A stretch of 64,000 bases of DNA, from NCBI RefSeq assembly GCF_003387475.1, contig NZ_QUNO01000014.1, positions 1 to 64,000 on the forward strand, in the 5' to 3' direction. Origin of the DNA: Kutzneria buriramensis. Lineage in GTDB: Bacteria; Actinomycetota; Actinomycetes; Mycobacteriales; Pseudonocardiaceae. Below, piece after piece: positions 1-64,000 of the stretch (positions are counted from its first letter, which is position 1; every line of letters begins with the position of its first letter). The notes beneath the pieces were generated by a model, which worked only from the letters and a program-made list of their open reading frames with translations, made no database searches and was not told where the DNA came from. A program made the translations under genes and the position numbers.

Positions 1-563
1 CCGACGAAGTCGATGTAGTGCAGGCGGTCGCGGTCCAGGTAGCGGCTGGTGGCGACGTCGCGGATGACCGCGTCGTCCTCCCACGAGTCCCACAGATCAC
101 GGACGGCCCTCGTCGAGTCGCGTGCCTCCCGGGCGCTGTCCTCGACGAGCGACCGGCCCCAGGCCCGCGCCGCCTCACGCGCCGTGCTGAGGCCGACGAG
201 CCAGCCGGCCCGGCCGACCGAGACGTGATCGATCGACGCCAGCTGGGACGAGACGTGGAACGGCTCGGCATAGGTGGTCGACACGGTCGGGACGATGCCC
301 AGGGTCGTGGTCGACGCGGCGATGAACGCGGCCCGCTCCACGGCCCCGATGCGGCCGACCGGCTGCGGTCGGTCGCCGGGCGGCAGCAGGTCATCGTCCA
401 CAGTGGCCAGTGTGAAGCCGGAGTTCTCCACGATGGTGGCGGTCGAACGGATGTGGTGCGGCGTGAGTAGTCGATCGGGTGCGTGGGAGGCGCGCCGCCA
501 CGCCGCCGGGTGCGCGCCGTCGCCGTCGATCTCGATGGCCAGATGCAGGCCGGGATTCGGCAT
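1..563 (-). CDS. LLM-class flavin-dependent monooxygenase (NtaA/SnaA/DszA type), 3' part beyond left edge
   Basis: The frame is open from an ATG at 561-563 to the left edge, giving about 187 residues. The N-terminus (MPNPGLHLAIEIDGDG) and the internal stretches STTYAEPFHVSSQLASIDH, VGRAGWL and RDLWDSWEDDAV match the conserved N-terminal half of bacterial-luciferase-like monooxygenases. The same stretches appear as TTYNEPYNLARRFASLDH, GGRAGWN and KKLWDSWDDDA in the two full-length paralogues further right. Such enzymes use reduced flavin to cleave C-S or C-N bonds in sulfones, sulfonates or amines. About half of the usual 440 residues is present, so the C-terminus lies outside the window. Gene neighbours suggest a role in scavenging sulfur from organic compounds. 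Family call is firm; substrate is unknown. Confidence 0.85.
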   Translation of the reverse strand, partial: MPNPGLHLAIEIDGDGAHPAAWRRASHAPDRLLTPHHIRSTATIVENSGFTLATVDDDLLPPGDRPQPVGRIGAVERAAFIAASTTTLGIVPTVSTTYAEPFHVSSQLASIDHVSVGRAGWLVGLSTAREAARAWGRSLVEDSAREARDSTRAVRDLWDSWEDDAVIRDVATSRYLDRDRLHYIDFV

Positions 564-717
564 GGCTCAACCGTATGTCGCGTGAGATTTCCCGGCCCGG
601 ATGTCCACAGCGTGGAACGGGCACGGTCGGCGTTGACGGTTGACGGCGGGCGTTGCCGATGACGGGTGCGTGAGAGGTTCGAAGGATGCGCCGGTCGTCC
701 TTGTGCGGCAGGAAGAA

Positions 718-749
718 TCGGTGTCCGACAGACGTGTGTCGGACACCGA
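718..749. promoter_or_regulatory. 13-bp-arm inverted repeat, possible operator
   Basis: Arms TCGGTGTCCGACA (718-730) and its exact reverse complement (737-749) are separated by six bases. It sits about 155 bp upstream of the monooxygenase start at 563. There is no T-tract on either side, so an operator for a dimeric regulator is as likely as a terminator. The regulator is not known. Confidence 0.55.
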
Positions 750-880
750 GCTTCTCTCGGCGCGCCTGGTTCCGCTGCTCGGCACCACGCTCCAGCCGGG
801 CACCTCGGGGCTGCCACACGGCGGCCAGGGCATCCAGCAGTCCACGGTCAACCCCGCGCCGACGCTCTGAACCGCTGTAT

Positions 881-906
881 CGGTGAACCCCGTCGAGGGT
901 TCACCG
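881..906 (-). terminator. Hairpin terminator of the yeiH operon
   Basis: Perfect 10-bp arms CGGTGAACCC and GGGTTCACCG with a six-base loop lie one base beyond the stop codon of the leftward 2-oxoglutarate oxygenase gene. There is no U-tract, as is common for actinobacterial terminators. Confidence 0.7.
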
Positions 907-907
907 G

Positions 908-1912
908 TCAGCGTTCGGTCAGCACGTCCGACCACCAGCGCTCGGCCACCCGTGGGTGCGAGCGGAGCCAGCCGAGCAGGGCGTTCTCGCCATAGGCCGC
1001 CAGCAGTGGGTTGTCCGGGTCTTCGGTGACGCCGCGTGCCCGGGCGGCGAGTCCGGGCGGCAGCGTGACCGGTTCGACGACGGCGTCCAGTCGTGGGGCG
1101 AGGAAGAACGCGGCCGAGTACCGGTCGACACCGTTGGCCGGGCTGACCACACGGTGGTTGGTCGCGCGGAGGTAGCCCAGCGTGGCGATCTCCAGCATCT
1201 CGCCGATGTTGACCACGAAGCTGCCGGGCCGCGGGGTGACGTCGATCCAGCCGCGGTCGCCGGCCCGCACCTGGAGGCCGCCGATGTCGTCCTGCTGGAG
1301 CAGGGCCAGGTAGCCGTAGTCCTTGTGCGCGCCGACGCCCTGGTCGGACGTGGCCCGACCGGGATAGTGGATCAGCTTGAGATGGGTGGCGGCCTCGTCA
1401 TCGAACCAGGCGGCGAAGTAGCGCTCGTCCTGGCCCAGCGCCGCGGCCAGGGCCCGCAGCACCTCCTGGCTCACGCGCAGGGCTTCGGCCTGCCAGGCCA
1501 ACACCGTGTCCCGGAGTTCGGGCAGCGCGGTCGGCCACTGGTTGGGGCCGATCAGCCGGAGCCACGCCGGGTCGCCCTCGCGCACCGTGCGCGCCGGTCG
1601 TTCCGGGCCGATGTCGATCTGCTCTCGCCAGTCGGGTGTGCCGCCGGTGTGCTCGTTGCCGACCCTGGTGTAGCCACGGAACTGGGCCGAGTTGACGTTC
1701 TCGATTTCCAGGCGCTGCTCCAGAGGCAGGGCGAAGAAGCGCCGAGCGGCCCGCGAGACACCGTCGGCGACCGCAGCCGGCACACCGTGTCCGACGACGT
1801 AGAAGAAGCCGACGTCGTGAGCCGCGTAGCGCAGATCGGCGAGAAAGGCGGCGCGGACATCCGCTCGCCCCCGGAACCGGGATATGTCCAGTACCGGCAG
1901 GCCGGTGCTCAT
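908..1912 (-). CDS. Isopenicillin-N-synthase-family 2-oxoglutarate/Fe(II) oxygenase
   Basis: A 334-residue non-heme iron oxygenase of the DIOX_N / 2OG-FeII fold. The iron triad is visible as HKD (H196, D198) and H253 in ATNHRVVS, with the 2-oxoglutarate-binding R264-x-S266 in RYSAAF. The N-terminal DIOX_N part (residues 5-110) carries the typical [12 protein letters not shown]. The ATG at 1910-1912 overlaps the stop of the upstream yeiH homologue by ATGA, so the two are translationally coupled. Length is normal for the family. Substrate is unknown; the neighbouring exporter and organosulfur genes suggest oxidation of a sulfur compound or sulfonate, which is inference. Confidence 0.88.
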
Positions 1913-2994
1913 GCCAGCCAGCCGGACGTCAGCAGCACCAGGCCGAGTGAGCAGGCGGCGACCACGACCAGGCCGAGCGCGGCGACGACAAGGGGCCGCA
2001 GGCCGCTGCGAGCGAGTTCGCGGAGGTCGAAGTTGAGGCCGACGCCGGCGAAACAGAGCAGGAAGGCCCACTTGGAGAGGTTGCCGAGGCTGGTGACCTC
2101 GGCCTTGGTGAACAGGCCGGCGGTGGCCAGCGCGGACACCGCGATGAAGCCGAGCACGAACTTGGGGAAGGTGCGCCAGACGAAGGCGGCCCGCCCGCCG
2201 AGGCCGGCGGCGACGGTCCGGCCGCCGCGGGTGGACCAGTAGGCGGCGTAGCCGAGCACGACAAGCCCGATGAGGGCGTTGCGGGTGTTCTTGACGGCGA
2301 CGGCGATCTGCTGCGCCTGGGCCGAATACGCGGCGCCGGTGGCGGTGGCCTCTGCGGTGTTGTCGACGGCGAGGCCGGCCCACAGACCGAACTGGGTGTC
2401 GGAGAGGTTGAGCAGGTGGCCGATGGCCGGGAAGCTGAACAAGGCCACCGCGCCGAGCGCCAGGATGGCGGCGATGGCGTAGCCGGAGTCCTCGTCGTCG
2501 GCGTCGATCGCGCCGCGGCCGGCGATGATCGCCGACACGCCGCAGATCGAGGTGCCGATGGCCAGCAGCGTGGAGAGCTTGCCGCTGAGCCCGAACGCCC
2601 GGCCGACCAGCAGGATCACGGTGGTGGCGATGGCCATGTCGATCAGGATGATGCCCAGGCTGAAGCCGCCGAGCTTGGCCAGGTCGCCGAGCACGAAGCG
2701 AGCCCCGAGCAGCACGATGCCGGTCTTGAGCCAGAACTCGTAGGTGGCCACGCCGGGCCGGAACAGCGCCGGTAGGCCGACCACGTTGCGGATGACCAGC
2801 CCGATGACGATGGCCCACAGCACGTACTCGATGTCAGGCAGGGCGGTGCCGGTCGCCTTGCCCAGGCTGCGCAGGCCGTTCTGGGCGAACGTGCCGAGCA
2901 CGCCGACCGCGAGGAGCAGCAGCAGGCCCGGCAGGTAGCGCACAGCCGGGACGGCCGCGATCCCCCGTCCGGCGGTGGTCTCGGCGGTGCTCAT
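1909..2994 (-). CDS. yeiH: YeiH-family putative sulfate/sulfur-oxyanion exporter
   Basis: A 361-residue polytopic membrane protein with about ten hydrophobic helices. Conserved YeiH (UPF0324) stretches are seen: [54 protein letters not shown] and [13 protein letters not shown]. Members are thought to export sulfite or sulfate, or are linked to cysteine and taurine metabolism; transport activity has rarely been tested. The ATG at 2992-2994 overlaps the stop of the 43-residue peptide gene before it (ATGA), and its own stop overlaps the oxygenase start. It is therefore the middle gene of a coupled three-gene operon that probably deals with sulfur oxyanions released by nearby desulfonating enzymes (inference). 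Confidence 0.9.
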
Positions 2995-3122
2995 TTGACG
3001 AGGAAGGAGATCGCCGGCAGCACGCCGGTCGCGGCCAGCAGGACGAGCACCGTGCCGACGATCACCGCGGCCCAGTCGGCGCCGATCCTCGTGACGGGGT
3101 TTCGATCGTTCGGGGATCCCAT
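2991..3122 (-). CDS. 43-residue single-span membrane peptide, first gene of the yeiH operon
   Basis: A small frame starting with ATG at 3120-3122 behind a clear ribosome site (GGAGG, about seven bases upstream). The product begins [10 protein letters not shown] and has one transmembrane helix (residues 17-41, rich in V, L, A). Its stop codon overlaps the yeiH start (ATGA). A tiny helix peptide coupled to a polytopic transporter is a common arrangement for transporter-stabilising subunits, but no function is known for this one. The coupling and the ribosome site make it a real gene in my view. Confidence 0.72.
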
Positions 3123-3447
3123 GGTTCGCCTCCGAGGACTGTCTGCTGTGGACCATCGCCTGGGCGGGTAGCAGCACTGTAGGGGCGATGGTGCCGGCCG
3201 ACCAGGACGTCCATCACGTGGGACGAACAGGGCAGGCGACGGGTTTCCGTTCCGCGCAAGGGGGGTGCGGCGGCTCTCATGATGTGAACGGGCTGGGCAC
3301 GCCGGCGCCGTCTCTGTCACCATCGGCGCATGGCTTCCCAGGCGGCCGGGCTCTGCTCCCGCCGGCACATCGACCTCCGCCGCCATGCGGCGGCGATGTG
3401 TCGCGCCGGCCGCCCCGGTCCCTGATCCCCGGCACGCTGGAGAAGCC
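3123..3447. other. Divergent promoter region between yeiH operon and ROK regulator
   Basis: A 325-bp non-coding spacer that must hold the promoters of both the leftward yeiH operon and the rightward ROK gene. Apart from the hairpin at 3366-3400 I see no gene. No clear -35/-10 pair could be assigned by eye. Confidence 0.6.
3366..3400 (+). promoter_or_regulatory. Interrupted hairpin in the ROK gene leader
   Basis: Outer arms CACATCG / CGATGTG and inner arms CCGCCGC / GCGGCGG close on a CAT loop, with a four-base bulge (acct) on the left side. The structure lies 47 bp upstream of the ROK start codon. It may be an autoregulatory operator or a leader hairpin; its function is unproven. Confidence 0.5.
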
Positions 3448-4623
3448 ATGCAGCGCACGACATCGACCGCCGGCACGGTGTTACGCGCCGTCCTTGAGCA
3501 CGGGCCGGTCTCGCGAAGCGCGGTCGCGAGGATGACCGGACTATCGGCGGCGTCGCTGAGTCGGCAGACCGCGGACCTGGTTCGCGCCGGCTTGCTGCGT
3601 GAGTTGCCGGAGGTGAGCGGGCCGAACGGACTCGGCCGCCCGCACGTGCCGCTCGATCTCGACACCGACCGACACGTGGTGGCCGGGGTGCACGTCGCCG
3701 TTCCGCACGCGACCTCGGTCGTGATGGATCTGCGCGGCCGAATCGTCGCCACGCACACGGAACCGCATCGCGGTGCGGGGCCGGAGGCCGTGCTCAGGCG
3801 GGCCGGCGGCACGGTGCGGTCGTTGCTCGACACGTACGCCGATGGCGCGACCCCGCTGGGGGTGGGGTTCGCGTCCGGCGGCTGGGTCGACCCGGACATG
3901 GGCACGGTCGTCGAGCACGAACTGCTCGGCTGGCGTCATGTTCCGGTCGCGAACCTGCTGTCCGAGGCCACCGGGCTGCCGGTGCGCATCGACGGCCACT
4001 CGCGCGCGCTGGTGCACGCCGAGCAGCTGTTCGGCGACGCCCGCGGCAGCGCCTGCGTGGTGCTGTTCGTCGGCAACGTGGTGGACACGGCCTTCGCCAC
4101 CGACGGAGTAGTCCACTATGGACGCCGGTCGGCGGCGGGCGGCGTCGCGCACCTACCTGTTGCCGGCAGCGACTACCCGTGCACCTGCGGCCGCCGGGGC
4201 TGCTTGCAGGCGTCGGTGTCGGAGTGGGCGATGGTGGGTCGGGCGTTGCGGCGGGGGATCATCGACAGCCCGTCGTTCCCGGCGTTGCTGGCTGCCGCCC
4301 GTGATGGTGACACGGCGGCGCTGAAGTTGTTCCGCACGAGGGCGGAGTTGGTCGGGCGGGCCGCCGCGATGTTGTTCGACGTGCTCAATCCCGAGGTGCT
4401 CGTGGTGGTGGAACAGGGCGTCAGCAACCTGCCGGGCTGCCTGGACGTGCTGCGGGCCGAGGTGCGGGCCCGGTCGACGGCGTGCGAGCGTCCTGAGGAA
4501 ACCGTGCTGCCGACCAGCTTTCCCGGCGCCGTGCTGGCCATCGCGGCCGGCGCCGTGCTGTTGGACGTGCTCTACACCGATCCGCTGGGCCCGGTGCGGC
4601 GCCGTTTCGCTCCCGCGATGTGA
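3448..4623 (+). CDS. ROK-family transcriptional regulator
   Basis: A 391-residue protein with an N-terminal winged helix (residues 10-65; SRSAVARMTGLSAASLSRQ) followed by a ROK sugar-kinase-like domain. The ROK zinc motif is present as CTCGRRGC, near residue 250. Start chosen at the ATG with GGAGAAG upstream; a longer frame to 3385 adds only low-complexity residues. ROK repressors usually sense a sugar or phosphosugar. This one sits divergently to the yeiH operon and directly before the organosulfur operon, so it may control either. The ligand cannot be read from the sequence. Confidence 0.88.
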   Translation: MQRTTSTAGTVLRAVLEHGPVSRSAVARMTGLSAASLSRQTADLVRAGLLRELPEVSGPNGLGRPHVPLDLDTDRHVVAGVHVAVPHATSVVMDLRGRIVATHTEPHRGAGPEAVLRRAGGTVRSLLDTYADGATPLGVGFASGGWVDPDMGTVVEHELLGWRHVPVANLLSEATGLPVRIDGHSRALVHAEQLFGDARGSACVVLFVGNVVDTAFATDGVVHYGRRSAAGGVAHLPVAGSDYPCTCGRRGCLQASVSEWAMVGRALRRGIIDSPSFPALLAAARDGDTAALKLFRTRAELVGRAAAMLFDVLNPEVLVVVEQGVSNLPGCLDVLRAEVRARSTACERPEETVLPTSFPGAVLAIAAGAVLLDVLYTDPLGPVRRRFAPAM

Positions 4624-4744
4624 AACGGACTTAATTCCCGGCTGCGTTATGTAGACCGGCCGGAACCGGGCGGCGAGGATCGAATCGTCAGTCCCCAACG
4701 GGTTTTCGACACCAGATGTGTCCATCGTGGAACAGGGGTGTGTC

Positions 4745-5233
4745 ATGACCGCGACCGTTCCCGGACTGGAACCGACGCAATTCAGGAACGTGTTCCGCCG
4801 GCACCCGGCCGGTGTCGTCGTGATCACGCTGGATGCCGGCCACGGTCCGGTCGGCTTCACCGCCACCTCGCTGAGCTCGCTGTCGCTCGAGCCGCCGCTG
4901 GTGTCCTTCGGCATCGGTGTCGGCACGTCGAGCTGGCCGCATGTGAGCCGCGCGAGCTCTGCCGTCGTCAACTTCCTCGGCGCCCACCAGGAAGACGTGG
5001 CCAGGACGTTCGCGACCAGCGGCATCGACCGGTTCGCCGCGCCGACCGAGTGGACCCGGCTGCCCGACGGCGAACCCGTGCTCGCCGGCACCGCGGGCTG
5101 GCTGCGGGTCACCGTCGAGCAGACCATGGCCGCGGGTGACCACCGCATCGTGATCGGCCGGGTGGTGTCCGCGTCGCTGGCCGACGGCCACCGCCCGCTG
5201 ATCTATCACGACGGCAGCTATCACTCGATCTGA
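4745..5233 (+). CDS. NAD(P)H:flavin reductase (FMN-binding split barrel)
   Basis: A 162-residue protein of the flavin-reductase-like FMN-binding fold. It shows the family landmarks RHPAGVVVIT, GFTATSLSSLSLEPPLVSF, SRASSAVVNFL and DHRIVIGRV. It would supply reduced FMN to the two-component monooxygenases encoded downstream. The ATG at 4745 has AGGGG eight bases upstream, whereas the longer frame from 4718 lacks a site. It is the first gene of an operon whose remaining seven genes follow with short or overlapping junctions. Confidence 0.9.
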   Translation: MTATVPGLEPTQFRNVFRRHPAGVVVITLDAGHGPVGFTATSLSSLSLEPPLVSFGIGVGTSSWPHVSRASSAVVNFLGAHQEDVARTFATSGIDRFAAPTEWTRLPDGEPVLAGTAGWLRVTVEQTMAAGDHRIVIGRVVSASLADGHRPLIYHDGSYHSI

Positions 5234-5250
5234 GGAGCGAAGGAAGAACA

Positions 5251-6303
5251 ATGAGGCCGACCGTACGACGAAGAACTCGAATCCTCGCCGCCATCGCGTT
5301 GTGCGTAGGCCTGTCCGCGTGCGCGTCCGGCGAGTCCGACAGCCCGAAACTGGCCGCCGATGCCGTCATCGCGGACACCGTGCCGCCCGGCACCGCGCTG
5401 TCCGTGGCGGTGCACACCACCGAGGTCCAGCTCAAGACCACCGGCGACGTGTCGAAGCTGCCGTTCACCGTGAAGGACTGGCCGACGCTGAGCGCCGGGC
5501 CCGACGTGATCCAGGGCTTCCGGGCCAATGCCGTCGACATCGCCAACAACGCCGGCATCCCGCCGATCCAGGCGCACAACACCGGCCTGGACGCCAAGAT
5601 CGTCGCCGTCGAGACCCGCAGCAAGCCGCTGTACCAGCTGGCGACCGCGCCGCACACCTCGATCACCAAGCTGTCGGACCTGCGCGGCAAGAAGATCGCG
5701 CTGTCGCCCGGCCAGGCCCAGGGCGTGGTGGTCCTGCGGACGCTCACCGAGCTCGGACTGTCCAAGAAGGACGTCACGCTCGTCGAGCTGCCCAGCACCC
5801 AGTTCCTCACCGCGTTGCAGGCCGGCCAGGTGGACGTCGCGCCGCTCGCGGAGCCGACCACCACCAAGTACCTCGGCCAGTACGGCAAGGACGGCGCACG
5901 CAAGATCGAGACGCACGCCGTCGACGCGCTGAGCATTCTCTGGGCGCCGACGGCCGTGCTGAACGACCCGGCGAAGGCCGCCGCGGTCAAGGCCTTCATC
6001 CCGTTCTGGGCCCGCAGCCAGGTGTGGGCGTGGGAGAACCAGGACGCCTGGATCGCCGCCTACTACGTCAAGGACCAGAAGGTGAGCACGGCCGACGGCA
6101 AGCGGATCGTGGCCGCGAGCGAGAAGCCCGCCTTCCCGACCAACTGGGCGGACGCCGTCAAGTGGGAGCAGCAGACCATCGACGTGGTCACCGGCTTCGG
6201 CTACTTCGGAAAGTCCTTCAACGCCGCGGACCTGTTCGACCGGCGCTTCGAGAGCGTCGCAGCGAACGCGGTGCCCGCGCAGTACCGGGGAGGACAGTCA
6301 TGA
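5251..6303 (+). CDS. ssuA: Aliphatic sulfonate/alkane-sulfonate ABC transporter, substrate-binding lipoprotein
   Basis: A 350-residue binding protein with a lipoprotein signal (positively charged start, hydrophobic helix and lipobox LSAC with Cys24). The mature part has the SsuA/NMT1 pattern: NAGIPPIQAHN, LRGKKIALSPGQAQGVVVLR, QFLTALQAGQVDVAPLAEP and ALSILWAPTAVL. It would be anchored outside the membrane and deliver an organosulfonate to the SsuC-SsuB importer. GGAGCGAAGG precedes the start, 17 bp after the flavin reductase stop. Its stop overlaps the permease start (ATGA). The exact substrate is not known. Confidence 0.9.
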   Translation: MRPTVRRRTRILAAIALCVGLSACASGESDSPKLAADAVIADTVPPGTALSVAVHTTEVQLKTTGDVSKLPFTVKDWPTLSAGPDVIQGFRANAVDIANNAGIPPIQAHNTGLDAKIVAVETRSKPLYQLATAPHTSITKLSDLRGKKIALSPGQAQGVVVLRTLTELGLSKKDVTLVELPSTQFLTALQAGQVDVAPLAEPTTTKYLGQYGKDGARKIETHAVDALSILWAPTAVLNDPAKAAAVKAFIPFWARSQVWAWENQDAWIAAYYVKDQKVSTADGKRIVAASEKPAFPTNWADAVKWEQQTIDVVTGFGYFGKSFNAADLFDRRFESVAANAVPAQYRGGQS

Positions 6304-7139
6304 CGACGGTCGTGTCCGAGGCGGTGACCCTCGCGCCGCCGGAGCCGCTGGTGGCGGCCCCCCGCAGACGGCTCCGGCCCGGCAAGCCGATTCCGTTCGG
6401 ACGCCTCGTAGGCGTCGCCACCGTCGTCGGGATCTGGGCGCTGGCCTCCGCCGTCGGGCTGCTCGATCCGCGCAAGCTGTCCGCGCCCTGGACGGTGTTG
6501 CAGACCGGCATCGACCTCGCCCGGGACGGCACGCTGGAGGCCAACACCGCCGCGTCGCTGCACCGGGCGGTGCTGGGGTTGGTGATCGGCGTCGCCGTCG
6601 GCACGCTGCTGGCGGTGCTGTCCGGCCTCACCCGCCTCGGCGAGGCGCTCATCGACGGGCCGATCCAGGTCAAGCGGGCGATCCCGGCCCTGGGCCTGAT
6701 CCCGCTGATGATCCTCTGGCTGGGCATCGGCGAGACGTTCAAGGTGGTGCTGATCGCGATCGTGGTGGCGCTGGCGATCTACGTGCCCACCCACAACGCG
6801 CTCACCTCGATCGACAGCCGCTACGTCGAGCTGGCCGAGGTGGTCGGCCTGTCCCGGTGGGGGTTCCTGCGCAAGGTCGTGGCGCCGGGCGCGCTGCCGG
6901 GCTTCTTCCTCGGCCTGCGGCTGGCGGTCACCGGCTCGTGGCTGGCGCTGATCGTGGTCGAGGAGGTCAACGCCGTCGACGGCCTGGGCAAGATGATGTA
7001 CAGCGCCCAGGACTACGGCCAGTCCGACGTCATCCTGGTCGGTCTCGTCCTCTACGGCCTGTTCGGCTACCTGTCCGACAGCCTGGTCCGACTCGTGGAG
7101 AGGCGGGTGCTGTCGTGGCGACGGACGTTGGCCAACTGA
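6300..7139 (+). CDS. ssuC: Sulfonate ABC transporter permease
   Basis: A 279-residue inner-membrane permease with six predicted helices and the BPD_transp_1 domain. The EAA-type coupling loop is seen as VELAEVVGLSRWGFLRKVVAPGAL... (near residue 180). The N-terminal 40 residues are a Pro/Arg-rich cytosolic tail. Start is the ATG at 6300, overlapping the ssuA stop by four bases. The 3' end overlaps the ATPase gene. Together with SsuA and SsuB it forms the organosulfonate importer. Confidence 0.9.
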   Translation: MTTVVSEAVTLAPPEPLVAAPRRRLRPGKPIPFGRLVGVATVVGIWALASAVGLLDPRKLSAPWTVLQTGIDLARDGTLEANTAASLHRAVLGLVIGVAVGTLLAVLSGLTRLGEALIDGPIQVKRAIPALGLIPLMILWLGIGETFKVVLIAIVVALAIYVPTHNALTSIDSRYVELAEVVGLSRWGFLRKVVAPGALPGFFLGLRLAVTGSWLALIVVEEVNAVDGLGKMMYSAQDYGQSDVILVGLVLYGLFGYLSDSLVRLVERRVLSWRRTLAN

Positions 7140-7849
7140 GCGCGGTGCGCGCGACCGGCCTGGTCCGCCGCTTCGGCGAGCACGTCGTGCTGGACGAGCT
7201 GAACCTGGAGATCGCCGCCGGCGAGTTCGTCGCGCTGCTCGGCCAGAGCGGCTCCGGCAAGACCACGCTCCTGCGCGCGCTGGCCGGCCTGGACCGGGAC
7301 GTGACCGGGGAGGGCACGCTCGCGGTGCCGCCGAAGGTGTCGGTCGCCTTCCAGGACTCGCGGCTGCTGCCATGGCTGCGGGTGCTGGACAACGTCGTCC
7401 TCGGGCTGGCCAAGGGCCGTGACGTCGGCAGGGCCGCGCTGGCCGAGGTCGGCCTGGCCGGCCGCGAACGGGCGTGGCCGACCCAGCTGTCGGGTGGTGA
7501 GCAGCAACGGGTCTCGCTGGCGCGCTGCCTGGTCCGCGATCCGCAGCTGCTGCTGGCCGACGAGCCGTTCGGCGCGCTGGACGCGCTGACCAGGACCAAG
7601 ATGCACGGCCTGTTGCGTGACCTGCTCCGCCGGCACCGGCCCGCGGTGCTGCTGGTGACCCACGACGTCGACGAGGCCATCCAGCTGGCCGACCGCGTGC
7701 TGGTGCTCGACGCCGGCCGCATCGTCCTGGACCGCGCCGTCGACGTCCCGCAGCCCCGGTCCCTGCGCGACCCCGCGTTCCACGAGTTCCGCGACCTCCT
7801 GCTGAGCGCGCTCGGCGCGACGGCCACCGCCGACGGGAGCACCCGATGA
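7115..7849 (+). CDS. ssuB: Sulfonate ABC transporter ATP-binding protein
   Basis: A 244-residue ATPase with Walker A GQSGSGKTT, signature LSGGEQQRVSLARCL, Walker B LLLADEPFGALDALT and the switch His in VTHDVDEAI. This is the canonical SsuB/TauB length and pattern. A GTG start at 7115 lies inside the permease gene (25-bp overlap); the stop overlaps the next gene's ATG. It energises uptake of the sulfonate bound by SsuA. Confidence 0.9.
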   Translation: MATDVGQLSAVRATGLVRRFGEHVVLDELNLEIAAGEFVALLGQSGSGKTTLLRALAGLDRDVTGEGTLAVPPKVSVAFQDSRLLPWLRVLDNVVLGLAKGRDVGRAALAEVGLAGRERAWPTQLSGGEQQRVSLARCLVRDPQLLLADEPFGALDALTRTKMHGLLRDLLRRHRPAVLLVTHDVDEAIQLADRVLVLDAGRIVLDRAVDVPQPRSLRDPAFHEFRDLLLSALGATATADGSTR

Positions 7850-9183
7850 CCACACGGCAACTGCACCTCAACGCGTTCCTGATGAGCGTGGGGCACCACG
7901 AGGCGTCCTGGCGGCTGCCCGAGAGCGACCCGCACGCCAACCTCGACATCGAGCACTACAAGAACCTCGCCCGCATCGCCGAGCGTGGCCGGCTGGACTC
8001 GGTGTTCCTGGCCGACAGCCCGGTCCAGATGGGCGATCCGGGCCGGCGGCCCAGCGGCCGGCTGGAGCCGACCGTGCTGCTCACCGCGCTGGCCGGGGCC
8101 ACCGACCACATCGGACTGATCGCGACCGCCTCGACGACCTACAACGAGCCCTACAACCTGGCCCGGCGGTTCGCGTCGCTCGACCACGTCAGCGGCGGTC
8201 GGGCCGGGTGGAACATCGTCACGACCGCGGGTGTGGAGGCGGCGCAGAACTTCGGCCTGGACGACCTGCCGGCGCACCGGCACCGCTACGAGCGGGCCGC
8301 CGAGTTCGTCGAGGTCTCGAAGAAGCTGTGGGACAGCTGGGACGACGACGCGATCGTGGCCGACAAGGAACGCGGCGTGCACGCCGAGGCCGACCGCGTG
8401 CACGTGATCAACCATGAGGGGCCGCACTTCAAGGTGCGCGGACCGTTGAACGTGCCACGCCCGCCCCAGGGCCACCCGCTGCTGGTGCAGGCCGGATCGT
8501 CCGAGGACGGCCGGGACTTCGCCGCACGCCACGCGGAGGCGGTGTTCACCGCGCAGCAGACCCTGGACGAGGGCAAGGGTTTCTACGCCGACCTGAAGGA
8601 CCGGGCCGCGCGGTTCGGGCGCGACCCCGAGCAGGTCCTGATCCTGCCCGGCATCGTGCCGGTCATCGGCGACACCGAGGCCGAGGCCCGCGAGCTGGAC
8701 GCCGAACTGGAGCGGCTGATCGTCGCGGAGTACGCCAAGGTGCAGCTGGCCAACCGGTTCAAGCTGTCGCCCGACGAGCTGGACCTCGACCGGGAGCTCC
8801 CCGGGAACCTGCCGACCGAGGACGAGATCGAAGGCGCCAAGAGCCGGTTCACGCTGATCGTCGAGCTGGCCCGGCGTGAGCGGCTGACCGTGCGGCAGTT
8901 GATCGGCCGGCTCGGCGGCGGACGCGGACACCGCACGTTCGCCGGCACGCCCGTGCAGGTCGCCGACACCATCCAGCACTGGTTCGACCACGGGGCCGCG
9001 GACGGCTTCAACATCATGCCGGCCGTGCTGCCGTCCGGCCTGGAGTCCTTTGTGGACAAGGTGGTGCCGATCCTCCAGGAGCGCGGGCTGTTCCGCACCG
9101 AGTACACCGGCGCCACACTGCGCGACCACTACGGCCTGCCCCGGCCGGCCGGCCAGTTCGCCCGGCCGGGAGTGTCCGCATGA
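7846..9183 (+). CDS. FMN-dependent monooxygenase, NtaA/SnaA/DszA family (copy 1)
   Basis: A 445-residue LLM-class flavin monooxygenase of the nitrilotriacetate / DszA / pristinamycin SnaA subfamily. Landmarks are GHHEASWRLPES, FLADSPV, SGGRAGWNIVTTAGVEAA and QAGSSEDGRDFAARHAE. It needs FMNH2 from the flavin reductase encoded at the head of the operon. In this context it most likely oxidises a C-S bond of a sulfone or sulfonate intermediate. It starts four bases inside ssuB (ATGA), and its stop overlaps a close paralogue. It shares long nearly identical DNA blocks with that paralogue, for example the 3' third. Confidence 0.9.
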   Translation: MTTRQLHLNAFLMSVGHHEASWRLPESDPHANLDIEHYKNLARIAERGRLDSVFLADSPVQMGDPGRRPSGRLEPTVLLTALAGATDHIGLIATASTTYNEPYNLARRFASLDHVSGGRAGWNIVTTAGVEAAQNFGLDDLPAHRHRYERAAEFVEVSKKLWDSWDDDAIVADKERGVHAEADRVHVINHEGPHFKVRGPLNVPRPPQGHPLLVQAGSSEDGRDFAARHAEAVFTAQQTLDEGKGFYADLKDRAARFGRDPEQVLILPGIVPVIGDTEAEARELDAELERLIVAEYAKVQLANRFKLSPDELDLDRELPGNLPTEDEIEGAKSRFTLIVELARRERLTVRQLIGRLGGGRGHRTFAGTPVQVADTIQHWFDHGAADGFNIMPAVLPSGLESFVDKVVPILQERGLFRTEYTGATLRDHYGLPRPAGQFARPGVSA

Positions 9184-10511
9184 CGCGCCGACTGCACTTC
9201 AACCTGTTCATCCACGACACCGGGCACCACGAGGCGTCCTGGCGGCTGCCCGACGCGCATCCGCTGGCGCACCTGGACATCGACTACGTCGAGCGGCTGG
9301 CCCGGATCGCCGAGTCGGCCAAGTTCGACTCCCTGTTCCTGGCCGACAGTCCCGTGCTGTGGGGCGACCCCGGGCGGCGGCCCAGCGGCTCGCTGGAGCC
9401 GACGGTGCTGCTCACCGCGCTGGCCAGGGCGACAAGCCGGATCGGCCTGATCGCGACCGCGTCGACCAGCTACAACGACCCGTTCAACCTGGCGCGGCGG
9501 TTCGCGTCGCTGGACCACGTCAGCGGCGGGCGGGCCGGCTGGAACATCGTCACCACCGCCGGCGACGACGCCGCCCGCAACTTCGGACTCGACGCGCAGC
9601 CGGCCCACGCGGACCGGTACGAGCGGGCGGCGGAATTCGTCGAGGTCTCCAAGAAGCTGTGGGACAGCTGGGACGACGACGCGGTCGTGGCCGACAAGGA
9701 CCGCGGCGTGCATGCCGAGGCCGACCGGGTGCATGTGATCAACCACGAGGGCACGTACTTCAGGGTGCGTGGCCCGTTGAACGTGCCGCGCTCGCCGCAG
9801 GGCTATCCGCTGCTGGTGCAGGCCGGATCGTCCGAGGATGGCCGGGACTTCGCCGCACGCTACGCGGAGGCGGTGTTCACCGCGCAGCCGACCCTGGCCG
9901 AGGGGCAGGTGTTCTACGCGGATGTCAAGCGCCGGGCGGCCGAGGCCGGCCGCGACCCGGACACCGTGAAGATCCTGCCCGGCATCGTGCCGGTGCTGGG
10001 GGAGACCGAGGCGCAGGCCCGAGAACTGGAAGCCGAGCTGGACCGGCTGATCGTGCCGAAGTACGCCGTCGAGCAGCTGTCGAAGCAGCTGGGCGTGCCG
10101 GCGGAGCGGCTCGCGCTCGACGATCAGCTGCCGGCCGACCTGCCGTCCGAGGACGACATCGAGGGCATGAAGAGCCGCTACACGCTGATCGTCGAGCTGG
10201 CCCGGCGTGAGCGGCTGACCGTGCGGCAGCTGATCGGCCGGCTCGGCGGCGGACGCGGACACCGCACGTTCGCCGGCACGCCGGTCCAGGTCGCCGACAC
10301 CATCCAGCAGTGGTTCGAGCAAGGCGCGGCCGACGGCTTCAACATCATGCCCGCCGTGCTGCCGTCCGGCCTGGAGTCCTTTGTGGAGCGGGTGCTGCCG
10401 GTCCTGCGGGCCCGGGGTCTGTTCCGCACCGAGTACGAGGGGAGCACCTTGCGCGAGCACTACGGCCTCGCCCGCCCGGCCAGCCAGTACGCCCTGGTGA
10501 CGGCGCAGTGA
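9180..10511 (+). CDS. FMN-dependent monooxygenase, NtaA/SnaA/DszA family (copy 2)
   Basis: A 443-residue paralogue of the preceding gene, with the same landmarks (GHHEASWRLPDA, FLADSPVLWGDPGRRPSGS, SGGRAGWNIVTTAGDDAA). Identity is high throughout and close to complete over the region around 10190-10300. This points to a tandem duplication, perhaps with later gene conversion. Differences concentrate in the 60 residues before the SRYTLIVELARRE block, a likely substrate-determining insertion. The ATGA overlap with copy 1 and the GTGA overlap with the next gene place it inside the operon. Confidence 0.9.
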   Translation: MTRRLHFNLFIHDTGHHEASWRLPDAHPLAHLDIDYVERLARIAESAKFDSLFLADSPVLWGDPGRRPSGSLEPTVLLTALARATSRIGLIATASTSYNDPFNLARRFASLDHVSGGRAGWNIVTTAGDDAARNFGLDAQPAHADRYERAAEFVEVSKKLWDSWDDDAVVADKDRGVHAEADRVHVINHEGTYFRVRGPLNVPRSPQGYPLLVQAGSSEDGRDFAARYAEAVFTAQPTLAEGQVFYADVKRRAAEAGRDPDTVKILPGIVPVLGETEAQARELEAELDRLIVPKYAVEQLSKQLGVPAERLALDDQLPADLPSEDDIEGMKSRYTLIVELARRERLTVRQLIGRLGGGRGHRTFAGTPVQVADTIQQWFEQGAADGFNIMPAVLPSGLESFVERVLPVLRARGLFRTEYEGSTLREHYGLARPASQYALVTAQ

Positions 10512-13500
10512 CCAGCAGGCTGCTCGGATACTGTCTGCGGCACCGCCGTGACCTGATCCTGTCGTACGGCGCCGCGCTGGTGGCCGCGACGGCCACGGTG
10601 GTGCTGCCGCTGATCATCCGGCAGATCGTCGACGACGTCGCCGCCGGCCGTCCCGGCGTGGTGCTGCCGCTGACGGTCGTGCTGGTGGCCGTGGCGGGCG
10701 TGCGGTTCGGCTGCGCCTACCTCCGCCGTTACCGGTCCGGACACCTTTCCCTCGGCGTGCAGTACGACATGCGCGCCGACGTGTTCGACTCGCTGCTGCG
10801 CCTCGACGGAGCCCAGCAGGACGACCTGCGCACCGGCCAGGTGGTCAGTCGGTCCATTTCGGACATCACGCTGATCCAGACGTTGTTGCAGATGCTGCCC
10901 AACGTGGTCGGCAACCTGCTGATGTTCGTGGTGTCGCTGGTCGTCATGGCCGTGTTGTCGCCGCTGCTGACGGTCATCGCGCTGGCGGTCGGTCCGGCGC
11001 TGTGGCTGATCGCCTACCGCAGCCGGCGGGACCTCTTCCCGGCGAATTGGCACGCCCAACAGGAGGCCGCCGAGGTCGCCGGCGGGGTCGAGGCGGCGGT
11101 GACCGGCGTGCGCGTGGTCAAGGGCTTCGGGCAGGAGAGCCGGGAACTGTCCGAACTGGAGGGACGTGCCCGCCGGCTGTTCGCGTCCCGGCTCCGGGTC
11201 GCCCGGCTGACCAGTCGCTACAGCCCCGCACTCCAGTCCGTCCCGGCGCTGGGCCAGGTCCTCGTGTTGGCCCTGGGCGGCTGGCTGGCGCTGCACGGGC
11301 ACATCTCCCTCGGCACGTTCCTCGCCTTCTCCAGCTACCTCGCCGGCTTCGTCAGCCCGGTCCGCCAGCTCGCCACCCTGCTGACCGTCAGCCAGCAGGC
11401 CCGGGCCAGCGTCACCCGCGTGCTGGAGATCATCGACACCGAACCGGGCGTCGCCGACCCGCCGGACGCCGTGGAGCTGCCGGACCACCCGCTGACCGTC
11501 GAGTTCGACGACGTCGTCTTCGGTTACGGCGACGGGGAACCGGTGTTGCGCGGCCTGTCGCTGCGCGTCGAACCCGGCGAGACCGTGGCCGTCGTCGGCG
11601 CCGCCGGCTCCGGCAAGTCCACCCTGGCCCAGCTGCTGCCTCGGCTGTACGACGTGCGGTCCGGTTCGGTCCGCGTCGGAGGCGTGGACGTGCGGCAGCT
11701 CTCCGTCGCGTCGCTGCGATCCCGGCTGGGCTTCGTGTTCGAGGACAGTTTCCTGCTCTCCGACACCGTCCGGTCCAACATCTGTTACGGCAGAACGGAC
11801 GCGCCCGAGCAGGCGGTGCTGGCAGCCGCGGCGATCGCCCAGGCGGCGGGATTCGTGGCGGAGCTGCCGGACGGATACGACACGGTGGTGGGGGAGCAGG
11901 GCCTGACCCTGTCCGGTGGCCAGCGACAGCGGATAGCGCTCGCCCGCGCGTTGTTGCTGGACCCGCGGGTGCTGGTGCTCGACGACGCCACGTCGGCGGT
12001 CGACACCCAGGTCGAGGCGCTGATCCAGGAAGGGCTCGCCGGCGTGACCGGCGCCCGGACCACATTGGTGATCGCGCACCGGCGGTCGACGCTCGCACTG
12101 GCCGACCGCGTTGCCGTACTCGACGACGGCCGGATAGTGGACGTCGGCACCATCGAGGAACTGGACGCCCGCTGCGAGCTGTTCCGGGCGTTGCTGTCCG
12201 GCGACGACATGCCCGATGTCGACGAGCAAGCGGCCACCGAACCGCCGCGCCCCGACGGGCGCACCCCAGAATTGTGGCCGGCAGTGGTCGAGGCGCGGCC
12301 CGGTGGCGTGGAATCCCGCGTGGCGACCATGTTCGCCACCGCGGCCGCCGGGCACGGCGGTCCTGGCCGCTTGGCGTCGGCGGGCGGCGGCCTGCTGATG
12401 TCGGCGCCGGCCGGGGAGGAGCTACTGGCCCGGCTGCCCGAGCCACCGGCGCGGGACTACGACCCGGGAGTGCCGCCGGAGCTGGCCCGAGCCGCCGACC
12501 TCTCGTTCAGTCTCGGCCGCCTGTTACGTCCGTTCCTGACGCCGTTGCTGGCGGGCCTGCTGCTGGTCGTGCTGGACGCGGCCGCGCAGATCGCCGTGCC
12601 GGTGCTGGTGCGGACGGGCGTCGACCAGGGCGTGGCGCAGGGTGCCGTGACCGCGCTGTGGATCGCTTCGGCGGTGGCGGGTGTCGTGGTGGTGCTGGAC
12701 TGGGCGGTGAGCGTGGCGCAGGTGCGGGTCACCGGCCGAACCGGGGAACGGCTGCTGTACACGCTGCGCGTCAAGACGTTCGCACAGCTGCAACGGCTCG
12801 GGTTGGACTACTACGAGCGCGAGCTCGGCGGCCGGATCATGACCCGGATGACCACCGACGTGGACGCGCTGTCGAACTTCCTCCAGACCGGCCTGGCCAC
12901 GGCCGTCGTCAGCGTGTTGACCATCCTCGGCGTTCTGGTCGCGCTGGTGGCGATCGACGGCGGCCTGGCGTTGGTGCTGGTCTGCGTGCTGCCGGTACTG
13001 GTGGTGGCGACGGTGGTGTTCCGGGCCCGATCGGTGCCGGCATACACCGAGGCCCGGGAGCGGGTCAGCGCGGTGAACGCCTATCTCCAGGAGCACGTCG
13101 CCGGTATCCGCGTCACCCAGGCGTTTCGACGGGAACGGCACAACGCCGCCGAATTCGCCCGCCGTGCCCGGGCGTTCCGCGACTCGCGGCTGCGCGCCCA
13201 GCGGTACATGGCCACCTACTTCCCGTTCGTGGAGTTCCTCTCGGCCGTGTCGACCGGCCTGGTGCTCGTGATCGGCTCGGACCAGGTGCGGGCCGGCGCG
13301 GTCACCGCCGGCACGCTGATCGCCTTCGTGCTCTACGTCGACCTGTTCTTCTCGCCGGTGCAGCAGCTTTCCCAGGTTTTCGACGGCTACCAGCAGGCCG
13401 TGGTCGGCATGAGCCGGCTACGCGGCCTGATGCGCACCCCGACCACGACACCGGCGGCCACCGATCCCTCACCGGTGCGGGAACTCCGCGGGGAGGTCGT

Positions 13501-14239
13501 GTTCGACGACGTGCACTTCGCCTACGGGCAGGGGAAGGAGGCGCTGCGCGGCATCACATTGCGCATCCCTGCGGGCAGCACCGTCGCCCTCGTCGGGGAG
13601 ACCGGCGCCGGCAAGTCGACGGTCGTGAAACTGCTGGCCCGGTTCTACGACCCGACCAGCGGCGCCGTTGTCGTCGACGGTCAGGACCTGCGGCAGCTCG
13701 ATCTGGCCGGCTACCGGCGACGGCTCGGCCTCGTCCCGCAGGAGCCGCACCTGTTCGGCGCCACGGTGCGGGACGCCATCGCCTACGGCCGTCCCGATGC
13801 CACTGACGCGGAGGTGGAAGCCGCCGCCCGGGCCGTCGGCGCGCACGGCATGGTGGCCACCCTGCCGCAGGGCTACCTGCACCCGATCGGCGAGCGTGGC
13901 CGCAACCTGTCCGCCGGTCAGCGGCAACTGCTGGCGTTGGCCCGCGCCGAGCTGGTGGATCCGGACATCCTGCTGCTCGACGAGGCCACCGCGTCGCTGG
14001 ATCTCGCGACCGAGCAGACCGTGCGGCTCGCCACGGACGCGCTGGCCCGCCGCCGAACCACGATCGTGGTGGCCCACCGCCTCACCACCGCCGCCGTCGC
14101 GGACCTGATCGTCGTGGTCGACGCCGGCGCGGTGGTCGAACAGGGCACGCACGAGCAACTGCTGGCGGCCGGCGGCCGCTACCACCGCCTATGGACCGCC
14201 TTCACCCACATGTCCGCTCCCGAGGGGATGCCCGCATGA
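10508..14239 (+). CDS. Fused double ABC exporter (two TMD-NBD halves in one chain)
   Basis: A 1243-residue protein containing two complete ABC exporter halves. Half 1 has a six-helix membrane domain (residues 5-310), Walker A GAAGSGKST (about 364) and signature LSGGQRQRIALARAL. Its Walker B is VLVLDDATSAVD, with Asp where the catalytic Glu should be. Half 2 follows a linker of roughly 100 residues and has its own membrane domain, Walker A GETGAGKST (about 1030), signature LSAGQRQLLALARA and intact ILLLDEATASLD. It thus resembles heterodimeric exporters with one degenerate ATP site. Start is a GTG overlapping the previous stop (GTGA); the stop overlaps ssuD. An exporter inside a sulfonate import operon is unusual. 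It may expel a toxic substrate or product (inference). Confidence 0.88.
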   Translation: MTSRLLGYCLRHRRDLILSYGAALVAATATVVLPLIIRQIVDDVAAGRPGVVLPLTVVLVAVAGVRFGCAYLRRYRSGHLSLGVQYDMRADVFDSLLRLDGAQQDDLRTGQVVSRSISDITLIQTLLQMLPNVVGNLLMFVVSLVVMAVLSPLLTVIALAVGPALWLIAYRSRRDLFPANWHAQQEAAEVAGGVEAAVTGVRVVKGFGQESRELSELEGRARRLFASRLRVARLTSRYSPALQSVPALGQVLVLALGGWLALHGHISLGTFLAFSSYLAGFVSPVRQLATLLTVSQQARASVTRVLEIIDTEPGVADPPDAVELPDHPLTVEFDDVVFGYGDGEPVLRGLSLRVEPGETVAVVGAAGSGKSTLAQLLPRLYDVRSGSVRVGGVDVRQLSVASLRSRLGFVFEDSFLLSDTVRSNICYGRTDAPEQAVLAAAAIAQAAGFVAELPDGYDTVVGEQGLTLSGGQRQRIALARALLLDPRVLVLDDATSAVDTQVEALIQEGLAGVTGARTTLVIAHRRSTLALADRVAVLDDGRIVDVGTIEELDARCELFRALLSGDDMPDVDEQAATEPPRPDGRTPELWPAVVEARPGGVESRVATMFATAAAGHGGPGRLASAGGGLLMSAPAGEELLARLPEPPARDYDPGVPPELARAADLSFSLGRLLRPFLTPLLAGLLLVVLDAAAQIAVPVLVRTGVDQGVAQGAVTALWIASAVAGVVVVLDWAVSVAQVRVTGRTGERLLYTLRVKTFAQLQRLGLDYYERELGGRIMTRMTTDVDALSNFLQTGLATAVVSVLTILGVLVALVAIDGGLALVLVCVLPVLVVATVVFRARSVPAYTEARERVSAVNAYLQEHVAGIRVTQAFRRERHNAAEFARRARAFRDSRLRAQRYMATYFPFVEFLSAVSTGLVLVIGSDQVRAGAVTAGTLIAFVLYVDLFFSPVQQLSQVFDGYQQAVVGMSRLRGLMRTPTTTPAATDPSPVRELRGEVVFDDVHFAYGQGKEALRGITLRIPAGSTVALVGETGAGKSTVVKLLARFYDPTSGAVVVDGQDLRQLDLAGYRRRLGLVPQEPHLFGATVRDAIAYGRPDATDAEVEAAARAVGAHGMVATLPQGYLHPIGERGRNLSAGQRQLLALARAELVDPDILLLDEATASLDLATEQTVRLATDALARRRTTIVVAHRLTTAAVADLIVVVDAGAVVEQGTHEQLLAAGGRYHRLWTAFTHMSAPEGMPA

Positions 14240-15285
14240 GCTCCGAACTCCTTTGGTACATCCCGAACCAGGCCGACCCCGGGCACCGCGGCGACACCGT
14301 CACCGACGACCACAACAGTCTGGCGACCCTCACCGAACACGCCCGGGCCCTCGAGCGGCACGGCTGGGACGGCGCCCTGATCGGCACCAGTTGGGGACGT
14401 CCCGACACCTTCACCGTCGCCACCGCGCTGGCCGCCCGGACGGAGACCTTCAAGCCGCTCATCGCGATCCGGCCGGGTTATTGGCGGCCGGCCAACTTCG
14501 CCGCCGCCGCCGCGACGCTGAGCCACCTCACCGAGGGCCGGGTGCTGGTGAACATCGTGTCCGGGCAGGACGAACTGGCCGCATACGGCGACACCGAGGG
14601 CGTACAGGCCGACCGCTACGCCCGCACCAAGGAGTTCCTGCAGATCGCGCGCAGACTCTGGACCGAGGAGAACGTCACCTTCCACGGCTCGCACTTCGGC
14701 GTCACCGACGCCACTGTCGCGCCGCGGCCCGGCACCTTTCGGCCGCCTCGGCTGTACTTCGGCGGCGCATCGCCCGCGGCCGAGGAAGTAGCCGCCGCCG
14801 AAGCCGACGTCCAGCTGTTCTGGGGCGAGCCCCTCGACGGCGTCGCCGAGCGGATCCAGCGGCTGAAGGCGTTGAGCGACGAGGTCGGCCGCTCGCATCC
14901 GCCGCTGGAGTACGGGCTGCGCGTCACCACCTTCGTGCGGGACACCACCGACCAGGCCTGGGCCGAGGCGGAGGCCAAGGTCGCCGAGATGGCCAACGGC
15001 AGCATTGCCCGTGACCCCAACCGATTCGTGGCCACCGGGCAGCGGCGGCTGTTCGACCTGGCCGCGCGGGGCGCGGTACTCGACGACAACCTCTTCACCA
15101 CGCCAGGGAGGTTCGGCGGGGGCGGCGCCGGCACCACCTGGCTGGTCGGCTCAGCCGAGGACGTCGCCAAATCGCTGCGCAAGTACCAGGAACTCGGCGT
15201 CACCCACTTCGTGCTGTCCGACACTCCGTACCTGCCGGAGATCAAGCGTCAGGGCACGCAACTGCTGCCGCTGCTGCGCGACTGA
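14236..15285 (+). CDS. ssuD: FMNH2-dependent alkanesulfonate monooxygenase
   Basis: A 349-residue SsuD-type luciferase-fold enzyme that converts alkanesulfonates to aldehyde and sulfite. Family landmarks: SWGRPDTFTVATALAART, AIRPGYWRPANFA, HLTEGRVLVNIVSGQDE and YFGGASPAAEEVAA. It ends with the conserved TWLVGSAEDVAKSLRKY. Length is slightly under the usual 380. Start overlaps the exporter stop by four bases, making it the last gene of the operon. Reduced flavin would come from the reductase encoded at 4745. Confidence 0.88.
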   Translation: MSSELLWYIPNQADPGHRGDTVTDDHNSLATLTEHARALERHGWDGALIGTSWGRPDTFTVATALAARTETFKPLIAIRPGYWRPANFAAAAATLSHLTEGRVLVNIVSGQDELAAYGDTEGVQADRYARTKEFLQIARRLWTEENVTFHGSHFGVTDATVAPRPGTFRPPRLYFGGASPAAEEVAAAEADVQLFWGEPLDGVAERIQRLKALSDEVGRSHPPLEYGLRVTTFVRDTTDQAWAEAEAKVAEMANGSIARDPNRFVATGQRRLFDLAARGAVLDDNLFTTPGRFGGGGAGTTWLVGSAEDVAKSLRKYQELGVTHFVLSDTPYLPEIKRQGTQLLPLLRD

Positions 15286-15485
15286 GAGGCCCGTTCACCA
15301 CGCTCAGGCACGTCCTCACGTTGGCCGTCACTGTTGTCGCCACACTTGTCCTCACCCCCTCGGCGTCCGCGACTGCCACCACTGATCGTCCTGACCAACG
15401 CCGCGGGCGCCGGCCGCTGGGCCGCGGGTATGTCGGGGTGGGTGATTGCTGAACGCGTCAGCGGCTGACCGGTCGTCGGGCTGCG
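15286..15485 (+). pseudogene. Possible relic of a secreted-protein gene
   Basis: In one plus-strand frame (about 15287-15451) the translation reads like a signal peptide: RHVLTLAVTVVATLVLTPSA, then an ASA-type cleavage site and a short Arg-rich tail before a stop. There is no ATG, GTG or TTG at a suitable place and no ribosome site. It looks like the 5' remnant of a secreted-protein gene, or chance. Otherwise the 200-bp gap between ssuD and the winged-helix gene holds nothing I can name. Confidence 0.3.
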
Positions 15486-15818
15486 CTACGACTGCTCGGA
15501 TGACCGGCTGGGTGGGACCACCGACCCGCCGGCGCGGGCGACGATCTCCTGGAGCGCCAACACATGCTGGTCGAAGGCGGTGCGGCCGCTGGTGGTCAGC
15601 CGGGCCGAGGTGCGGGGTCGCTTGCCGACGAAAGCCTTGCGGATCTCGACGTAGCCGGCGTCCTCCAGCGTGGTGAGCGCTTTGGACAGGGTGGAGTCGG
15701 ACAGGCCGACGCTGTCGCGCAGGACCGCGAAGTCCGCCCATGCGGTCGCGGCGAGGAAGGCGACCAGCGACAGCCGCGAGGGCGCGTGGATCAGCTCGTC
15801 GAACCTGGGCGTGGTCAC
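15486..15818 (-). CDS. Small winged-helix transcriptional regulator
   Basis: A 110-residue DNA-binding protein of the winged-helix (PF13601, MarR-like) type. The recognition region reads LRDSVGLSDSTLSKALTTLE, followed by the wing GYVEIRKAFVGKRPRTSARL. Start is a GTG at 15816-15818 with GGAG upstream, and it overlaps the stop of the membrane gene before it (GTGA). Such regulators usually repress their own operon together with a linked membrane protein. The palindrome at 16306-16329 just upstream of the first gene is the obvious operator. Confidence 0.82.
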   Translation of the reverse strand: MTTPRFDELIHAPSRLSLVAFLAATAWADFAVLRDSVGLSDSTLSKALTTLEDAGYVEIRKAFVGKRPRTSARLTTSGRTAFDQHVLALQEIVARAGGSVVPPSRSSEQS

Positions 15819-16291
15819 CGCTGGCTCCTGGACCGGCGCACCAGCGTGTCCGCCTCCCACCGAACGAGCATCGGCCCGACGACCGCGAACAACACCCCGG
15901 TGACCGCGGCGGCGATCGTTCCTGGATGGGGCACCCCGGCCGCCTTCAGGCCGAACCCGGCCGCCAGCCCCACGCCGAGCAGGCCCACCACAAAGGCCGC
16001 CAACCCGGTCAGTGTCCTGCGGGCGCCCAGGCCGCGGCGCGGCGAGGCGGCGCGGGCCGCGCGGCGCACCGGCACGTCGATGAGGCCCGAGGCGACCACG
16101 AACAGGGCAAGACCGACCCAGAGGAGCACGTCGCGCCCGGACTCGACGACCGCCGCGAGCGCGGTCATCAGGACGGCGTAGGCCCACCACCACCAGCCGG
16201 GGAAGACCTTCCGCCGGATCACCTGCTCGCGCCGACGGTCGATCTCGTTGAGTGCGCGTGCGGCGTCGGCCGGATCGACCTGATCGCTCAT
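15815..16291 (-). CDS. Conserved membrane protein linked to the winged-helix regulator
   Basis: A 158-residue protein beginning MSDQVDPADAARALNEIDRR. A cytosolic helix of about 30 residues, including the positive patch RRREQVIRRK, comes first, followed by four hydrophobic segments (about 35-52, 55-72, 93-113, 122-140). The start was chosen because a GGGAGGG site lies just upstream; the longer frame to 16627 runs through the operator. The gene is coupled to the regulator downstream. Function is unknown; similar pairs are widespread in actinobacteria. Confidence 0.8.
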   Translation of the reverse strand: MSDQVDPADAARALNEIDRRREQVIRRKVFPGWWWWAYAVLMTALAAVVESGRDVLLWVGLALFVVASGLIDVPVRRAARAASPRRGLGARRTLTGLAAFVVGLLGVGLAAGFGLKAAGVPHPGTIAAAVTGVLFAVVGPMLVRWEADTLVRRSRSQR

Positions 16292-16305
16292 GTTCCCTCC
16301 CCGAT

Positions 16306-16329
16306 AGTACTTTCCGGATGGAAAGTACT
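16306..16329. promoter_or_regulatory. Perfect palindromic operator AGTACTTTCC-GGAT-GGAAAGTACT arms
   Basis: Left arm AGTACTTTCC (16306-16315) and right arm GGAAAGTACT (16320-16329) are exact reverse complements around a four-base spacer. The site lies 15 bp upstream of the membrane-protein start codon, where it would cover the promoter. It fits a dimeric winged-helix repressor, most simply the one encoded by the second gene of this operon. Confidence 0.8.
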
Positions 16330-16871
16330 TGACGGTGTCCCGACCCGCAAGTGCCGGCGGCGCGGGGACCAACGGGCGCCGCCCATCAGGATGCGCAGGC
16401 CGAAACGTTCTCGGCCCCCGCACCATCGGCTTCGTCACCCGCATCAGCGATTGCACGCCCAGGTAGTGATCCAGCGGTGCCGCTTCGCGTCGCTCACAGG
16501 CCAGCCTCGAGCCCCGACGATCAGGTCCACGTTCACGTTGGCCAGCTCGGAGAGGGCGGCCGGCCACGACCGCGACGACCGGCTCGCCGTCCGCGGGGAA
16601 GATCTGACGTCGCTCGAAAGGCATCACGATCGCGTCATTCGCCGATGCCTCAAAGCGCAGCTGGTCGCGCAGCCCGGTGAGTTCGAACGGGTGGAGGCGC
16701 TAATGGTGCTCATTCACCCGAGGCTGGTCGAACCGAAATGGGTGGCAACGCGGTCACAAGTCACGCGACGGTAGCGAGGGCGTCAAGGCGTTTCATGGCA
16801 ACTTCCAGACGGACTCGGACGTCGTCGGCCTGAACGTCCGCCGCCCTGATCATCCCCAGTGGACAGTGGCA
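16330..16871. other. 542-bp stretch without a confident gene
   Basis: No frame here has both a ribosome site and protein-like composition. A minus-strand frame from about 16710 to 16510 reads like a fragment (FELTGLRDQLRFEASANDAI, PADGEPVVAVVAG) but has no start and breaks up. It may be the eroded end of a former gene. No repeats or strong hairpins were seen. Confidence 0.5.
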
Positions 16872-17903
16872 TCAGGCGTGGTGCGTGAAGCCGACCTGCC
16901 CCGGTCGACGGTTCGGTGCGAACCCGGCCTTGGCCAGGGTTTCGTCGGCGTCGGCGTACCGCTCGCCGATCTTGTAGATCTCGAAGGCTTCCTTGCCCGT
17001 GGCCACCTCGCGGCCGAGTTCGCCGGCGATGCGCACCAACTGCTCGACCTGCTGGACCGAAGTGACCTTCCGGCCCTTCTTGCCCCACAACGTGTCCTCG
17101 TTGCCGCAGCGGGCGTGCAGACCCATTGCGATCGCCATGGCGTTGACCGGCAGGACACTGCGCATGAGGGTTTCCAGCGTGAGCACCGCGCCGTCAGGGA
17201 CGCGGCGGATGAACTCCATCATGTTGTACGGGCTGGGGCCGTCGAATCCACCTCCGATACCGACCCAGGTCAGCACGAGTGGACCGGTGTGGACGCCTCG
17301 CCGGATCAGCCGCTCGACGGTTTCCAGTTGCGCGATGGTGGCCAGCTGGAAGTGAGGCTGGATGCCGGCGGCTTGCAGCCGCCTGAGGTGTTCCTCGACC
17401 CAGCTCGGGCCGGCCGGGACGACCATCTCGCGGTATGCCTCCGCCACAGCCGGTCGTGTGAAGGACGTGCCCGCGATGTCGTCGGCTGTCATGAGCTCCG
17501 TGATGTTCATCTGGCTGGTGTTGATGGCGATGGTCACCTGGTCCGGTGCGGGATCCAGCGCGGCCAGCATGTGGCGGGCCTCGTCGCTGAGCCACCGGGC
17601 GTCTGCCCCGTCGTGTTCCGGTGCGAACGAGATCGAGCCGCCGACCTGAAGGATCATCTCGGGGACGGCGTGGCGCAGCCGGCCGATCAGCTCGTTGAAC
17701 CTCGACAGTCGCTTGGAGCCCTTGCCGTCGACCTCCCGGACGTGGATGTGCAGCACGGTGGCGCCGGCGTTGTGGCAGTCGACGGCCTGCTGGACGTGCT
17801 GGTCCATGGTGAGCGGCAGGTCTTCCGGGAAGTCGGCGGGTTCCCATTCCGGCCCGTAGGGAGCGGCCGTGATGACCAGCTTTTCCTGGTTCTCGGGAAA
17901 CAA
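16872..17903 (-). CDS. Beta-keto acid cleavage enzyme (BKACE, DUF849)
   Basis: A 343-residue TIM-barrel zinc enzyme of the BKACE (3-keto-5-aminohexanoate cleavage) family, which splits beta-keto acids using acetyl-CoA to give acetoacetate and a new acyl-CoA. Visible landmarks: KLVITAAPYGPEW, the zinc HxH in LHIHVREVDG (H52, H54), FQLATIAQLE, PLVLTWVGIGGGFDG and HARCGNEDTLWGKKG. The start is uncertain: TTG at 17903 is the only usual start codon, yet a GGAGA motif lies about 25 bases further upstream. It is the last gene of a three-gene leftward group with a dioxygenase and an oxidoreductase. The keto acid substrate is unknown. Confidence 0.87.
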   Translation of the reverse strand: MFPENQEKLVITAAPYGPEWEPADFPEDLPLTMDQHVQQAVDCHNAGATVLHIHVREVDGKGSKRLSRFNELIGRLRHAVPEMILQVGGSISFAPEHDGADARWLSDEARHMLAALDPAPDQVTIAINTSQMNITELMTADDIAGTSFTRPAVAEAYREMVVPAGPSWVEEHLRRLQAAGIQPHFQLATIAQLETVERLIRRGVHTGPLVLTWVGIGGGFDGPSPYNMMEFIRRVPDGAVLTLETLMRSVLPVNAMAIAMGLHARCGNEDTLWGKKGRKVTSVQQVEQLVRIAGELGREVATGKEAFEIYKIGERYADADETLAKAGFAPNRRPGQVGFTHHA

Positions 17904-17964
17904 CGAGTCGTCGAGGAAATGTATGATTTCTCCAATCGCCGGAGAGGAGCGGCCAGCCGGCCGG

Positions 17965-18864
17965 TCAGAACGGGCGGTCGCCCATGATTCCGGCCCGCTC
18001 CATCTTGCGGACCGCGGGCCAGTAGTCCTGGACCGCGTAGTGCTGCGTCGACCGGTTGTCCCAGATCGCGACGCTGTTCTTGGCCCACCGCCAGCGGACC
18101 TGGTATTCCGGCACCGAGGCTTGGGCGATCAGGTAGTTGAGCAGGTTGCTGCCGCCGGGGGCGTAGTCGATGCCGTAGCGAATGTTCTTCGGGGTGTGGA
18201 AGTTGACGAAGTGCGTGGTGAACCCGTTGACGAAGAGTATCTTTTCCCCGGTTTCCGGGTGGGTGCGCACGACCGGGTGCTCCGCGTCGGGGAAGCGTTC
18301 CTTCAGCTGGTGTCGTTCATCCATCGGCATCTCGGCGCCGAAGGTGGCCTCGATGCTGTGCCTGGCGCGCAGTCCGTCGATCTGCGTCTTGGCGTGGTGG
18401 GGCAGCTTCGCGTATGCCTCGGCCATGTTCACCCAGATGGTGTCGCCACCGACCTCAGGGGTCTCCACGCAGCGCAGCACGCATCCCATCGGTGGCTTCT
18501 CCCGCCAGGTGGCGTCGCAGTGGAAGGCGTTTTCGTAGTGCTCGGCTGGACTGTCGAGGTCCTTGTAGATCCGGACCAGGCCCGGATGTTCTGGGTCGCT
18601 GCCAGCCACCGGGTGGTCTTCGAGCTCGCCGAACCGCCGGGCGAAGGCCACGTGCGCGGCGCGGCTGATGTCCTGATCGCGCAGGAACAGGACCTTGTAC
18701 TCGAGTAGCAGCGCCTTCAGTTCGACGAACAGCGCGTCCTCCCGGACCACGTCCCCGAGGTTCACGCCGAACAGTTCGGCGCCGATGGAACGCGTGAGCG
18801 GTTCGAATTTGATCGCCGACGGCCCGGCGGGAGCCGGGCCCGTCAGCTCACTGGTGTTGGTCAC
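17965..18864 (-). CDS. TauD/TfdA-family 2-oxoglutarate dioxygenase
   Basis: A 299-residue Fe(II)/2-oxoglutarate oxygenase. The iron facial triad appears as H115-x-D117 in AFHCDATW and a distal His in RSTQHYAVQDY; an Arg-containing C-terminal stretch (VRKMERA) follows. Typical TauD elements are present: LRDQDISRAAHVAFARRFGE and VGGDTIWVNMAEAY. The GTG start at 18864 has AAGGATG upstream. It may hydroxylate a sulfonate, aryloxyacetate or other acid, and the linked BKACE and quinone oxidoreductase suggest a short catabolic route. The TauD name alone does not prove taurine as substrate. Confidence 0.88.
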   Translation of the reverse strand: MTNTSELTGPAPAGPSAIKFEPLTRSIGAELFGVNLGDVVREDALFVELKALLLEYKVLFLRDQDISRAAHVAFARRFGELEDHPVAGSDPEHPGLVRIYKDLDSPAEHYENAFHCDATWREKPPMGCVLRCVETPEVGGDTIWVNMAEAYAKLPHHAKTQIDGLRARHSIEATFGAEMPMDERHQLKERFPDAEHPVVRTHPETGEKILFVNGFTTHFVNFHTPKNIRYGIDYAPGGSNLLNYLIAQASVPEYQVRWRWAKNSVAIWDNRSTQHYAVQDYWPAVRKMERAGIMGDRPF

Positions 18865-18897
18865 GGCGCATCCTTCGATCGCGTTTTCTGGTGGTGG

Positions 18898-19872
18898 TCA
18901 CAACGAGAAGACGGACGAGCCGACGCTGCGGCCCGCCTCCAGGTCGTGATGAGCCCGCACGGCGTCAGCCAGGGCGTAGCGCTGGTTGACGCCGACCTTG
19001 ATGCGACCCGACTCGACATGGCCGAAGAGTTCTCCCGACAACTCGGAGCGCTCCGCGGGGTCGGCGATGTAGTCGGCGAGCGCCGGGCGAGTGACGAACA
19101 GCGATCCCTTGGCGGCGAGTTGCATGGCGTCGATCGGCGGAACCAGCCCGGACGCGGTTCCGAAGCACACCAGCAGGCCGCGCCGGGCGAGCGAATCGAG
19201 GGAAGCCGAGAAGGTTGCCCGACCGATGCTGTCGAACACGACCGGCACACCGGCCCCGCCGGTGAGTTCCCGGACCCGGCCGGCCACATCCTCGCGCGGA
19301 TAGACCACCACGTGGTCGCACCCGTGGGCACGCGCTACCTCGGCCTTCTCCTCCGTCGACACCGTGCCGATCACCGTGACGCCCAGGAGTTTCGCCCACT
19401 GCGTGACGATCAGGCCGACACCGCCTGCCGCCGCGTGCAGCAGAACGGTGTCTCCCGGCTTCAGCGGGTGGATCCGGCGGAGCAGGTAGGCCGCGGTCAG
19501 CCCGCGCATGGTCATCGCGGCGGCAGTGTCGAACGTGATCGTGTCGGGGAGCACGATCAGTGGTGCGGCAGGCATCACGCGCTCGGTGCTGTAGGCCCCG
19601 AGTGGGCTGCCGGTATAGGTGACGCGATCGCCCTCCCGCACGTGTGCCACCCCTGGTCCCACGGCCTCGACCACACCGGCCGCTGCCACGCCCATGCCCG
19701 CGGGCAACTCCACCGGGTAGAGGCCGGAGCGGAAGTACGTGTCGGCGAAGTTCAATCCGACCGCCTCGTGGCGGACGCGGGCCTGGCCCGGACCTGGATC
19801 GCCGACCTCGACGGTTTCCCAGCGCATGACCTCCGGGCCACCGGTTTCGTAGTAGCGAACCGCGTTTGCCAC
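18898..19872 (-). CDS. NADPH:quinone oxidoreductase (zinc-independent MDR family)
   Basis: A 324-residue medium-chain dehydrogenase/reductase. The N-terminal GroES-like part holds LNFADTYFRSGLYP and GVVEAVGPGVAHVREGDRV. The Rossmann part has AAAGGVGLIVTQWAKLLG and the NADPH loop GTVSTEEKAEVA. No structural-zinc Cys cluster is present, as expected for QOR (qor/QorA type). A GTG start with AGGAG upstream begins a leftward operon continuing into the dioxygenase (33-bp gap). It faces an AraC-type activator across a 125-bp divergent promoter. Confidence 0.9.
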   Translation of the reverse strand: MANAVRYYETGGPEVMRWETVEVGDPGPGQARVRHEAVGLNFADTYFRSGLYPVELPAGMGVAAAGVVEAVGPGVAHVREGDRVTYTGSPLGAYSTERVMPAAPLIVLPDTITFDTAAAMTMRGLTAAYLLRRIHPLKPGDTVLLHAAAGGVGLIVTQWAKLLGVTVIGTVSTEEKAEVARAHGCDHVVVYPREDVAGRVRELTGGAGVPVVFDSIGRATFSASLDSLARRGLLVCFGTASGLVPPIDAMQLAAKGSLFVTRPALADYIADPAERSELSGELFGHVESGRIKVGVNQRYALADAVRAHHDLEAGRSVGSSVFSL

Positions 19873-19997
19873 GGCGTTCTCCTCGGATCTTCATCGGCCG
19901 ACGGCCATCGGCCACCTTCAGCACCAGACAGTAGGCAGCATCGACGTGCGATACTTATCCTGAGGTGACAGCGGAATATTCAATCCGGGACACGATC

Positions 19998-21056
19998 ATG
20001 AAAGCCCTCGCCCGCTACGCAGCGTTGAACAGCTACGTCGAGGTCAGCCGGTCGGTCGGCATCGACCCGGCACGGCTGATGAGAGGCGTCGGTCTCGACC
20101 CTTCCAGCCTGGGCCTTCCGGATCGCTGGATTCCCGCCGTGGCGATCGCCCGGCTCCTCGAGCAATCAGCGGCGACATCCGGGTGTGAGGACTTCGGCCT
20201 GAAACTGGCCGAACGTCGACGATTGGCCAACCTCGGCCCCCTGAGCCTGGTCATCCGCGAGGAGCCAGACCTCCGCGGCGCCCTCAGAACGCTGATCCGT
20301 CACGAGAACATGTACAACGAGGCCCTGCGAATACACATGGCGGTCACGAACGGCCTGGCAACCGTGCGCATTGGTTTCGAATTCGGCGAACCCACGGGGA
20401 CCAGGCAAGCAACGGAGCTCGCGATGGGCACACTCCACCGGCTGCTGCGCGACTTCCTCGGCACCCAGTGGCAGCCGCTCACCGTGTGCTTCACACACAC
20501 GGCGCCGGCGGACCCGAGCGCCCATAGAAGGTTTTTCGGCCCCGCACTCAAGTTCGAGCAGAAGTTCAACGGCGTCGTTTTCTACGAAAACGACCTTGAA
20601 ACACCGAACAAGACGTCGGACCCGCAGTTGCGCGCCTATGCTCAACAGTTCCTCGACTCCGTTGGATTTCCAGAAGAAACGACAACTCTGGATCGGGTCC
20701 GGGAACTCGTCGAGCTTCTGCTGCCGACCGGCCGATGCTCCGTGGAGCAGATAGCCCGTAGCCTCGGCGTCGACCGTAGAACCGTCCACCGGCACCTCGC
20801 CGACGAGAACGAGACGTTTTCGTCGGTGTTGAACTCGGTGCGAACCGAACTGGCCGAGCAGATGGTGAGCAGCGGGCGTCACTCCCTGACCGAGGTTGCC
20901 ACCCTTCTGTCCTTCTCCTCGTCGAGCAATTTCTCTCGTTGGTTCCGGGGGAGATTCGGCTGCAGCCCCAGCCGATGGTGCGCCGAAAAGAGCGCACGCT
21001 CTCCAGGTAAACCGTCACCGCGCAATCCGCCGAGTCCAGCAGCGCGAGCGCCGTAG
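19998..21056 (+). CDS. AraC-family regulator with Arabinose_bd-type N-domain
   Basis: A 352-residue regulator (363 if the GTG at 19965 is used). The N-terminal domain (about 15-200) matches the OruR/ArgR-like AraC N-domain (PF12625): GIDPARLMRGVGLDPSSL, FGLKLAERRRLANLGPLSLV. The C-terminal HTH_18 domain shows two helix-turn-helix units: CSVEQIARSLGVDRRTVHRH and LTEVATLLSFSSSSNFSRWF. A Pro/Ser-rich tail ends the chain. Divergent placement to the quinone oxidoreductase / dioxygenase / BKACE operon makes it the likely activator of that pathway. Confidence 0.87.
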   Translation: MKALARYAALNSYVEVSRSVGIDPARLMRGVGLDPSSLGLPDRWIPAVAIARLLEQSAATSGCEDFGLKLAERRRLANLGPLSLVIREEPDLRGALRTLIRHENMYNEALRIHMAVTNGLATVRIGFEFGEPTGTRQATELAMGTLHRLLRDFLGTQWQPLTVCFTHTAPADPSAHRRFFGPALKFEQKFNGVVFYENDLETPNKTSDPQLRAYAQQFLDSVGFPEETTTLDRVRELVELLLPTGRCSVEQIARSLGVDRRTVHRHLADENETFSSVLNSVRTELAEQMVSSGRHSLTEVATLLSFSSSSNFSRWFRGRFGCSPSRWCAEKSARSPGKPSPRNPPSPAARAP

Positions 21057-21563
21057 CACCGACCAGGACGATGGATGGCACCCTGACCAGCAGGGCTACC
21101 TCTCGAACGGCCACACGGTCGGCCGTTGCCCGACCAGGCTCGAACGATGCGCACGTTGCTCCCCGACATGGGCAGTGACATGGCGCTTGACTTTGGTGGA
21201 TGGGGTTTTCGGCACCCCCTGCTGCGCGGCGCGCCGGCCGGGCGGCGAACCGGTGGTGGCCCGCGCCACGGTCGCAGCCGCGCAAGCTGGCGGATGACGG
21301 GCTCGTGCATGCGACCGGCGACCACGTCGCACAGGTCGATCAACCGCGCCGGGGCCGTCCGAACATGGCGGCACCTGCATCGGCTGCACCATCCCGGACC
21401 AGTTGGACGGCGCTGCGCCGCCCGCGACGACAACCGCGCACGATCCGCATGGTGCGGGAGAACGCGGCGAAGACCCCGGGCGAGCAGCACCCGGGGTCTT
21501 CGCCGCGGTGGGCACGGCCACCGGGTTTCAGTGTGAACAGAAGATGACCATTGGTGATTCCGC
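21057..21563. other. 507-bp convergent spacer with one strong hairpin
   Basis: The space lies between the ends of the AraC gene and the leftward YkvA-like gene. Frames in it are fragmentary; a minus-strand piece reading RLIDLCDVVAGRMHEPVIRQ could be a decayed gene, but has no start or end. A long hairpin is at 21463-21507. Confidence 0.45.
21463..21507. terminator. 18-bp-stem hairpin, probable bidirectional terminator
   Basis: Left arm CGCGGCGAAGACCCCGGG (21463-21480) pairs exactly with 21490-21507 around a nine-base loop. It lies 56 bp from the stop of the YkvA-like gene (which ends at 21564 reading leftwards) and 406 bp after the AraC stop, so it can stop transcription from both sides. Confidence 0.65.
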
Positions 21564-22010
21564 TCAGCGATCACGAATGCGACGCCACCGCCGGCGGGGG
21601 GCGTCCGGATCGCGCGGAGGGCGACGGCGACCGAGGAGCCGCTCGAGCACCGCGGGATTGCCGGACCACGCGGCGATGAGAACCTCCCGCGCGACCTGGC
21701 GGCTGGCATAGCGCAGGGCGACGACGAGAACGACGACATTGTCCAGCAACCCGATCACCGGAACGAAGTCCGGGATCACGTTGATCCCCGAGAGCGTGTA
21801 CAGGCCGGCGAACGCCAGGACGTATCTGGCCCGGCGGGGCACTCGCGGGTCCCGCCGCAATGCGAACACGGCCTGCACGCAACACGGCACGAAGCGCGCG
21901 ACCTCCTTCGCCAGCCCTGGCGGCAGCAGCCGCGCCACCAGGGCGAGCACCAGGCACGACGCACCGAGCACGAGCACGGTCGCAGCTGTCCCGAGAGCCC
22001 ATCCCAGCAT
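21564..22010 (-). CDS. YkvA-family (DUF1232) membrane protein
   Basis: A 148-residue protein with an N-terminal transmembrane helix (about 7-30) and a DUF1232 core. The family signature is visible as LYTLSGINVIPDFVPVIGLLDNVVVLVVAL. The C-terminus is Arg/Pro-rich and probably cytosolic. The family is widespread and without a firm biochemical role. The gene reads leftwards after the 41-residue peptide and P-type ATPase genes, separated by about 120 bp. Confidence 0.85.
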   Translation of the reverse strand: MLGWALGTAATVLVLGASCLVLALVARLLPPGLAKEVARFVPCCVQAVFALRRDPRVPRRARYVLAFAGLYTLSGINVIPDFVPVIGLLDNVVVLVVALRYASRQVAREVLIAAWSGNPAVLERLLGRRRPPRDPDAPRRRWRRIRDR

Positions 22011-22128
22011 GGCGCACCGTCACCAAGTTTCCGCTTTCCGCTGGATCATCTGACATAACCACGACATGCTCGAAATGCACAGTCGGCACATTGTGGCCAT
22101 TGGCGTGAGATGGCCAGCAGGCACGGAG

Positions 22129-22254
22129 CTAGTCGGCCATCGCGACCTTCGGCGAGAAAACCCTCGCAAAGATCACCTGCGCCACGCGGACGGCGATGAT
22201 CTCGAGGAGAATCATCGCCGCCTTCGCGACGACAACAGCAAGTAAGTCAGCCAT
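22129..22254 (-). CDS. 41-residue hydrophobic peptide downstream of the P-type ATPase
   Basis: A short frame with ATG at 22252-22254, a strong ribosome site (AGGAGAGG, seven bases upstream) and a TAG stop. The product begins MADLLAVVVAKAAMILLEII and continues as an amphipathic/hydrophobic helix with Arg at 23 and 31 before a short polar tail. It lies 105 bp after the ATPase stop on the same strand. It resembles one-helix accessory peptides of membrane enzymes, but I recognise no family. The ribosome site and hydrophobic composition are the case for it being real. Confidence 0.62.
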   Translation of the reverse strand: MADLLAVVVAKAAMILLEIIAVRVAQVIFARVFSPKVAMAD

Positions 22255-22359
22255 CGGATTTCCTCTCCTACGCCCGATTCGTCGGCTCAAACGTCCGAAG
22301 AATAGGGTGCCCCGCTGTACTGGCGTGGAGTCGCAGCTTGCCAGCAGGTTAAGAGACGG

Positions 22360-25300
22360 TTATCCGGCGGCCTCGATCGCCCGTCTGTCCACCGTGCGCC
22401 GCGACCGCAGCGCCAGACTGACCAGCGCGGCCGCCACCGACGTGCCGACGGCGATGGTCCACCCGTGCGGCCATAGGGGACGAGAGCCGAAGAAGTGGCT
22501 GACCCCCGGCGTCTGCACGATCGCCGCCAGCGCGGCGAACGACAGAACGGTGGCCACGAGCACGAGCCGGTCCCGGCGGCCGGCCGCGAGCGTCTGTCCG
22601 AGCTGCGCTCCCACCAGCGCGACCAACGCCGCGGTGTTGGCCTGGTTGCGAGTGCCGGTGAATCGACCCAGCACCCACGCGGTGCTGGTGGCCGCCGTGG
22701 TGATGGTGGCGCGGCGGTAGATGTCGCGGGTGAGCGACGGCCCCAGCGAGGCGTCCGGCCCCTCCGCGAGCAGCACCTCGGCGGTGGCGCCGGGCGGCGG
22801 TCGCAGGGCGATCGCCATGGCGGGCAACACGTCCGTCAACACGTTGATCAACAGCAGCTGGCGCGCGTTGAGCGTCTCCGCCGCGCTGAGCAGGCCGGTG
22901 CCGACGGTGAAGGCGATCTCGCTGAGGTTGCCCCCGAGCGGAATGGCCACCGCGTCGCGCACCGACGCCCACATCGCGCGGCCCTCGACGATGGCGGCCG
23001 TGATCGTCTCGATCCGGTCGTCGGTGATCACGACGTCCGCGGCGTGCCTCGCCGCCGGCGTGGCGTGCCGGCCCAGTGCCATGCCGACATCGGCCAACCG
23101 GATGGCCGGCGCGTCGTTCGCCCCGTCACCCGTGACGGCGACGACCCGACCCGCGGTGCGCAGCACCCGGACGATGCGGGCCTTCTGAGCCGGGCTCACC
23201 CGGGCGAACACGGTGATGTTCGGCAGCTGACGGGCGAGTTCGGCGTCGTCGACGGCGTCCAGTTCCGAGCCCGTCATGATCCGATCGCCGTTGACCACGT
23301 TGAGTTCCGTCCCGATGGCCTCCGCGGTGTCGGGATGGTCGCCGGTGACCATGACCACCCGCACGCCCGCCTGCCGCAGCTGCTCGACCGCGCGCAGGGC
23401 GGTCGGCCGGACCGGATCCGCCAGGGCGAGCAGGCCGGTCAGGCACAGGCCGCGCACCCGGTCGTCGTCGAAACCGTCGCCGTCCGACGCGGCGTGCTCG
23501 GCAACGGCGAGCACCCGGTACCCGCGGCTCGCCAACCGCGTCACCTCCTGGCTGAACCGCCGATGGGCCTCGTCGTCGAACGGCCGCATCCCGTCGCCGT
23601 CCTTGGGACGGCGCCAGTGGCTGCACCGTGCGAACACGATCTCCGGCGCGCCCTTGACGCTGACGAGCAGTCCCCGCTCGCCGTGCCCCAGGACGGCGTG
23701 GAATCCCCGCGCCGGCTCGAACGGCATCGAGTCGACCAGTTCCCAGCCGGCGGCTCCTTCGGTCGTGCCCACCCCGGCGCCGATCGCGCCGTCGACGACC
23801 GCGCGATCGGTGGGATGCGCGAGCGGCCGGTTCTCGTCGGGCACGGGACTGGCGCGCAGGGCGGCGCCGACCACGCGGCGCAGCGCCGGCGTGAGGTCGT
23901 CCGCCGGACGGTCGGCGAACCCGTCGCTGACGCGGTGCAGCCGGATCCGTCCCTCGGTGAGCGTCCCGGTCTTGTCGAAGCACAGCACGTCCACCCGGCC
24001 GAGGGCCTCCATTGTGGACGGATTGCGCACCAGGGCGCCGTGGCGCGAGAGCCGACGGGCGGCGGCGAGTTGCGCGACGGTGGCCACGAAGGGCAGCCCC
24101 TCCGGCACTGCCGCCACCGCCAGACTCACGGCCCGTCCCAGCGCCTGGGCGATGGGGCGGCCACGCAGCGCGTCGATGCCCAACAGCGTCACGCCGGCGC
24201 CGACGGAGATCGGCAGTGCCAGTCGCACCAGCGAGTTCAGCCTGGTGTGCACGCCACCGGACCGTGGCCCGCCGCCCATCAGGGTGGTCCGGCCGATCTC
24301 GGTGTCCGTGCCGACGGCGGTGACGACCGCGACCGCCGAGCCGGCCGCGACCACAGTGCCCTGATAGAGCATGCAGTGCCGGTCCGCGATCACCCGGGCC
24401 GGTGCGACGCCGACGGTCTTGCTGACCACCTGGGACTCGCCGGTCAGGCTCGACTCGTCGACCTCCAGGTCCTGTGCGACCAGCAGTCGGCAGTCGGCGG
24501 GCACGGCGTCACCCGCGTCGAGCTCGACCACGTCGCCCAGCACGAGCTGGTCCGCCGACTGCTCGAGCCGCTGTTCACCCCGCCGCAGCCGGGTCTGCAT
24601 CGCCACGGCCTCGGTCAGGCGGTGCAGCGCGCGGTCGGCTCCCAGTCGCTGGGTGCCGCCCACGAGCGCGTTCAGTCCCAGCACTCCCACGATCAGGATG
24701 GTGTCGATCATCGACCCGACGCTCCAGGACAGTCCCGCGCTGCCGGCGAGCACCGGCGTCACCGGGTTGTCCAACTCCTCCAGGAAGGTCTCGGCGACGC
24801 CTCCGGCCCGCTGCACCGCCTCCTGGTCCGGCCGGCCCTGTCGACGCCGTGCGGCCTCCTCGGCGTCCAGCCCGTCGGGTGACGTCCCGAGCCGGTCGAG
24901 CACGATGTTCGCCGGCATGGCGTGCCACGGGGTGCGGGTCACCGGCACCGGCGCGGGCATGCGCATCGGCCGGGTGCCCCACCATGTGCCGGCGGCCAGC
25001 GCCAGCAGCGCCGCGACCTGGACCGGAACCTGGGCACGGCCGGGTGCGCTCTGCGCCGGTCCCAGCATCGAGAGCAGACTGCCGGCGGTCGCGCCCGCGA
25101 TGGCCATCTGGGCGCTGCGCCGGCTCGCCTTTCGCGCGAAGGGCACGGACTGGAGCAACAGGCATGCCTCGCCGAGGCCGGGTCCGCAGAGCAACGAGGA
25201 GCCCCAGGGCGGCGGCGTGTCGGCGTGGGCGATCCCGATGCCCACGTCGGCGGCGGCCAGACCGTCGGGGCGATGGGCCGAGACGACCGCCACGACGTGG

Positions 25301-26748
25301 CCGTCGGCCTGAAGTGCCCGCACGGAGGACACCAGCTCCACGTCGCCGGGCATCCACCTGTCGGCGTCGAGCCGCTTCTCCAGCGCGCCGTCCGCGCCGG
25401 CGACGACCACGGCGCCGGCGGCCCGCGCCGCCGACACCAGCGCCTCGGCCAACGGATCGAGCTCGGTGACCACGCTGACCAGCCCCACGACCTCGACGCC
25501 GCGCCGAAGTGCCAGCGCGAGAGCGCCCCGTGTCGTCCATTCGCGCACCCGGGCGTCCGCGCCGAGCGGGTCGTCGGCGACGGGCACGACCGACCACCCG
25601 TCGCGCTCCCGACGGATGTCCGGGGCCGCCGGGTGGACCAGTTCGTGCGCACGCGCATGCAGCTCGTCCAGTGCGACGCTCGAGTCGACCGGCACGATCT
25701 CGTCGATGATCTGCTCGCCGGTCCGCAGGATCGCCGCGTCGAGCACCACCATGTCGACGCGGTCCAGCCGCCGCAGCGCATCCGGGTCGACCGTGAGGAC
25801 ACGACGCCGTGCGATGCCGCGACCGAGTTGGCCGGCGAACGCCTCCCTGCCCATACGCGCCGCACGCGGCGCGCTGGAGACCAGAACGCCCAGCGCGCGC
25901 TGCCGGTTGCCGAGGAGTGTCGCGCCCGCACCGGCCGTGCCGAGCGAGGTCACGACGTCGGCGACCCGGTCGGTCGCTCCGGCCGGGAGCGGGACCGGAC
26001 GCGGTGCGCGGTCGAGCGGTGGGGTGTCGTATGCACCCTCGCGGTCGGCCAGCGCTCGGTGCCACTGCTCCCAACTGCGTTGCCGGGCCAGCCCTTCCAT
26101 GATCATGGAACCGCGATGCCAGGCGTCGTTGACCAAGAGCAGGGGGACCTGGGCCATGGCATTGGCCACCGACCCGGTGAGCGCGAACAGCGCGTCGGCC
26201 GCCGGCCGGCCCACCGCGCCTTCCACACAGCCGCGAACGCGGGGTGAGTAGTCGGCGACGGCGACGAGCGCGGACAAGGCCGTGGGCGCCTTGGGGAGCG
26301 GAAGCAGTCGGCCCGCGAACGCGTAGGGCAGGCCGAGCAGATCGACGCCGAGCGCTATCGCCTCCGACGCCATCCCACCGGCCGGGCCGGGAAACTGCCC
26401 GCGTGCCGCGTGCGGGACGGCACGCATCGCGTGTGCCTCCTCGACCTCGCGGATCATCAGCACGAGGTCGTCGACCTTGACCTTGTCATGATCGAACGTG
26501 ACGACCGCCCAACTCAGCGCGGCGTTCACCTCGGCGGTGCGCACACCGTACGACTCGGTCAGGCGCTTCACGAGTTCGCGTGCCGCGTCTTCGGTGCCGG
26601 GTCGGTGAATGCCGTGGATCTCGATGTAGGCGCAGTCGCGGACGACACGGACGCGACGGTCGACGCCGGCCGGCAGGCACGCCCGAGCGGTCGCGACCGC
26701 GCCGCCGGCGATCCTCGACGCCCATCGGAACAGTGGAGGGAATGGCAT
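22360..26748 (-). CDS. Giant P-type cation ATPase (CtpI/CtpH-like)
   Basis: A 1462-residue ion pump. It starts with an HMA-like fold (about 30-105) lacking a CxxC motif, then a long region of decayed P-type-ATPase-like sequence (about 300-650), and then a full catalytic core. Core motifs: SLTGESQVVSK, VPEGLPFVATV, phosphorylation site CFDKTGTLTEG (Asp near 920), MVTGDHPDTAEAIG and VTGDGANDAPAIRLADVG, followed by C-terminal membrane helices. PEGLP is typical of P2-type (Ca/Mn/Na-K-like) pumps, not CPx heavy-metal pumps. Layout and size match mycobacterial CtpI/CtpH. The start lies two bases after the stop of the partner gene, so the two are coupled. The ion is unknown. Confidence 0.88.
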   Translation of the reverse strand: MPFPPLFRWASRIAGGAVATARACLPAGVDRRVRVVRDCAYIEIHGIHRPGTEDAARELVKRLTESYGVRTAEVNAALSWAVVTFDHDKVKVDDLVLMIREVEEAHAMRAVPHAARGQFPGPAGGMASEAIALGVDLLGLPYAFAGRLLPLPKAPTALSALVAVADYSPRVRGCVEGAVGRPAADALFALTGSVANAMAQVPLLLVNDAWHRGSMIMEGLARQRSWEQWHRALADREGAYDTPPLDRAPRPVPLPAGATDRVADVVTSLGTAGAGATLLGNRQRALGVLVSSAPRAARMGREAFAGQLGRGIARRRVLTVDPDALRRLDRVDMVVLDAAILRTGEQIIDEIVPVDSSVALDELHARAHELVHPAAPDIRRERDGWSVVPVADDPLGADARVREWTTRGALALALRRGVEVVGLVSVVTELDPLAEALVSAARAAGAVVVAGADGALEKRLDADRWMPGDVELVSSVRALQADGHVVAVVSAHRPDGLAAADVGIGIAHADTPPPWGSSLLCGPGLGEACLLLQSVPFARKASRRSAQMAIAGATAGSLLSMLGPAQSAPGRAQVPVQVAALLALAAGTWWGTRPMRMPAPVPVTRTPWHAMPANIVLDRLGTSPDGLDAEEAARRRQGRPDQEAVQRAGGVAETFLEELDNPVTPVLAGSAGLSWSVGSMIDTILIVGVLGLNALVGGTQRLGADRALHRLTEAVAMQTRLRRGEQRLEQSADQLVLGDVVELDAGDAVPADCRLLVAQDLEVDESSLTGESQVVSKTVGVAPARVIADRHCMLYQGTVVAAGSAVAVVTAVGTDTEIGRTTLMGGGPRSGGVHTRLNSLVRLALPISVGAGVTLLGIDALRGRPIAQALGRAVSLAVAAVPEGLPFVATVAQLAAARRLSRHGALVRNPSTMEALGRVDVLCFDKTGTLTEGRIRLHRVSDGFADRPADDLTPALRRVVGAALRASPVPDENRPLAHPTDRAVVDGAIGAGVGTTEGAAGWELVDSMPFEPARGFHAVLGHGERGLLVSVKGAPEIVFARCSHWRRPKDGDGMRPFDDEAHRRFSQEVTRLASRGYRVLAVAEHAASDGDGFDDDRVRGLCLTGLLALADPVRPTALRAVEQLRQAGVRVVMVTGDHPDTAEAIGTELNVVNGDRIMTGSELDAVDDAELARQLPNITVFARVSPAQKARIVRVLRTAGRVVAVTGDGANDAPAIRLADVGMALGRHATPAARHAADVVITDDRIETITAAIVEGRAMWASVRDAVAIPLGGNLSEIAFTVGTGLLSAAETLNARQLLLINVLTDVLPAMAIALRPPPGATAEVLLAEGPDASLGPSLTRDIYRRATITTAATSTAWVLGRFTGTRNQANTAALVALVGAQLGQTLAAGRRDRLVLVATVLSFAALAAIVQTPGVSHFFGSRPLWPHGWTIAVGTSVAAALVSLALRSRRTVDRRAIEAAG

Positions 26749-26750
26749 GG

Positions 26751-27182
26751 CTATTCCGCTGGCTTTCCTGGCTTCGCCGGCTTTTCCGGCTCTTCCGACA
26801 CCGGGGCGGGCGGCTGCGTCTCGTGCTCGTGGTGATGCCGGATGGTCCACTGCACCACGATCATCCCGGCCGCCGCCATCGCGACCACCGGCAACTCGAC
26901 GATCCCGAACACGGCGACCAGCCCGAGGCCGCCGTAGTACGCCAACTGGGTGGGGGGCGGCAGGACCTCGCGCACCTTGTGCACAGCGGCCGCCACCTCC
27001 TGGCGGCCGACCGGCGTGGGGAACTCGGGCAACCGCCACTGCACCGTGGCAAATGGAAGAGTCAGAGTCCCCGTCCGCGGCCCACCGCTCTCCGGGACGT
27101 GTTTTTCCACTTCTTGACCGGCGGCTCCGGTTTCCCGCCCCTTGTCCAAAGATCGCGCCCCCTTTGCTTCCACTGTAGACAT
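26751..27182 (-). CDS. Partner protein of the P-type ATPase, two-helix membrane protein
   Basis: A 143-residue protein beginning MSTVEAKGARSLDKG, with a polar N-terminal half and a hydrophobic hairpin at about 78-113. The C-terminal tail is charged, proline-rich and contains RHHHEHE, which could bind metal. The start was chosen for its GGGAGAGG site. The stop lies two bases from the ATPase start, giving tight coupling. Similar small proteins precede CtpI-like pumps in other actinobacteria; the function is not known. It may be a regulatory or chaperone subunit. Confidence 0.78.
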   Translation of the reverse strand: MSTVEAKGARSLDKGRETGAAGQEVEKHVPESGGPRTGTLTLPFATVQWRLPEFPTPVGRQEVAAAVHKVREVLPPPTQLAYYGGLGLVAVFGIVELPVVAMAAAGMIVVQWTIRHHHEHETQPPAPVSEEPEKPAKPGKPAE

Positions 27183-27460
27183 CGCCTCTCCCGTGAGATT
27201 TGCCAAACTTCGCGGAAATTACGAAGCTACCGGCGTCGACGGGACGACAACGGGGCCATCTGTGGCGCGTCCTCGTCAATGACGCGGGCGCGCCCGAGGG
27301 GCCACACACGGGCACACCCCCTCCCAGCGCGGCGGATTGCGGTGTCGGGGGCCGCGGAAGTGGCCTCTTACCGGGGTGCGACCGCGCTCATACACTCCGA
27401 GAAACGGGGCGACCACAGGAACGTCGAGGCGACAAGCCACCCCGAAAGTGGGTATCTCTC

Positions 27461-27949
27461 ATGAAAAGTCGACGAGTAAATGTGCGGACATGGTCGGCAA
27501 TTGCCGTCGGATTGCTGGTCTTTCTGACCGCCGGAGGGGCGGCGACCGTTTCCCGGACCACGGTCGTCGCAGCCGCGGGGCAGACCAAGGTTGCCGACCC
27601 GGCTGAAACGAACCCGAACGTCACGGCAGGTCCGGCGGGAACCATTCGAATCGGCTCCGGCCGATCCGCGACATGCCAGTGGACCCAGTACTCTCCCGAC
27701 GGCATCACCATGCAGGTGGACACCTCCGCCGCCGGCTTCGCCGGCACCCCGGTCTATGTGACGTCGATCGGCGGTTCCAGCTCGCACTGGAGCCTTGCGG
27801 GAACGGGCGCTGTCTATGCTCCCGACAACGGGAACCTGCGAACCGGCTTCCGCATCTATCTGCGCTGGGCCGTTCCGGACGGCGCAGCCCTCACTCCCGT
27901 CATGGCGTGCAACTACGGCTGGTTCGTCCAGTGGATCGGCAGCGAGTAG
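27461..27949 (+). CDS. Small secreted protein of unknown function
   Basis: A 162-residue protein with a Sec signal (MKSRRVNVRTWSAIAVGLLV; cleavage likely after AAA near residue 39). The mature part is rich in Gly, Ser, Thr and aromatic residues and has two cysteines, in ATCQWTQYSP and MACNYGWFVQW, which probably form a disulfide. It looks like a compact beta domain. I recognise no family. The gene is single, divergent from the ATPase operon and without a convincing ribosome site. Confidence 0.7.
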   Translation: MKSRRVNVRTWSAIAVGLLVFLTAGGAATVSRTTVVAAAGQTKVADPAETNPNVTAGPAGTIRIGSGRSATCQWTQYSPDGITMQVDTSAAGFAGTPVYVTSIGGSSSHWSLAGTGAVYAPDNGNLRTGFRIYLRWAVPDGAALTPVMACNYGWFVQWIGSE

Positions 27950-28277
27950 GTCCTCGGCGCCGCGCGCTCGTGCCCCTTGGCGTGTTCCCGACACTGGCGC
28001 GAAATTGTGAGGATTCCACGACTTGGCCCCTCCCGTCGGCGATGTGGGCGCGGCATGCTGGGATCGCCGTCCGGCAGCACGAGGCGTCACAGTCGGTGGA
28101 TCGGACGGTGCTAGTGCAGACCAAGGAAGCACAAGAGGAGGTCTGACCGGCAGGTGGTCTCCCGGTTACCGTCACGTCATGACCGACTTCACCGGGAGGC
28201 CGCCACTGCCGGCGTGGAAGCTCGAATACGGCAGCTGGTCCGGTGCTGGTGTGGCGACCCGGTGGACCGGCGGTCGC
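27950..28277. other. Non-coding spacer with copy A of a dispersed repeat
   Basis: No gene is supported here. A 34-codon frame at 28041-28145 (MWARHAGIAVRQHEASQSVD) lies in the repeat copy at 27976-28094; its B-copy counterpart does not keep the same frame length, so coding is doubtful. Confidence 0.5.
27976..28094 (+). repeat. Dispersed ~119-bp repeat, copy A
   Basis: This stretch aligns nearly end to end with the minus strand of 54502-54620 at about 70% identity by eye. Best-kept blocks include CCGACACTG and GCAGCACGAGGC followed after one variable base by TCACAGTC. Its nature is unknown. Confidence 0.6.
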
Positions 28278-28313
28278 CGGTCCCTGGCATTACTCCTCAG
28301 GTGCCAGGGACCG
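28278..28313 (-). terminator. Hairpin terminator of the diaminopropionate/NRPS operon
   Basis: Arms CGGTCCCTGGCA (28278-28289) and TGCCAGGGACCG (28302-28313) are perfect reverse complements with a 12-base loop. They lie eight bases beyond the stop of the last gene of the leftward operon. Confidence 0.75.
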
Positions 28314-28321
28314 TGCCGCCG

Positions 28322-29485
28322 TCAGCACTCGCCCGCCAGAGCCCGCTCGACCTCGTCGAGCCCTTGGGCGACGGCCACTCGGCCCGCGCCGGGTGGCGCA
28401 CCGCCCGCCTTCACTTCCCGCCCGGTGACCAGCAGGACCGTGGTTTCCAAGCGGTCGACCAGGCCGCGTTCGACGGCGCATTCCAGCCCGGCGAGCGCCG
28501 CCGCCCCGGCGGGTTCGGCACCCACTCCCGCCCGCCCGGCCAACGTCGCCACCGCGCTCAGCAGTGCGCTTTCGGTGACCGCCAGCAGTGAACCGCCGCT
28601 TCGGCGCACCGCGTCCAGCACGGCGTCACCGATGGCCGGGCGCACCACCGCGATGCCGTCGGCCGCCGTTCCCGCGGGATTCAGGTCCGCCGGCCCGGCG
28701 GGCACACCCGACCAGGCGCGCACCAACGGCTGGCAGCTCTCGGCCTGCACGCCGATCAGGCGCGGTTGCCGCGTGGCGAGACCGCAGCTGACGAGTTCGG
28801 CGAAGCCCTTGTCGAGCGCCACCAACGTGGGACCGTCGCCGACCGGGACGATCATCGCGTCCGGGAGCCGGCGGCCGAGCTGTTCCCACACCTCGAACGC
28901 CACTGTCTTCTTCGCCTCGATGGTGAACGGGTTGGCGCCGGTGTTGCGGTCGAGCCAACCGAACGCGCGCGCCGCGGCCCGGGAGAGGTCGACCGCGGCC
29001 GCGTAGCCCGCGGGCACCCGGAAGACCCACGCGCGGGCCTGCGTCATGAGCGCGAGCTTGTCCGGTTGGCAGTCCGTGGACACGAAGATGACGGCCCGCA
29101 TCCCGGCCGCCGCGGCGCCGACGGCGGTGGCCACGGCCGCGTTGCCGGTGGAGGCGGTCGTGATCGTGCCCACCCCGCGCCGCAGCCCGTCCTCGATCAC
29201 GAGTGCGGTGGCACGGTCCTTGTTGGACGCACTGGGATTCCGCGTCTCATCCTTGATCCACAGGTGCGGCGTGCCCGATGCCTTTCTGAGAGCCGGCACG
29301 GACAACAGCGGCGTGCCTCCGATCGGCATCGGGTATCGCACCGGACCGTCGGGCACCGGCAGCAGCTTCCGGTATCGCCACATGGTGAACGATGCCGGGC
29401 GCGTCCCCGCCATCAGCGCGGAGCCGTAGTCGTACTGCAGCCACTCGCATCCCGCCCGGTCGAGCGACCCGGTCACGCTACCCAT
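28322..29485 (-). CDS. Threonine-synthase-like PLP enzyme (fold type II)
   Basis: A 387-residue PLP-dependent enzyme related to threonine synthase / threonine dehydratase. The PLP lysine is K89 in NPSASNKDRAT, the phosphate-binding loop is TTASTGNAAVA, and a Gly-rich VPVGDGPTL follows. Substrate-binding TS residues are only partly kept, and it differs from housekeeping threonine synthase in the N-terminal 50 residues. It is the last gene of the Dap/NRPS operon, 18 bp after sbnA. It may make or modify the amino acid monomer, for example by beta-replacement or elimination on a phosphorylated hydroxy amino acid. That role is inference. Confidence 0.82.
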   Translation of the reverse strand: MGSVTGSLDRAGCEWLQYDYGSALMAGTRPASFTMWRYRKLLPVPDGPVRYPMPIGGTPLLSVPALRKASGTPHLWIKDETRNPSASNKDRATALVIEDGLRRGVGTITTASTGNAAVATAVGAAAAGMRAVIFVSTDCQPDKLALMTQARAWVFRVPAGYAAAVDLSRAAARAFGWLDRNTGANPFTIEAKKTVAFEVWEQLGRRLPDAMIVPVGDGPTLVALDKGFAELVSCGLATRQPRLIGVQAESCQPLVRAWSGVPAGPADLNPAGTAADGIAVVRPAIGDAVLDAVRRSGGSLLAVTESALLSAVATLAGRAGVGAEPAGAAALAGLECAVERGLVDRLETTVLLVTGREVKAGGAPPGAGRVAVAQGLDEVERALAGEC

Positions 29486-29503
29486 GTGGCAGCCCTCCGC
29501 ACC

Positions 29504-30487
29504 TCATGCCGACCGGGAACCGGTCAGCTCGTCGGAACCGAGCACGTCGTCGCCGTAGAGATCCTGTAGCCAGTTGGTCTGGTAGACGGTGTCGAGGTAG
29601 CGCTCGCCGAGGTCCGGCGCGATGGCCACCGCGGTGAGTCCACACGCGTCGTACCGGGACAGCCATTCCGTGGCGCCGCTGACCACCGTGCCGGTGGAAC
29701 CGCCGAACAGGAAACCGTTTCTGGCCAGGCGATGGCAGGCGCGAATGGTGTCCGCCTCCTCGACGTGCACGATGTCGTCCACATAGGACTCGTCGAGCAG
29801 CGGCGGGCGGACGCTCGTGCCCAGGCCGGGAATCATCCGGCGGGACGGGGGGCCGCCGAAGGTCACCGAGCCGGCGCTGTCCACCGCGACGACCCGCACC
29901 CGCCGACGCCATTGCCGGAAGTAGCGCGCGCAGCCCATCAGGGTCCCCGTGGTGCCCGCGCCGACGAACAACACGTCCAGCCCGGGGAACTGGCGGGCGA
30001 TCGCCGGCGCCGTCCGGCGGTAGTGCGCCCTCCAGTTGCCCGGGTTGGCGTACTGGTTGAGCCACACGTACCGGTCGTCGGAGGCGCACAACGCGCGGAC
30101 ATGGGCGAGCCGCGCGGCGAGGAAACCACCGACTGGATCCGGCTCGGTGATGACGTGAACCTCGCTGCCCAATGCCTCCATCATGCGCCTGGTCGACAGG
30201 TTGCACCGGGAGTCGGTCACGCACAGGAACCGGTGGCCCCTGCTCGCGGCGAGCATGCTCAGCGCCACGCCCAGGTTTCCCGACGAGGACTCGAGCAGGA
30301 CCGAGCCGGGCCGCAGGAGTCCGTCCCGCTCGGCGGCCGCCACCATCTCCGTCGCCGCCTTCAGCTTGATCGAGCCGGCGAAGTTGAAGCCCTCGCACTT
30401 CAGATAGAGCGAGCGCCCGACGATCGACCGAAGGTCGACGTAGAGCCCCTCCTCGTTGAAATCCTCGGGAACGGATATGACCGACAC
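29504..30487 (-). CDS. sbnA: 2,3-diaminopropionate biosynthesis protein SbnA-like synthase
   Basis: A 327-residue cysteine-synthase-fold PLP enzyme. The PLP lysine is K41 in GFNFAGSIKLKA, the substrate loop is ESSSGNLGV and the Gly-rich loop VGAGTTGTLMG. In staphyloferrin B, viomycin and zwittermicin pathways such enzymes join O-phosphoserine and glutamate to N-(1-amino-1-carboxyethyl)-glutamate. The SbnB partner encoded just upstream then oxidises that to L-2,3-diaminopropionate. The pairing makes the assignment strong. GTG start with a 36-bp gap to sbnB. The first 25 residues lack the usual IGNTPL block, so the N-terminus is slightly divergent. Confidence 0.88.
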   Translation of the reverse strand: MSVISVPEDFNEEGLYVDLRSIVGRSLYLKCEGFNFAGSIKLKAATEMVAAAERDGLLRPGSVLLESSSGNLGVALSMLAASRGHRFLCVTDSRCNLSTRRMMEALGSEVHVITEPDPVGGFLAARLAHVRALCASDDRYVWLNQYANPGNWRAHYRRTAPAIARQFPGLDVLFVGAGTTGTLMGCARYFRQWRRRVRVVAVDSAGSVTFGGPPSRRMIPGLGTSVRPPLLDESYVDDIVHVEEADTIRACHRLARNGFLFGGSTGTVVSGATEWLSRYDACGLTAVAIAPDLGERYLDTVYQTNWLQDLYGDDVLGSDELTGSRSA

Positions 30488-30523
30488 TCTTGACCCCCTG
30501 TCCGCGGCCCATGGACCGATCGC

Positions 30524-31579
30524 TCACCCATACCGACGCAGCTCGTGGAAGAAGTCGTCGACGACGTGCAGCTCGCCGGAGCGGACCACCTCGTCGTAGA
30601 CGTGCTTGCCCACCGCGAGGTCGAGCACGCCGAGACCGAACGGCGAGAACACCAGCGGCCGATCCGCCGGCGTTGCCGCCCGCCCGGCTATCACGTCGCC
30701 CAACGTGCCGTGGAGGAAGTCCCGGTTGCCGGTGAGCTGTTCGGCCAGGTGCGGCGAGGTGTCGGCCCTCAGGCAGTGTTCGACGTCGTCGACGATGTTG
30801 GTCGAGGCGAGCACGATCTCCGGTGCGAGATCGCGCAGGGACATGTGCAGCACCAACGGGTTGTGCTCGAACCACGACAGGTCTTCGACATGCGGCCGAC
30901 CGGCGTTGGTGGCGAAGACCACCAGGTCGCTGGCTCGGAGCAATTGCTCGGCGCTGTCGTACGCGGTGATCTGTCCGGCGGCGCCGGACCGTTCGAGGTA
31001 GCCGCGGAAGCCGGCGACGCTGTCCGGTGCCAGGTCGTACACGCCGGTCTCGTCGAACGACCAGCCGGTGCCGACCAGATAGGTGTGGATGTAGCGGGCG
31101 ATCAGGCCCGTCCCGAAGAACCCGACGCGCGTCGGGCGCCCACGGCCGCGGCTGAGCCAGTCGGCGGCCGACGCCGCCAACGCGGCCGTTCTGGTGGCGC
31201 TGATGATCGAGCCTTCCATGCAGGCGAACGGGTAACCGGTGTCGTGGTCGTTGAGGATCAGCACTGCCGACGCGCGCGGGAGGCCGGCCGCCACGTTGCC
31301 GGGGAAGCTGGAGATCCATTTCAGGCCGTCCACCCCCACCTGGCCGCCGATCGACGCGGGCAGCGCGATGATTCGGGCGGAGGGGCGGTCGGGGAAGCGG
31401 AGGAAGTAGGACGGCGGGTTCACCGAATCACCGGCGCTGTGCGACCGGTACGTGTCCTCGACCAGTTCCACGATCTGCTTCTCGCGTCCTCCCAGCGCGC
31501 GCTGCACCTGGGCGCCGGAGATCACGGCGAACGACGGCATGGGTCTGGATTCCGGTGCGGTGGAACGACTGGCGGTCAT
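30524..31579 (-). CDS. sbnB: SbnB-like dehydrogenase for L-2,3-diaminopropionate synthesis
   Basis: A 351-residue member of the ornithine cyclodeaminase / mu-crystallin family. SbnB landmarks: SVNPPSYFLRFPDRPSARI, GVDGLKWISSFPGN, GRPTRVGFFGTGLIARYIHT (Rossmann loop GxGxxA) and LRDLAPEIV. It would oxidise the SbnA product with NAD to give L-2,3-diaminopropionate, 2-oxoglutarate and ammonia. Start is the ATG overlapping the oxygenase stop (ATGA at 31576-31579). The gene lies between the oxygenase and sbnA in a leftward operon. Confidence 0.9.
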   Translation of the reverse strand: MTASRSTAPESRPMPSFAVISGAQVQRALGGREKQIVELVEDTYRSHSAGDSVNPPSYFLRFPDRPSARIIALPASIGGQVGVDGLKWISSFPGNVAAGLPRASAVLILNDHDTGYPFACMEGSIISATRTAALAASAADWLSRGRGRPTRVGFFGTGLIARYIHTYLVGTGWSFDETGVYDLAPDSVAGFRGYLERSGAAGQITAYDSAEQLLRASDLVVFATNAGRPHVEDLSWFEHNPLVLHMSLRDLAPEIVLASTNIVDDVEHCLRADTSPHLAEQLTGNRDFLHGTLGDVIAGRAATPADRPLVFSPFGLGVLDLAVGKHVYDEVVRSGELHVVDDFFHELRRYG

Positions 31580-32580
31580 CCGGCGGTCACCTCCACGGTC
31601 GGCGAGCAGTCCGCCAGGCGCACCGCGTCGGCCATCGCGACGAGCACTTCCCGTGATCCCTCGAAGGGCTCCCGGCCGTGCGCGGTGCGGAGGTTGTCGA
31701 CGACCATCAGGTCGCCGGCCTGCCACGGCTCGCGCACGGTGTGGTCCTGGTAGACCTCGTTGAGCAGCTGTACGACGTCGTCACCGATGGGGTCGCCGTC
31801 GCCGAAGCTGGTGTTGAACGGCAGCGCCTCGGCGCCGTAGACGTCGACCAGGTACTCCCGTACCTCGGGGGCCAGCGTCCACTCGTTGAGGAATGCGATC
31901 TGGTTGAACCAGCAGCGCCGGCCGGTGACCGGATGGCGCACGACGGCGCTGCGGCGCTGCCGGGTGCGCAGTCCACCGTCCGGTTGCCACTCGAACTCGA
32001 TCGCGTTGGCGCGACAGTAGCCCTCGACGGCCGCGCGGCTGTCGGTGCCGAACGCCTGCGCCAGGGAAGCGCCGATCTCGTCGTTGTAGTTGCGGGTGAG
32101 CAGCCAGCCCTCCCACTCGAACCGCTCGACCAGCTCGGTGGGCAGCGCGTCGAGCACGGTCGGCGAGTCGGCCGTCACGGTCGCTCCGCCGGCGGCGGGC
32201 GCTCGCAGGCACGCGAACAGCATCAGGCCGGGGAACTCCAGCGTGTAGCTCAGTTCGTGATGCATGCACATCTGCTGGTTCGGCGGCCACTTCGATGCCG
32301 AGTACACGCCGTCGGAGTAGACCCGCCGCGGCGCGAAGGACTCCCGATCGGTCATCAGGCCGGTGGCCATGCGCCGAAAGACGGCGCTCGTCTCGGCCTC
32401 GTCGCGCAGCGACAGACCACGGACCAGAACCGAGCCGTGCTCGGCGACGACGGCGCGCACCGCATCCCGGTGCTCGGCGATCCAGCCCGTCGCGTCGCCG
32501 GCGGCGTCGGTCCGCAGTATCGGTGGTTTGCCGGGTCGCAGGTCCACATCGAGCAGTGCTGCCGGGGACGAGAACGACAT
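31576..32580 (-). CDS. Clavaminate-synthase-like (TauD/SyrP type) oxygenase
   Basis: A 334-residue Fe(II)/2-oxoglutarate oxygenase. The iron site reads H107-x-E109 in MCMHHELSY with the distal His in DNLRTAHGREPF. The Glu (not Asp) variant is typical of amino-acid hydroxylases in nonribosomal peptide pathways (VioC, AsnO, SyrP). It most likely hydroxylates the Dap monomer, either free or bound to a carrier protein (inference). It follows the adenylation gene after a 122-bp spacer that carries a hairpin repeat, and is coupled to sbnB by ATGA. Confidence 0.88.
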   Translation of the reverse strand: MSFSSPAALLDVDLRPGKPPILRTDAAGDATGWIAEHRDAVRAVVAEHGSVLVRGLSLRDEAETSAVFRRMATGLMTDRESFAPRRVYSDGVYSASKWPPNQQMCMHHELSYTLEFPGLMLFACLRAPAAGGATVTADSPTVLDALPTELVERFEWEGWLLTRNYNDEIGASLAQAFGTDSRAAVEGYCRANAIEFEWQPDGGLRTRQRRSAVVRHPVTGRRCWFNQIAFLNEWTLAPEVREYLVDVYGAEALPFNTSFGDGDPIGDDVVQLLNEVYQDHTVREPWQAGDLMVVDNLRTAHGREPFEGSREVLVAMADAVRLADCSPTVEVTAG

Positions 32581-32702
32581 CTCGGTTTCCTTTCAATGTT
32601 GTTGCCGCGCGTTCCGCGCGGGGCTCGGCCCCTTCGGGGCCGGTGCCTTGCCCTTGCCGGGCAAAGCGCCGGCGGGGCCTCACGAGGCTTGGGCTGTGGC
32701 GT
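32581..32702. repeat. Hairpin-rich intergenic repeat, copy 1
   Basis: The spacer between the adenylation gene and the oxygenase gene contains back-to-back hairpins: CCGCGCG-TTC-CGCGCGG and CGGCCCC-TTC-GGGGCCG. Bases 32603-32633 are identical over 31 nt to the reverse complement of 58836-58866, and homology continues to about 32679 (GCGCCGGCGGGGCC shared). Confidence 0.75.
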
Positions 32703-35147
32703 TCACGAGGAAGCCAACAGTTCGGCCAGGTCGGCGAGGATCGGGTGCGAGACGAGGTCGGCGGGGGACACCGCGCGGTCCAGGGCGATGGCCAGCCGCA
32801 CCGCCGACAGCGACGTGCCGCCGCGGTCGAAGAAGTGGTCCCGCCGGCCGATCTGGTCGGTGCGCACGCCGAGCACCTCCGCCCAGGCGGCCGCCAGCCG
32901 CTTCTCGGCCGGCGTGCTGGGCCCCTGCCCGTTCTCCGCTGTGCCGTCCCGGCCGGCGAGTGCCGTGAGCGCCGTCCTGTCGATCTTGCCGTTCGGGGTC
33001 AGCGGCAGGCTTTCCAGCCAGTGGAAGGCCGTCGGGACCATGTAGCCGGGCAGCGATTCCGCCAGCCGGCCCCGCAACTCGTCGGCCGCCAGCGGCTGCC
33101 GGCCGGAGTGGAAGGCCACCAGGCAACTGCTCCGGTCCGCCCGCTCGGCGACCACCACCGCCGCGTCGCGGACACCGGGCACCCGCGCCAGGGCGTTCTC
33201 GACCTCGCCGATCTCGATCCGGAAACCGGAGATCTTGACCTGGTTGTCCCGGCGGCCGAGGAATTCCAGCTTGCCGTCAGGCTGCCAGCGGCCGTAGTCG
33301 CCGCTCCGGCAGACGCGCCGGCCCTCGCGGTGCGGATCGGCCATGAAGACCGCGCGGCTGCGCTCGGGGTCGTTGACGTATCCGCGGCCGACGCACACCC
33401 CGGAGAAGACGATCACGCCGGGGGCGCCCAGCGGCACCGGCGACAGGTTCTCGTCGACGACGTAGACGTGCACGTTGGCGATGGGACGGCCGAGCGGGAC
33501 CCGGTCCCGGTCCGGCGCCCGGTCCATGACCTCGTGGACGGCGTCGTCCGAGGTCTCGGTCAGCCCGTACGTGTTGACCAGCTTGATCCCGGGCTGGGCG
33601 GCGAACCAGCGGTGCACGAGTTCCCGCTTGAGGAAATCACCGGTGGGCGAGACGGTGTGCAGGTCCGGCAGTTCACGGGGGCGCCGCTCCAAACAGGACA
33701 GGAAGACGTCCAGATAGGACGGCACGACCTGGAGCACGGACGCCCTGCCGTCGACGATGGTGTCGACGAACCGCTCGACGTCCAGGACGGTCTCCTGCTC
33801 GACCAGCAGGGTCCGTCCGCCCACCAGCAGCGCGGCAACCAGCTGCCACACCGAGATGTCGAAGCACTGGGGTCCGGTCTGGGGGACCACCTCCCCCTCG
33901 CCGATCTCCAGATCGGCGATCTTGGCGCGGATGTGGTTGAGCATGCCCGCGTGCTCGCACATCGCGCCCTTGGGTGTTCCGGTGGAGCCCGAGGTGAACA
34001 GGATGTAGGCGAGTTGGTCCGGCGCGACCTCGACGCCGAGATCGCCGTCGGCGTGGTTCTCCTCGTACGCCGTGTCGACACGGACCTTCCGAACGCCGGG
34101 GAGGGTGGCGAGGGCGGCGTCGAGCGTGGCGGTGCTGCCGCGTTCGGTCAGCACCAGGCCGCACTCGGCAAGGGAGAGTGCGGTCGCGATGCGACCGGCC
34201 GGGAAGTGCGGCTCGATGGGCAGGTACACGCCGCCGGCCTTGAAGATCCCGAGGACGGAGGCCATCCAGTCCAGGTTGCGCTCGGTCACCACCGCGACGA
34301 CGCCCTCGCGGCGTAGGCCTCGCGCCAGCAGTGCCCGTCCCAGCTGGTTGGCGCGGGCGTTGAGCTCCCGGTAGGTCCACTGCCGCTCGCCGTGCACGGC
34401 CGCGATCGCATCCGGGTGCATCCGCACCCGCTCCTCGAACAGCTCGTGCACCCGGCGGTCCGGCAGCTCTCGGCGAGGTCCGGCGAGCCCGTCGAGCTGG
34501 AAGCGGAGTTCTTCGTCGGAGAGCAGGCTCTGCCGGCGGTGCTCGGCGTCCGGATCGGCGGCGATCAGCGCGAGCGCGCTGCGGTGGTAGCCGGCGATCC
34601 TGGCGGCGCTGTCGGCGTCGAGCACGTCGGTCCGGTACCGCAGCCGTAGCCCGCCCTCCGGTGGAAGTTCCACCCACAGCACGGTTTCCTCGGCGAGGTC
34701 CCCGCCGATGCCGGTCGGATCGAACACCACCTCGAACGGCGGTCTGGTCGTGCTCGACTCGCCGCCGAGCTCGTCGAGCGGAAAGTCCTTGTGCGACAGG
34801 AGCTCCGACTCGGCGCGATGGGTGTCACGCACCATTTCCCGCCACGAGCCGGGTTCGGTCGTCAGCCGGCAGGGCAGGGGCCGGCCGCCCGTCGCGGGGA
34901 CGTAGCCGGTGGCGACATCGGGCTCGCCGGACAGCGCGGCAAGCACCTTGGCGTGCGCCGCCAACAGCACCGATTCCCACGACACTGCCCACTCGTTCGC
35001 CCGCCGGCGCAACGCCGTCGTGACATCGTCGGGAATCGCCGAGTGATGCTCGGCAATGCCCGGCGTCGGGTCGAGGGTCCACCGCGGGATCGCGGTGAGT
35101 CCGCCGGCGTTGAGCACGCCGCGCCAGAACTCCGCTGACACGTCCAT
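32703..35147 (-). CDS. Nonribosomal peptide synthetase: truncated C domain - adenylation - carrier
   Basis: An 814-residue protein. Residues 1-215 resemble only the C-terminal lobe of a condensation domain; the HHxxxDG active-site motif is absent. A full adenylation domain follows (about 230-730): FTSGSTGTPKG (384-394), FDISVW (429-434), NTYGLTET, DYGRW, GRRDNQVKISGFRIE and the A10 Lys721 in NGKID. A carrier domain ends the chain with the phosphopantetheine Ser779 in GGTSLSA. My by-eye specificity code is D-I-W-Q-V-P-T-D-D; two acidic pocket residues would fit a substrate with a side-chain amine, such as the Dap made by its neighbours (inference). Start has AGGAGGAG upstream, 11 bp after the preceding gene. 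Confidence 0.9.
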   Translation of the reverse strand: MDVSAEFWRGVLNAGGLTAIPRWTLDPTPGIAEHHSAIPDDVTTALRRRANEWAVSWESVLLAAHAKVLAALSGEPDVATGYVPATGGRPLPCRLTTEPGSWREMVRDTHRAESELLSHKDFPLDELGGESSTTRPPFEVVFDPTGIGGDLAEETVLWVELPPEGGLRLRYRTDVLDADSAARIAGYHRSALALIAADPDAEHRRQSLLSDEELRFQLDGLAGPRRELPDRRVHELFEERVRMHPDAIAAVHGERQWTYRELNARANQLGRALLARGLRREGVVAVVTERNLDWMASVLGIFKAGGVYLPIEPHFPAGRIATALSLAECGLVLTERGSTATLDAALATLPGVRKVRVDTAYEENHADGDLGVEVAPDQLAYILFTSGSTGTPKGAMCEHAGMLNHIRAKIADLEIGEGEVVPQTGPQCFDISVWQLVAALLVGGRTLLVEQETVLDVERFVDTIVDGRASVLQVVPSYLDVFLSCLERRPRELPDLHTVSPTGDFLKRELVHRWFAAQPGIKLVNTYGLTETSDDAVHEVMDRAPDRDRVPLGRPIANVHVYVVDENLSPVPLGAPGVIVFSGVCVGRGYVNDPERSRAVFMADPHREGRRVCRSGDYGRWQPDGKLEFLGRRDNQVKISGFRIEIGEVENALARVPGVRDAAVVVAERADRSSCLVAFHSGRQPLAADELRGRLAESLPGYMVPTAFHWLESLPLTPNGKIDRTALTALAGRDGTAENGQGPSTPAEKRLAAAWAEVLGVRTDQIGRRDHFFDRGGTSLSAVRLAIALDRAVSPADLVSHPILADLAELLASS

Positions 35148-35158
35148 CGAGCTCCTCC

Positions 35159-37708
35159 TCATCCCTGGTCGCCGATCGCAGCAACGCCGACGCTGTCGTC
35201 GCGGCGGACCTGCGTGTGGGGTGCGGTGTCGGGCATCTCGCGGGCCGGGTTTCCGCCCCACCGGGCGTGCGGCGGAACCTCCTCGCCCTTCATGAGGAAG
35301 GAATCGGGGGCGAGCACCGCGCCGTCGCCCATCGTCACGCCGTAGTGGACCAGCGCGCCGACCCCGATGGTGCAGCCGGAACCGATGCTGGTGCGGTCGG
35401 ACTTGAAGACGTAGTCCTCCTGCGAGTGGCACTGGACGAACGAACCGGCGTTGAGGGTGACGTCGTCGCCGATCGTCACCATGTTCTTCTCGGACATGCC
35501 GCAGCCGTCGTCGAAGAGCCTCCGGCCGAGCCGGACGCCCACCATCCGCCAGAACCACGACTGGAGCGGCGTGCCGATGAAGGCCGCCTGAAGCCCCGGT
35601 CCCGTCTGCATCTTGAAGAAGCGCTCGGACCGCCAGAAGTCGATGTCGTAGATCGAGCAGTACTTCGGCCGCATTCCCCGGAATCCCGTGGACGCGCGTT
35701 CCACCAGCGCGACGTGCGTCAGAGTGAACAGCAGGATGAGCACTTCGGACAGCGCGAGCGCCGACGCGCCGAACGAGGGGCGCAGGCTCGCGGCGAGGAA
35801 GCCGAACACCGTGAGCCCGAAGGTGTAGCTCCACCGCGCCAGCAGCCAGTACCCCATGGTGCGGAGGTTGTGCCGGTTCTTGGCCGCGAGCCGGTGGCGG
35901 ACCTCGTCGCCGTTGGCGAGGTGGTTGAGCTTCGCGTCGCGGTCGACCGTCCGCGGGATCTCGAAGCTGGGCGACCCCAGGAGCCCGACGCCCTCCCGGA
36001 TCTCCCCGTCGATCGGGACGAGGACCTTCGTCGCGAGCAGGCAGTTGTCGCCCGTCCTGCCCCGCGCGGGATAGACGATGTCGTTGCCGAGGAAGTTGTT
36101 CGGGCCGATCGACGTCCGGGACACGCGGAAGGACGTGCTGGAGTAGTCCGCGTTGGCGATCGACAGCCCGCTGGCGATGACCGTGCCGCTGCCGACGGAG
36201 CTCAGGTAGGGGTTCTCGTGCTTGACCTGCGAGCCGAAGTTGGACCCGGTCTGCACTACGGGGGAGAGCCGATAGCCGAGGCAGCGCAGGTAGTGGACGA
36301 TGTAGGAGCTGTCGCCGAAGAGCTCGACGAAGAACCTCCTGTTGGTCAGGCCCATGATCGCGTGGTGGGCCGCGTAGCGGATGCCGTACAGGCGATAGAC
36401 CTTGCCCGGTTCGATGACGAGGTTGAGCAGGCGAGGGACGGTGACCACCAGGAGGAGGCCGAGCAGCGCGGCGCCGAAGAACAGCACGAGCGATGTCACC
36501 AGCGCGACACCGACTACCGTCCAAGCCGCGGAGGCCGAACCCGAGTCGGACAGTGCCCCGAGCCCCGGAACCGCGTTGAACAGCCAGTCCGTGGCGCCCA
36601 GTATCAGCGGCACGTACAGCAGCAGCGTGCTCGCCAGCTGCCCGACGCCGTAGACGGCCCTTCTCCCGACGCCGCAGTCGGCCGGCGCGACCGCCTGGTA
36701 GTCCGCTTCGGTCGGCTGCGCGGGGGAACCGTGCCAGCGCTCGGCATGAGGTATGCCCTGTCCCGTGTGGAGCGCGGAGACATGGCCGAGCTGGGCCCCG
36801 TCGCCGATCGAGGTCTCGATGTCGAGCACCGCCTTCTCGCCGACGAACGCGTCCTGCCCGACGGTGACCGCGCCCGTCTGGATCCAGCCGGCGCGGGCGC
36901 GGTAGCCGGTGAGGTAGGTGTCCTTCCGGATGACCGCGCCGTCGCCGATGGTGAGCAGGTCGGTGCACACGGGCGCGTGCCGCGAGAGGATCACGACACC
37001 ACGGCCGATCCGCGCGCCCAGCGCCCTCAGGTAGAGCACGTAGAGCGGCGAACCGGCGAACAGGACCGCCGGGTTCAGCGTGACCAGCGTCTTGACCAGC
37101 CAGAACCGGACGTAGGCCAGACTCCAGACGCGGATCCGCCGGCGTTTCCACCGACCGATGAGCGTCCATTTCGCCGCGATCGGCAGGGCGCACGCGGCGA
37201 GGAAGGCCACACTCCCGACCAGCACCGTGCGCAGGTAGTCGTCGAGCAGGTTCCCGCTGGCGGCGATCCACTCGATGGCTTGGTCGAGGCCGAGCGCGAC
37301 GAGGTAGGCGTACCCGAGCAGGAGCAGGACCTGGAGCGTTCCGCAGAGAACGTACTGCCGCGTGCTCCCCGGCGGCTCCACCTCGACGGGCGCCCTGGCC
37401 GGCTCGACGGGCGTGTCGCCCGGGGGTGCGAGCGCCGCTGCCAGGCTGGCGATCGTGGGGTGTTGGTAGACGTCCTTCATGGACACCGACGGCAGGTCCG
37501 CCCGTTTCCTGAGCCTGGCGCAGAAATGGGCCATCACCAACGAGTCGGCGCCGAGATCGTCGAAGAAGTGGCTGTCGACCGGCACGTGCTCGACGCGCAC
37601 GACGTCGGCCAGCACCTCGGCGAGGATCCCCGCGGCGTCGGCGCCGCACCGGATGGTCGACGGTTCGGCCGGATCGGCCGTCACGGTCTCGACAGACTTG
37701 CCCGTCAC
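35159..37708 (-). CDS. Carrier protein fused to Pls-type NRPS terminal domain (membrane, hexapeptide repeats)
   Basis: An 849-residue protein. Residues 20-95 form a carrier domain with Ser56 in DDLGADSLVMAHF. The rest matches the NRPS terminal domain best known from epsilon-poly-lysine synthetase (TIGR02353). It has several transmembrane helices (near 130-190, 345-430, 645-690) alternating with three blocks of left-handed beta-helix acyltransferase repeats (IGDGAVIRKDTYLTGY, VGSGTVIASGLSI, IGDDVTLNAGSFVQCH). In Pls these blocks catalyse iterative amide bond formation at the membrane. Here the adenylation domain is on a separate protein. GTG start with GGGAG upstream. It is the first gene of the operon; the XRE-WD40 regulator gene lies upstream on the same strand. 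Confidence 0.88.
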   Translation of the reverse strand: MTGKSVETVTADPAEPSTIRCGADAAGILAEVLADVVRVEHVPVDSHFFDDLGADSLVMAHFCARLRKRADLPSVSMKDVYQHPTIASLAAALAPPGDTPVEPARAPVEVEPPGSTRQYVLCGTLQVLLLLGYAYLVALGLDQAIEWIAASGNLLDDYLRTVLVGSVAFLAACALPIAAKWTLIGRWKRRRIRVWSLAYVRFWLVKTLVTLNPAVLFAGSPLYVLYLRALGARIGRGVVILSRHAPVCTDLLTIGDGAVIRKDTYLTGYRARAGWIQTGAVTVGQDAFVGEKAVLDIETSIGDGAQLGHVSALHTGQGIPHAERWHGSPAQPTEADYQAVAPADCGVGRRAVYGVGQLASTLLLYVPLILGATDWLFNAVPGLGALSDSGSASAAWTVVGVALVTSLVLFFGAALLGLLLVVTVPRLLNLVIEPGKVYRLYGIRYAAHHAIMGLTNRRFFVELFGDSSYIVHYLRCLGYRLSPVVQTGSNFGSQVKHENPYLSSVGSGTVIASGLSIANADYSSTSFRVSRTSIGPNNFLGNDIVYPARGRTGDNCLLATKVLVPIDGEIREGVGLLGSPSFEIPRTVDRDAKLNHLANGDEVRHRLAAKNRHNLRTMGYWLLARWSYTFGLTVFGFLAASLRPSFGASALALSEVLILLFTLTHVALVERASTGFRGMRPKYCSIYDIDFWRSERFFKMQTGPGLQAAFIGTPLQSWFWRMVGVRLGRRLFDDGCGMSEKNMVTIGDDVTLNAGSFVQCHSQEDYVFKSDRTSIGSGCTIGVGALVHYGVTMGDGAVLAPDSFLMKGEEVPPHARWGGNPAREMPDTAPHTQVRRDDSVGVAAIGDQG

Positions 37709-37837
37709 ATGAGCTCCCTGAACGAGGAGTCGGCAGATGTGCACGATGTTCGGAAAGGAACACGACAAGCGTGCGTCGGGCCGTGTGACGGAACATCCGC
37801 GAAGTTACCTACACCGGTACGGGTCCCGGCGTGTCAC

Positions 37838-40800
37838 CTAGGCGCAGGGCGGGTCGTAGGGAGCGTCGCCGAAGTAGCGATCCCACACGTCGTTCGAGAC
37901 GGGGTCGCGCGTGATGTCGCAGATGTGTTCCGCCACCAGGTCGGCGTCGGTCTCCCACAACCGGGTCGTGTGGTCGTGGGCGACGGTGGCGATGGTGTGG
38001 CCGTCCGGGCTGAACGCCACGGCGAAGACCGCGGTGAGGTGTTCGGCCGACAGGACGGCCGTCGCGCTCGGATGCTCCGGGTCGGTGACGTCCCACAGCC
38101 GTACGGTCCCGTCGACGCCGGTGGAGGCGAGGGTGTCGCCGTCCGGACTGAAGGCGGTGCCGAAGACCATGCCGCTGTGTCCGGTCAGGGACGGCAGCGG
38201 CCGCGGCCCCCGCGGGTCGGTGACGTCCCAGAGCCGGATCACGCCGTCCCACGTCGCCGTGGCGACCAGGTCCCCGTCCGGGGAGAACACGATCGATCGC
38301 ACCGGTTGGTCCAGGCCGCCGACCGTGCCGACGAGCGTCGGCTTGCGCGGGTTGCTGACGTCCCACAGCCGTGCGGTCTTGTCCCAGCTCGCGGTGGCCA
38401 GCAGCTTGCCGTTGGGGCTGAACGCCACCACACGAACGGTTTCGGTGTGGCCGGTCACCGTGCTCAGCAGCGCGGGCGCGCGGGCGTTCCTGATGTCCCA
38501 GAACCGGACGGTGTGGTCGTCGCTCGCGGTGGCGAGCAGTTGGCCGTTCGGGCTGAACGCCACCCAGCGGATCTTGCCGTTCTGTCCGGACACGGTCGCC
38601 AACAGGCTCGGGCGGCGCGGATCGGACACGTCCCACAGGCGGGCGGTCCTGTCCCAGCTCGCGGTGGCCAGCAGCCGGCCGTTGGGGCTGTAGGCCAACG
38701 AGCGAACCGTGTGGGAGTGGCCGGTCGGCGTCGCGGACAACAGGGCCGGCCGACGAGGATTCGAGACGTCCCGCAGGCGTAGCGTGCGATCGTCGCCCGT
38801 GGTGGCCAGCACCCGGCCGTCCGGGCTGAACGCGACGGCGTAGACGGCGTCCGCGTGGTCGGCCAGGGCGGGACCGGTGACCTCCCACAGCCGGGCCGTG
38901 TTGTCGGCACTGGCCGAGGCCAGGGCGGTCCCGTCGCGGCTGAACACCAGGGACGTGATCGCGTCGGTGTGGCCGTTCAGCACCGCGACCGGACCCGGCC
39001 GGCGTGGATCGCTCACATCCCACAGCCGGATCGTGCGATCCTCGCCCGCCGTGGCGAGCATGTGGCCGTCCGAGCTCAACGCGACCGCCCCGGCCGTGCC
39101 ATCCGGTCCCGGCAGCGTGGCGGCCAGGTCGGCGTGCCGTGGATCGCTCACATCCCAGAGCCGGACGGTGCGGTCCTGACCGGCGGCGACCAGCAGCCGG
39201 CCGTCCGAACTGAACTCGGCCCCGAGTTGGCCGTTCCCGGCGAGGGAGCCGACCAGCCGAGGATCGGACCGGTCGGCCACGTCCCACAGCCGCACCGACC
39301 GGTCGTAGCCCACGGTGGCCATCGTGTCGCCGCGCGGGCTGAAGGCGACCGCGCGGGCGCCGGAATGCCCGCTCGTCCGACCGGCGGGCCTGGGCTGCTG
39401 CGGATCGCTGAGATCCCACAGCTGAACCTCGCGGTCGCGGTCCACGGTGGCCAGCACGGCCCCGTTGGGCGCGAAGGCTGTCGACCCCACGGCGTCGGCG
39501 TGGTTGGGAATGGTGCCGAGGTCGCGCGGTTCGTGCCGGTCGGCCACGTCCCACAACCGAACCGTCCCGTCCGTGCTGCCCGTGGCCAGCAGATTCCCGA
39601 CCGGGCTGAACGCCGCCGAGCCGACGATGTCGTCCGACGCGCGGGTCACGTCTCGGCTCGAGGCCAGCGGGCTCGGCTGCCACCAGTCACTGAGATCCCA
39701 CAGGCTGAAGCCACTTCGCGTGGTCGTGGCGAGCGTTCGGCCGTCCGGGCTGAGGGCGAGCGCGTCCGTGAGATCCGCTCCGCTCGTCAGGACCGTGGCC
39801 CGCGGTGCGGCCCAGGAACCCAGCAGACTGCTCCGGGTTTCCACCGTGGGCATGAGGCGGTAGGCGGCGAGGCTGAGCTGACCCGCCAGCTCGGGGTTGG
39901 CGGCCCGCAGTCCGGTCGCCTCGCTGGCCACCTTCCCGGAGATGGCCAGGTTCCGTTGCTCGATGGTGTCTTCCCGGGCCTGTACCGCGTACATGGTCGC
40001 CGCGGCCGCGAGAAGGATCAGGACGGTGAGACCGGCGACGAGTCGGCGAAGGCGACGGGTGTGGTGGCGTGCGGCCTGATGTTCGTCCTGCTCGAGCTGG
40101 ATCGAGGCGTCGAGGAACTGGCGGGCCAGTGGGGTCACACCGCCGCCGGGGCCCGCCTCCTGCACCGATTCGCGCACGGCGGCCAGGCGCGGGCCTCGGT
40201 AGAGGGTGGCCGGGTGTCGGCCCTCGCGCTCCCAGGCCTCGGCGGCGTCGATGAGCCGTTGCCGGCTGAGCAGCCAGGCGCGGTCGTTGTCGATCCAGCC
40301 GCGCAGCCTCGGCCAGGCCCGCAACAGGGCTTCATGGGTGATCTCCACGAAGTCGCGGTCCAGGGTGAGCAGCCGGGCCGCGACGAGCGCCTCCATGGCG
40401 ACGGCGGACGCGGCCTGATTCGACGACTGGCCCACCAACCGGTCACGTTCGATGCGACGGCCGCTGTGCTCGCTGTCCTCGCCGATGCGCACCAGACGCA
40501 GCAGCAGGTGGCGGGCTTCCCTCTGTGCGGTCGCGTCCAGGCTGGTGTAGACGCGTTCGGCCGTGGTGGCGACCGCACCGTGGATGCCGCCCGTGAGCTG
40601 GTAGCCGGCCACAGTCAGGCGGTTGCCCTCCCGCTGCTGCCAGGTCGCCAGCAGCGCATGGGAAAGCAACGGCAGGACGCGCGATTCATAGGTCGCGTGT
40701 TCGTGGTCGGCGCCGTGCTCGATGCCGAGGTCGCGCAGCAGTATCTCGACCAGTCCGGGTTCGAGGTCGAGCTTGGCGGCCCGGGCCGGACCGGTGACCG

Positions 40801-41686
40801 CCTCGATGAGCTCGGCCCGGTTCATCGCGGTGACGGCGAACTGGTTGTCCTGGACCGCGCCGAGCAGCTCGGCATGGCTCAGGCAATGGCTGTAGAAGTC
40901 GGCCCGCACGCCGACCACCACCAGCGCGGCCGCCCGCTGACCGCCGTCGCCGGGACGGGACGCGTCGCACAGCGCCCCGATGAACGCCCCGTGCTCGCTG
41001 TCGTTCTCGCACAGCGTGAAGACCTCCTCGAACTGATCGACGATCAGCACGAGGCGGCCCTCGCCGGGCCCGAGCGTCATCCGCAGCGTCGAACCCCACC
41101 GCCCCGCCCGGATCTCGTCGCGCAGTTTGCCGGCGGGTATCCCCAGCAGCGGGGCCGCGTGCTCGGCCAGCGCGGCCGTCGGGTGCGCGGTCGGCGTCAT
41201 CACCAGCACCGGCCAGCCGGCCGACCCTGTCGCCGGCAGGGCGCCGGCGGCCAGGGCGGGAATCAGTCCGGCGGACAGCAGCGAGGACTTGCCCACGCCG
41301 GACGCGCCGAACACGATCAGCGGCTGATCGCGGTCGACGCACTCCGCGACTCGGCCGACCAACGCCGCCGTGCTGCGCGCCCGACCGAAGAACCAGCGGG
41401 CGTCCTCGGGACCGAACGCCGCCAGCCCCGGGTACGGGCACGCGGGGGCGTCGTCGGCCGGGGCCACCAGGCCGGCCAGTGCCCCGTCGGCCTGGAGCAC
41501 CTCGTCCACCCGGCGGGCCAGGTCCGGCGTCGCCGGTTTGTGGCCGTTCTCCACATTGCTCAGATAGCCCCGGCTGTAGTGGGTGAGCCCGGACAGCTGG
41601 GACAGTGACAGTCCTTGCTCGTGACGCATGCGCCGCAACGCGGCCGCGAAGCCCTGTGCCTTTCTCGAGCCGTTTTCCCTGTTCAC
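37838..41686 (-). CDS. XRE helix-turn-helix / STAND NTPase / WD40 regulator
   Basis: A 1282-residue signal-integrating protein. Residues 10-70 are an XRE helix-turn-helix ([20 protein letters not shown]). A STAND/NACHT-type NTPase follows with Walker [11 protein letters not shown] and Walker [13 protein letters not shown]. After a membrane-like helix near 545-565 ([20 protein letters not shown]), the C-terminal half is a run of about 14 WD40 repeats, each ending in variants of ARLWDVSDP. It is probably a ligand-gated, membrane-tethered transcription factor. It sits between the Dap/NRPS operon and a divergent PLP/MFS operon, so it may control both. GTG start. Confidence 0.9.
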
Positions 41687-41691
41687 AGGCT

Positions 41692-41766
41692 GTATCCCCC
41701 ACGGTAGTCGGGCAGGGATACGGGAAACTTCTCCTCACGGTCGCCGCGTTCGTGGAAACTCGGTGC
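41692..41766. promoter_or_regulatory. Duplicated promoter block, copy 1 (GTATCCC...GGGATAC)
   Basis: An inverted repeat GTATCCC (41692-41698) / GGGATAC (41715-41721) is followed 36 bp later by AACTCGGTGC. The same order of elements occurs at 45474-45547. The block lies six bases upstream of the XRE-WD40 start codon and in the leader of the rightward PLP gene. Confidence 0.65.
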
Positions 41767-41891
41767 TGGTGCGAGACAAGCTCACATGTGTCCAGTTTGT
41801 GGTCTCACCCCGGCGGCAGGTGCCAGGGGGATCTACCGCCGGGGAAGTTTACGTGCGCGTACGCCGAGGGGTTGTGCCATGCTCATGACAG

Positions 41892-41907
41892 TGTCCATTG
41901 CTGGACA
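41892..41907. promoter_or_regulatory. Short palindrome TGTCCA-TTGC-TGGACA
   Basis: Perfect 6-bp arms around four bases, 37 bp upstream of the GTG chosen for the PLP gene. It could be an operator, or chance at this length. Confidence 0.4.
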
Positions 41908-41943
41908 GCTGGGCTTGTGCTTGTCCGGCACGGGTTTCGGACG

Positions 41944-43038
41944 GTGAACGGGTCACCGGGGCGTCCGGGCAGGTGTGCGGATCTCGCTTCGACCGTGGGA
42001 AACACGCCGGTGCTGTGGATAGATTCCCCGTTCGCGCCGGGGAATCGAGGATTCTGGGCGAAGCTGGAGGGGGCGAACCCCGGTGGGATGAAGGACCGAC
42101 CGGCCCTGCACATGGTCACACGTGCGCGGGAGCGTGGTGAACTCGCCCCGGGCTCGATGATCGTCGAGTCGAGCAGCGGATCCTTCGGTCTGGGCCTGGG
42201 ATTGGCGGGAATCGCCTTCGGCCACCCGGTGACGGTTGTGACGGATCCCGGCATGGAGCCGATCGTGCGGCGCACACTCCGCGCGCAGGGGGTACGGGTG
42301 GAGGTGGTGCGCCAGCCCTGCCCGGTCGGAGGCTGGCAGCAGGCTCGGTGCGACCGGGTGCGGGAACTGCTGGCGACGTGGCCGGGCGCGTACCACCCCG
42401 ACCAGTACGGCAATCCCGACCATGCCGCGGGTTACGCGACCCTCGCGTTGGAGTTGGTGGCACAGCTCGGCTGGATCGACGTGCTGGTGTGTTCGGTCGG
42501 CACGGGTGGTCACTCGGCCGGCGTCACCCGGGTGCTTCGGACGTACTTCCCGCAGCTGCGGCTGGTCGGCGTGGACACGGTGGGATCCACGATTTTCGGT
42601 CAGCCCGCCTGGGGGCGCCTCATGCGCGGTCTCGGGTCGAGTGTCTATCCGCGCAACGTCGACTACGCCAGCTTCGACGAGGTCCATTGGGTGGCGCCGG
42701 CCGAGGCGGTGTGGTCGTGCCGGCAGCTGGCCAGGACTCGGTACGCCAGCGGCGGCTGGAGTGTGGGCGCGGTGGCCCTCGTCGCGGGGTGGATCGCCCG
42801 GACGCAGCCGTCGGACCTGTGCGTGGTGGCGATCTTTCCGGACGGTCCGCTGCGCTATTTCGACACCGTCTACAACGACGGCTACTGCCGGCGCCACAAG
42901 CTGCTCGACGCGCCACCGGCCGCCCAGCCGGACGAGATTCCCGATCCGTCGGCCCGCGAAGTCACCTCCTGGACGCGCTGCCGACGTGTGGTGGATCCGC
43001 TCACCCGGCCGAAGCGCGGCGGGGCGAGACGGTGCTGA
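41944..43038 (+). CDS. Cysteine-synthase/SbnA-like PLP enzyme (second copy)
   Basis: A PLP fold-type II enzyme of 364 residues from the GTG at 41944; other GTG codons (for example 41917) are possible starts, so the N-terminus is uncertain. Motifs: STVGNTPVL, the PLP Lys50 in [25 protein letters not shown] and [11 protein letters not shown]. The C-terminal part, with [14 protein letters not shown], matches a block also found in SbnA (YLDTVYQTNWLQDL) and in the third copy (YLDTIYDDTWIRDH), so all belong to one SbnA/CysK-like subgroup. GTGCTGA overlap couples it to the MFS gene. Function may be a beta-replacement making a diamino acid or a modified cysteine (inference). Confidence 0.83.
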
Positions 43039-44303
43039 GCGCGATCCGATCCGTCCGGTCGCTGTCCCGAACCGCGCAGTTGTTGCTGCTGAACCAGTTC
43101 GGCGTCAACCTCGGCTTCTATCTGCTGATTCCCTATCTGGCCACGCATCTGCGGGAGACCCTGCACCTGTCGACGGCCGTCATCGGGGCGGTCATCGGCG
43201 CGCGCACTCTCAGCCAGCAGGGGCTCACCCTGTTCGGCGGGTCGGCGGCGGATCGCCTCGGATGCCGGCCGGTGATCATCGCCGGATGTGCGCTCCGCAC
43301 GGTCGGATTCGCGGCGTTCGCGTTCCTGGACAGCCTGCCCGGGCTGTTCGCCGCGACCCTCCTGACCGGTGTCGCGGGCGCGATGTTCAGCCCGGCCGCG
43401 CGGGCGTACCTGGCGCACGAGTCCGGCGACCAGCGACTCCGGGCGTTCGCGTTGCTCAACGTGGCCGGCGAGGCCGGAACGCTGCTCGGCCCGCTGCTCG
43501 GCGGCGTGCTGCTCGGCGTGGCATTTCCCGTCGTGGCGATCACGGCGGCAGCTGTCTTCGCCCTGCTGACCATGGCCCAGCTCGTCGCGCTGCCTGCTCG
43601 TCCACCGCGACCGGCAGTGCAGTCGGTGCTGATGGACTGGCGAGAACTGTGCGTCGATCGGCGTTTCCTGCTCTTCGTCTGCGCCACTTCCGGAATGTTC
43701 GTGCTGTACAACCAGCTCTACCTGGCCCTACCGCTGGAGGCCAGTCGTCTGTCCGGGGTGGCCAGCACGGTCGCGTTGCTGTTCGTCGCCTCCACCCTCG
43801 TCACCCTCGGCCTCCAGGTCCGTGTCACCAACTGGTGCCGGCGCCACTGGGAGCCGACAACGGCCATCGGCGTCGGACTTGCGTTGTGCGGCTTGGCCTT
43901 CGTGCCGCTGGCTGTGACCGGCTCCGTGCAGTCGACCGCGGCCGGGCCGCACGACGGCGGGATGGCGGCTGCGTTGCTGTCCTTGCCGGCCATCTTCCCG
44001 GTGGTGGTGGCGACGATCGTGCTGACACTCGGCGTCGTCGTGGCGCAGCCGTTCGTCCTGGATCTCGTTCCGGCATTCGGACGTAGCGGGCTGACCGGCA
44101 CGTATCTCGGCGGCTACGCCATGGCCGCCGGGATCGTCGCCACGATCGGCAACATCGCCGTCGGTTGCGTCGCCGATCTGGGGATCCGTCTGGACATGCC
44201 GTGGCTGCCTTGGCTATTGCTCATCGGTCACGGGCTCGCCGGCACGGTCCTGATCGGCGTGGCGCGCGCCCACGCGACGTTTCCTGCTCGAGACGGCTCG
44301 TGA
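43032..44303 (+). CDS. MFS efflux transporter
   Basis: A 423-residue major facilitator protein with about twelve hydrophobic helices. The MFS loop motif 2-3 appears as [15 protein letters not shown] and motif C-like sequence as [18 protein letters not shown]. Start is the GTG that overlaps the PLP gene stop (GTGCTGA). It stands between two SbnA/CysK-like genes and is the obvious exporter or self-resistance pump for the product of this locus; that is inference from position. Confidence 0.88.
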
Positions 44304-44318
44304 CAAGGAAGGACGCTC

Positions 44319-45371
44319 ATGCGTTGTGACACCATCCTCGACGCCATCGGCAACACGCCGCTGGTGCGCCTCAATCGGCTCACCGAGCCGACCGACGCGG
44401 CGGTGTGGGTCAAGCTCGAGTGCCTCACCCCAGGGGGCAGCGTCAAGGCGCGGCCGGCCCTGGGCATGATCCGCGCGGCGCTGCGCTCGGGAGCGCTCAC
44501 CGCGGACGGCACCATCGTCGAAGCCACGTCCGGGAACTTGGGCATCGCGCTGGCGATGATCGGCTCCGCGCTAGGCATCAGGGTGCAGATCATGATCGAT
44601 CCCCGCACGCCCGCGCCGAGCGCGCGGACCATCGCCGCCTACGGCGCCACACCGATCCTGGTCGAGGAATCCGACGAGCACGGCAAGTACCAGATCCCAC
44701 GGATCCAGGCGGCCGAAGCCGTCGGCCGAACCGTTGCGGGCGCCTATGTGCCCAACCAGTGGGACAACCCGGACAACCCGGCCGCGCACCGCGAGGCTGC
44801 CTCGGAAATCGTCGACGACCTCGACGGTGACGTCGATGCCATCGTGTGCGCCACCAGCAGCTGCGGCCAGCTCACCGGCATCGGCCGATGGATCAGACGA
44901 GTCCGCCCCGACTGCCTGATGGTGGCGGTGGACGGCCGAGGCTCGGCCGCGATCGGCGGTCCCCTCGGTCAGCATCTTCTGGTCGGCCTCGGTTCCGCTT
45001 TCACCCCGGGCAACTTCGACCCCGCAACCGTCGACGAGGCGTACTGGTGCGGCGACGCAGAGGCATTCGGCACCTGCCGGCTACTCGCGAGCAATGAAGG
45101 TATGCTGCTCGGCGGCTCGTCGGGCGCCGCCGTCTTCGTCGCACTGGCGGTCGCCCGACGACTGGGTCGTCACCACAACGTCGTGGCCGTAGCACCCGAC
45201 GGCGGCGATCGCTACCTCGACACCATCTACGACGACACGTGGATTCGAGATCACGACCTCACTCTCGCCTCTACCGTGGCCCAACTCCGTGAACGGCTGG
45301 CGGACTACTCTCCATTCCCCGGAGACCAACTCAAGCCGTGGCGCCACTATCCCGCCAGCCCCGAACCGTGA
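44319..45371 (+). CDS. Cysteine-synthase/SbnA-like PLP enzyme (third copy)
   Basis: A 350-residue PLP enzyme. AIGNTPLVRLNRL, PLP Lys43 in TPGGSVKARPAL, EATSGNLGIALAM and the C-terminal LLGGSSGAAVFVAL are all present, so the fold and active site look complete. GGAAGGA lies seven bases before the ATG and 15 bp after the MFS stop, so it is the third gene of that operon. With sbnA, the 41.9-kb gene and the threonine-synthase-like gene it makes four fold-type II PLP enzymes in one locus. Confidence 0.88.
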   Translation: MRCDTILDAIGNTPLVRLNRLTEPTDAAVWVKLECLTPGGSVKARPALGMIRAALRSGALTADGTIVEATSGNLGIALAMIGSALGIRVQIMIDPRTPAPSARTIAAYGATPILVEESDEHGKYQIPRIQAAEAVGRTVAGAYVPNQWDNPDNPAAHREAASEIVDDLDGDVDAIVCATSSCGQLTGIGRWIRRVRPDCLMVAVDGRGSAAIGGPLGQHLLVGLGSAFTPGNFDPATVDEAYWCGDAEAFGTCRLLASNEGMLLGGSSGAAVFVALAVARRLGRHHNVVAVAPDGGDRYLDTIYDDTWIRDHDLTLASTVAQLRERLADYSPFPGDQLKPWRHYPASPEP

Positions 45372-45473
45372 TCGACCGGAACGGCCCGGCAACGCTCGCC
45401 AAACCCTTACGTCAGGCCACGCCGCCGGTTGACGACCGTGCCTCCTGTTGATCGTTTCCCCTGCTCGTGACCT

Positions 45474-45548
45474 GTATCCCGGCCCGTCGTCCACGGGAAT
45501 ACGGAGAACCCCTCCCCGGTGCCCCCGTGGTGGCGAAAACTCGCTGCC
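45474..45548. promoter_or_regulatory. Duplicated promoter block, copy 2 (GTATCCC...GGGAATAC)
   Basis: GTATCCC (45474-45480) and GGGAATAC (45495-45502) are followed by CGGAGAAC and, 34 bp on, by AACTCGCTGC just before the likely ATG of the LuxR-type regulator. Element order and spacing match the block at 41692-41766. Confidence 0.65.
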
Positions 45549-48512
45549 ATGAGCCCGACCTGTGTGACCAGAACACTGAGTTGTCGTGACGAGGAGGCTT
45601 CAGGAGGTGGCATTCGGGTCCATGAAGGAGCGGCCGGCGGCATTGGTCCTCTGGTCGGAAGGCAGCGAGAACTGGGTTGCCTGAAGAGGATCCGCGCGGC
45701 GGCCGCGGATGGGAACGCCATTCAGGTGGCGGAAGTGGTGGGCGAATCGGGTATCGGCAAGTCGCGGTTGTTGGACGAGTTCGGCGCGGCAGCGGCCCGT
45801 GACGGGTGGACGGTGCTGACCGGCCGTGCGTCCGAATCGGATCGGGGCAGCCGATTCGGTGTCTTCGTCGACGTGCTGGGTGATCACTTCGCGTCGCTCG
45901 ACCCGATCGAGCCGTGGCGACTGCGCCTCGGCATCCGTGCGTTGTTGGAGAAGCTGGCGCCCGGGCGTGGCCTGGTGCTGATGCTGGACGATCTGCACTG
46001 GGGGGACGACGCCTCGCTGGAGTTGCTGGGGCATCTGGTCTGTCACCCGCCACGAATACCTCTGGTGCTCGCGGTGGCATACCGTCCCAGCCTGGCGCCC
46101 GGCCGGTTGACCGCGGTGCTGGCTCAGGCGGCGCGGCAGGGGAGGACGAACCGGGTCGAGCTCGGCCCGCTGGACGCCGAGGCGGTGGCCGAGTTCCTCG
46201 GTCCCGATGTCAGCACGCGGCGGTGCCAGGTCCTGCACGAGGCCAGTGGCGGGTGCCCGTTCTACCTGGCGGCGCTGGCACAGGTTCCCGAGGAGCAGCT
46301 CCGGACCGAACTGCTGGCCGCACCGCCGCCGGACGGCGCCCGGTCGGGCGACGCGGTGGTGTCGGTGAAGGCCGTTCCCGCTGTCGTCCGGGCGAGCATG
46401 CAGGCCGAGATGGCCGACCTGCCGGAAGGTGTTCGGGTGGTCGCACAGGCGGCGGCGGTGGCCGGTGACCTGTTCGAGCCCGATGTGGTCGCCGCGATCG
46501 CCGGCATGAACCGACAGGACACCGACCGGGCGGTGGACGAGTTGGTGGCCCGTGATCTCATCCGCCCGAAGGGTAGCGGCCGGTTCGGTTACTGGTTGCC
46601 GATGATGCGCGCGGCCGCGTACGCCAGCGGAGGCGGTGGCTGGCTGATTCGGGCACACGCACGAGCCTGGGCGGCGTTGGAGGAGCGCGGAGCCTCGGTG
46701 TTCCGGCGGGTTCACCACGCGGAACGGTGCGCTCGGACCGGGGACGAGCGAGCGATCGCCGTGCTGGTCGACGCCGCGCGAATGACGGCCACGCGGGCGC
46801 CCGCGCAAGCCGTGCGCTGGTTGTCCCTCGCACTGGACCTGCTGCCGGACAAGGGCGAGGACGACGAGCGACGGTTGGAGCTGCTGGCCGACATGGCGAC
46901 CTTTCTCGGCATGTGCGGCCGACTGGAGCCGGCTCGCGACGCCCTGCACGAGGTGGTGCGGCTGCTGCCCCGTGACGCAGTGGCTCAGCGGGTGCATGCC
47001 GTGGGGTTCTGCGCCACCGTCGAACACCTCCTGGGCCGGCACGCGGAAGCCAGCGGCTTGCTCCTCGCCGAACTGCACCAGCTGCCCGAGCACCACGGTG
47101 ACGGAGGCGCCGATGTGGACGACATGATCACCGCGCTGAAGCTGAAGCTGGCCACCGCGAGCCTGCTGTGTGCCGATTTCGCCCAGGCCCATACCTGGGC
47201 CGGTGCCGCCCGTCGTGCCGTCGGCGGCGCCGGAGACCGTCTCCTGTCGGTCGCCGCGGCGAGTGTCCTGGCCCTGTCCGACTACGCCGTGGCCGACATT
47301 CCCGCCGCACAGCGCAACTGCGACCGGGCGGCCGAGCTCGTCGACGGGCTCACCGACGGCGAACTGGCCCGACAACTGGACACCGTGGTCTGGCTGGGCT
47401 GGGCCGAACAGTGTCTGGAACGCCACGGTGCGGCACGACGCCATCTCGAACATGGCCTTTCCCTGTGCCGAGCCACCGGTCAACACCACCTCATGACCTA
47501 CCTCGTCGTCGGCCTCGCCAGCACACTGCTAGGGCAGGGACGGTTGCGAGAGGCCGCCGACACCGTCGCCGAGGCGTGTGAATCGGGTCAACCGGTACAC
47601 GGCCCCGCCCTGCGGGCCGCCGCGCTGGCGATGCGGTGCCGCATCGCGACCTTCACCGGCGACACCGACCAGGCCGTGCGCTGGGGCGAAGAAGCGTGCC
47701 AGCTGGCCGGACCGGCCGACGATTGGCTGTCGGTGCTGGCGTCGGCGTTCTTCGCGCATGCCCGCCTGATGGCCGGCGACCCCCAGGGCTGCGTCTCCAT
47801 CCTGGCCGACGCCGGTGGTGGCGCGGAACTCCCGATGATCCCGGAGCCGGCCCGCCCCGGCTGGTTCGACGTCCTCACCACCGCCGCCCTGGCGCTGGGC
47901 GACAGCCGTGACGGCGAGCAGTGGGCCACGCGCGCCGAAACCGCTGCCGCCCGCCTCGGCCTGGCCGGGAGCACGGCCTTCGCGCGACTCGCCCGTGCTC
48001 GAGTCCACTACGCCACAGGTGACACCGTTGGCGCGGCCGACGCAGCTCGCGGGGCCGCCGGCACCTTCCGGCAGGTTGGTGATCCCTTCGACGAGGGCTG
48101 CGCATGGCTGCTGGCCGGCACCGCCACGGCTGGCACCGGTTCCCGCGCGGAAGCACTGCGCGAACTGGAGCGGGCCCACGCCCTGTTCGTCCAGTGCCAG
48201 GCCACCGGCCAACGTCACCACGCCGCCCGCGAAATGCGGAGGCTCGGCCGTCGCGTCCCCAAGGGCGTCAGCGGGCAACGCAACCCCCACAACGCAGTCG
48301 GCGCGGCCGCCCTCACCCGCCGCGAAACCGAAATAGCCCGCTGGGTCATGCAAGGGCTCACCAGCCGGCAGATCGCCACGAAGCTCTTCCTCAGTCCGCG
48401 CACCGTCGAACACCACATCGCCAACATTCGCGCCAAGGTCGGCGTCACCACCCGGGCCGGCATCGCCACCGCGCTCCTCACCGCCGAACACGCCGAGAGC
48501 ACCTCGGCCTGA
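45549..48512 (+). CDS. Large ATP-binding LuxR-family (LAL) regulator 1
   Basis: A 987-residue regulator from the ATG at 45549 (997 from the GTG at 45519). An AAA-type ATPase domain comes first, with Walker A VGESGIGKSRL and Walker B LVLMLDDLHWGDD. A long TPR-like helical region follows (about 400-890). The C-terminal LuxR helix-turn-helix reads LTRRETEIARWVMQGLTSRQ then IATKLFLSPRTVEHHIANI. Such LAL proteins are typical pathway activators in actinomycete gene clusters. It follows the PLP/MFS operon by about 150-180 bp and shares a promoter block with it, so it is a likely cluster activator. Confidence 0.9.
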   Translation: MSPTCVTRTLSCRDEEASGGGIRVHEGAAGGIGPLVGRQRELGCLKRIRAAAADGNAIQVAEVVGESGIGKSRLLDEFGAAAARDGWTVLTGRASESDRGSRFGVFVDVLGDHFASLDPIEPWRLRLGIRALLEKLAPGRGLVLMLDDLHWGDDASLELLGHLVCHPPRIPLVLAVAYRPSLAPGRLTAVLAQAARQGRTNRVELGPLDAEAVAEFLGPDVSTRRCQVLHEASGGCPFYLAALAQVPEEQLRTELLAAPPPDGARSGDAVVSVKAVPAVVRASMQAEMADLPEGVRVVAQAAAVAGDLFEPDVVAAIAGMNRQDTDRAVDELVARDLIRPKGSGRFGYWLPMMRAAAYASGGGGWLIRAHARAWAALEERGASVFRRVHHAERCARTGDERAIAVLVDAARMTATRAPAQAVRWLSLALDLLPDKGEDDERRLELLADMATFLGMCGRLEPARDALHEVVRLLPRDAVAQRVHAVGFCATVEHLLGRHAEASGLLLAELHQLPEHHGDGGADVDDMITALKLKLATASLLCADFAQAHTWAGAARRAVGGAGDRLLSVAAASVLALSDYAVADIPAAQRNCDRAAELVDGLTDGELARQLDTVVWLGWAEQCLERHGAARRHLEHGLSLCRATGQHHLMTYLVVGLASTLLGQGRLREAADTVAEACESGQPVHGPALRAAALAMRCRIATFTGDTDQAVRWGEEACQLAGPADDWLSVLASAFFAHARLMAGDPQGCVSILADAGGGAELPMIPEPARPGWFDVLTTAALALGDSRDGEQWATRAETAAARLGLAGSTAFARLARARVHYATGDTVGAADAARGAAGTFRQVGDPFDEGCAWLLAGTATAGTGSRAEALRELERAHALFVQCQATGQRHHAAREMRRLGRRVPKGVSGQRNPHNAVGAAALTRRETEIARWVMQGLTSRQIATKLFLSPRTVEHHIANIRAKVGVTTRAGIATALLTAEHAESTSA

Positions 48513-48775
48513 CCCGACCCGCGGACGACGATGTCCGCGTCGGCAAGGCTCACGGCTCCGACGGCGTCCAGTCGCCAGTGACGAGTCTGCGTCAGTTCCG
48601 GCCCTTCCGTCCCGCCGGGCCGCTGCCGCATTCTCGGTGTCGACGGCTGCCGGCTGCCCTGAGCCGTGTTCGGTATGGAGGCCCGCCCAGTGCACCAGGG
48701 ACGGTGGTGGACAACTGCGGGCCCGGTGAGCGCGGTGGCTCTCTTCACCGAACAACCAGAACGCCAGGACCGGTG

Positions 48776-51136
48776 ATGGCGGGCGTCGGATCGGGTCGGG
48801 TGACGGGCAACTTGCCGAGCGATGTGACCACCTTCGTGGGCCGCCGTCGTGAGAGCACCATGGCCAAGCGCGTGCTGCGGCGCACGCGGCTGCTCACGCT
48901 GACCGGGATGGCCGGGGTCGGGAAGACCCGGTTGGCGGTGCGGGTGGCCACCCAACTCCGCGATGCCTTCCCGGACGGGGTGTGGCTGGTCGAATTGGCC
49001 GCCGTCAGCGATGACACACTGCTGGCCGAATCGCTCGCCGACGTCCTGGGCGTGCGTGACCTGCAGGGACACCGCTGCTGCGCCATGGCCATGCTGTCCG
49101 ACTACCTGGCCGACAAGAAACTGCTGCTGTTGCTGGACAACTGCGAACATCTGCTGGCCTCCTGCGCGGCACTGACCAGCAGACTGCTGACCGCGGCGCG
49201 GGGCCTGCGGATCCTGGCCACCAGCCGGCAACCCCTGAGTGTGACGGGGGAGCACCTGCTGGAGGTGCCGCCGATGTCGGTGCCCGAACTCGATCCGGGG
49301 CAGCCGCTGAGCCCCCGCGCCATCGATCGTCACGAGGCGGTGCGGCTGTTCGCCGAGCGGGCGGCGACGGCCCGGCCCGGCTTCGTCGTCGATGCCACCA
49401 ACCGGGACACCGTCGCGCGGATCTGCCGCCGGCTGGACGGGATCCCGCTGGCCATCGAACTGGCGGCGCTGCGGGTCCGGGCGTTGCCGGTCGGCCAGAT
49501 CCTGGCCGGGCTGGACGACTACCTGGAATTCCTGGCCAAGGGGAGCCGGGTCGCCGTGCCGCAACTCCAGACGCTGCGCGCCGCGATCGACTGGAGCTAC
49601 GCGCTGTGCTCCCCGCTGGAGCAGCAGTTGTGGGCCCGGGCCTCGGTGTTCGCCGGTGGGTTCGATCTGGACGCGGCCGAGGCCGTCTGCAGCGGCGATC
49701 CCATCGTCCGGGAAGACGTCTTCGAACTGGTGGCCGCCCTCGTCGACAAGTCCATCCTGACCCGAGCCGACTACGACGCCCCGGCGCGGTACCGGATGCT
49801 GGAGGCCATTCGGCAGCACGGCAGGGAACAGTTGGTCGCGTCCAGCCAGCAGGCAGTCCTGCGTGCCCGACACCGTGATCACTACCACCACCTGGCCATC
49901 CGAGCGGAACGGGCGTGGCTGGGCCCCCACGAGGTGGCGTGGTTCGCCCGGCTCCGGCACGAGCACCCCAACCTGCGGGCCGCGTTGGAGTTCTGCCTGA
50001 CCGAACGCGACCAGGCGCGGCTCGGGCTGGAGATCACCGCTGCCCTGCTGCACTACTGGGTCCGATCCTGTTGCCTGGAGGAGGGGCGCCGGTGGCTGCG
50101 CCGGGCACTGGAGTTGGACCGGCAGCCCAGCCGGCAACGGGCCAAGGCGTTGTGGGTCAGCGGCTGGCTCACCCTCCAGCATGCCGACATGACCACCGCG
50201 CTGTCCCTGCTGAAGCAGGCCGACGTGCTGGCGCGTCAACTCGGCGACGAGCCCGCCCTCGCCTACACCACGCTGTGCCTGGGCACGGCCGCGTTCTTCC
50301 AGAGCGACCTGCACCGCGCGGTCGCCCTCCTGGAGGACGCGCTTGCCCACCACCACGCGCTCGCCCACCCGGCCGGCGCCTGGCTCGCCCTGGGGTATCT
50401 GGCCCTGACCACCGCGGTCCTCGGACAGCCGGACATCTCGGTCGGCTTCAGCCGCGAGCGGCTTGCGCTGTGCGACAGCCGTGGCGCGTCCGCGTCCCGG
50501 ATCTATCCACTGTGGGGGCTCGGCCTCGGCGAGTGGCTTTCCGGCGGCCGACAGCTGGCCGGGCGACTGATCCGGGAAACCATCGAGACCGCACGGGATT
50601 TCGGCGACGAGTGGGCGGTCGCGCACTGTCTGGAGACACTGGCCTGGATCGCGGGAACGGACGGCCTGCACATGCGTGCCGCCCGGCTGCTCGGCGCCGC
50701 CCACGCGGTCTGGCGGTCGACCGGGACGCCTCCGTCCGGCCCGAGGTACCTCACCTCCTGGCATGACCAGTGCGAGCAGCGCGCGCGTATCACGCTCGGG
50801 GACAAGCAGTTCGGCGCGGCTTTCCGGCAGGGCACGCGGTTCGGCATCGACCATGCCGTCGACTACGCCCTCGTCGAACCCGTCGGAACGACGACCACGG
50901 TTGCGCACGCCGTGATTCCCTACCACCGACCGGCGCTCCTGACGCGCCGGGAGCGGCAGGTCGCCGAACTCCGCAGCAAGGGGCTGTCCACCGAAGACAT
51001 CGCGGCCACGCTGCTCATCGCCCCCCACGCCGCCGAGGGGCATCTGCACCGCATCCTGATCAAACTCGGCCTCACCGACCGCGCCCAACTCGCCGCGTGG
51101 ATCACCGAGCACCTGCCCCCGTCGGACGATCAGTAG
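48776..51136 (+). CDS. NB-ARC-type LuxR-family regulator 2
   Basis: A 786-residue regulator. Its NTPase domain is of the AfsR/NB-ARC kind: TFVGRRRE at the N-terminus, P-loop LTGMAGVGKTRLA and KLLLLLDNCEHLL, RILATSRQPL. A winged-helix and TPR-like region follows. The C-terminal LuxR helix-turn-helix is LTRRERQVAELRSKGLSTED then IAATLLIAPHAAEGHLHRI. It therefore differs in its ATPase type from the neighbour at 45.5 kb. Start ATG at 48776; earlier frame is not protein-like. The 263-bp gap before it shows no gene. Confidence 0.88.
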   Translation: MAGVGSGRVTGNLPSDVTTFVGRRRESTMAKRVLRRTRLLTLTGMAGVGKTRLAVRVATQLRDAFPDGVWLVELAAVSDDTLLAESLADVLGVRDLQGHRCCAMAMLSDYLADKKLLLLLDNCEHLLASCAALTSRLLTAARGLRILATSRQPLSVTGEHLLEVPPMSVPELDPGQPLSPRAIDRHEAVRLFAERAATARPGFVVDATNRDTVARICRRLDGIPLAIELAALRVRALPVGQILAGLDDYLEFLAKGSRVAVPQLQTLRAAIDWSYALCSPLEQQLWARASVFAGGFDLDAAEAVCSGDPIVREDVFELVAALVDKSILTRADYDAPARYRMLEAIRQHGREQLVASSQQAVLRARHRDHYHHLAIRAERAWLGPHEVAWFARLRHEHPNLRAALEFCLTERDQARLGLEITAALLHYWVRSCCLEEGRRWLRRALELDRQPSRQRAKALWVSGWLTLQHADMTTALSLLKQADVLARQLGDEPALAYTTLCLGTAAFFQSDLHRAVALLEDALAHHHALAHPAGAWLALGYLALTTAVLGQPDISVGFSRERLALCDSRGASASRIYPLWGLGLGEWLSGGRQLAGRLIRETIETARDFGDEWAVAHCLETLAWIAGTDGLHMRAARLLGAAHAVWRSTGTPPSGPRYLTSWHDQCEQRARITLGDKQFGAAFRQGTRFGIDHAVDYALVEPVGTTTTVAHAVIPYHRPALLTRRERQVAELRSKGLSTEDIAATLLIAPHAAEGHLHRILIKLGLTDRAQLAAWITEHLPPSDDQ

Positions 51137-51471
51137 CTCCGCCGGGTCCCGAGCGGAGCAAACCTCGTTGTATGACATAGCAATCAGGTCGTCGGGTGAC
51201 ACGCCGCTCGCCGCCCCGACCACTCGGCTGGCGAGTTGACCTTCCGCCGATTGCGGCGAATGCTCGTGCATGCGACGTCTGGCGCGGGTACGAAGGAATC
51301 AGTGTCGCTACGTCGTACGGGGGATGTCACCATCGCCCGATCAGGTGGCGTCCACCGCCGTTGTCTACTGTCCCCCGGCCTTCTTCTGGCAAGTTGCATC
51401 CTGCATATCGCGTCGTAGGGCTCGTCGACCGGTGTCCCGTCCCCGTCGGCAGTGGCTGGAGGGAGCGACAG
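51137..51471. other. 335-bp leader region of the first Crp/Fnr gene
   Basis: No gene seen. A weak palindrome CGCCG-ATTG-CGGCG lies near 51246. The rest has no clear promoter or repeat by eye. Confidence 0.5.
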
Positions 51472-52239
51472 ATGGAGGACGCCAGGCCCGAGCATCGCCG
51501 CGCCGGGCTGGAGAAGGCACGATTCGCGGCTTGTTGCCTGTCGGGCGGCGAGAACCCCGAGAACTCCGGCGACGTCGACTTCGGCGTGTTGTCGACGCTG
51601 GCCGCCCAGTTGTCGCCGCGGTCGCTGCGGCCCGGCGAGAAGCTGTGGCAGGCGGACCGGCTCCCGTCGGCTGTCTGGATCATCCAGCACGGCCTGGTCG
51701 AGATGGCCGTCGGGCGGGGCGCGCGACGCCGGGTCGTGCAGACCGCCGGCGCCGGCGAGGTCGTCGGCATCGTTCAGCTGCTCAGCGGACAGGCTCTGCC
51801 GTGCCAGGCGCAGGCGGTGGACGCCGTGTCGGCCCTGGAATGGCCGGCCGGCCTGTTCCTCGGCGCGCTGCACCGGCGCCCCGCACTGGCCCGGATGCTG
51901 CTGCCCACGCTGAGCCGACGAGTGACCAGCGGCTGGCTCCGGCTCGCCTCGGTGGCGGTCAGCAGCCTCGAGGTCCGTGCGGCGCGGATGCTGTTGATCG
52001 AGGCCCGGGACGACGTCGTCGCGTTGCCGCAGGACGTCGTCGCCTCGATGATCGGCGCCTCCCGGCAGGCGCTCAACCGAATCCTGCGGGGACTCCAGAC
52101 GGTCGGCGTCATCGAGCTGTCCTACCGGGCGATCCGGATCCTCGACCGCGCCGCCCTGGTCCGGCTCGCCCAGCCCTATCGGGACGAACCGGTCACCCGG
52201 CCGGGCGCGGCGTCAGCGGCACCTGTGCAGCGGGCGTAA
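51472..52239 (+). CDS. Crp/Fnr-family regulator 1
   Basis: A 255-residue protein with a cyclic-nucleotide-binding-type beta roll (about 35-150: LRPGEKLWQADRLPSAVWII, GEVVGIVQLLSGQALPCQA) and a Crp-type winged helix (about 175-235; LPQDVVASMIGASRQALNRI). The canonical cAMP-contact residues are not evident, so the ligand is uncertain. Start chosen for GGAGGGAG upstream. The 3' end overlaps its convergent paralogue by 27 bp. Confidence 0.88.
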   Translation: MEDARPEHRRAGLEKARFAACCLSGGENPENSGDVDFGVLSTLAAQLSPRSLRPGEKLWQADRLPSAVWIIQHGLVEMAVGRGARRRVVQTAGAGEVVGIVQLLSGQALPCQAQAVDAVSALEWPAGLFLGALHRRPALARMLLPTLSRRVTSGWLRLASVAVSSLEVRAARMLLIEARDDVVALPQDVVASMIGASRQALNRILRGLQTVGVIELSYRAIRILDRAALVRLAQPYRDEPVTRPGAASAAPVQRA

Positions 52240-53013
52240 CCGTGGCCCAGGAGACAGCTCGTGCCGTGCCGGCGCCGTCGTGGACCGGGCCAGGTCGTCG
52301 AGCCGGTCCCGGTCCAGCAGTTGGATCCTGCGGTACTGAAGCTCGATCGCCCGGTCCCGCTGGAAGTCCCGCAGCACGCGGTTGAGGGCCGGCCGTGACG
52401 CGCCGATCATCGACGCCAACGTCGCCTGCGAGACCGGCACCACGCCGTCGCGTTCCTCCACCAGCAGCATGCGCGCCACACGCACCTCCAAGCTGCTGGC
52501 CAGCACGGCCGACAGCCGAAGCCGACTGTCCACGATGCGGTCGACCAGACCGTCCAGCACCAACCGCGCCAGCGCGGGATTCCGCTCCAGCTGAACGAGA
52601 AACTCGCGCACCGGCCACAACAGCGCGGAGACGTGGGTGGCGGCCTGCACGCGGCACGGGATCCAACGGCCCGACACCAGCGGCGCGACGCCGAACGCCT
52701 CCCCGCGGCACAACGTCTGCACCACGCACCGGTTGGCGCCGACGTCGACGGCGACCTCCGCGATGCCGTCCTGAATGATCCATACACCTGGCGGCCACTT
52801 CCCGGGCGAGCACAGGTCCTCGCCGACGCGGAGTTGCCGGGCGCGCAACTGTTCCGCGAGCGTCGACAGAACGGACCGCTCCTCGTGGCGCCTGGCGCCG
52901 AGCGCGCGCATGGCGAATCGCGCGTTGGCCAGCGTGAGCGGCACATTTCTCGGTGCGACGTGCCGGTCTCCGGTCGCGTCCGGCGCCGGCGGATTCCCCA
53001 CCACTTCGTCCAC
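52213..53013 (-). CDS. Crp/Fnr-family regulator 2 (convergent paralogue)
   Basis: A 266-residue Crp/Fnr protein closely related in layout to its neighbour: VLSTLAEQLRARQLRVGEDL, KWPPGVWIIQDGIAEVAVDV, GEAFGVAPLVSG, ASSLEVRVARMLLVEERD and SQATLASMIGASRPALNRVL. GTG start with GGAGG upstream. The two genes point at each other and overlap at their 3' ends. The upstream region carries a 17-bp-spaced direct repeat that could be a binding site. Confidence 0.88.
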   Translation of the reverse strand: MDEVVGNPPAPDATGDRHVAPRNVPLTLANARFAMRALGARRHEERSVLSTLAEQLRARQLRVGEDLCSPGKWPPGVWIIQDGIAEVAVDVGANRCVVQTLCRGEAFGVAPLVSGRWIPCRVQAATHVSALLWPVREFLVQLERNPALARLVLDGLVDRIVDSRLRLSAVLASSLEVRVARMLLVEERDGVVPVSQATLASMIGASRPALNRVLRDFQRDRAIELQYRRIQLLDRDRLDDLARSTTAPARHELSPGPRLRPLHRCR

Positions 53014-53409
53014 CCGTGTCCTCCAGAAGATCCACCCCTGGGCCGCACGGCATTTCCCGGCGGCAGTCCGGCATACCGAATGCGGCGCACGACCATTGTC
53101 GGCGCAACGACCATTTGGCGTACGAGTGCCGGACTCCCATCGTCGCGGCGAAGCCGCCGGGTCGGAACGGACACTGTCGTCCCGAGGACGTTTTGCTCAC
53201 CCGCGGCGGTTCGGCGACTTGATCTCGCGGCGTGGACCGGCAAACCTGGGCGTCGCCCGGCTGTTTCGCGTTCCGGCCGGGCGCTCACGTTTCCTCACTG
53301 CCACAAGGACCATTGATGCCCGCATCGACCTGCCCGGCCGCGGTCGGGCGACCGCACGGCGACAGCGACCGGGGTCGGCGTCGACCCCGGTCGGGCAGGG
53401 ACTCACTGG
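53014..53409. other. 396-bp promoter region of Crp/Fnr regulator 2
   Basis: No gene is supported. It contains the direct repeat at 53084-53115 and otherwise ordinary GC-rich sequence up to the stop of the leftward cysteine-bearing gene. Confidence 0.5.
53084..53115 (-). promoter_or_regulatory. Direct repeat GGCGCA(A)CGACCATT x2
   Basis: Copies at 53084-53097 and 53101-53115 start 17 bp apart, 70-100 bp upstream of the Crp/Fnr 2 start codon. The place and spacing suit tandem regulator sites; the factor is unknown. Confidence 0.4.
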
Positions 53410-53661
53410 TCACTCCAGGGGGCTGGCCTGACCGTCATCCGCCCAGCGGAGCTGGATCCGCCGGGCCTCGTCGTAGCAGTGCGAACACGTCGGCCAGTAC
53501 CACTCGTCCCGATGGGCCCGATGGCTGACGATGACCACGCCGCACAGCGCCGGCAGCTCGGTGCCCGGCCCCGCGGGACGTTCCGCGAGGTAGCAGTGCC
53601 TGCGCAGGGCGGCGGGCTGCCAGGTGAAATGGGGCTGTAGCAGTTGTCCGCACTGGTTCAC
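53410..53661 (-). CDS. Small zinc-ribbon-like protein
   Basis: An 83-residue protein starting at the GTG that overlaps the upstream stop (GTGA). It has a conserved-looking layout: PHFTWQPAALRRHCYLAE, LPALCGVVIVSHRAHR and WPTCSHCYDEARR. Two Cys-x2-Cys-like and Cys/His positions could bind one zinc. Proteins of this pattern are common in Pseudonocardiaceae beside small hypothetical genes. No function is known. Confidence 0.65.
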   Translation of the reverse strand: MNQCGQLLQPHFTWQPAALRRHCYLAERPAGPGTELPALCGVVIVSHRAHRDEWYWPTCSHCYDEARRIQLRWADDGQASPLE

Positions 53662-54014
53662 AGGCACACCTGCTCCAGGCAGGAGGTGCACAGTGGGCCG
53701 GGGCCGGGAATTCGCATTCCCTCCACGGAAAGCACGGCCGCGCAGTACGCGACGACCCGGTCCGCCACGACGTCCGGCGGAGGGACGGGCGCGATGTGGC
53801 GAACGCGCCCGTCGTCCGCGCCGCCCCGCCCGCCGTGCGCGGCGAAGACCTGAACTCCCTGGCGGTTCAACTCCAGTAATCGGGACCGGGCCCCACTCGG
53901 TGCGGGATCGGCCGTGGTCCACCGCGTGCGGACCCGCGTTCGAATTTCGCGCGGGCCGCAGGTCAGTTGCTCGATGGTGTGTCGCAGGGAGGGTTGACGG
54001 AGCCTTTTTCCCAT
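53658..54014 (-). CDS. Small cysteine-bearing protein coupled to the zinc-ribbon-like protein
   Basis: A 118-residue protein (MGKRLRQPSLRHTIEQLTCG...) with a basic N-terminal half and a C-terminal CTSCLEQVC cluster, plausibly a metal site. AGGAG lies 11 bases before the ATG at 54014; upstream starts at 54038 or 54059 remain possible. The stop overlaps the next start by GTGA. I recognise no family. Confidence 0.6.
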   Translation of the reverse strand: MGKRLRQPSLRHTIEQLTCGPREIRTRVRTRWTTADPAPSGARSRLLELNRQGVQVFAAHGGRGGADDGRVRHIAPVPPPDVVADRVVAYCAAVLSVEGMRIPGPGPLCTSCLEQVCL

Positions 54015-54863
54015 CAGTCGGATCACTCCTCGTGACATGCGGCTTTTCGTCGTGCGCATTCGAGTCTGCGTGTCCGACCCGTCCTTTCAACCGTGTGGCC
54101 ATCCGCCAGGGGACGCAATGGTGTCTCATCGGACAGTGTTCGCCGGTCCGTGACGGACACACCGGTGGTGGTGTGACTGGCCGTTATCGGGACCCGGCAC
54201 ACGGAGTGACGCGCTCAGGAGAGCCACAGCGGTCTCTCGCCGCGCCCGACCCCGACACCACGCATGACACGGCCCCGGGCACCCGAACGGAGAAGTGCCT
54301 GGGGCCGCCCGCCAGCCTGACAGCGCTCCCGCCATGACCGCCAGGCCAAGCCGGAAACCGGGGCAGCCGGCCCGACGGGGATGGAGTCGCGCAGCGATAC
54401 CGAACCGGCCGCCCCCCACGAGCACAACACCAGCCAGGCGCGACCTCCGCCATTTCTGTCCGAAGTCTGCATTCCACTGCCCGGCAACCACTGACGTGGG
54501 TGACTGTGATGCCTCGTGCTGCGGGCGGCAAGCCCGATGATGCCGCACCCCGCACCCCGACGCCAGGTCCAAATACGCGGATCACTCGCAAATCGGCGAC
54601 AGTGTCGGCAACTGGCCAAGTCTGGCCCCAACTGACGATGGGGGTGCCGGGGTGCGCGCGCAACCAGTCGGCGGGCTGTCCGATGTGCGGCCGGCCGGCA
54701 GGTCGGCACCGGGGTTGACGACAATGCGGCGTGGCGTCGGCGGTCGGAAGCGGGCACATGGACTCTGTGGACTCAGGGCCTACGACCGTCACGGGTGTCA
54801 CGTCGGGTCGCGCATGCTGGCCAGCGCCGGACCGGGCGACCCGCCTGAGGGAGCACAACTCTC
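54015..54863. other. 850-bp stretch without a confident gene, holds repeat copy B
   Basis: Long frames here are shadows without ribosome sites. A minus-strand fragment reading ADWLRAHPGTPIVSWGQTWP looks protein-like and may be a decayed gene. Copy B of the dispersed repeat is at 54502-54620. Confidence 0.45.
54502..54620 (-). repeat. Dispersed ~119-bp repeat, copy B
   Basis: On the minus strand this aligns with 27976-28094 (about 70% by eye), starting CTTGGC and ending GCAGCACGAGGC, one base, TCACAGTC. It lies about 490 bp upstream of the cysteine-bearing gene pair and reads in the same direction. Confidence 0.6.
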
Positions 54864-54893
54864 TCGTGACCTCCTGCCGGCAGGAGGTCACGA
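54864..54893. promoter_or_regulatory. 30-bp perfect palindrome upstream of the protease-inhibitor gene
   Basis: The half-site TCGTGACCTCCTGCC (54864-54878) is followed directly by its exact reverse complement (54879-54893), with no spacer. The palindrome ends 24 bp before the ATG of the inhibitor gene. In DNA it is an ideal site for a dimeric regulator; in RNA it would form a hairpin close to the ribosome site. Confidence 0.8.
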
Positions 54894-54917
54894 CTGTGGA
54901 CTTTGGGAGTCGCAACG

Positions 54918-55325
54918 ATGTCATGCCAGCTCTGGGTCGCGTCGCTCGTGCTCATGAGTGCGGTGATCGTGGACCAACACGGGGGCGCCGCTCTGCGTGC
55001 TGATGAACCGCAACTGGGGGCGAAACTACAGCTGACGAAGGTCGCGGGCGCCGGGAACTCGGTGAAACGACTGGAACGCGTGCTCTTGTGCAACCCGGTG
55101 GGAGGCGATCATCCGAACGGTGATGCCGCATGTCACGATCTCGGCGTCGCATCCAGTGACTTCGACCGTCTCCCCGGGGATCCCCAAGGGGTGTGCGGCG
55201 CGGGGTACGACCCGGTCACCGTTACCGCCAGGGGGGCATGGGAGGGGAAGCGGGTCAACTTCGAGAAGACGTACGACAACCCGTGCAAGCTCCGCCTGCA
55301 CACCGGTCCGGTCTTCGAGTTGTAG
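54918..55325 (+). CDS. Subtilisin-inhibitor-like (SSI family) secreted protease inhibitor
   Basis: A 135-residue secreted protein. A signal peptide (MSCQLWVASLVLMSAVIVD) precedes an SSI domain: LLCNPVGGDHPNGDAACHDL, SSDFDRLPG, YDPVTVTARGAWEGKRVNFE and NPCKLRL. Four cysteines sit at the SSI disulfide positions. By alignment with Streptomyces SSI, the reactive loop is C-G-A-G-Y-D-P, placing Ala at P1 and Gly at P1', instead of Met, Lys or Arg. This suggests a subtilisin- or elastase-like target. GGGAG lies eight bases before the ATG. The 30-bp palindrome just upstream probably controls it. Confidence 0.87.
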   Translation: MSCQLWVASLVLMSAVIVDQHGGAALRADEPQLGAKLQLTKVAGAGNSVKRLERVLLCNPVGGDHPNGDAACHDLGVASSDFDRLPGDPQGVCGAGYDPVTVTARGAWEGKRVNFEKTYDNPCKLRLHTGPVFEL

Positions 55326-55641
55326 GTCCGTCGCCCAGAACTGGGCGGTCGGCCCGGCCGGGAGCCACTCGACCAGCCGCACCCCCCGCCCAGTCCCGGG
55401 CGTTCGCCCCCGGATGGGTACCGGTCCCCCGACCCGCCTGTCGTCGGACCGGTACCCCCGCGAACCCGGGGCACGTCGGGGGGTGCGCGCCCCGGATCTG
55501 AGCATTACTCAATCAGAGGCGACATCCCGACGCCAGGGGGACATGACGCCACTGGCCGGGACTGGCCAGGAATCGTTCAACATCCCGTGCGAGCGTCGTC
55601 GGTGATGAACGTCATGGGACGAGTTCGGCCGGTGTCGGACG
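55326..55641. other. Convergent spacer with a bidirectional terminator
   Basis: No gene in these 316 bp between the ends of the inhibitor gene and the leftward MEDS gene; a large hairpin occupies 55395-55470. Confidence 0.6.
55395..55470. terminator. Long bidirectional terminator hairpin
   Basis: Inner perfect arms GGGTACCGGTCC (55416-55427) and GGACCGGTACCC (55446-55457) are extended by GTTCGC / GCGAAC and CCCGGG pairs outside. The structure separates two convergent genes. Confidence 0.7.
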
Positions 55642-56604
55642 TCAGTCGACGTCGTGCTCTTCCTCGGCGCGCGGACCCGGCACGGCCAGTTCGATGGTGC
55701 ACCCGGAGTCGTCGGAGCTGATGTCGAGCCACTCGCAGATCTGGTTGGCCAGCCACAGACCGTCGCCGTTCTGCTCGCGCAGCGCCGGAGTGCGGAAGCC
55801 GACGAACGGGGGGAGGTCGTTGAGCGGCTGCGCGCTGTGCACCGTGCAGACCACCCGGCCGGCCGCCAGCCGCACCCACGCCGTCACCCGTTCGATTCCC
55901 CGTTGGTGCAGATACGCCATCGCCTCGCCGACCGCGATGGCGAACATCGCCGCGTTGTCCTCCGACGGCAGCAGCCGCTCGGCCTCGCCGAGAACGCGCA
56001 GGCGGGTAGCGGCGAGGGCGCCGTCGAACCGGACGACCTCGGCGTCGTCGCGCGGGAGCCTCGGCGGCGGCGACTGCCGCTTCGCGAACTCCGCGGGCGT
56101 GACGAACTGCGAGCAGGGCTCGGCCCGGCGCCCGGCAACGCACTCGGGATGGGTGCGGAGGGCATCCCTGATGATCGCGGCGTCGACGGCCCTGGTGTCG
56201 TACGGGCAGATCATCCAGATCGTGGTGTCGGCGAGCACCACGTTCAGGCCCGCCTCCATCCGCTTCCACGCGGCCACCTCGCGCTGGGACCGGCCGAACC
56301 AGATCGGCTCGGCGAGAATGCGCACGACGCCGCTCGGCGCGGCCGGCCGGTGGCGCGTCCAGTAGCGCTGGAACGCGGTGGCTCGCTGCGGCGGCCGGCG
56401 GCCGAAGTACGCGGACTCGGCGTAGTCGACGTCGCTCGCCTGGGCGCCCAGCGCCTGCTGCACCAGGTCCAGGTTCGCCGACGTCGTGGTGACCAGCACC
56501 GGTTCGTTCCGGCGGAGGCCGTCCTGCACGAACGGGACCGCCATCGACAGGAATTCCGCATCGCTGCCGTAGATGCAGCTCTGGTGCAGAAAGCCTGACT
56601 TCAT
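55642..56604 (-). CDS. MEDS sensor domain / anti-sigma-type ATPase protein
   Basis: A 320-residue protein. The N-terminal half (about 5-165) is a MEDS/DcmR sensory domain: FLHQSCIYGSDAEFLSMAVP, GLRRNEPVLVTTT, WMICPYDTR. The C-terminal part (about 220-310) resembles a RsbW/HATPase_c serine-kinase-like ATPase: AIAVGEAMAYLHQRG, GDGLWLANQICEWLDI. Such pairs occur in actinobacteria as signalling or anti-sigma factors. GGAGGTG lies before the ATG. It stands between the inhibitor gene and the bisindole operon. Confidence 0.85.
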   Translation of the reverse strand: MKSGFLHQSCIYGSDAEFLSMAVPFVQDGLRRNEPVLVTTTSANLDLVQQALGAQASDVDYAESAYFGRRPPQRATAFQRYWTRHRPAAPSGVVRILAEPIWFGRSQREVAAWKRMEAGLNVVLADTTIWMICPYDTRAVDAAIIRDALRTHPECVAGRRAEPCSQFVTPAEFAKRQSPPPRLPRDDAEVVRFDGALAATRLRVLGEAERLLPSEDNAAMFAIAVGEAMAYLHQRGIERVTAWVRLAAGRVVCTVHSAQPLNDLPPFVGFRTPALREQNGDGLWLANQICEWLDISSDDSGCTIELAVPGPRAEEEHDVD

Positions 56605-56952
56605 CACACCTCCCATGCGCCGCAGCGCCCACGTCCATCCGGTGTCGGATGCGGTCCACCGCCGACCGGGGCAGGGCCGGCGGACCGACAGCCGTGTGCT
56701 GGCTCCCGACGTGGCGGCTGACGGCCCCGTGCCTGGCGGGAACGCCGGACGACGGACCACGCGGATTCGTGGTGGGAGGCGACACTACCTCCGGCCACGA
56801 TGACGCGGAACCACTCCGGACGCGATCGTACTCCTTCGACGCGTCCGTCGTCGGAGTTGGACGAGAACACCGTTCTGGCACTGGGGGTTGCGGATTCGGC
56901 CCGAGATGTCCGCTCTGTTGTGGAGGATCACTCGGGTTGGCACGGCCGGGTC

Positions 56953-56999
56953 GGACAGCACTGTCCGTCGGGCCCGGTGGCGACCGGACAGTCCTGTCC
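56953..56999. promoter_or_regulatory. Twin palindromic boxes GGACAG-NN-CTGTCC
   Basis: Box 1 (56953-56966, centre CA) and box 2 (56986-56999, centre TC) have identical 6-bp arms and start 33 bp apart, three helical turns. Two dimers on one face of the DNA is a typical operator layout. They lie about 350-395 bp upstream of the MEDS start. Confidence 0.6.
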
Positions 57000-57021
57000 C
57001 GTCCTCGAAATCCGGCGCCGC

Positions 57022-57073
57022 GCCGGGGCGTGTCCCGGGGATGATGGCGGTGATCCACGGAACACGCCCCGGC
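57022..57073 (-). terminator. Probable terminator of the bisindole operon
   Basis: Arms GCCGGGGCGTGT (57022-57033) and ACACGCCCCGGC (57062-57073) are exact reverse complements with a 28-base loop, 56 bp past the stop of the FAD monooxygenase gene. Confidence 0.55.
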
Positions 57074-57128
57074 TCTTCCCTCCTCCGCGACCCACGGCGC
57101 GGAGGAAGACGACACCGGGCGAACGGGA

Positions 57129-58730
57129 TCACCGAGCGGCGTGGTCCGGTCCGGGATCGCGTGGGACGAGGAACGCGGCCAGGTAGTCGCGTAGCGCGTC
57201 GACGTCGTCCAGCGGTGCGACCAGTCCGACGTGCCCGTCCGGCCGGACGAGGGTGAGGTGGTGGACGCCGGCCAGGCGGCGTGCGGAAGACGGGTCCACA
57301 ACGGCGATCGGCACGATGTCGATCGACGCCGGGTAGTCGGCGCACACCTGCTGGAGCCGTCCGACGACGGCCGGCTGCGCTCGGGCCACGGCCAGCAGCA
57401 ACGTCCAGCGGTCGTACCCCAGCAGCCGATGCAGTCGCACGGGCTCCGCACCGCCCTCGCGCGTGACGAAGACGTCGGGGATTCGATCACCCGCACGGCA
57501 CCGGCTCCCGATGCGCCGGCCCTTCTGTCGCGACAGCGGACTGTCGCGATGGCTCCGGCCGAAGTCGCTCATCAACCACTCCACCCGTCGCTGGAAGGCC
57601 GACCACGGCAGGGCGGCGCGGAGGACGGCGGTTCGCAGTCGGTGCAGGGGTTCCGGCAGCAGGACCTCCGTGATGTTGAGCCTCATGTCACGGATCACCG
57701 CACGGGCGAGGGCTCGCTGCTCGACGTCGTAGGAGTCGAGCAGGGCGTCGCTCGCCTGCCGGCGGTGCACGGCGGCGAGCTTCCAGGCCAGGTTGTGCGC
57801 GCCGAGCATGCCGACGTTCATCCCGTGGCCGCCGACGGGCGCCCACGCGTGCGCCGCGTCGCCGGCGAGCAGCACCCGCCCGCGTCGGAACTCGGCGGCG
57901 ATGCGGTCGGAGAAGCGCGCCCGGCTCAGCCAGCCGGACTCCGTCGGGCCGAGTCGCAGCCCTGGGATGCCGGCGGTGTCCGCGACCAGGTCGCGCAGTT
58001 CACCCATCGTCGGCGGCTCCGTGCGCTCCGGCTCGGGGTCGTCCCGGATGCAGAAGACCCGATAACCCTGACCGGGGGTGGGGAAGGCGAGCACCGTGCA
58101 CCGGGAGCCGAGGAAGATGTAGCCCTGGCCCGGCCGGTCGCGCAGCGGCCAGGACGGCACCACGTTGCCCTGGACCACCTGCATGTTCGCGCGGCGCCTT
58201 CCGTCGAAGGGGATGCGCAGCCGGGTCCGGACGGTGCTGCCGCTGCCGTCGCAGGCGACAACCCACGGCGACAGCGCCATCTCGGTGACGCCCGTGGGCA
58301 GCCGCAGCGTCGTGAGGACGCGGTCGTCCTGGTGGCGCACGTCGGTCACCTCGGTTCGCCATTCGACGTCGACGCCGAGCCCGGTCAACTCCTCGGTGAG
58401 CAGCCGTTCGATGTCGTGCTGCTCGATCGTCATCGCGTACGGGTAGTCGGAGTCGAACCGTCCGGTCGTGAAGCAGCCCAGATGCCGCCCGTCGCCGTAG
58501 AAGTTCGCGCTCCGCATCTCATAGGCGTGTCGCCGTATCGTCTCGCCGACGCCGAGGGCGCCGAGCGCCTCGCCGGCTCGGGGAAAGACCACGTCGGCCC
58601 GCGCCTCCCGATTGGGCCCCGCCGCCCGGTCCACGATCCGCACGCGCAGCAGCAGGCGTCGCAGGGCTATCGCCAGGGTCAGGCCCACCGGTCCCGCACC
58701 GACCACCAGCACGTCTGGTTTCTCCTCCAT
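57129..58730 (-). CDS. RebC/StaC-like FAD-dependent aromatic monooxygenase
   Basis: A 533-residue flavoprotein of the phenol-hydroxylase-like class A group. FAD motifs: GAGPVG (11-16), a DG motif in WVVACDGSGSTVR and GRVLLAGDAAHAWAPVGGHG (near 300). The C-terminal thioredoxin-like domain is present. In indolocarbazole pathways RebC or StaC acts with the P450 on chromopyrrolate to fix the oxidation state of the pyrrole ring. The linkage to the RebD-like synthase and P450 makes that assignment likely. Start has AGGTG upstream; a 148-bp spacer with a hairpin repeat separates it from the methyltransferase gene. Confidence 0.85.
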   Translation of the reverse strand: MEEKPDVLVVGAGPVGLTLAIALRRLLLRVRIVDRAAGPNREARADVVFPRAGEALGALGVGETIRRHAYEMRSANFYGDGRHLGCFTTGRFDSDYPYAMTIEQHDIERLLTEELTGLGVDVEWRTEVTDVRHQDDRVLTTLRLPTGVTEMALSPWVVACDGSGSTVRTRLRIPFDGRRRANMQVVQGNVVPSWPLRDRPGQGYIFLGSRCTVLAFPTPGQGYRVFCIRDDPEPERTEPPTMGELRDLVADTAGIPGLRLGPTESGWLSRARFSDRIAAEFRRGRVLLAGDAAHAWAPVGGHGMNVGMLGAHNLAWKLAAVHRRQASDALLDSYDVEQRALARAVIRDMRLNITEVLLPEPLHRLRTAVLRAALPWSAFQRRVEWLMSDFGRSHRDSPLSRQKGRRIGSRCRAGDRIPDVFVTREGGAEPVRLHRLLGYDRWTLLLAVARAQPAVVGRLQQVCADYPASIDIVPIAVVDPSSARRLAGVHHLTLVRPDGHVGLVAPLDDVDALRDYLAAFLVPRDPGPDHAAR

Positions 58731-58878
58731 GCCACACCTCCTGTGTCTTCGGCGTTGCGGCCGGGTTCTCCAGCCCGGGAGAGTGCTCGGCCCCGCCGGC
58801 GCCTGGACTGTCGGCCAAGGAAGGCGCCGGTCACGAGGGGCCGAGCCCCGCGCGGAACGCGCGGCACAAGCACTGCGT
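58731..58878. repeat. Hairpin-rich intergenic repeat, copy 2
   Basis: Spacer between the methyltransferase and FAD monooxygenase genes. Bases 58836-58866, read on the minus strand, match 32603-32633 exactly over 31 nt; weaker homology extends to about 58788. It contains the same CCGCGCG-TTC-CGCGCGG hairpin. Confidence 0.75.
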
Positions 58879-59895
58879 TCAAGCCGGAATGACCTCGAGC
58901 ACGTTCAACATCGAAGGGGGCCCGATGACACGGGCCAGCTTCAGGCCGGCCTCGGCGAGGAGCCAGGCGTGCTCGGCCTCGGTGCGTTCCCGCCCGCCGT
59001 AGACGAACAGCATCGTCAGGTCGAGGAACTTGCTGGGATGCGGCGCGTTCCCGGTGGGCACGATCCAGTCGACGAGCAGCAGCCGGCCGCGCGCGTCCAT
59101 CGCCCGGCGGCAGTTGGCGAGGATGGCGCGGGCGTCGTCGTCGGACCAGTTGTGCAGGATTCCCTTCATCAGGTACAGATCCGCGCCGGCCGGAACCGAG
59201 TCGAGGAAGTCGCCGGGCAGGAAGCCGCAGCGGTCGGCGAGCCCGGTCGCGGCCAACTGTCGCTCGACGTCGTCGGCGAGGTACGGCTGGTCGTAGACCA
59301 CGCCGGTCAGCTCCGGATTGGCGCGCAGGACCGCGCTGAGGAAGGCGCCGTTCCCACCGCCGACATCGACGATCTGGCGCGCCCGGGAGAAGTCGTAGTA
59401 GTGGGCGAGCGTCTCGCCCGTCACGCGACTCTGCTCGGCCATCGCGGCATTGAACAGCGCGCGGTGCTCGGGGTGGCTGCGCAGGTGCTCGAACAGCGGC
59501 TCGCCGAAGATTTTCGCGGTGGTGGCCGTGCCCGTCCGGATGCTGTCCGCGGCGTTCGCGTAGACGGTGTTGAGCAACCCCTGGAAGATCACCCAGGATC
59601 GCAGCGACTGCGGATGGTCCGTCCGCAGCCGCTCACCCACCGGGGTCAGTCCGAACCATCCGGGCTCGACCTCGACGAACACTCCGACACTGGCGAGCGC
59701 GCGAAGCAGGCGGTACAGCGCGTCGGGATGGGCCGGGACCGCGGCGGCGAGATCGGCCGCCCCTCGGGGCTCGCCGGCGAGCAGGTCGGCGACCCCGAGC
59801 TCGGCGGCGAGCTGCACGGCGCGAGCCGCCCCGAACCCCTCAGCCAGCTGGATGAGCCGGAAGGCGTGGTCCTCGCGCCGGTCGGTGTCATGCAT
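58879..59895 (-). CDS. SAM-dependent O-methyltransferase (COMT-type)
   Basis: A 338-residue methyltransferase with an N-terminal winged-helix dimerisation part (about 10-95) and a Rossmann SAM-binding part with VDVGGGNG (176-183), GDFLDSVP and the likely catalytic His248 in LHNWSDDDA. This is the plant-COMT / hydroxyneurosporene / anthracycline O-methyltransferase type. The ATG overlaps the P450 stop by eight bases. It would methylate a hydroxyl or carboxyl group on the bisindole product; site unknown. RebM and StaMA/StaMB sugar methyltransferases are of other types. Confidence 0.87.
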   Translation of the reverse strand: MHDTDRREDHAFRLIQLAEGFGAARAVQLAAELGVADLLAGEPRGAADLAAAVPAHPDALYRLLRALASVGVFVEVEPGWFGLTPVGERLRTDHPQSLRSWVIFQGLLNTVYANAADSIRTGTATTAKIFGEPLFEHLRSHPEHRALFNAAMAEQSRVTGETLAHYYDFSRARQIVDVGGGNGAFLSAVLRANPELTGVVYDQPYLADDVERQLAATGLADRCGFLPGDFLDSVPAGADLYLMKGILHNWSDDDARAILANCRRAMDARGRLLLVDWIVPTGNAPHPSKFLDLTMLFVYGGRERTEAEHAWLLAEAGLKLARVIGPPSMLNVLEVIPA

Positions 59896-61117
59896 CGGTA
59901 CTCCCTCCACAGGTGCCGAGGACGAGGCGCTGGGGGCCGTGGAAGACCATGTCCTCGGCGAATTGAACCGGTTCGTCGGTGAGATGAAGCCCGGGCAGGC
60001 ACTCGAGGAGCACGGAGATCGCGATCTCCGCCTCCGCTCGTGCCAGCGCGGACCCCAGGCAGCGGTGGACACCGCCGCCGAATCCACAGTGGCGATTCGA
60101 GCGCCCGCGCGGCCGCAGCTCGTCGGGGTCCGGGAAGACCAACGGATCGCGGTTGGCCGAACCCAGCACCAGCACGACGGTGTCGCCCTCCCGGATGGCG
60201 TGCCCGCGAAGCACGTCGTCCCGGTACGCCCAGCGCGTCACCATCTGAACCGGGCAGTCGTAGCGGACGAGCTCGTCCACAGTGGACGTCAGGAGCTCCG
60301 GATCGGCGCGCAACTCGTCGAGCACGGCGGGGTTTCGCAGCAGTGCCAGCATCGCCTTGCCGATCAGGTTCGTCGTCGTCTCGTGCCCGGCGGTGAGCAG
60401 GTGCACGCACGTCGCGGTGATCTCGTCCTCCGTCACGGACCCGCACTCGCCGGCCTTGACCAGCGCCGTGATCAGGTCGTCTTCGGGATCGTGCCGCCTG
60501 CGCCGCGCCTCCCAGCTGAAGAAGTCGGTGAGCTCGGTCGCCGCGGTCTCCGCCCGCCGGTAGTCGCGGGCGCGCCCGGAACTGGCCTTCTGCAACGCCA
60601 CGGCCCGTTCCCGGAGCCAGTCCCGGCTGCCCTGGTGGACGCCCAGCAGCTCCGAGATCACCAGGATCGGCAGCGGTGCGGCGAAATCGTCCACCAGGTC
60701 GAGAGTGGACCGCTGTCCGGTGTCCGAGATCAGGTCACGCGCGATCTCCGCCACGAGGGGCCGCAGCCGGGCCACCACGCGGGCCGAGAAACTGCCGGCG
60801 AGAAGCGACCGCAGCTGGCCGTGCCGCGGTGGATCCATGAACACCAGCCAGTTGCCGACCAGCCGCCACAGGGACTCGCACTCCGGCGGGATGCTGGCGA
60901 GCAGCGGGGCGGCGTCGTGTCCGTAGTGCGGGTGCGCCAGCACCCGGGTGACGTCGTCGTAGCGGAAGACGTACCACCTCGCCCGCCCGTCGGAGCTCGA
61001 GCGACCCCGGTGGACCGGGTCGTTCTCCCGGTACAGGCGGTAGATCGGGTACGGGTCGGCGATGTCCTCGGGCGGCCAGTCCAGGGGATCGAAGGGGCGC
61101 GGAACTTGCTGCGTCAT
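59888..61117 (-). CDS. Cytochrome P450 (RebP/StaP-like by context)
   Basis: A 409-residue soluble bacterial P450. I-helix AGHETT (243-248), K-helix ELVR (282-285) and heme loop FGGGVHRCLG with Cys353 are intact. It lies five bases after the RebD-like gene and overlaps the methyltransferase gene. In staurosporine and rebeccamycin assembly, StaP/RebP couples the two indoles of chromopyrrolate by aryl-aryl bond formation. Whether this P450 does the same, or hydroxylates, cannot be told from the sequence. Electron partners are not encoded nearby. Confidence 0.88.
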   Translation of the reverse strand: MTQQVPRPFDPLDWPPEDIADPYPIYRLYRENDPVHRGRSSSDGRARWYVFRYDDVTRVLAHPHYGHDAAPLLASIPPECESLWRLVGNWLVFMDPPRHGQLRSLLAGSFSARVVARLRPLVAEIARDLISDTGQRSTLDLVDDFAAPLPILVISELLGVHQGSRDWLRERAVALQKASSGRARDYRRAETAATELTDFFSWEARRRRHDPEDDLITALVKAGECGSVTEDEITATCVHLLTAGHETTTNLIGKAMLALLRNPAVLDELRADPELLTSTVDELVRYDCPVQMVTRWAYRDDVLRGHAIREGDTVVLVLGSANRDPLVFPDPDELRPRGRSNRHCGFGGGVHRCLGSALARAEAEIAISVLLECLPGLHLTDEPVQFAEDMVFHGPQRLVLGTCGGSTDA

Positions 61118-61122
61118 GGCAC

Positions 61123-64000
61123 TCACTCGCCCTTCGTGGTGTGTGGACCGAAGAAGTCGGCCAGGAAGCCCAGCGCCTCGGTCACGTCGACGGGGACCGC
61201 GGAACACGTGCGGGCGCCCGCGGCGAGGTGGCTGAAGCGCAGCGCGAAGCCGCGTCGCGCCACATCCGGCCGGGACACGTACCCGGGCACGGACTCCAGT
61301 TCGAACGACGGCCCCGCGGTCCGTCCCCGCCGCCCGGACGGCATTGCGGTCAGCAGTTCGCCCAGCGGCCGCATCACGCAGGTCATGACGTCGATCGACC
61401 GGTTCATCAACGCGGAACGGCGCAGGCTGGCGTCCGGGGACTCGCCGAAGTGCTGGACCATCAACTGGAGCGCCATGAAGTAGCCCCGGTTGAACAGCCG
61501 CATGACCTGCGCGGCGACGGGGTCGGTGACCAGCTCCTTCGCCGCGTCCCCCGCGAGCAGTGTCGGGTTGCGCAGTGCGGGGTAGGCCGGGGTCCACGGC
61601 GCCGACCGCCCGGGTGGACCCGCCAGCTGCTCGGCCGTGAGGCACTCGTACATCCGCCGGAAGGTGTCGAAGTGCGACTCCTCCCCGGTGCCGGAGCCGG
61701 TCGCGGGGAGCACGTTTCCCTCGCCCTGCTCGGTGACGACGTCGAGCGCGAACAGCGCGCTGGCGAGGTCGTCGACCTCGAGCTGGTAGTCGGGATGGAC
61801 GTCGTTGACCGACCTGCGCAGGAAGAGGTGGTGTTCGCCGCCGCCCCGGCCCCGGCCCGTCAGGAACAGGTCCGGCACCCGGCGCAGGCCTTCCCGGATG
61901 TCGGCGTAGAGCTCGCTCGCCGAGCCGTAGCGTTCGTCCACATCGGACTCGGCCGACGCCGGCCCGCACCGACCGACCTCCTCGACGAGGCGAGCCGGCT
62001 GCTCGATGGCGATGAACCTCGCGACGCTGCCGACGCCGAGCGGCTCCAGCGACAGGTCCAGCGGGATCGGCAGCTGGTGGTTGATCGCGCCGAAGTCGAT
62101 CAGCGGCACGTGGAACGGTTCCCCGATGGCCGTGAGGATGTTGTTGAGGGCGAGGAAGTGGATCATCTCCTCACGGGCCACCGTGAGCAGGCTGCCCCGC
62201 ATGCCGCCGTCGCGGGTCTGGCCGCCGTCGCCGCAGGCGAGCGCCAGCTGCCGGGGCGACCACCGGCCGTGGCGCACGTGCTCCGTGCCGGCCGCGTGGG
62301 TGGGCACCGAGAACGCCGCGTAGAGGTACTGCGCCATCACGGCGAGCTCGATGGTGACGGCGTCGCGCAGCGCGTGGACGAGCTCACCGCGGCTGGTGAT
62401 CGCCTTCCGCGCCGGCCCGGCCGCCGCGACGAACGCGGGCACGCTCTCGACCGCGCGGCAGGCGCGGAGGAACCGCAGCAGCAGCCGGGCCTTGGGCGCG
62501 GACAGGTCGTGCGTCGGCGGCATGTGGTACGTCTTCGTCCTGGTGCCGGGATCACACATCTGCCAGATCAGGTCGGCATACGTGCGCACCGCGAACCGGT
62601 CGGCGAGGCTGAACACCTCGGAGCGCATGAACGAGCCCGTCAGCTCGTAGAACGCGAACACCTCCCGGTACACCAGGTCGAACGTCACGTCTTCCTGGGC
62701 GATGTCGTCGAGACGCCGGTCGTCGGGGAGCACCCGCACGGCCAGCGAACCCGCACCGGCCCAGTAGCCGAGCAGATCGTCGTTGTCGTAGCAGGTGCGG
62801 GCGGATCCCGGCCGGGTGGTGTCGCACGGCGACTCCTCCGCGTGGGCGCAGAGCTGCACCCGCGCCGCCCCGGCCCGAGCGCCTCGGATCGTCAGCCAGC
62901 CGCGGCCCTCGTCGTCGGTGCTGACGACGCAGCTGCCGGCGAAGTCTCCCGGTTCGTCCGCTCGTCCGGGACGCAGGCGCACGATCTCGACGTCCCCGGG
63001 CAGCGCGTCTCCCGACGTGGCGAGGGGATCCCGGGGGAGTGCCCGGGGATTGAAGAACTGCCGCACGTGGATCGCCTCGACGGCGTGCGGGACGCCATGG
63101 ACCAGGGACCGGATCTGCACCTCGACATCGCCGCCGCCGTCGCCGGGATGGTCGAGGATGAGGCCGGCGTCGTCGGCCTGTACGTTGGTCTCCCGTTCCA
63201 ACAGCAGCACCGCACGGGTGCCCGACGGGTCCGTGCCCACCACGCACAGCGCCTGCTCGTCGACGGAGGCCGGCGCCTGAGCGGGGACCGTCAGCACGCC
63301 GCTGGTGAGCGCGCAGTCGATGAGGTAGGCCGTGGCCGGCACGTGGGCGACGAGCTGATGGCCGTCGACGGTGCGCAACTCCCAGTCGCCCAGGTCGAGC
63401 AGTGCACCGAGCCGGCGGATCGGACCCGGGCCGCCCTCGTCGGCCCGGACGGTCGCCGGCACCGCGTTGATCATGTTCAGCGTGACGTGGTCCGGCGTCA
63501 CGTCGACGGTCATGTTGCCCAGTTCCGCCCGTCGCGGGACGAGCAGGCGTCCCGCCGGATACGTCCGCGGCTCCGCCGTCCGCCACGGCGCGATCGTTCC
63601 GCGCAGCGCCCAGCGGCCGGGCGAGTCCGGCGCCTGCGGCGCGGACATGTCGCTGACCGCGAACTGGACCACCAGCCCGTCGGCCGCGCCGGACGCCACG
63701 GCGGCACGCAGGAGGGTGACCACCGGTGAGACCGACGCCTCGTCCAGCCACAGCAGCCCGTCGCCGGACTCGACCACGAACTGGTAGAGGGTGGACAGCT
63801 TGAGCTCCTGCGCCAGGCAGTGGTCGCCGACGTCGAGGATGTGGTCGAAGTTGTGCCATCGCGGCGGATGGATCCCGCGCACCTCGCCGGTGAGCATGTA
63901 GCCGACGTCGTGGGAACGCCCCGCGCGGCCGAAGCAGAACTGGCCGACCATCAGGCTGGTGGTCCAGTTCGAGGACGGGTCGACGTCGAACACGCGGGCT
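61123..64000 (-). CDS. Chromopyrrolate-synthase-like protein (RebD/StaD/VioB), 5' end beyond right edge
   Basis: The frame is open to the right edge; about 959 residues are visible. RebD is about 1000 residues, so roughly 50-80 N-terminal residues are missing. Landmarks of the VioB/RebD family: FDLVYREVFAFYELTGSFMR, YADLIWQMCDPGTRTKTYHM, PPTHDLS and the ferritin-like iminophenylpyruvate-dimer-synthase region TIELAVMAQYLYAAFS and VAREEMIHFLALNNIL. The family dimerises two indole-3-pyruvate imines to chromopyrrolic acid or the violacein precursor. It heads a leftward operon with P450, methyltransferase and RebC-like genes, which argues for an indolocarbazole or related bisindole. Confidence 0.9.
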   Translation of the reverse strand, partial: ARVFDVDPSSNWTTSLMVGQFCFGRAGRSHDVGYMLTGEVRGIHPPRWHNFDHILDVGDHCLAQELKLSTLYQFVVESGDGLLWLDEASVSPVVTLLRAAVASGAADGLVVQFAVSDMSAPQAPDSPGRWALRGTIAPWRTAEPRTYPAGRLLVPRRAELGNMTVDVTPDHVTLNMINAVPATVRADEGGPGPIRRLGALLDLGDWELRTVDGHQLVAHVPATAYLIDCALTSGVLTVPAQAPASVDEQALCVVGTDPSGTRAVLLLERETNVQADDAGLILDHPGDGGGDVEVQIRSLVHGVPHAVEAIHVRQFFNPRALPRDPLATSGDALPGDVEIVRLRPGRADEPGDFAGSCVVSTDDEGRGWLTIRGARAGAARVQLCAHAEESPCDTTRPGSARTCYDNDDLLGYWAGAGSLAVRVLPDDRRLDDIAQEDVTFDLVYREVFAFYELTGSFMRSEVFSLADRFAVRTYADLIWQMCDPGTRTKTYHMPPTHDLSAPKARLLLRFLRACRAVESVPAFVAAAGPARKAITSRGELVHALRDAVTIELAVMAQYLYAAFSVPTHAAGTEHVRHGRWSPRQLALACGDGGQTRDGGMRGSLLTVAREEMIHFLALNNILTAIGEPFHVPLIDFGAINHQLPIPLDLSLEPLGVGSVARFIAIEQPARLVEEVGRCGPASAESDVDERYGSASELYADIREGLRRVPDLFLTGRGRGGGEHHLFLRRSVNDVHPDYQLEVDDLASALFALDVVTEQGEGNVLPATGSGTGEESHFDTFRRMYECLTAEQLAGPPGRSAPWTPAYPALRNPTLLAGDAAKELVTDPVAAQVMRLFNRGYFMALQLMVQHFGESPDASLRRSALMNRSIDVMTCVMRPLGELLTAMPSGRRGRTAGPSFELESVPGYVSRPDVARRGFALRFSHLAAGARTCSAVPVDVTEALGFLADFFGPHTTKGE

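Follow-up and report, generated by a model that had tools for sequence, protein, structure and literature searches.

Candidate trans-loaded relative of the poly-lysine and poly-diaminopropionate synthetases encoded by a recurrent operon

In a 64,000-nucleotide stretch of the Kutzneria buriramensis genome (contig NZ_QUNO01000014.1, positions 1 to 64,000; hereafter the window), a single minus-strand operon encodes a carrier fused to a terminal domain (PCP-TERM), an adenylation-carrier protein (A-PCP), a DdaC-like Fe/2-oxoglutarate oxygenase, and homologues of SbnB and SbnA. TERM denotes the membrane-bound terminal domain found in poly-lysine synthetases (Pls). On balance, we favour reading the system as a trans-loaded relative of the poly-lysine and poly-diaminopropionate synthetases, in which the free A-PCP would charge PCP-TERM and an oxidised isopeptide of L-2,3-diaminopropionate (Dap) would be formed. 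This reading builds on the gene set and its order, the descent of the adenylation (A) domain, the decay of built-in A domains in linked relatives and the conserved residues of TERM, all established from sequence; the oxidised Dap isopeptide is our best guess for the product.

The operon and its recurrence

The features are given below, with gene starts taken from a codon-bias gene caller.

35159-37708, minus strand: PCP-TERM, 849 aa (PP-binding and TIGR02353)
37430-37624, minus strand: carrier domain of PCP-TERM, residues 29-93 (PP-binding profile, Ser56 in alignments)
35243-37348, minus strand: TERM domain, residues 121-822 (TIGR02353)
32703-35147, start possibly 35186, minus strand: A-PCP protein, 814 aa (AMP-binding, AMP-binding_C, PP-binding)
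34872-35138, minus strand: condensation-domain remnant of A-PCP (sub-threshold Condensation match, HHxxxDG absent)
32964-34439, minus strand: adenylation domain of A-PCP (pocket code DIWQSTTDDK)
32715-32900, minus strand: second carrier domain, on the A protein (PP-binding)
31576-32580, minus strand: TauD-superfamily Fe(II)/2-oxoglutarate oxygenase (PF02668, 161.7 bits)
30524-31540, start possibly 31579, minus strand: SbnB homologue (TIGR03944)
29504-30487, minus strand: SbnA homologue, with the GSIK lysine (TIGR03945)
28322-29485, minus strand: threonine-synthase-like PLP enzyme, accessory (below the family cut-offs)
41995-43038, plus strand: SbnA-related PLP enzyme, SbnA2 (below the SbnA cut-off)
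43032-44303, plus strand: MFS transporter, possible exporter (same block as SbnA2)
44319-45371, plus strand: cysteine-synthase-like PLP enzyme, CysK (same block as SbnA2 and MFS)

Profile searches recovered every gene of the original prediction, which had named SbnA and SbnB, an oxygenase, an A-carrier protein and a separate carrier-TERM protein. Its dedicated L-Dap supply is also supported, with both putative supply enzymes lying in the operon and scoring above their curated family cut-offs (SbnA, TIGR03945, 389.1 bits against 349.95; SbnB, TIGR03944, 414.9 bits against 326.9).

The strict order TERM, A-PCP, TauD, SbnB, SbnA recurs in 66 of 100 related loci (L037-L056 and L057-L136, two sets that may overlap; A proteins counted above 500 aa), in Streptomyces, Pseudonocardiaceae and other hosts. 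The comparative search proposed with the original prediction thus returned the same split layout, which is more than chance; its recurrence across genomes rules out chance or an assembly split as the cause. In 12 of the 100 loci TERM is present without A, TauD, SbnA or SbnB, and nine of these 12 lie outside the set of intact fused synthetases described below. No account of the split layout was found among the papers listed in the literature search, which covered titles, abstract openings and text passages.

The threonine-synthase-like gene went unmentioned in the original prediction. Alignment of its product with the threonine synthase of PDB 2d1f led to no functional assignment. Seven of the 100 other loci have the gene, and in each of them the A code is the Thr variant. 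The SbnA2-MFS-CysK block was considered as part of the general core and rejected: the whole block adjoins TERM only in L057 and L059 among the 100 loci, and SbnA2 also occurs without TERM. SbnA2 alone lies 2.8-4.5 kb from TERM in G517, G500, G533, G553 and G566, and homologues are present in 143 of 297 family genomes (E 1e-90), including genomes such as G394 that hold no TERM match at E 1e-200. SbnA2 is probably an accessory of a lineage-specific version in the window's closest kin.

The terminal protein and its loading module

PCP-TERM matches TIGR02353 at 708.9 bits (cut-off 423.1) over the full profile (1-695 of 695), bearing out the predicted Pls-type membrane/hexapeptide terminal domain. 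The 849-aa chain comprises a carrier and the terminal domain only and has no A domain; adenylation lies on the separate 814-aa A-PCP. With the window excluded, 47 positions proved conserved across the 10 rows of classical Pls TERM domains and the 53 rows of this clade. The window matches 45 of them, including Q759, H761 and D765, and has Ile instead of Val at 319 and Ser instead of Asp at 513. A pattern search found QxHSQED in 88 of 101 TERM proteins. Carriers are retained on these proteins, two or three in tandem in some members; Ser56 of the window's carrier is invariant in alignments of 47 and 56 rows, and a carrier-serine pattern missed nine of the 101 proteins. Structure prediction for PCP-TERM (pLDDT 81.6, pTM 0.80), a check suggested with the original prediction, gave a model with three long-helix pairs; after each pair comes a strand-rich repeat that we read as a beta-helix, and the hydropathy peaks of TERM accord with three membrane helix pairs.

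The A domain of A-PCP is derived from ordinary nonribosomal peptide synthetase (NRPS) modules and not from Pls, judging from its grouping with canonical NRPS A domains in a tree (built by a quick method with SH-aLRT supports only and containing several long branches) and from its identities of 56%, 52% and 44% to A domains of L141, L143 and L144, compared with 27-32% to the listed fused clade members. One tree row inside the split group, L135_1, is labelled 'fusedII' and is the separate A-PCP of L135. The tree and identities rule out a broken-off Pls A domain; the Pls parts are on separate chains, as originally predicted, but the A protein is an NRPS module and not a piece cut from Pls. The A gene of L144 adjoins sbnA-sbnB; those of L141 and L143 adjoin genes for a PLP enzyme, a lyase and a kinase, which may be a 2,3-diaminobutyrate (pacidamycin-type) set.

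Descent from a C-A-PCP-TE module fits this tree, a condensation (C) remnant and, in relatives, a thioesterase (TE). The remnant scores 24.0 bits against a Condensation cut-off of 30.6 (profile 194-284 of 456), and a pattern search found HHxxxDG in none of 82 A proteins (the window's among them; 600 aa or longer, with 45% identity or more), in keeping with the predicted absence of a working condensation domain. Profile and pattern searches found neither HHxxxDG nor a TE in the window's A-PCP. The prediction of no TE therefore stands for the window, but 49 of the 82 proteins have a TE-like C-terminal part (by pattern count: length above 950 aa plus G-[HFY]-S-[SAM]-G), so TE-less release is no family trait. 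The one such part checked against Pfam, in L039, matches Thioesterase (PF00975) at 61.7 bits. A complete hidden C domain in relatives of 1,080-1,100 aa was rejected, given that their extra length is C-terminal, that it holds the Thioesterase in L039 and that HHxxxDG is absent throughout. A carrier-serine pattern missed eight of the 82 proteins.

A TE after the first carrier would suit a cassette for monomer tailoring, in which A-PCP(-TE) and TauD yield free oxidised Dap through the TE, and PCP-TERM moves one amino-acyl unit to a lipid, a cell-surface acceptor or similar. An A-PCP, an oxygenase and a TE form a common route to beta-modified amino acids in other NRPS systems, and the top PDB fold matches of the PCP-TERM model, although partial, are hexapeptide acyltransferases. 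We nevertheless consider such a cassette quite improbable: 33 of the 82 A proteins, the window's included, show no TE (some being cut by contig ends), and TERM seems to depend on the cassette, since PCP-TERM itself lacks an A domain and the one built into fused relatives has decayed next to the cassette.

As an NRPS module with its own carrier, the A protein gives the system two carriers. A repeat of two Dap units would fit a system with two carriers, a single Dap-type A domain and its own Dap supply, and PMC9606270 and PMC10522769 cite Takehara 2021 for a Streptomyces polymer built of Dap-only dipeptide repeats. That the operon makes this polymer is very doubtful: the passages of PMC9606270 and PMC10522769 on it link no gene cluster to it, it is said to be made by an A-carrier-terminal-domain protein (PMC10522769), and a name without an oxidised residue leaves the conserved TauD unexplained.

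Of the 87 unfused rows in the comparison, 73 have the pocket code DIWQSTADDK; the window has DIWQSTTDDK. Asp occupies position 1, as likewise expected of Pls/PosA A domains in passages of PMC10522769, and Trp occupies position 3, where Pls/PosA has Glu. No paper in the literature search gives the codes DIWQSTADDK, DIWQSTTDDK or DIWELTADDK. By gene context, the pocket fits a 2,3-diamino acid. The window and seven loci combine Thr at position 7 with the extra PLP enzyme, and their monomer may therefore not be Dap.

Fused relatives, oxidation and the proposed product

Fused A-PCP-TERM synthetases (n = 29) were compared by scoring the P-loop and catalytic Lys. Both are intact in 17 of 17 with no gene set in the stretch examined. 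Where the gene set is there, in part or in full, 11 of 11 have these motifs broken or lost; the one exception of the 29, L158, has a decayed A domain and no cassette within its 19 kb. The association (Fisher's P = 3e-7) ignores kinship; on the tree, at least two changes of the 'dead' label are forced by supported branches and four are needed, so the decay may rest on few events. Twenty extra fused loci were hand-picked for long frames, and L121, whose partial frame has an A part of decayed appearance, was excluded from the 29. L050, scored as decayed by a pattern demanding Y, was reassigned as intact by eye (FTSGTTGTPKG, K present). For L119, the 'with gene set' call relies on a fragment of A (58%) where the contig ends, and for L139 on TauD alone; in L087 the cassette adjoins a second, split TERM copy. 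Decay of the built-in A domain next to the gene set, and its integrity elsewhere, make trans-loading of the synthetase by the free A-PCP the most likely arrangement. The fused relatives also suggest how the split arose, the built-in loading part having decayed and been replaced.

TauD is present in 80 of the 85 loci holding an A protein, the other five being contigs that end early, and directly follows TERM in L128, L131 and L139, where SbnA/B were not seen nearby. It has an HHE...H site, with the MHHE motif in 82 of 83 and the second His motif in 77 of 83 proteins by pattern search. Its Foldseek matches are At3g21360 and the general TauD family only. The original prediction called Dap 'possibly hydroxylated'; the oxygenase was confirmed, but oxidation was underrated, and its near-constant presence places it at the centre of the reading. 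Beta-hydroxylated Dap with a free beta-amine would be an unstable carbinolamine, which counts against the favoured explanation where the reaction of TauD is concerned.

A plain poly- or oligo-Dap would instead be a linear beta-isopeptide like that of the PDAP synthetase, with the oxygenase confined to a side reaction or late tailoring of a few units. PDAP occurs in nature as the product of a Pls-type enzyme (PMC4668381, in part), Dap supply genes are linked to TERM here, and the fused clade members L049 and L134 carry the pocket code DFECLSVVTK, to be compared with the Phe at position 2 given for PDAP/PDAB synthetases and the Glu at position 3 across the group in passages of PMC10522769. The frequency of TauD and its position after TERM argue against this product, for which a second carrier, a free A domain and a TE would also be needless, and we regard it as unlikely.

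In the favoured trans-loading pathway, SbnA and SbnB would supply Dap, and the free A-PCP would activate it, or a close relative in the Thr-code clade, and load its own carrier. The DdaC-like oxygenase may then oxidise the carrier-bound unit, site and timing included in this proposal. The same A domain would charge the PCP-TERM carrier, in trans or from carrier to carrier, and membrane TERM, with its three predicted helix-pair and beta-helix repeats, would form amide bonds repeatedly as in Pls, as homology and conserved residues suggest. The TE beside the first carrier in many relatives may clear or release units. The product would be an isopeptide polymer or oligomer of Dap with some or all units oxidised. 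More tentatively, we put forward a Pls-type polymerase that lost its own A domain to decay and came to use a trans-charging NRPS module instead, the access of oxygenase and TE to a separate carrier leading to an oxidised-Dap polymer, as a widespread unrecognised actinobacterial class.

Comparison with known systems

Published accounts, as far as their passages go, describe Pls/PosA synthetases as single chains loading one unmodified amino acid. Here loading is set apart from polymerisation, and relatives with a decayed built-in A domain still exist, which bears on what the terminal domain accepts and on feeding in trans. If TERM can be fed in trans, polymer chemistry might be altered by swapping the soluble loading protein and not by rebuilding the membrane enzyme. 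Many Streptomyces and Pseudonocardiaceae carry the operon, which may explain a number of orphan clusters.

The window shares with Pls/PosA (TIGR02353) a TERM above the family cut-off, the three helix-pair repeats and the 45 of 47 conserved positions. It differs in that its A domain, of other descent and with Trp for Glu at pocket position 3, is on another protein, and in having two carriers, a linked oxygenase and, often in relatives, a TE.

The poly-Dap synthetase of Streptomyces albulus PD-1, with NjxA/NjxB, likewise has a Pls-type terminal domain fed Dap from SbnA/SbnB-type enzymes, but its A, PCP and terminal domains form one chain, its supply genes are distant, and passages of the account mention no oxygenase (PMC4668381). 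NjxA/B used Ser and Orn, not O-phosphoserine and Glu (PMC4668381, in part). This published system means that Dap with a Pls terminal domain is not new.

The Pantoea agglomerans dapdiamide plasmid (L137; PLP enzyme, sbnB, TauD, NRPS, alpha/beta hydrolase, ddaF, ddaG) shares the PLP enzyme, sbnB, TauD (34% identical), A-PCP and alpha/beta hydrolase; it differs in that its stretch has no TERM, and ddaF, ddaG and an amidotransferase gene follow. Its DdaD is 29% identical to the window's A protein, with a quite different pocket code. According to passages of PMC12451424, the substrate that DdaC oxidises is a carrier-tethered Dap derivative.

In capreomycin assembly, the Dap-specific CmnA-A1 loads the A-less carrier protein CmnI in trans (PMC12400406, in part), a shared use of one A domain for a second carrier; that system differs in its ordinary C-domain assembly line and MbtH-like helper, with no membrane TERM.

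Among those compared, the closest A domains outside TERM operons are those of Kitasatospora NBC_00039 (L141, 56%, code DIWQATCDDK) and a Streptomyces NBC_01351 plasmid (L143, 52%, code DIWQSTADDK). L141 also carries a TauD (51%); in both, PLP enzyme, lyase and kinase genes replace sbnA/sbnB, and the stretch has no TERM.

Layout and recurrence of the split operon

The operon lies on the minus strand of the window, in the following order of transcription:

37708-35159, minus strand: PCP-TERM, a carrier joined to the membrane terminal domain (TERM; TIGR02353) of poly-lysine synthetases (Pls, PosA); first
35147-32703, minus strand: A-PCP, a separate adenylation-carrier protein; second
32580-31576, minus strand: TauD-superfamily oxygenase, an Fe/2-oxoglutarate enzyme; third
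31540-30524, minus strand: SbnB, for predicted L-2,3-diaminopropionate (Dap) supply; fourth
30487-29504, minus strand: SbnA, likewise for Dap supply; fifth
29485-28322, minus strand: threonine-synthase-like PLP enzyme; last

Profile searches placed SbnA (389.1 bits), SbnB (414.9 bits) and the terminal domain (708.9 bits) above their curated NCBIfam cut-offs, and found adenylation and carrier domains in the A protein, where the condensation profile matched only in part and below threshold. With these genes in place and A-PCP encoded separately, the split operon of the original prediction is borne out, and we are highly confident that it functions as one unit and that its chemistry is of the Pls type.

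Among 394 genomes of the class, a search recovered close relatives of PCP-TERM. The best 80 of the 562 loci given by a scan of named genomes were taken; they include Kutzneria sp. CA-103260 (78%), Kibdelosporangium, Amycolatopsis decaplanina, Actinoplanes, Pseudonocardia, Blastococcus, Modestobacter and many Streptomyces. In 66 of 100 loci (20 from the class search and 80 from the scan, two sets that may overlap), the genes stand strictly in the order TERM, A-PCP, TauD, SbnB, SbnA; the others were cut by contig ends, had SbnA moved, an extra gene between or a fused synthetase, or lacked partners, and in 12 of the 100 the region read held TERM but none of A, TauD, SbnA and SbnB. Within the family of the window's genome, TERM was matched at E 1e-200 in 83 of 297 genomes, its own included. 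As a system, the five-gene operon is conserved. One contig, labelled Candidatus Rokuibacteriota, has a PCP-TERM gene and, after it, the beginning of an A-like protein; this could reflect transfer or a binning error.

Carriers, terminal domain and the built-in adenylation domain

The system has two carriers, one on the A protein and another on PCP-TERM, and a single A domain. Ser56 of the PCP-TERM carrier is invariant in both alignments made, and some TERM proteins have two or three tandem carriers (loci L066, L051, L053 and L135); the three ahead of TERM in L066 are closely similar. Structure prediction of the window TERM gave three long-helix pairs, each followed by a strand-rich repeat, which agrees with the PosA architecture as modelled in PMC10522769. 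Its fold matches in the PDB are hexapeptide acyltransferases, at partial coverage. The window TERM shares 45 of the 47 positions that classical Pls TERM (10 rows) and its own clade (53 rows, window left out) both conserve, and departs at residues 319 and 513. Two plasmids (L148 and L145) carry PCP-TERM genes for which no A partner is annotated in the stretch read; beside them lie genes for ion or metal transport (cation diffusion facilitator, mechanosensitive channel, ZIP transporter, CopC).

In some relatives, A, carrier and TERM are still one chain. We compared 29 such fused synthetases (20 additional regions and nine loci of the earlier set), counting the A-PCP, TauD, SbnA and SbnB set as present by A at ≥58% and/or TauD at ≥55%. 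The built-in A domain retained its P-loop and catalytic lysine in 17/17 synthetases without the set in the stretch read (L050 assigned to intact by eye), and these elements were broken or missing in 11/11 with part or all of it (L119 was scored by a partial A sequence where its contig ends, and L139 by TauD only). In L158 the domain is decayed and the set is absent from its 19 kb; in L087 the set adjoins another TERM copy, which is split. For decay versus set, Fisher's test gave 3e-7, a value that takes no account of kinship; four changes of the decayed label are needed on the TERM tree, and well-supported branches force at least two. The plain reading is that loading was taken over by a free A-PCP, after which the built-in A domain decayed and was, in the line of the window, lost altogether. 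A-PCP thus probably loads TERM in trans; a precedent with Dap is the loading of CmnI by CmnA-A1 (PMC12400406).

Adenylation protein, oxygenase and product

The N-terminal part of the A protein is a condensation remnant, shrunken in some relatives, and HHxxxDG was found in none of 82 A proteins. A thioesterase-like C-terminal part was recognised by pattern in 49 of the 82, and confirmed by Pfam in the single protein so checked. A quick A-domain tree, with SH-aLRT support only and several long branches, clusters the A protein with ordinary NRPS domains, apart from the A domains of Pls and of the fused synthetases in its TERM clade. Its nearest outside relatives among those compared are L141 (56%, pocket code DIWQATCDDK) and L143 (52%, DIWQSTADDK), which adjoin PLP enzyme, lyase and kinase genes, and L144 (44%, DIWELTADDK), which adjoins sbnA and sbnB. 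Because of the gene context of these relatives, a 2,3-diamino acid is the likely A-PCP substrate, an assignment by gene context only, and we consider it quite probable that the unit activated is Dap or a near relative.

Eight loci have Thr at pocket position 7, as in the window (DIWQSTTDDK). The threonine-synthase-like gene occurs in seven of them, the eighth contig (L062) ending too early, and in none of the other 93 loci, whose readable codes have Ala in 74, besides three lone or odd A rows. Since the window and seven Thr-code loci form one clade of the TERM tree (L062 is not in the tree), the Thr code and this gene may represent one event; together they suggest a changed monomer. In the closest kin (L057, L059), TERM is adjoined by genes for an SbnA-like protein, an MFS transporter and a cysteine-synthase-like protein. 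The window counterpart of the first, SbnA2 (41995..43038, plus strand, below the SbnA cut-off), occurs at ≥80% in six family genomes, its own included, in all six at 2.8-4.5 kb from TERM. Between the operon and the SbnA2-MFS block, a large protein is encoded at 37838-41686 (minus strand; 86% in L057, 73% in L059). It combines an nSTAND1 NTPase domain with a WD40 array of 11 stretches, and its start resembles, by eye, a helix-turn-helix.

The oxygenase gene is present in 80 of 85 loci with an A protein, the remaining five being on contigs that end early, and the metal-site motif MHHE in 82/83 family members. Because it directly follows TERM in Pseudonocardia alni (L139), L128 and L131, with SbnA/B not seen nearby, the oxygenase seems to belong with TERM. 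L128 (Streptomyces) and L131 (Blastococcus) combine TERM and TauD with a lone AMP-binding enzyme of different code, and the L128 contig also has the five-gene operon elsewhere (L124). Dap hydroxylated beside a free beta-amine would be unstable, so desaturation, or oxidation of a unit acylated at the beta position, is an equally likely reaction. We give roughly even weight to an oxidised polymer or oligomer as the product. The window enzyme is 34% identical to the oxygenase of a Pantoea dapdiamide cluster, which likewise groups a PLP enzyme, sbnB, oxygenase, A-PCP and alpha/beta hydrolase; the substrate of DdaC is a carrier-tethered Dap derivative (PMC12451424).

Comparison with known synthetases

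The same genome encodes a further three Pls-type synthetases whose A domains are fused (C16:157218, C13:396558 and C3:105951). The last is below the family cut-off, and its code, DSECYGGVTK, is that given for a Bdellovibrionales homologue in PMC10522769. On a Skermanella mucosa plasmid, the diaminobutyrate transaminase gene ectB directly precedes a gene for a fused A-PCP-TERM protein. This arrangement in an alphaproteobacterium suggests that a synthetase of poly-2,4-diaminobutyrate has its supply linked.

Searches of the literature, from which most subscription papers were missing, returned no description of the split layout. The Streptomyces albulus poly-Dap synthetase is one chain with its Dap genes not close by (PMC4668381), whereas the window system is split and has SbnA and SbnB genes in the operon. 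In known homopoly(amino acid) synthetases, pocket position 1 is Asp and position 3 is Glu (PMC10522769), whereas the window has Asp and Trp. The window thus departs from two published family-defining features, the single chain and the A pocket; its system works like the Pls type, minus the one-chain layout and the family A pocket.
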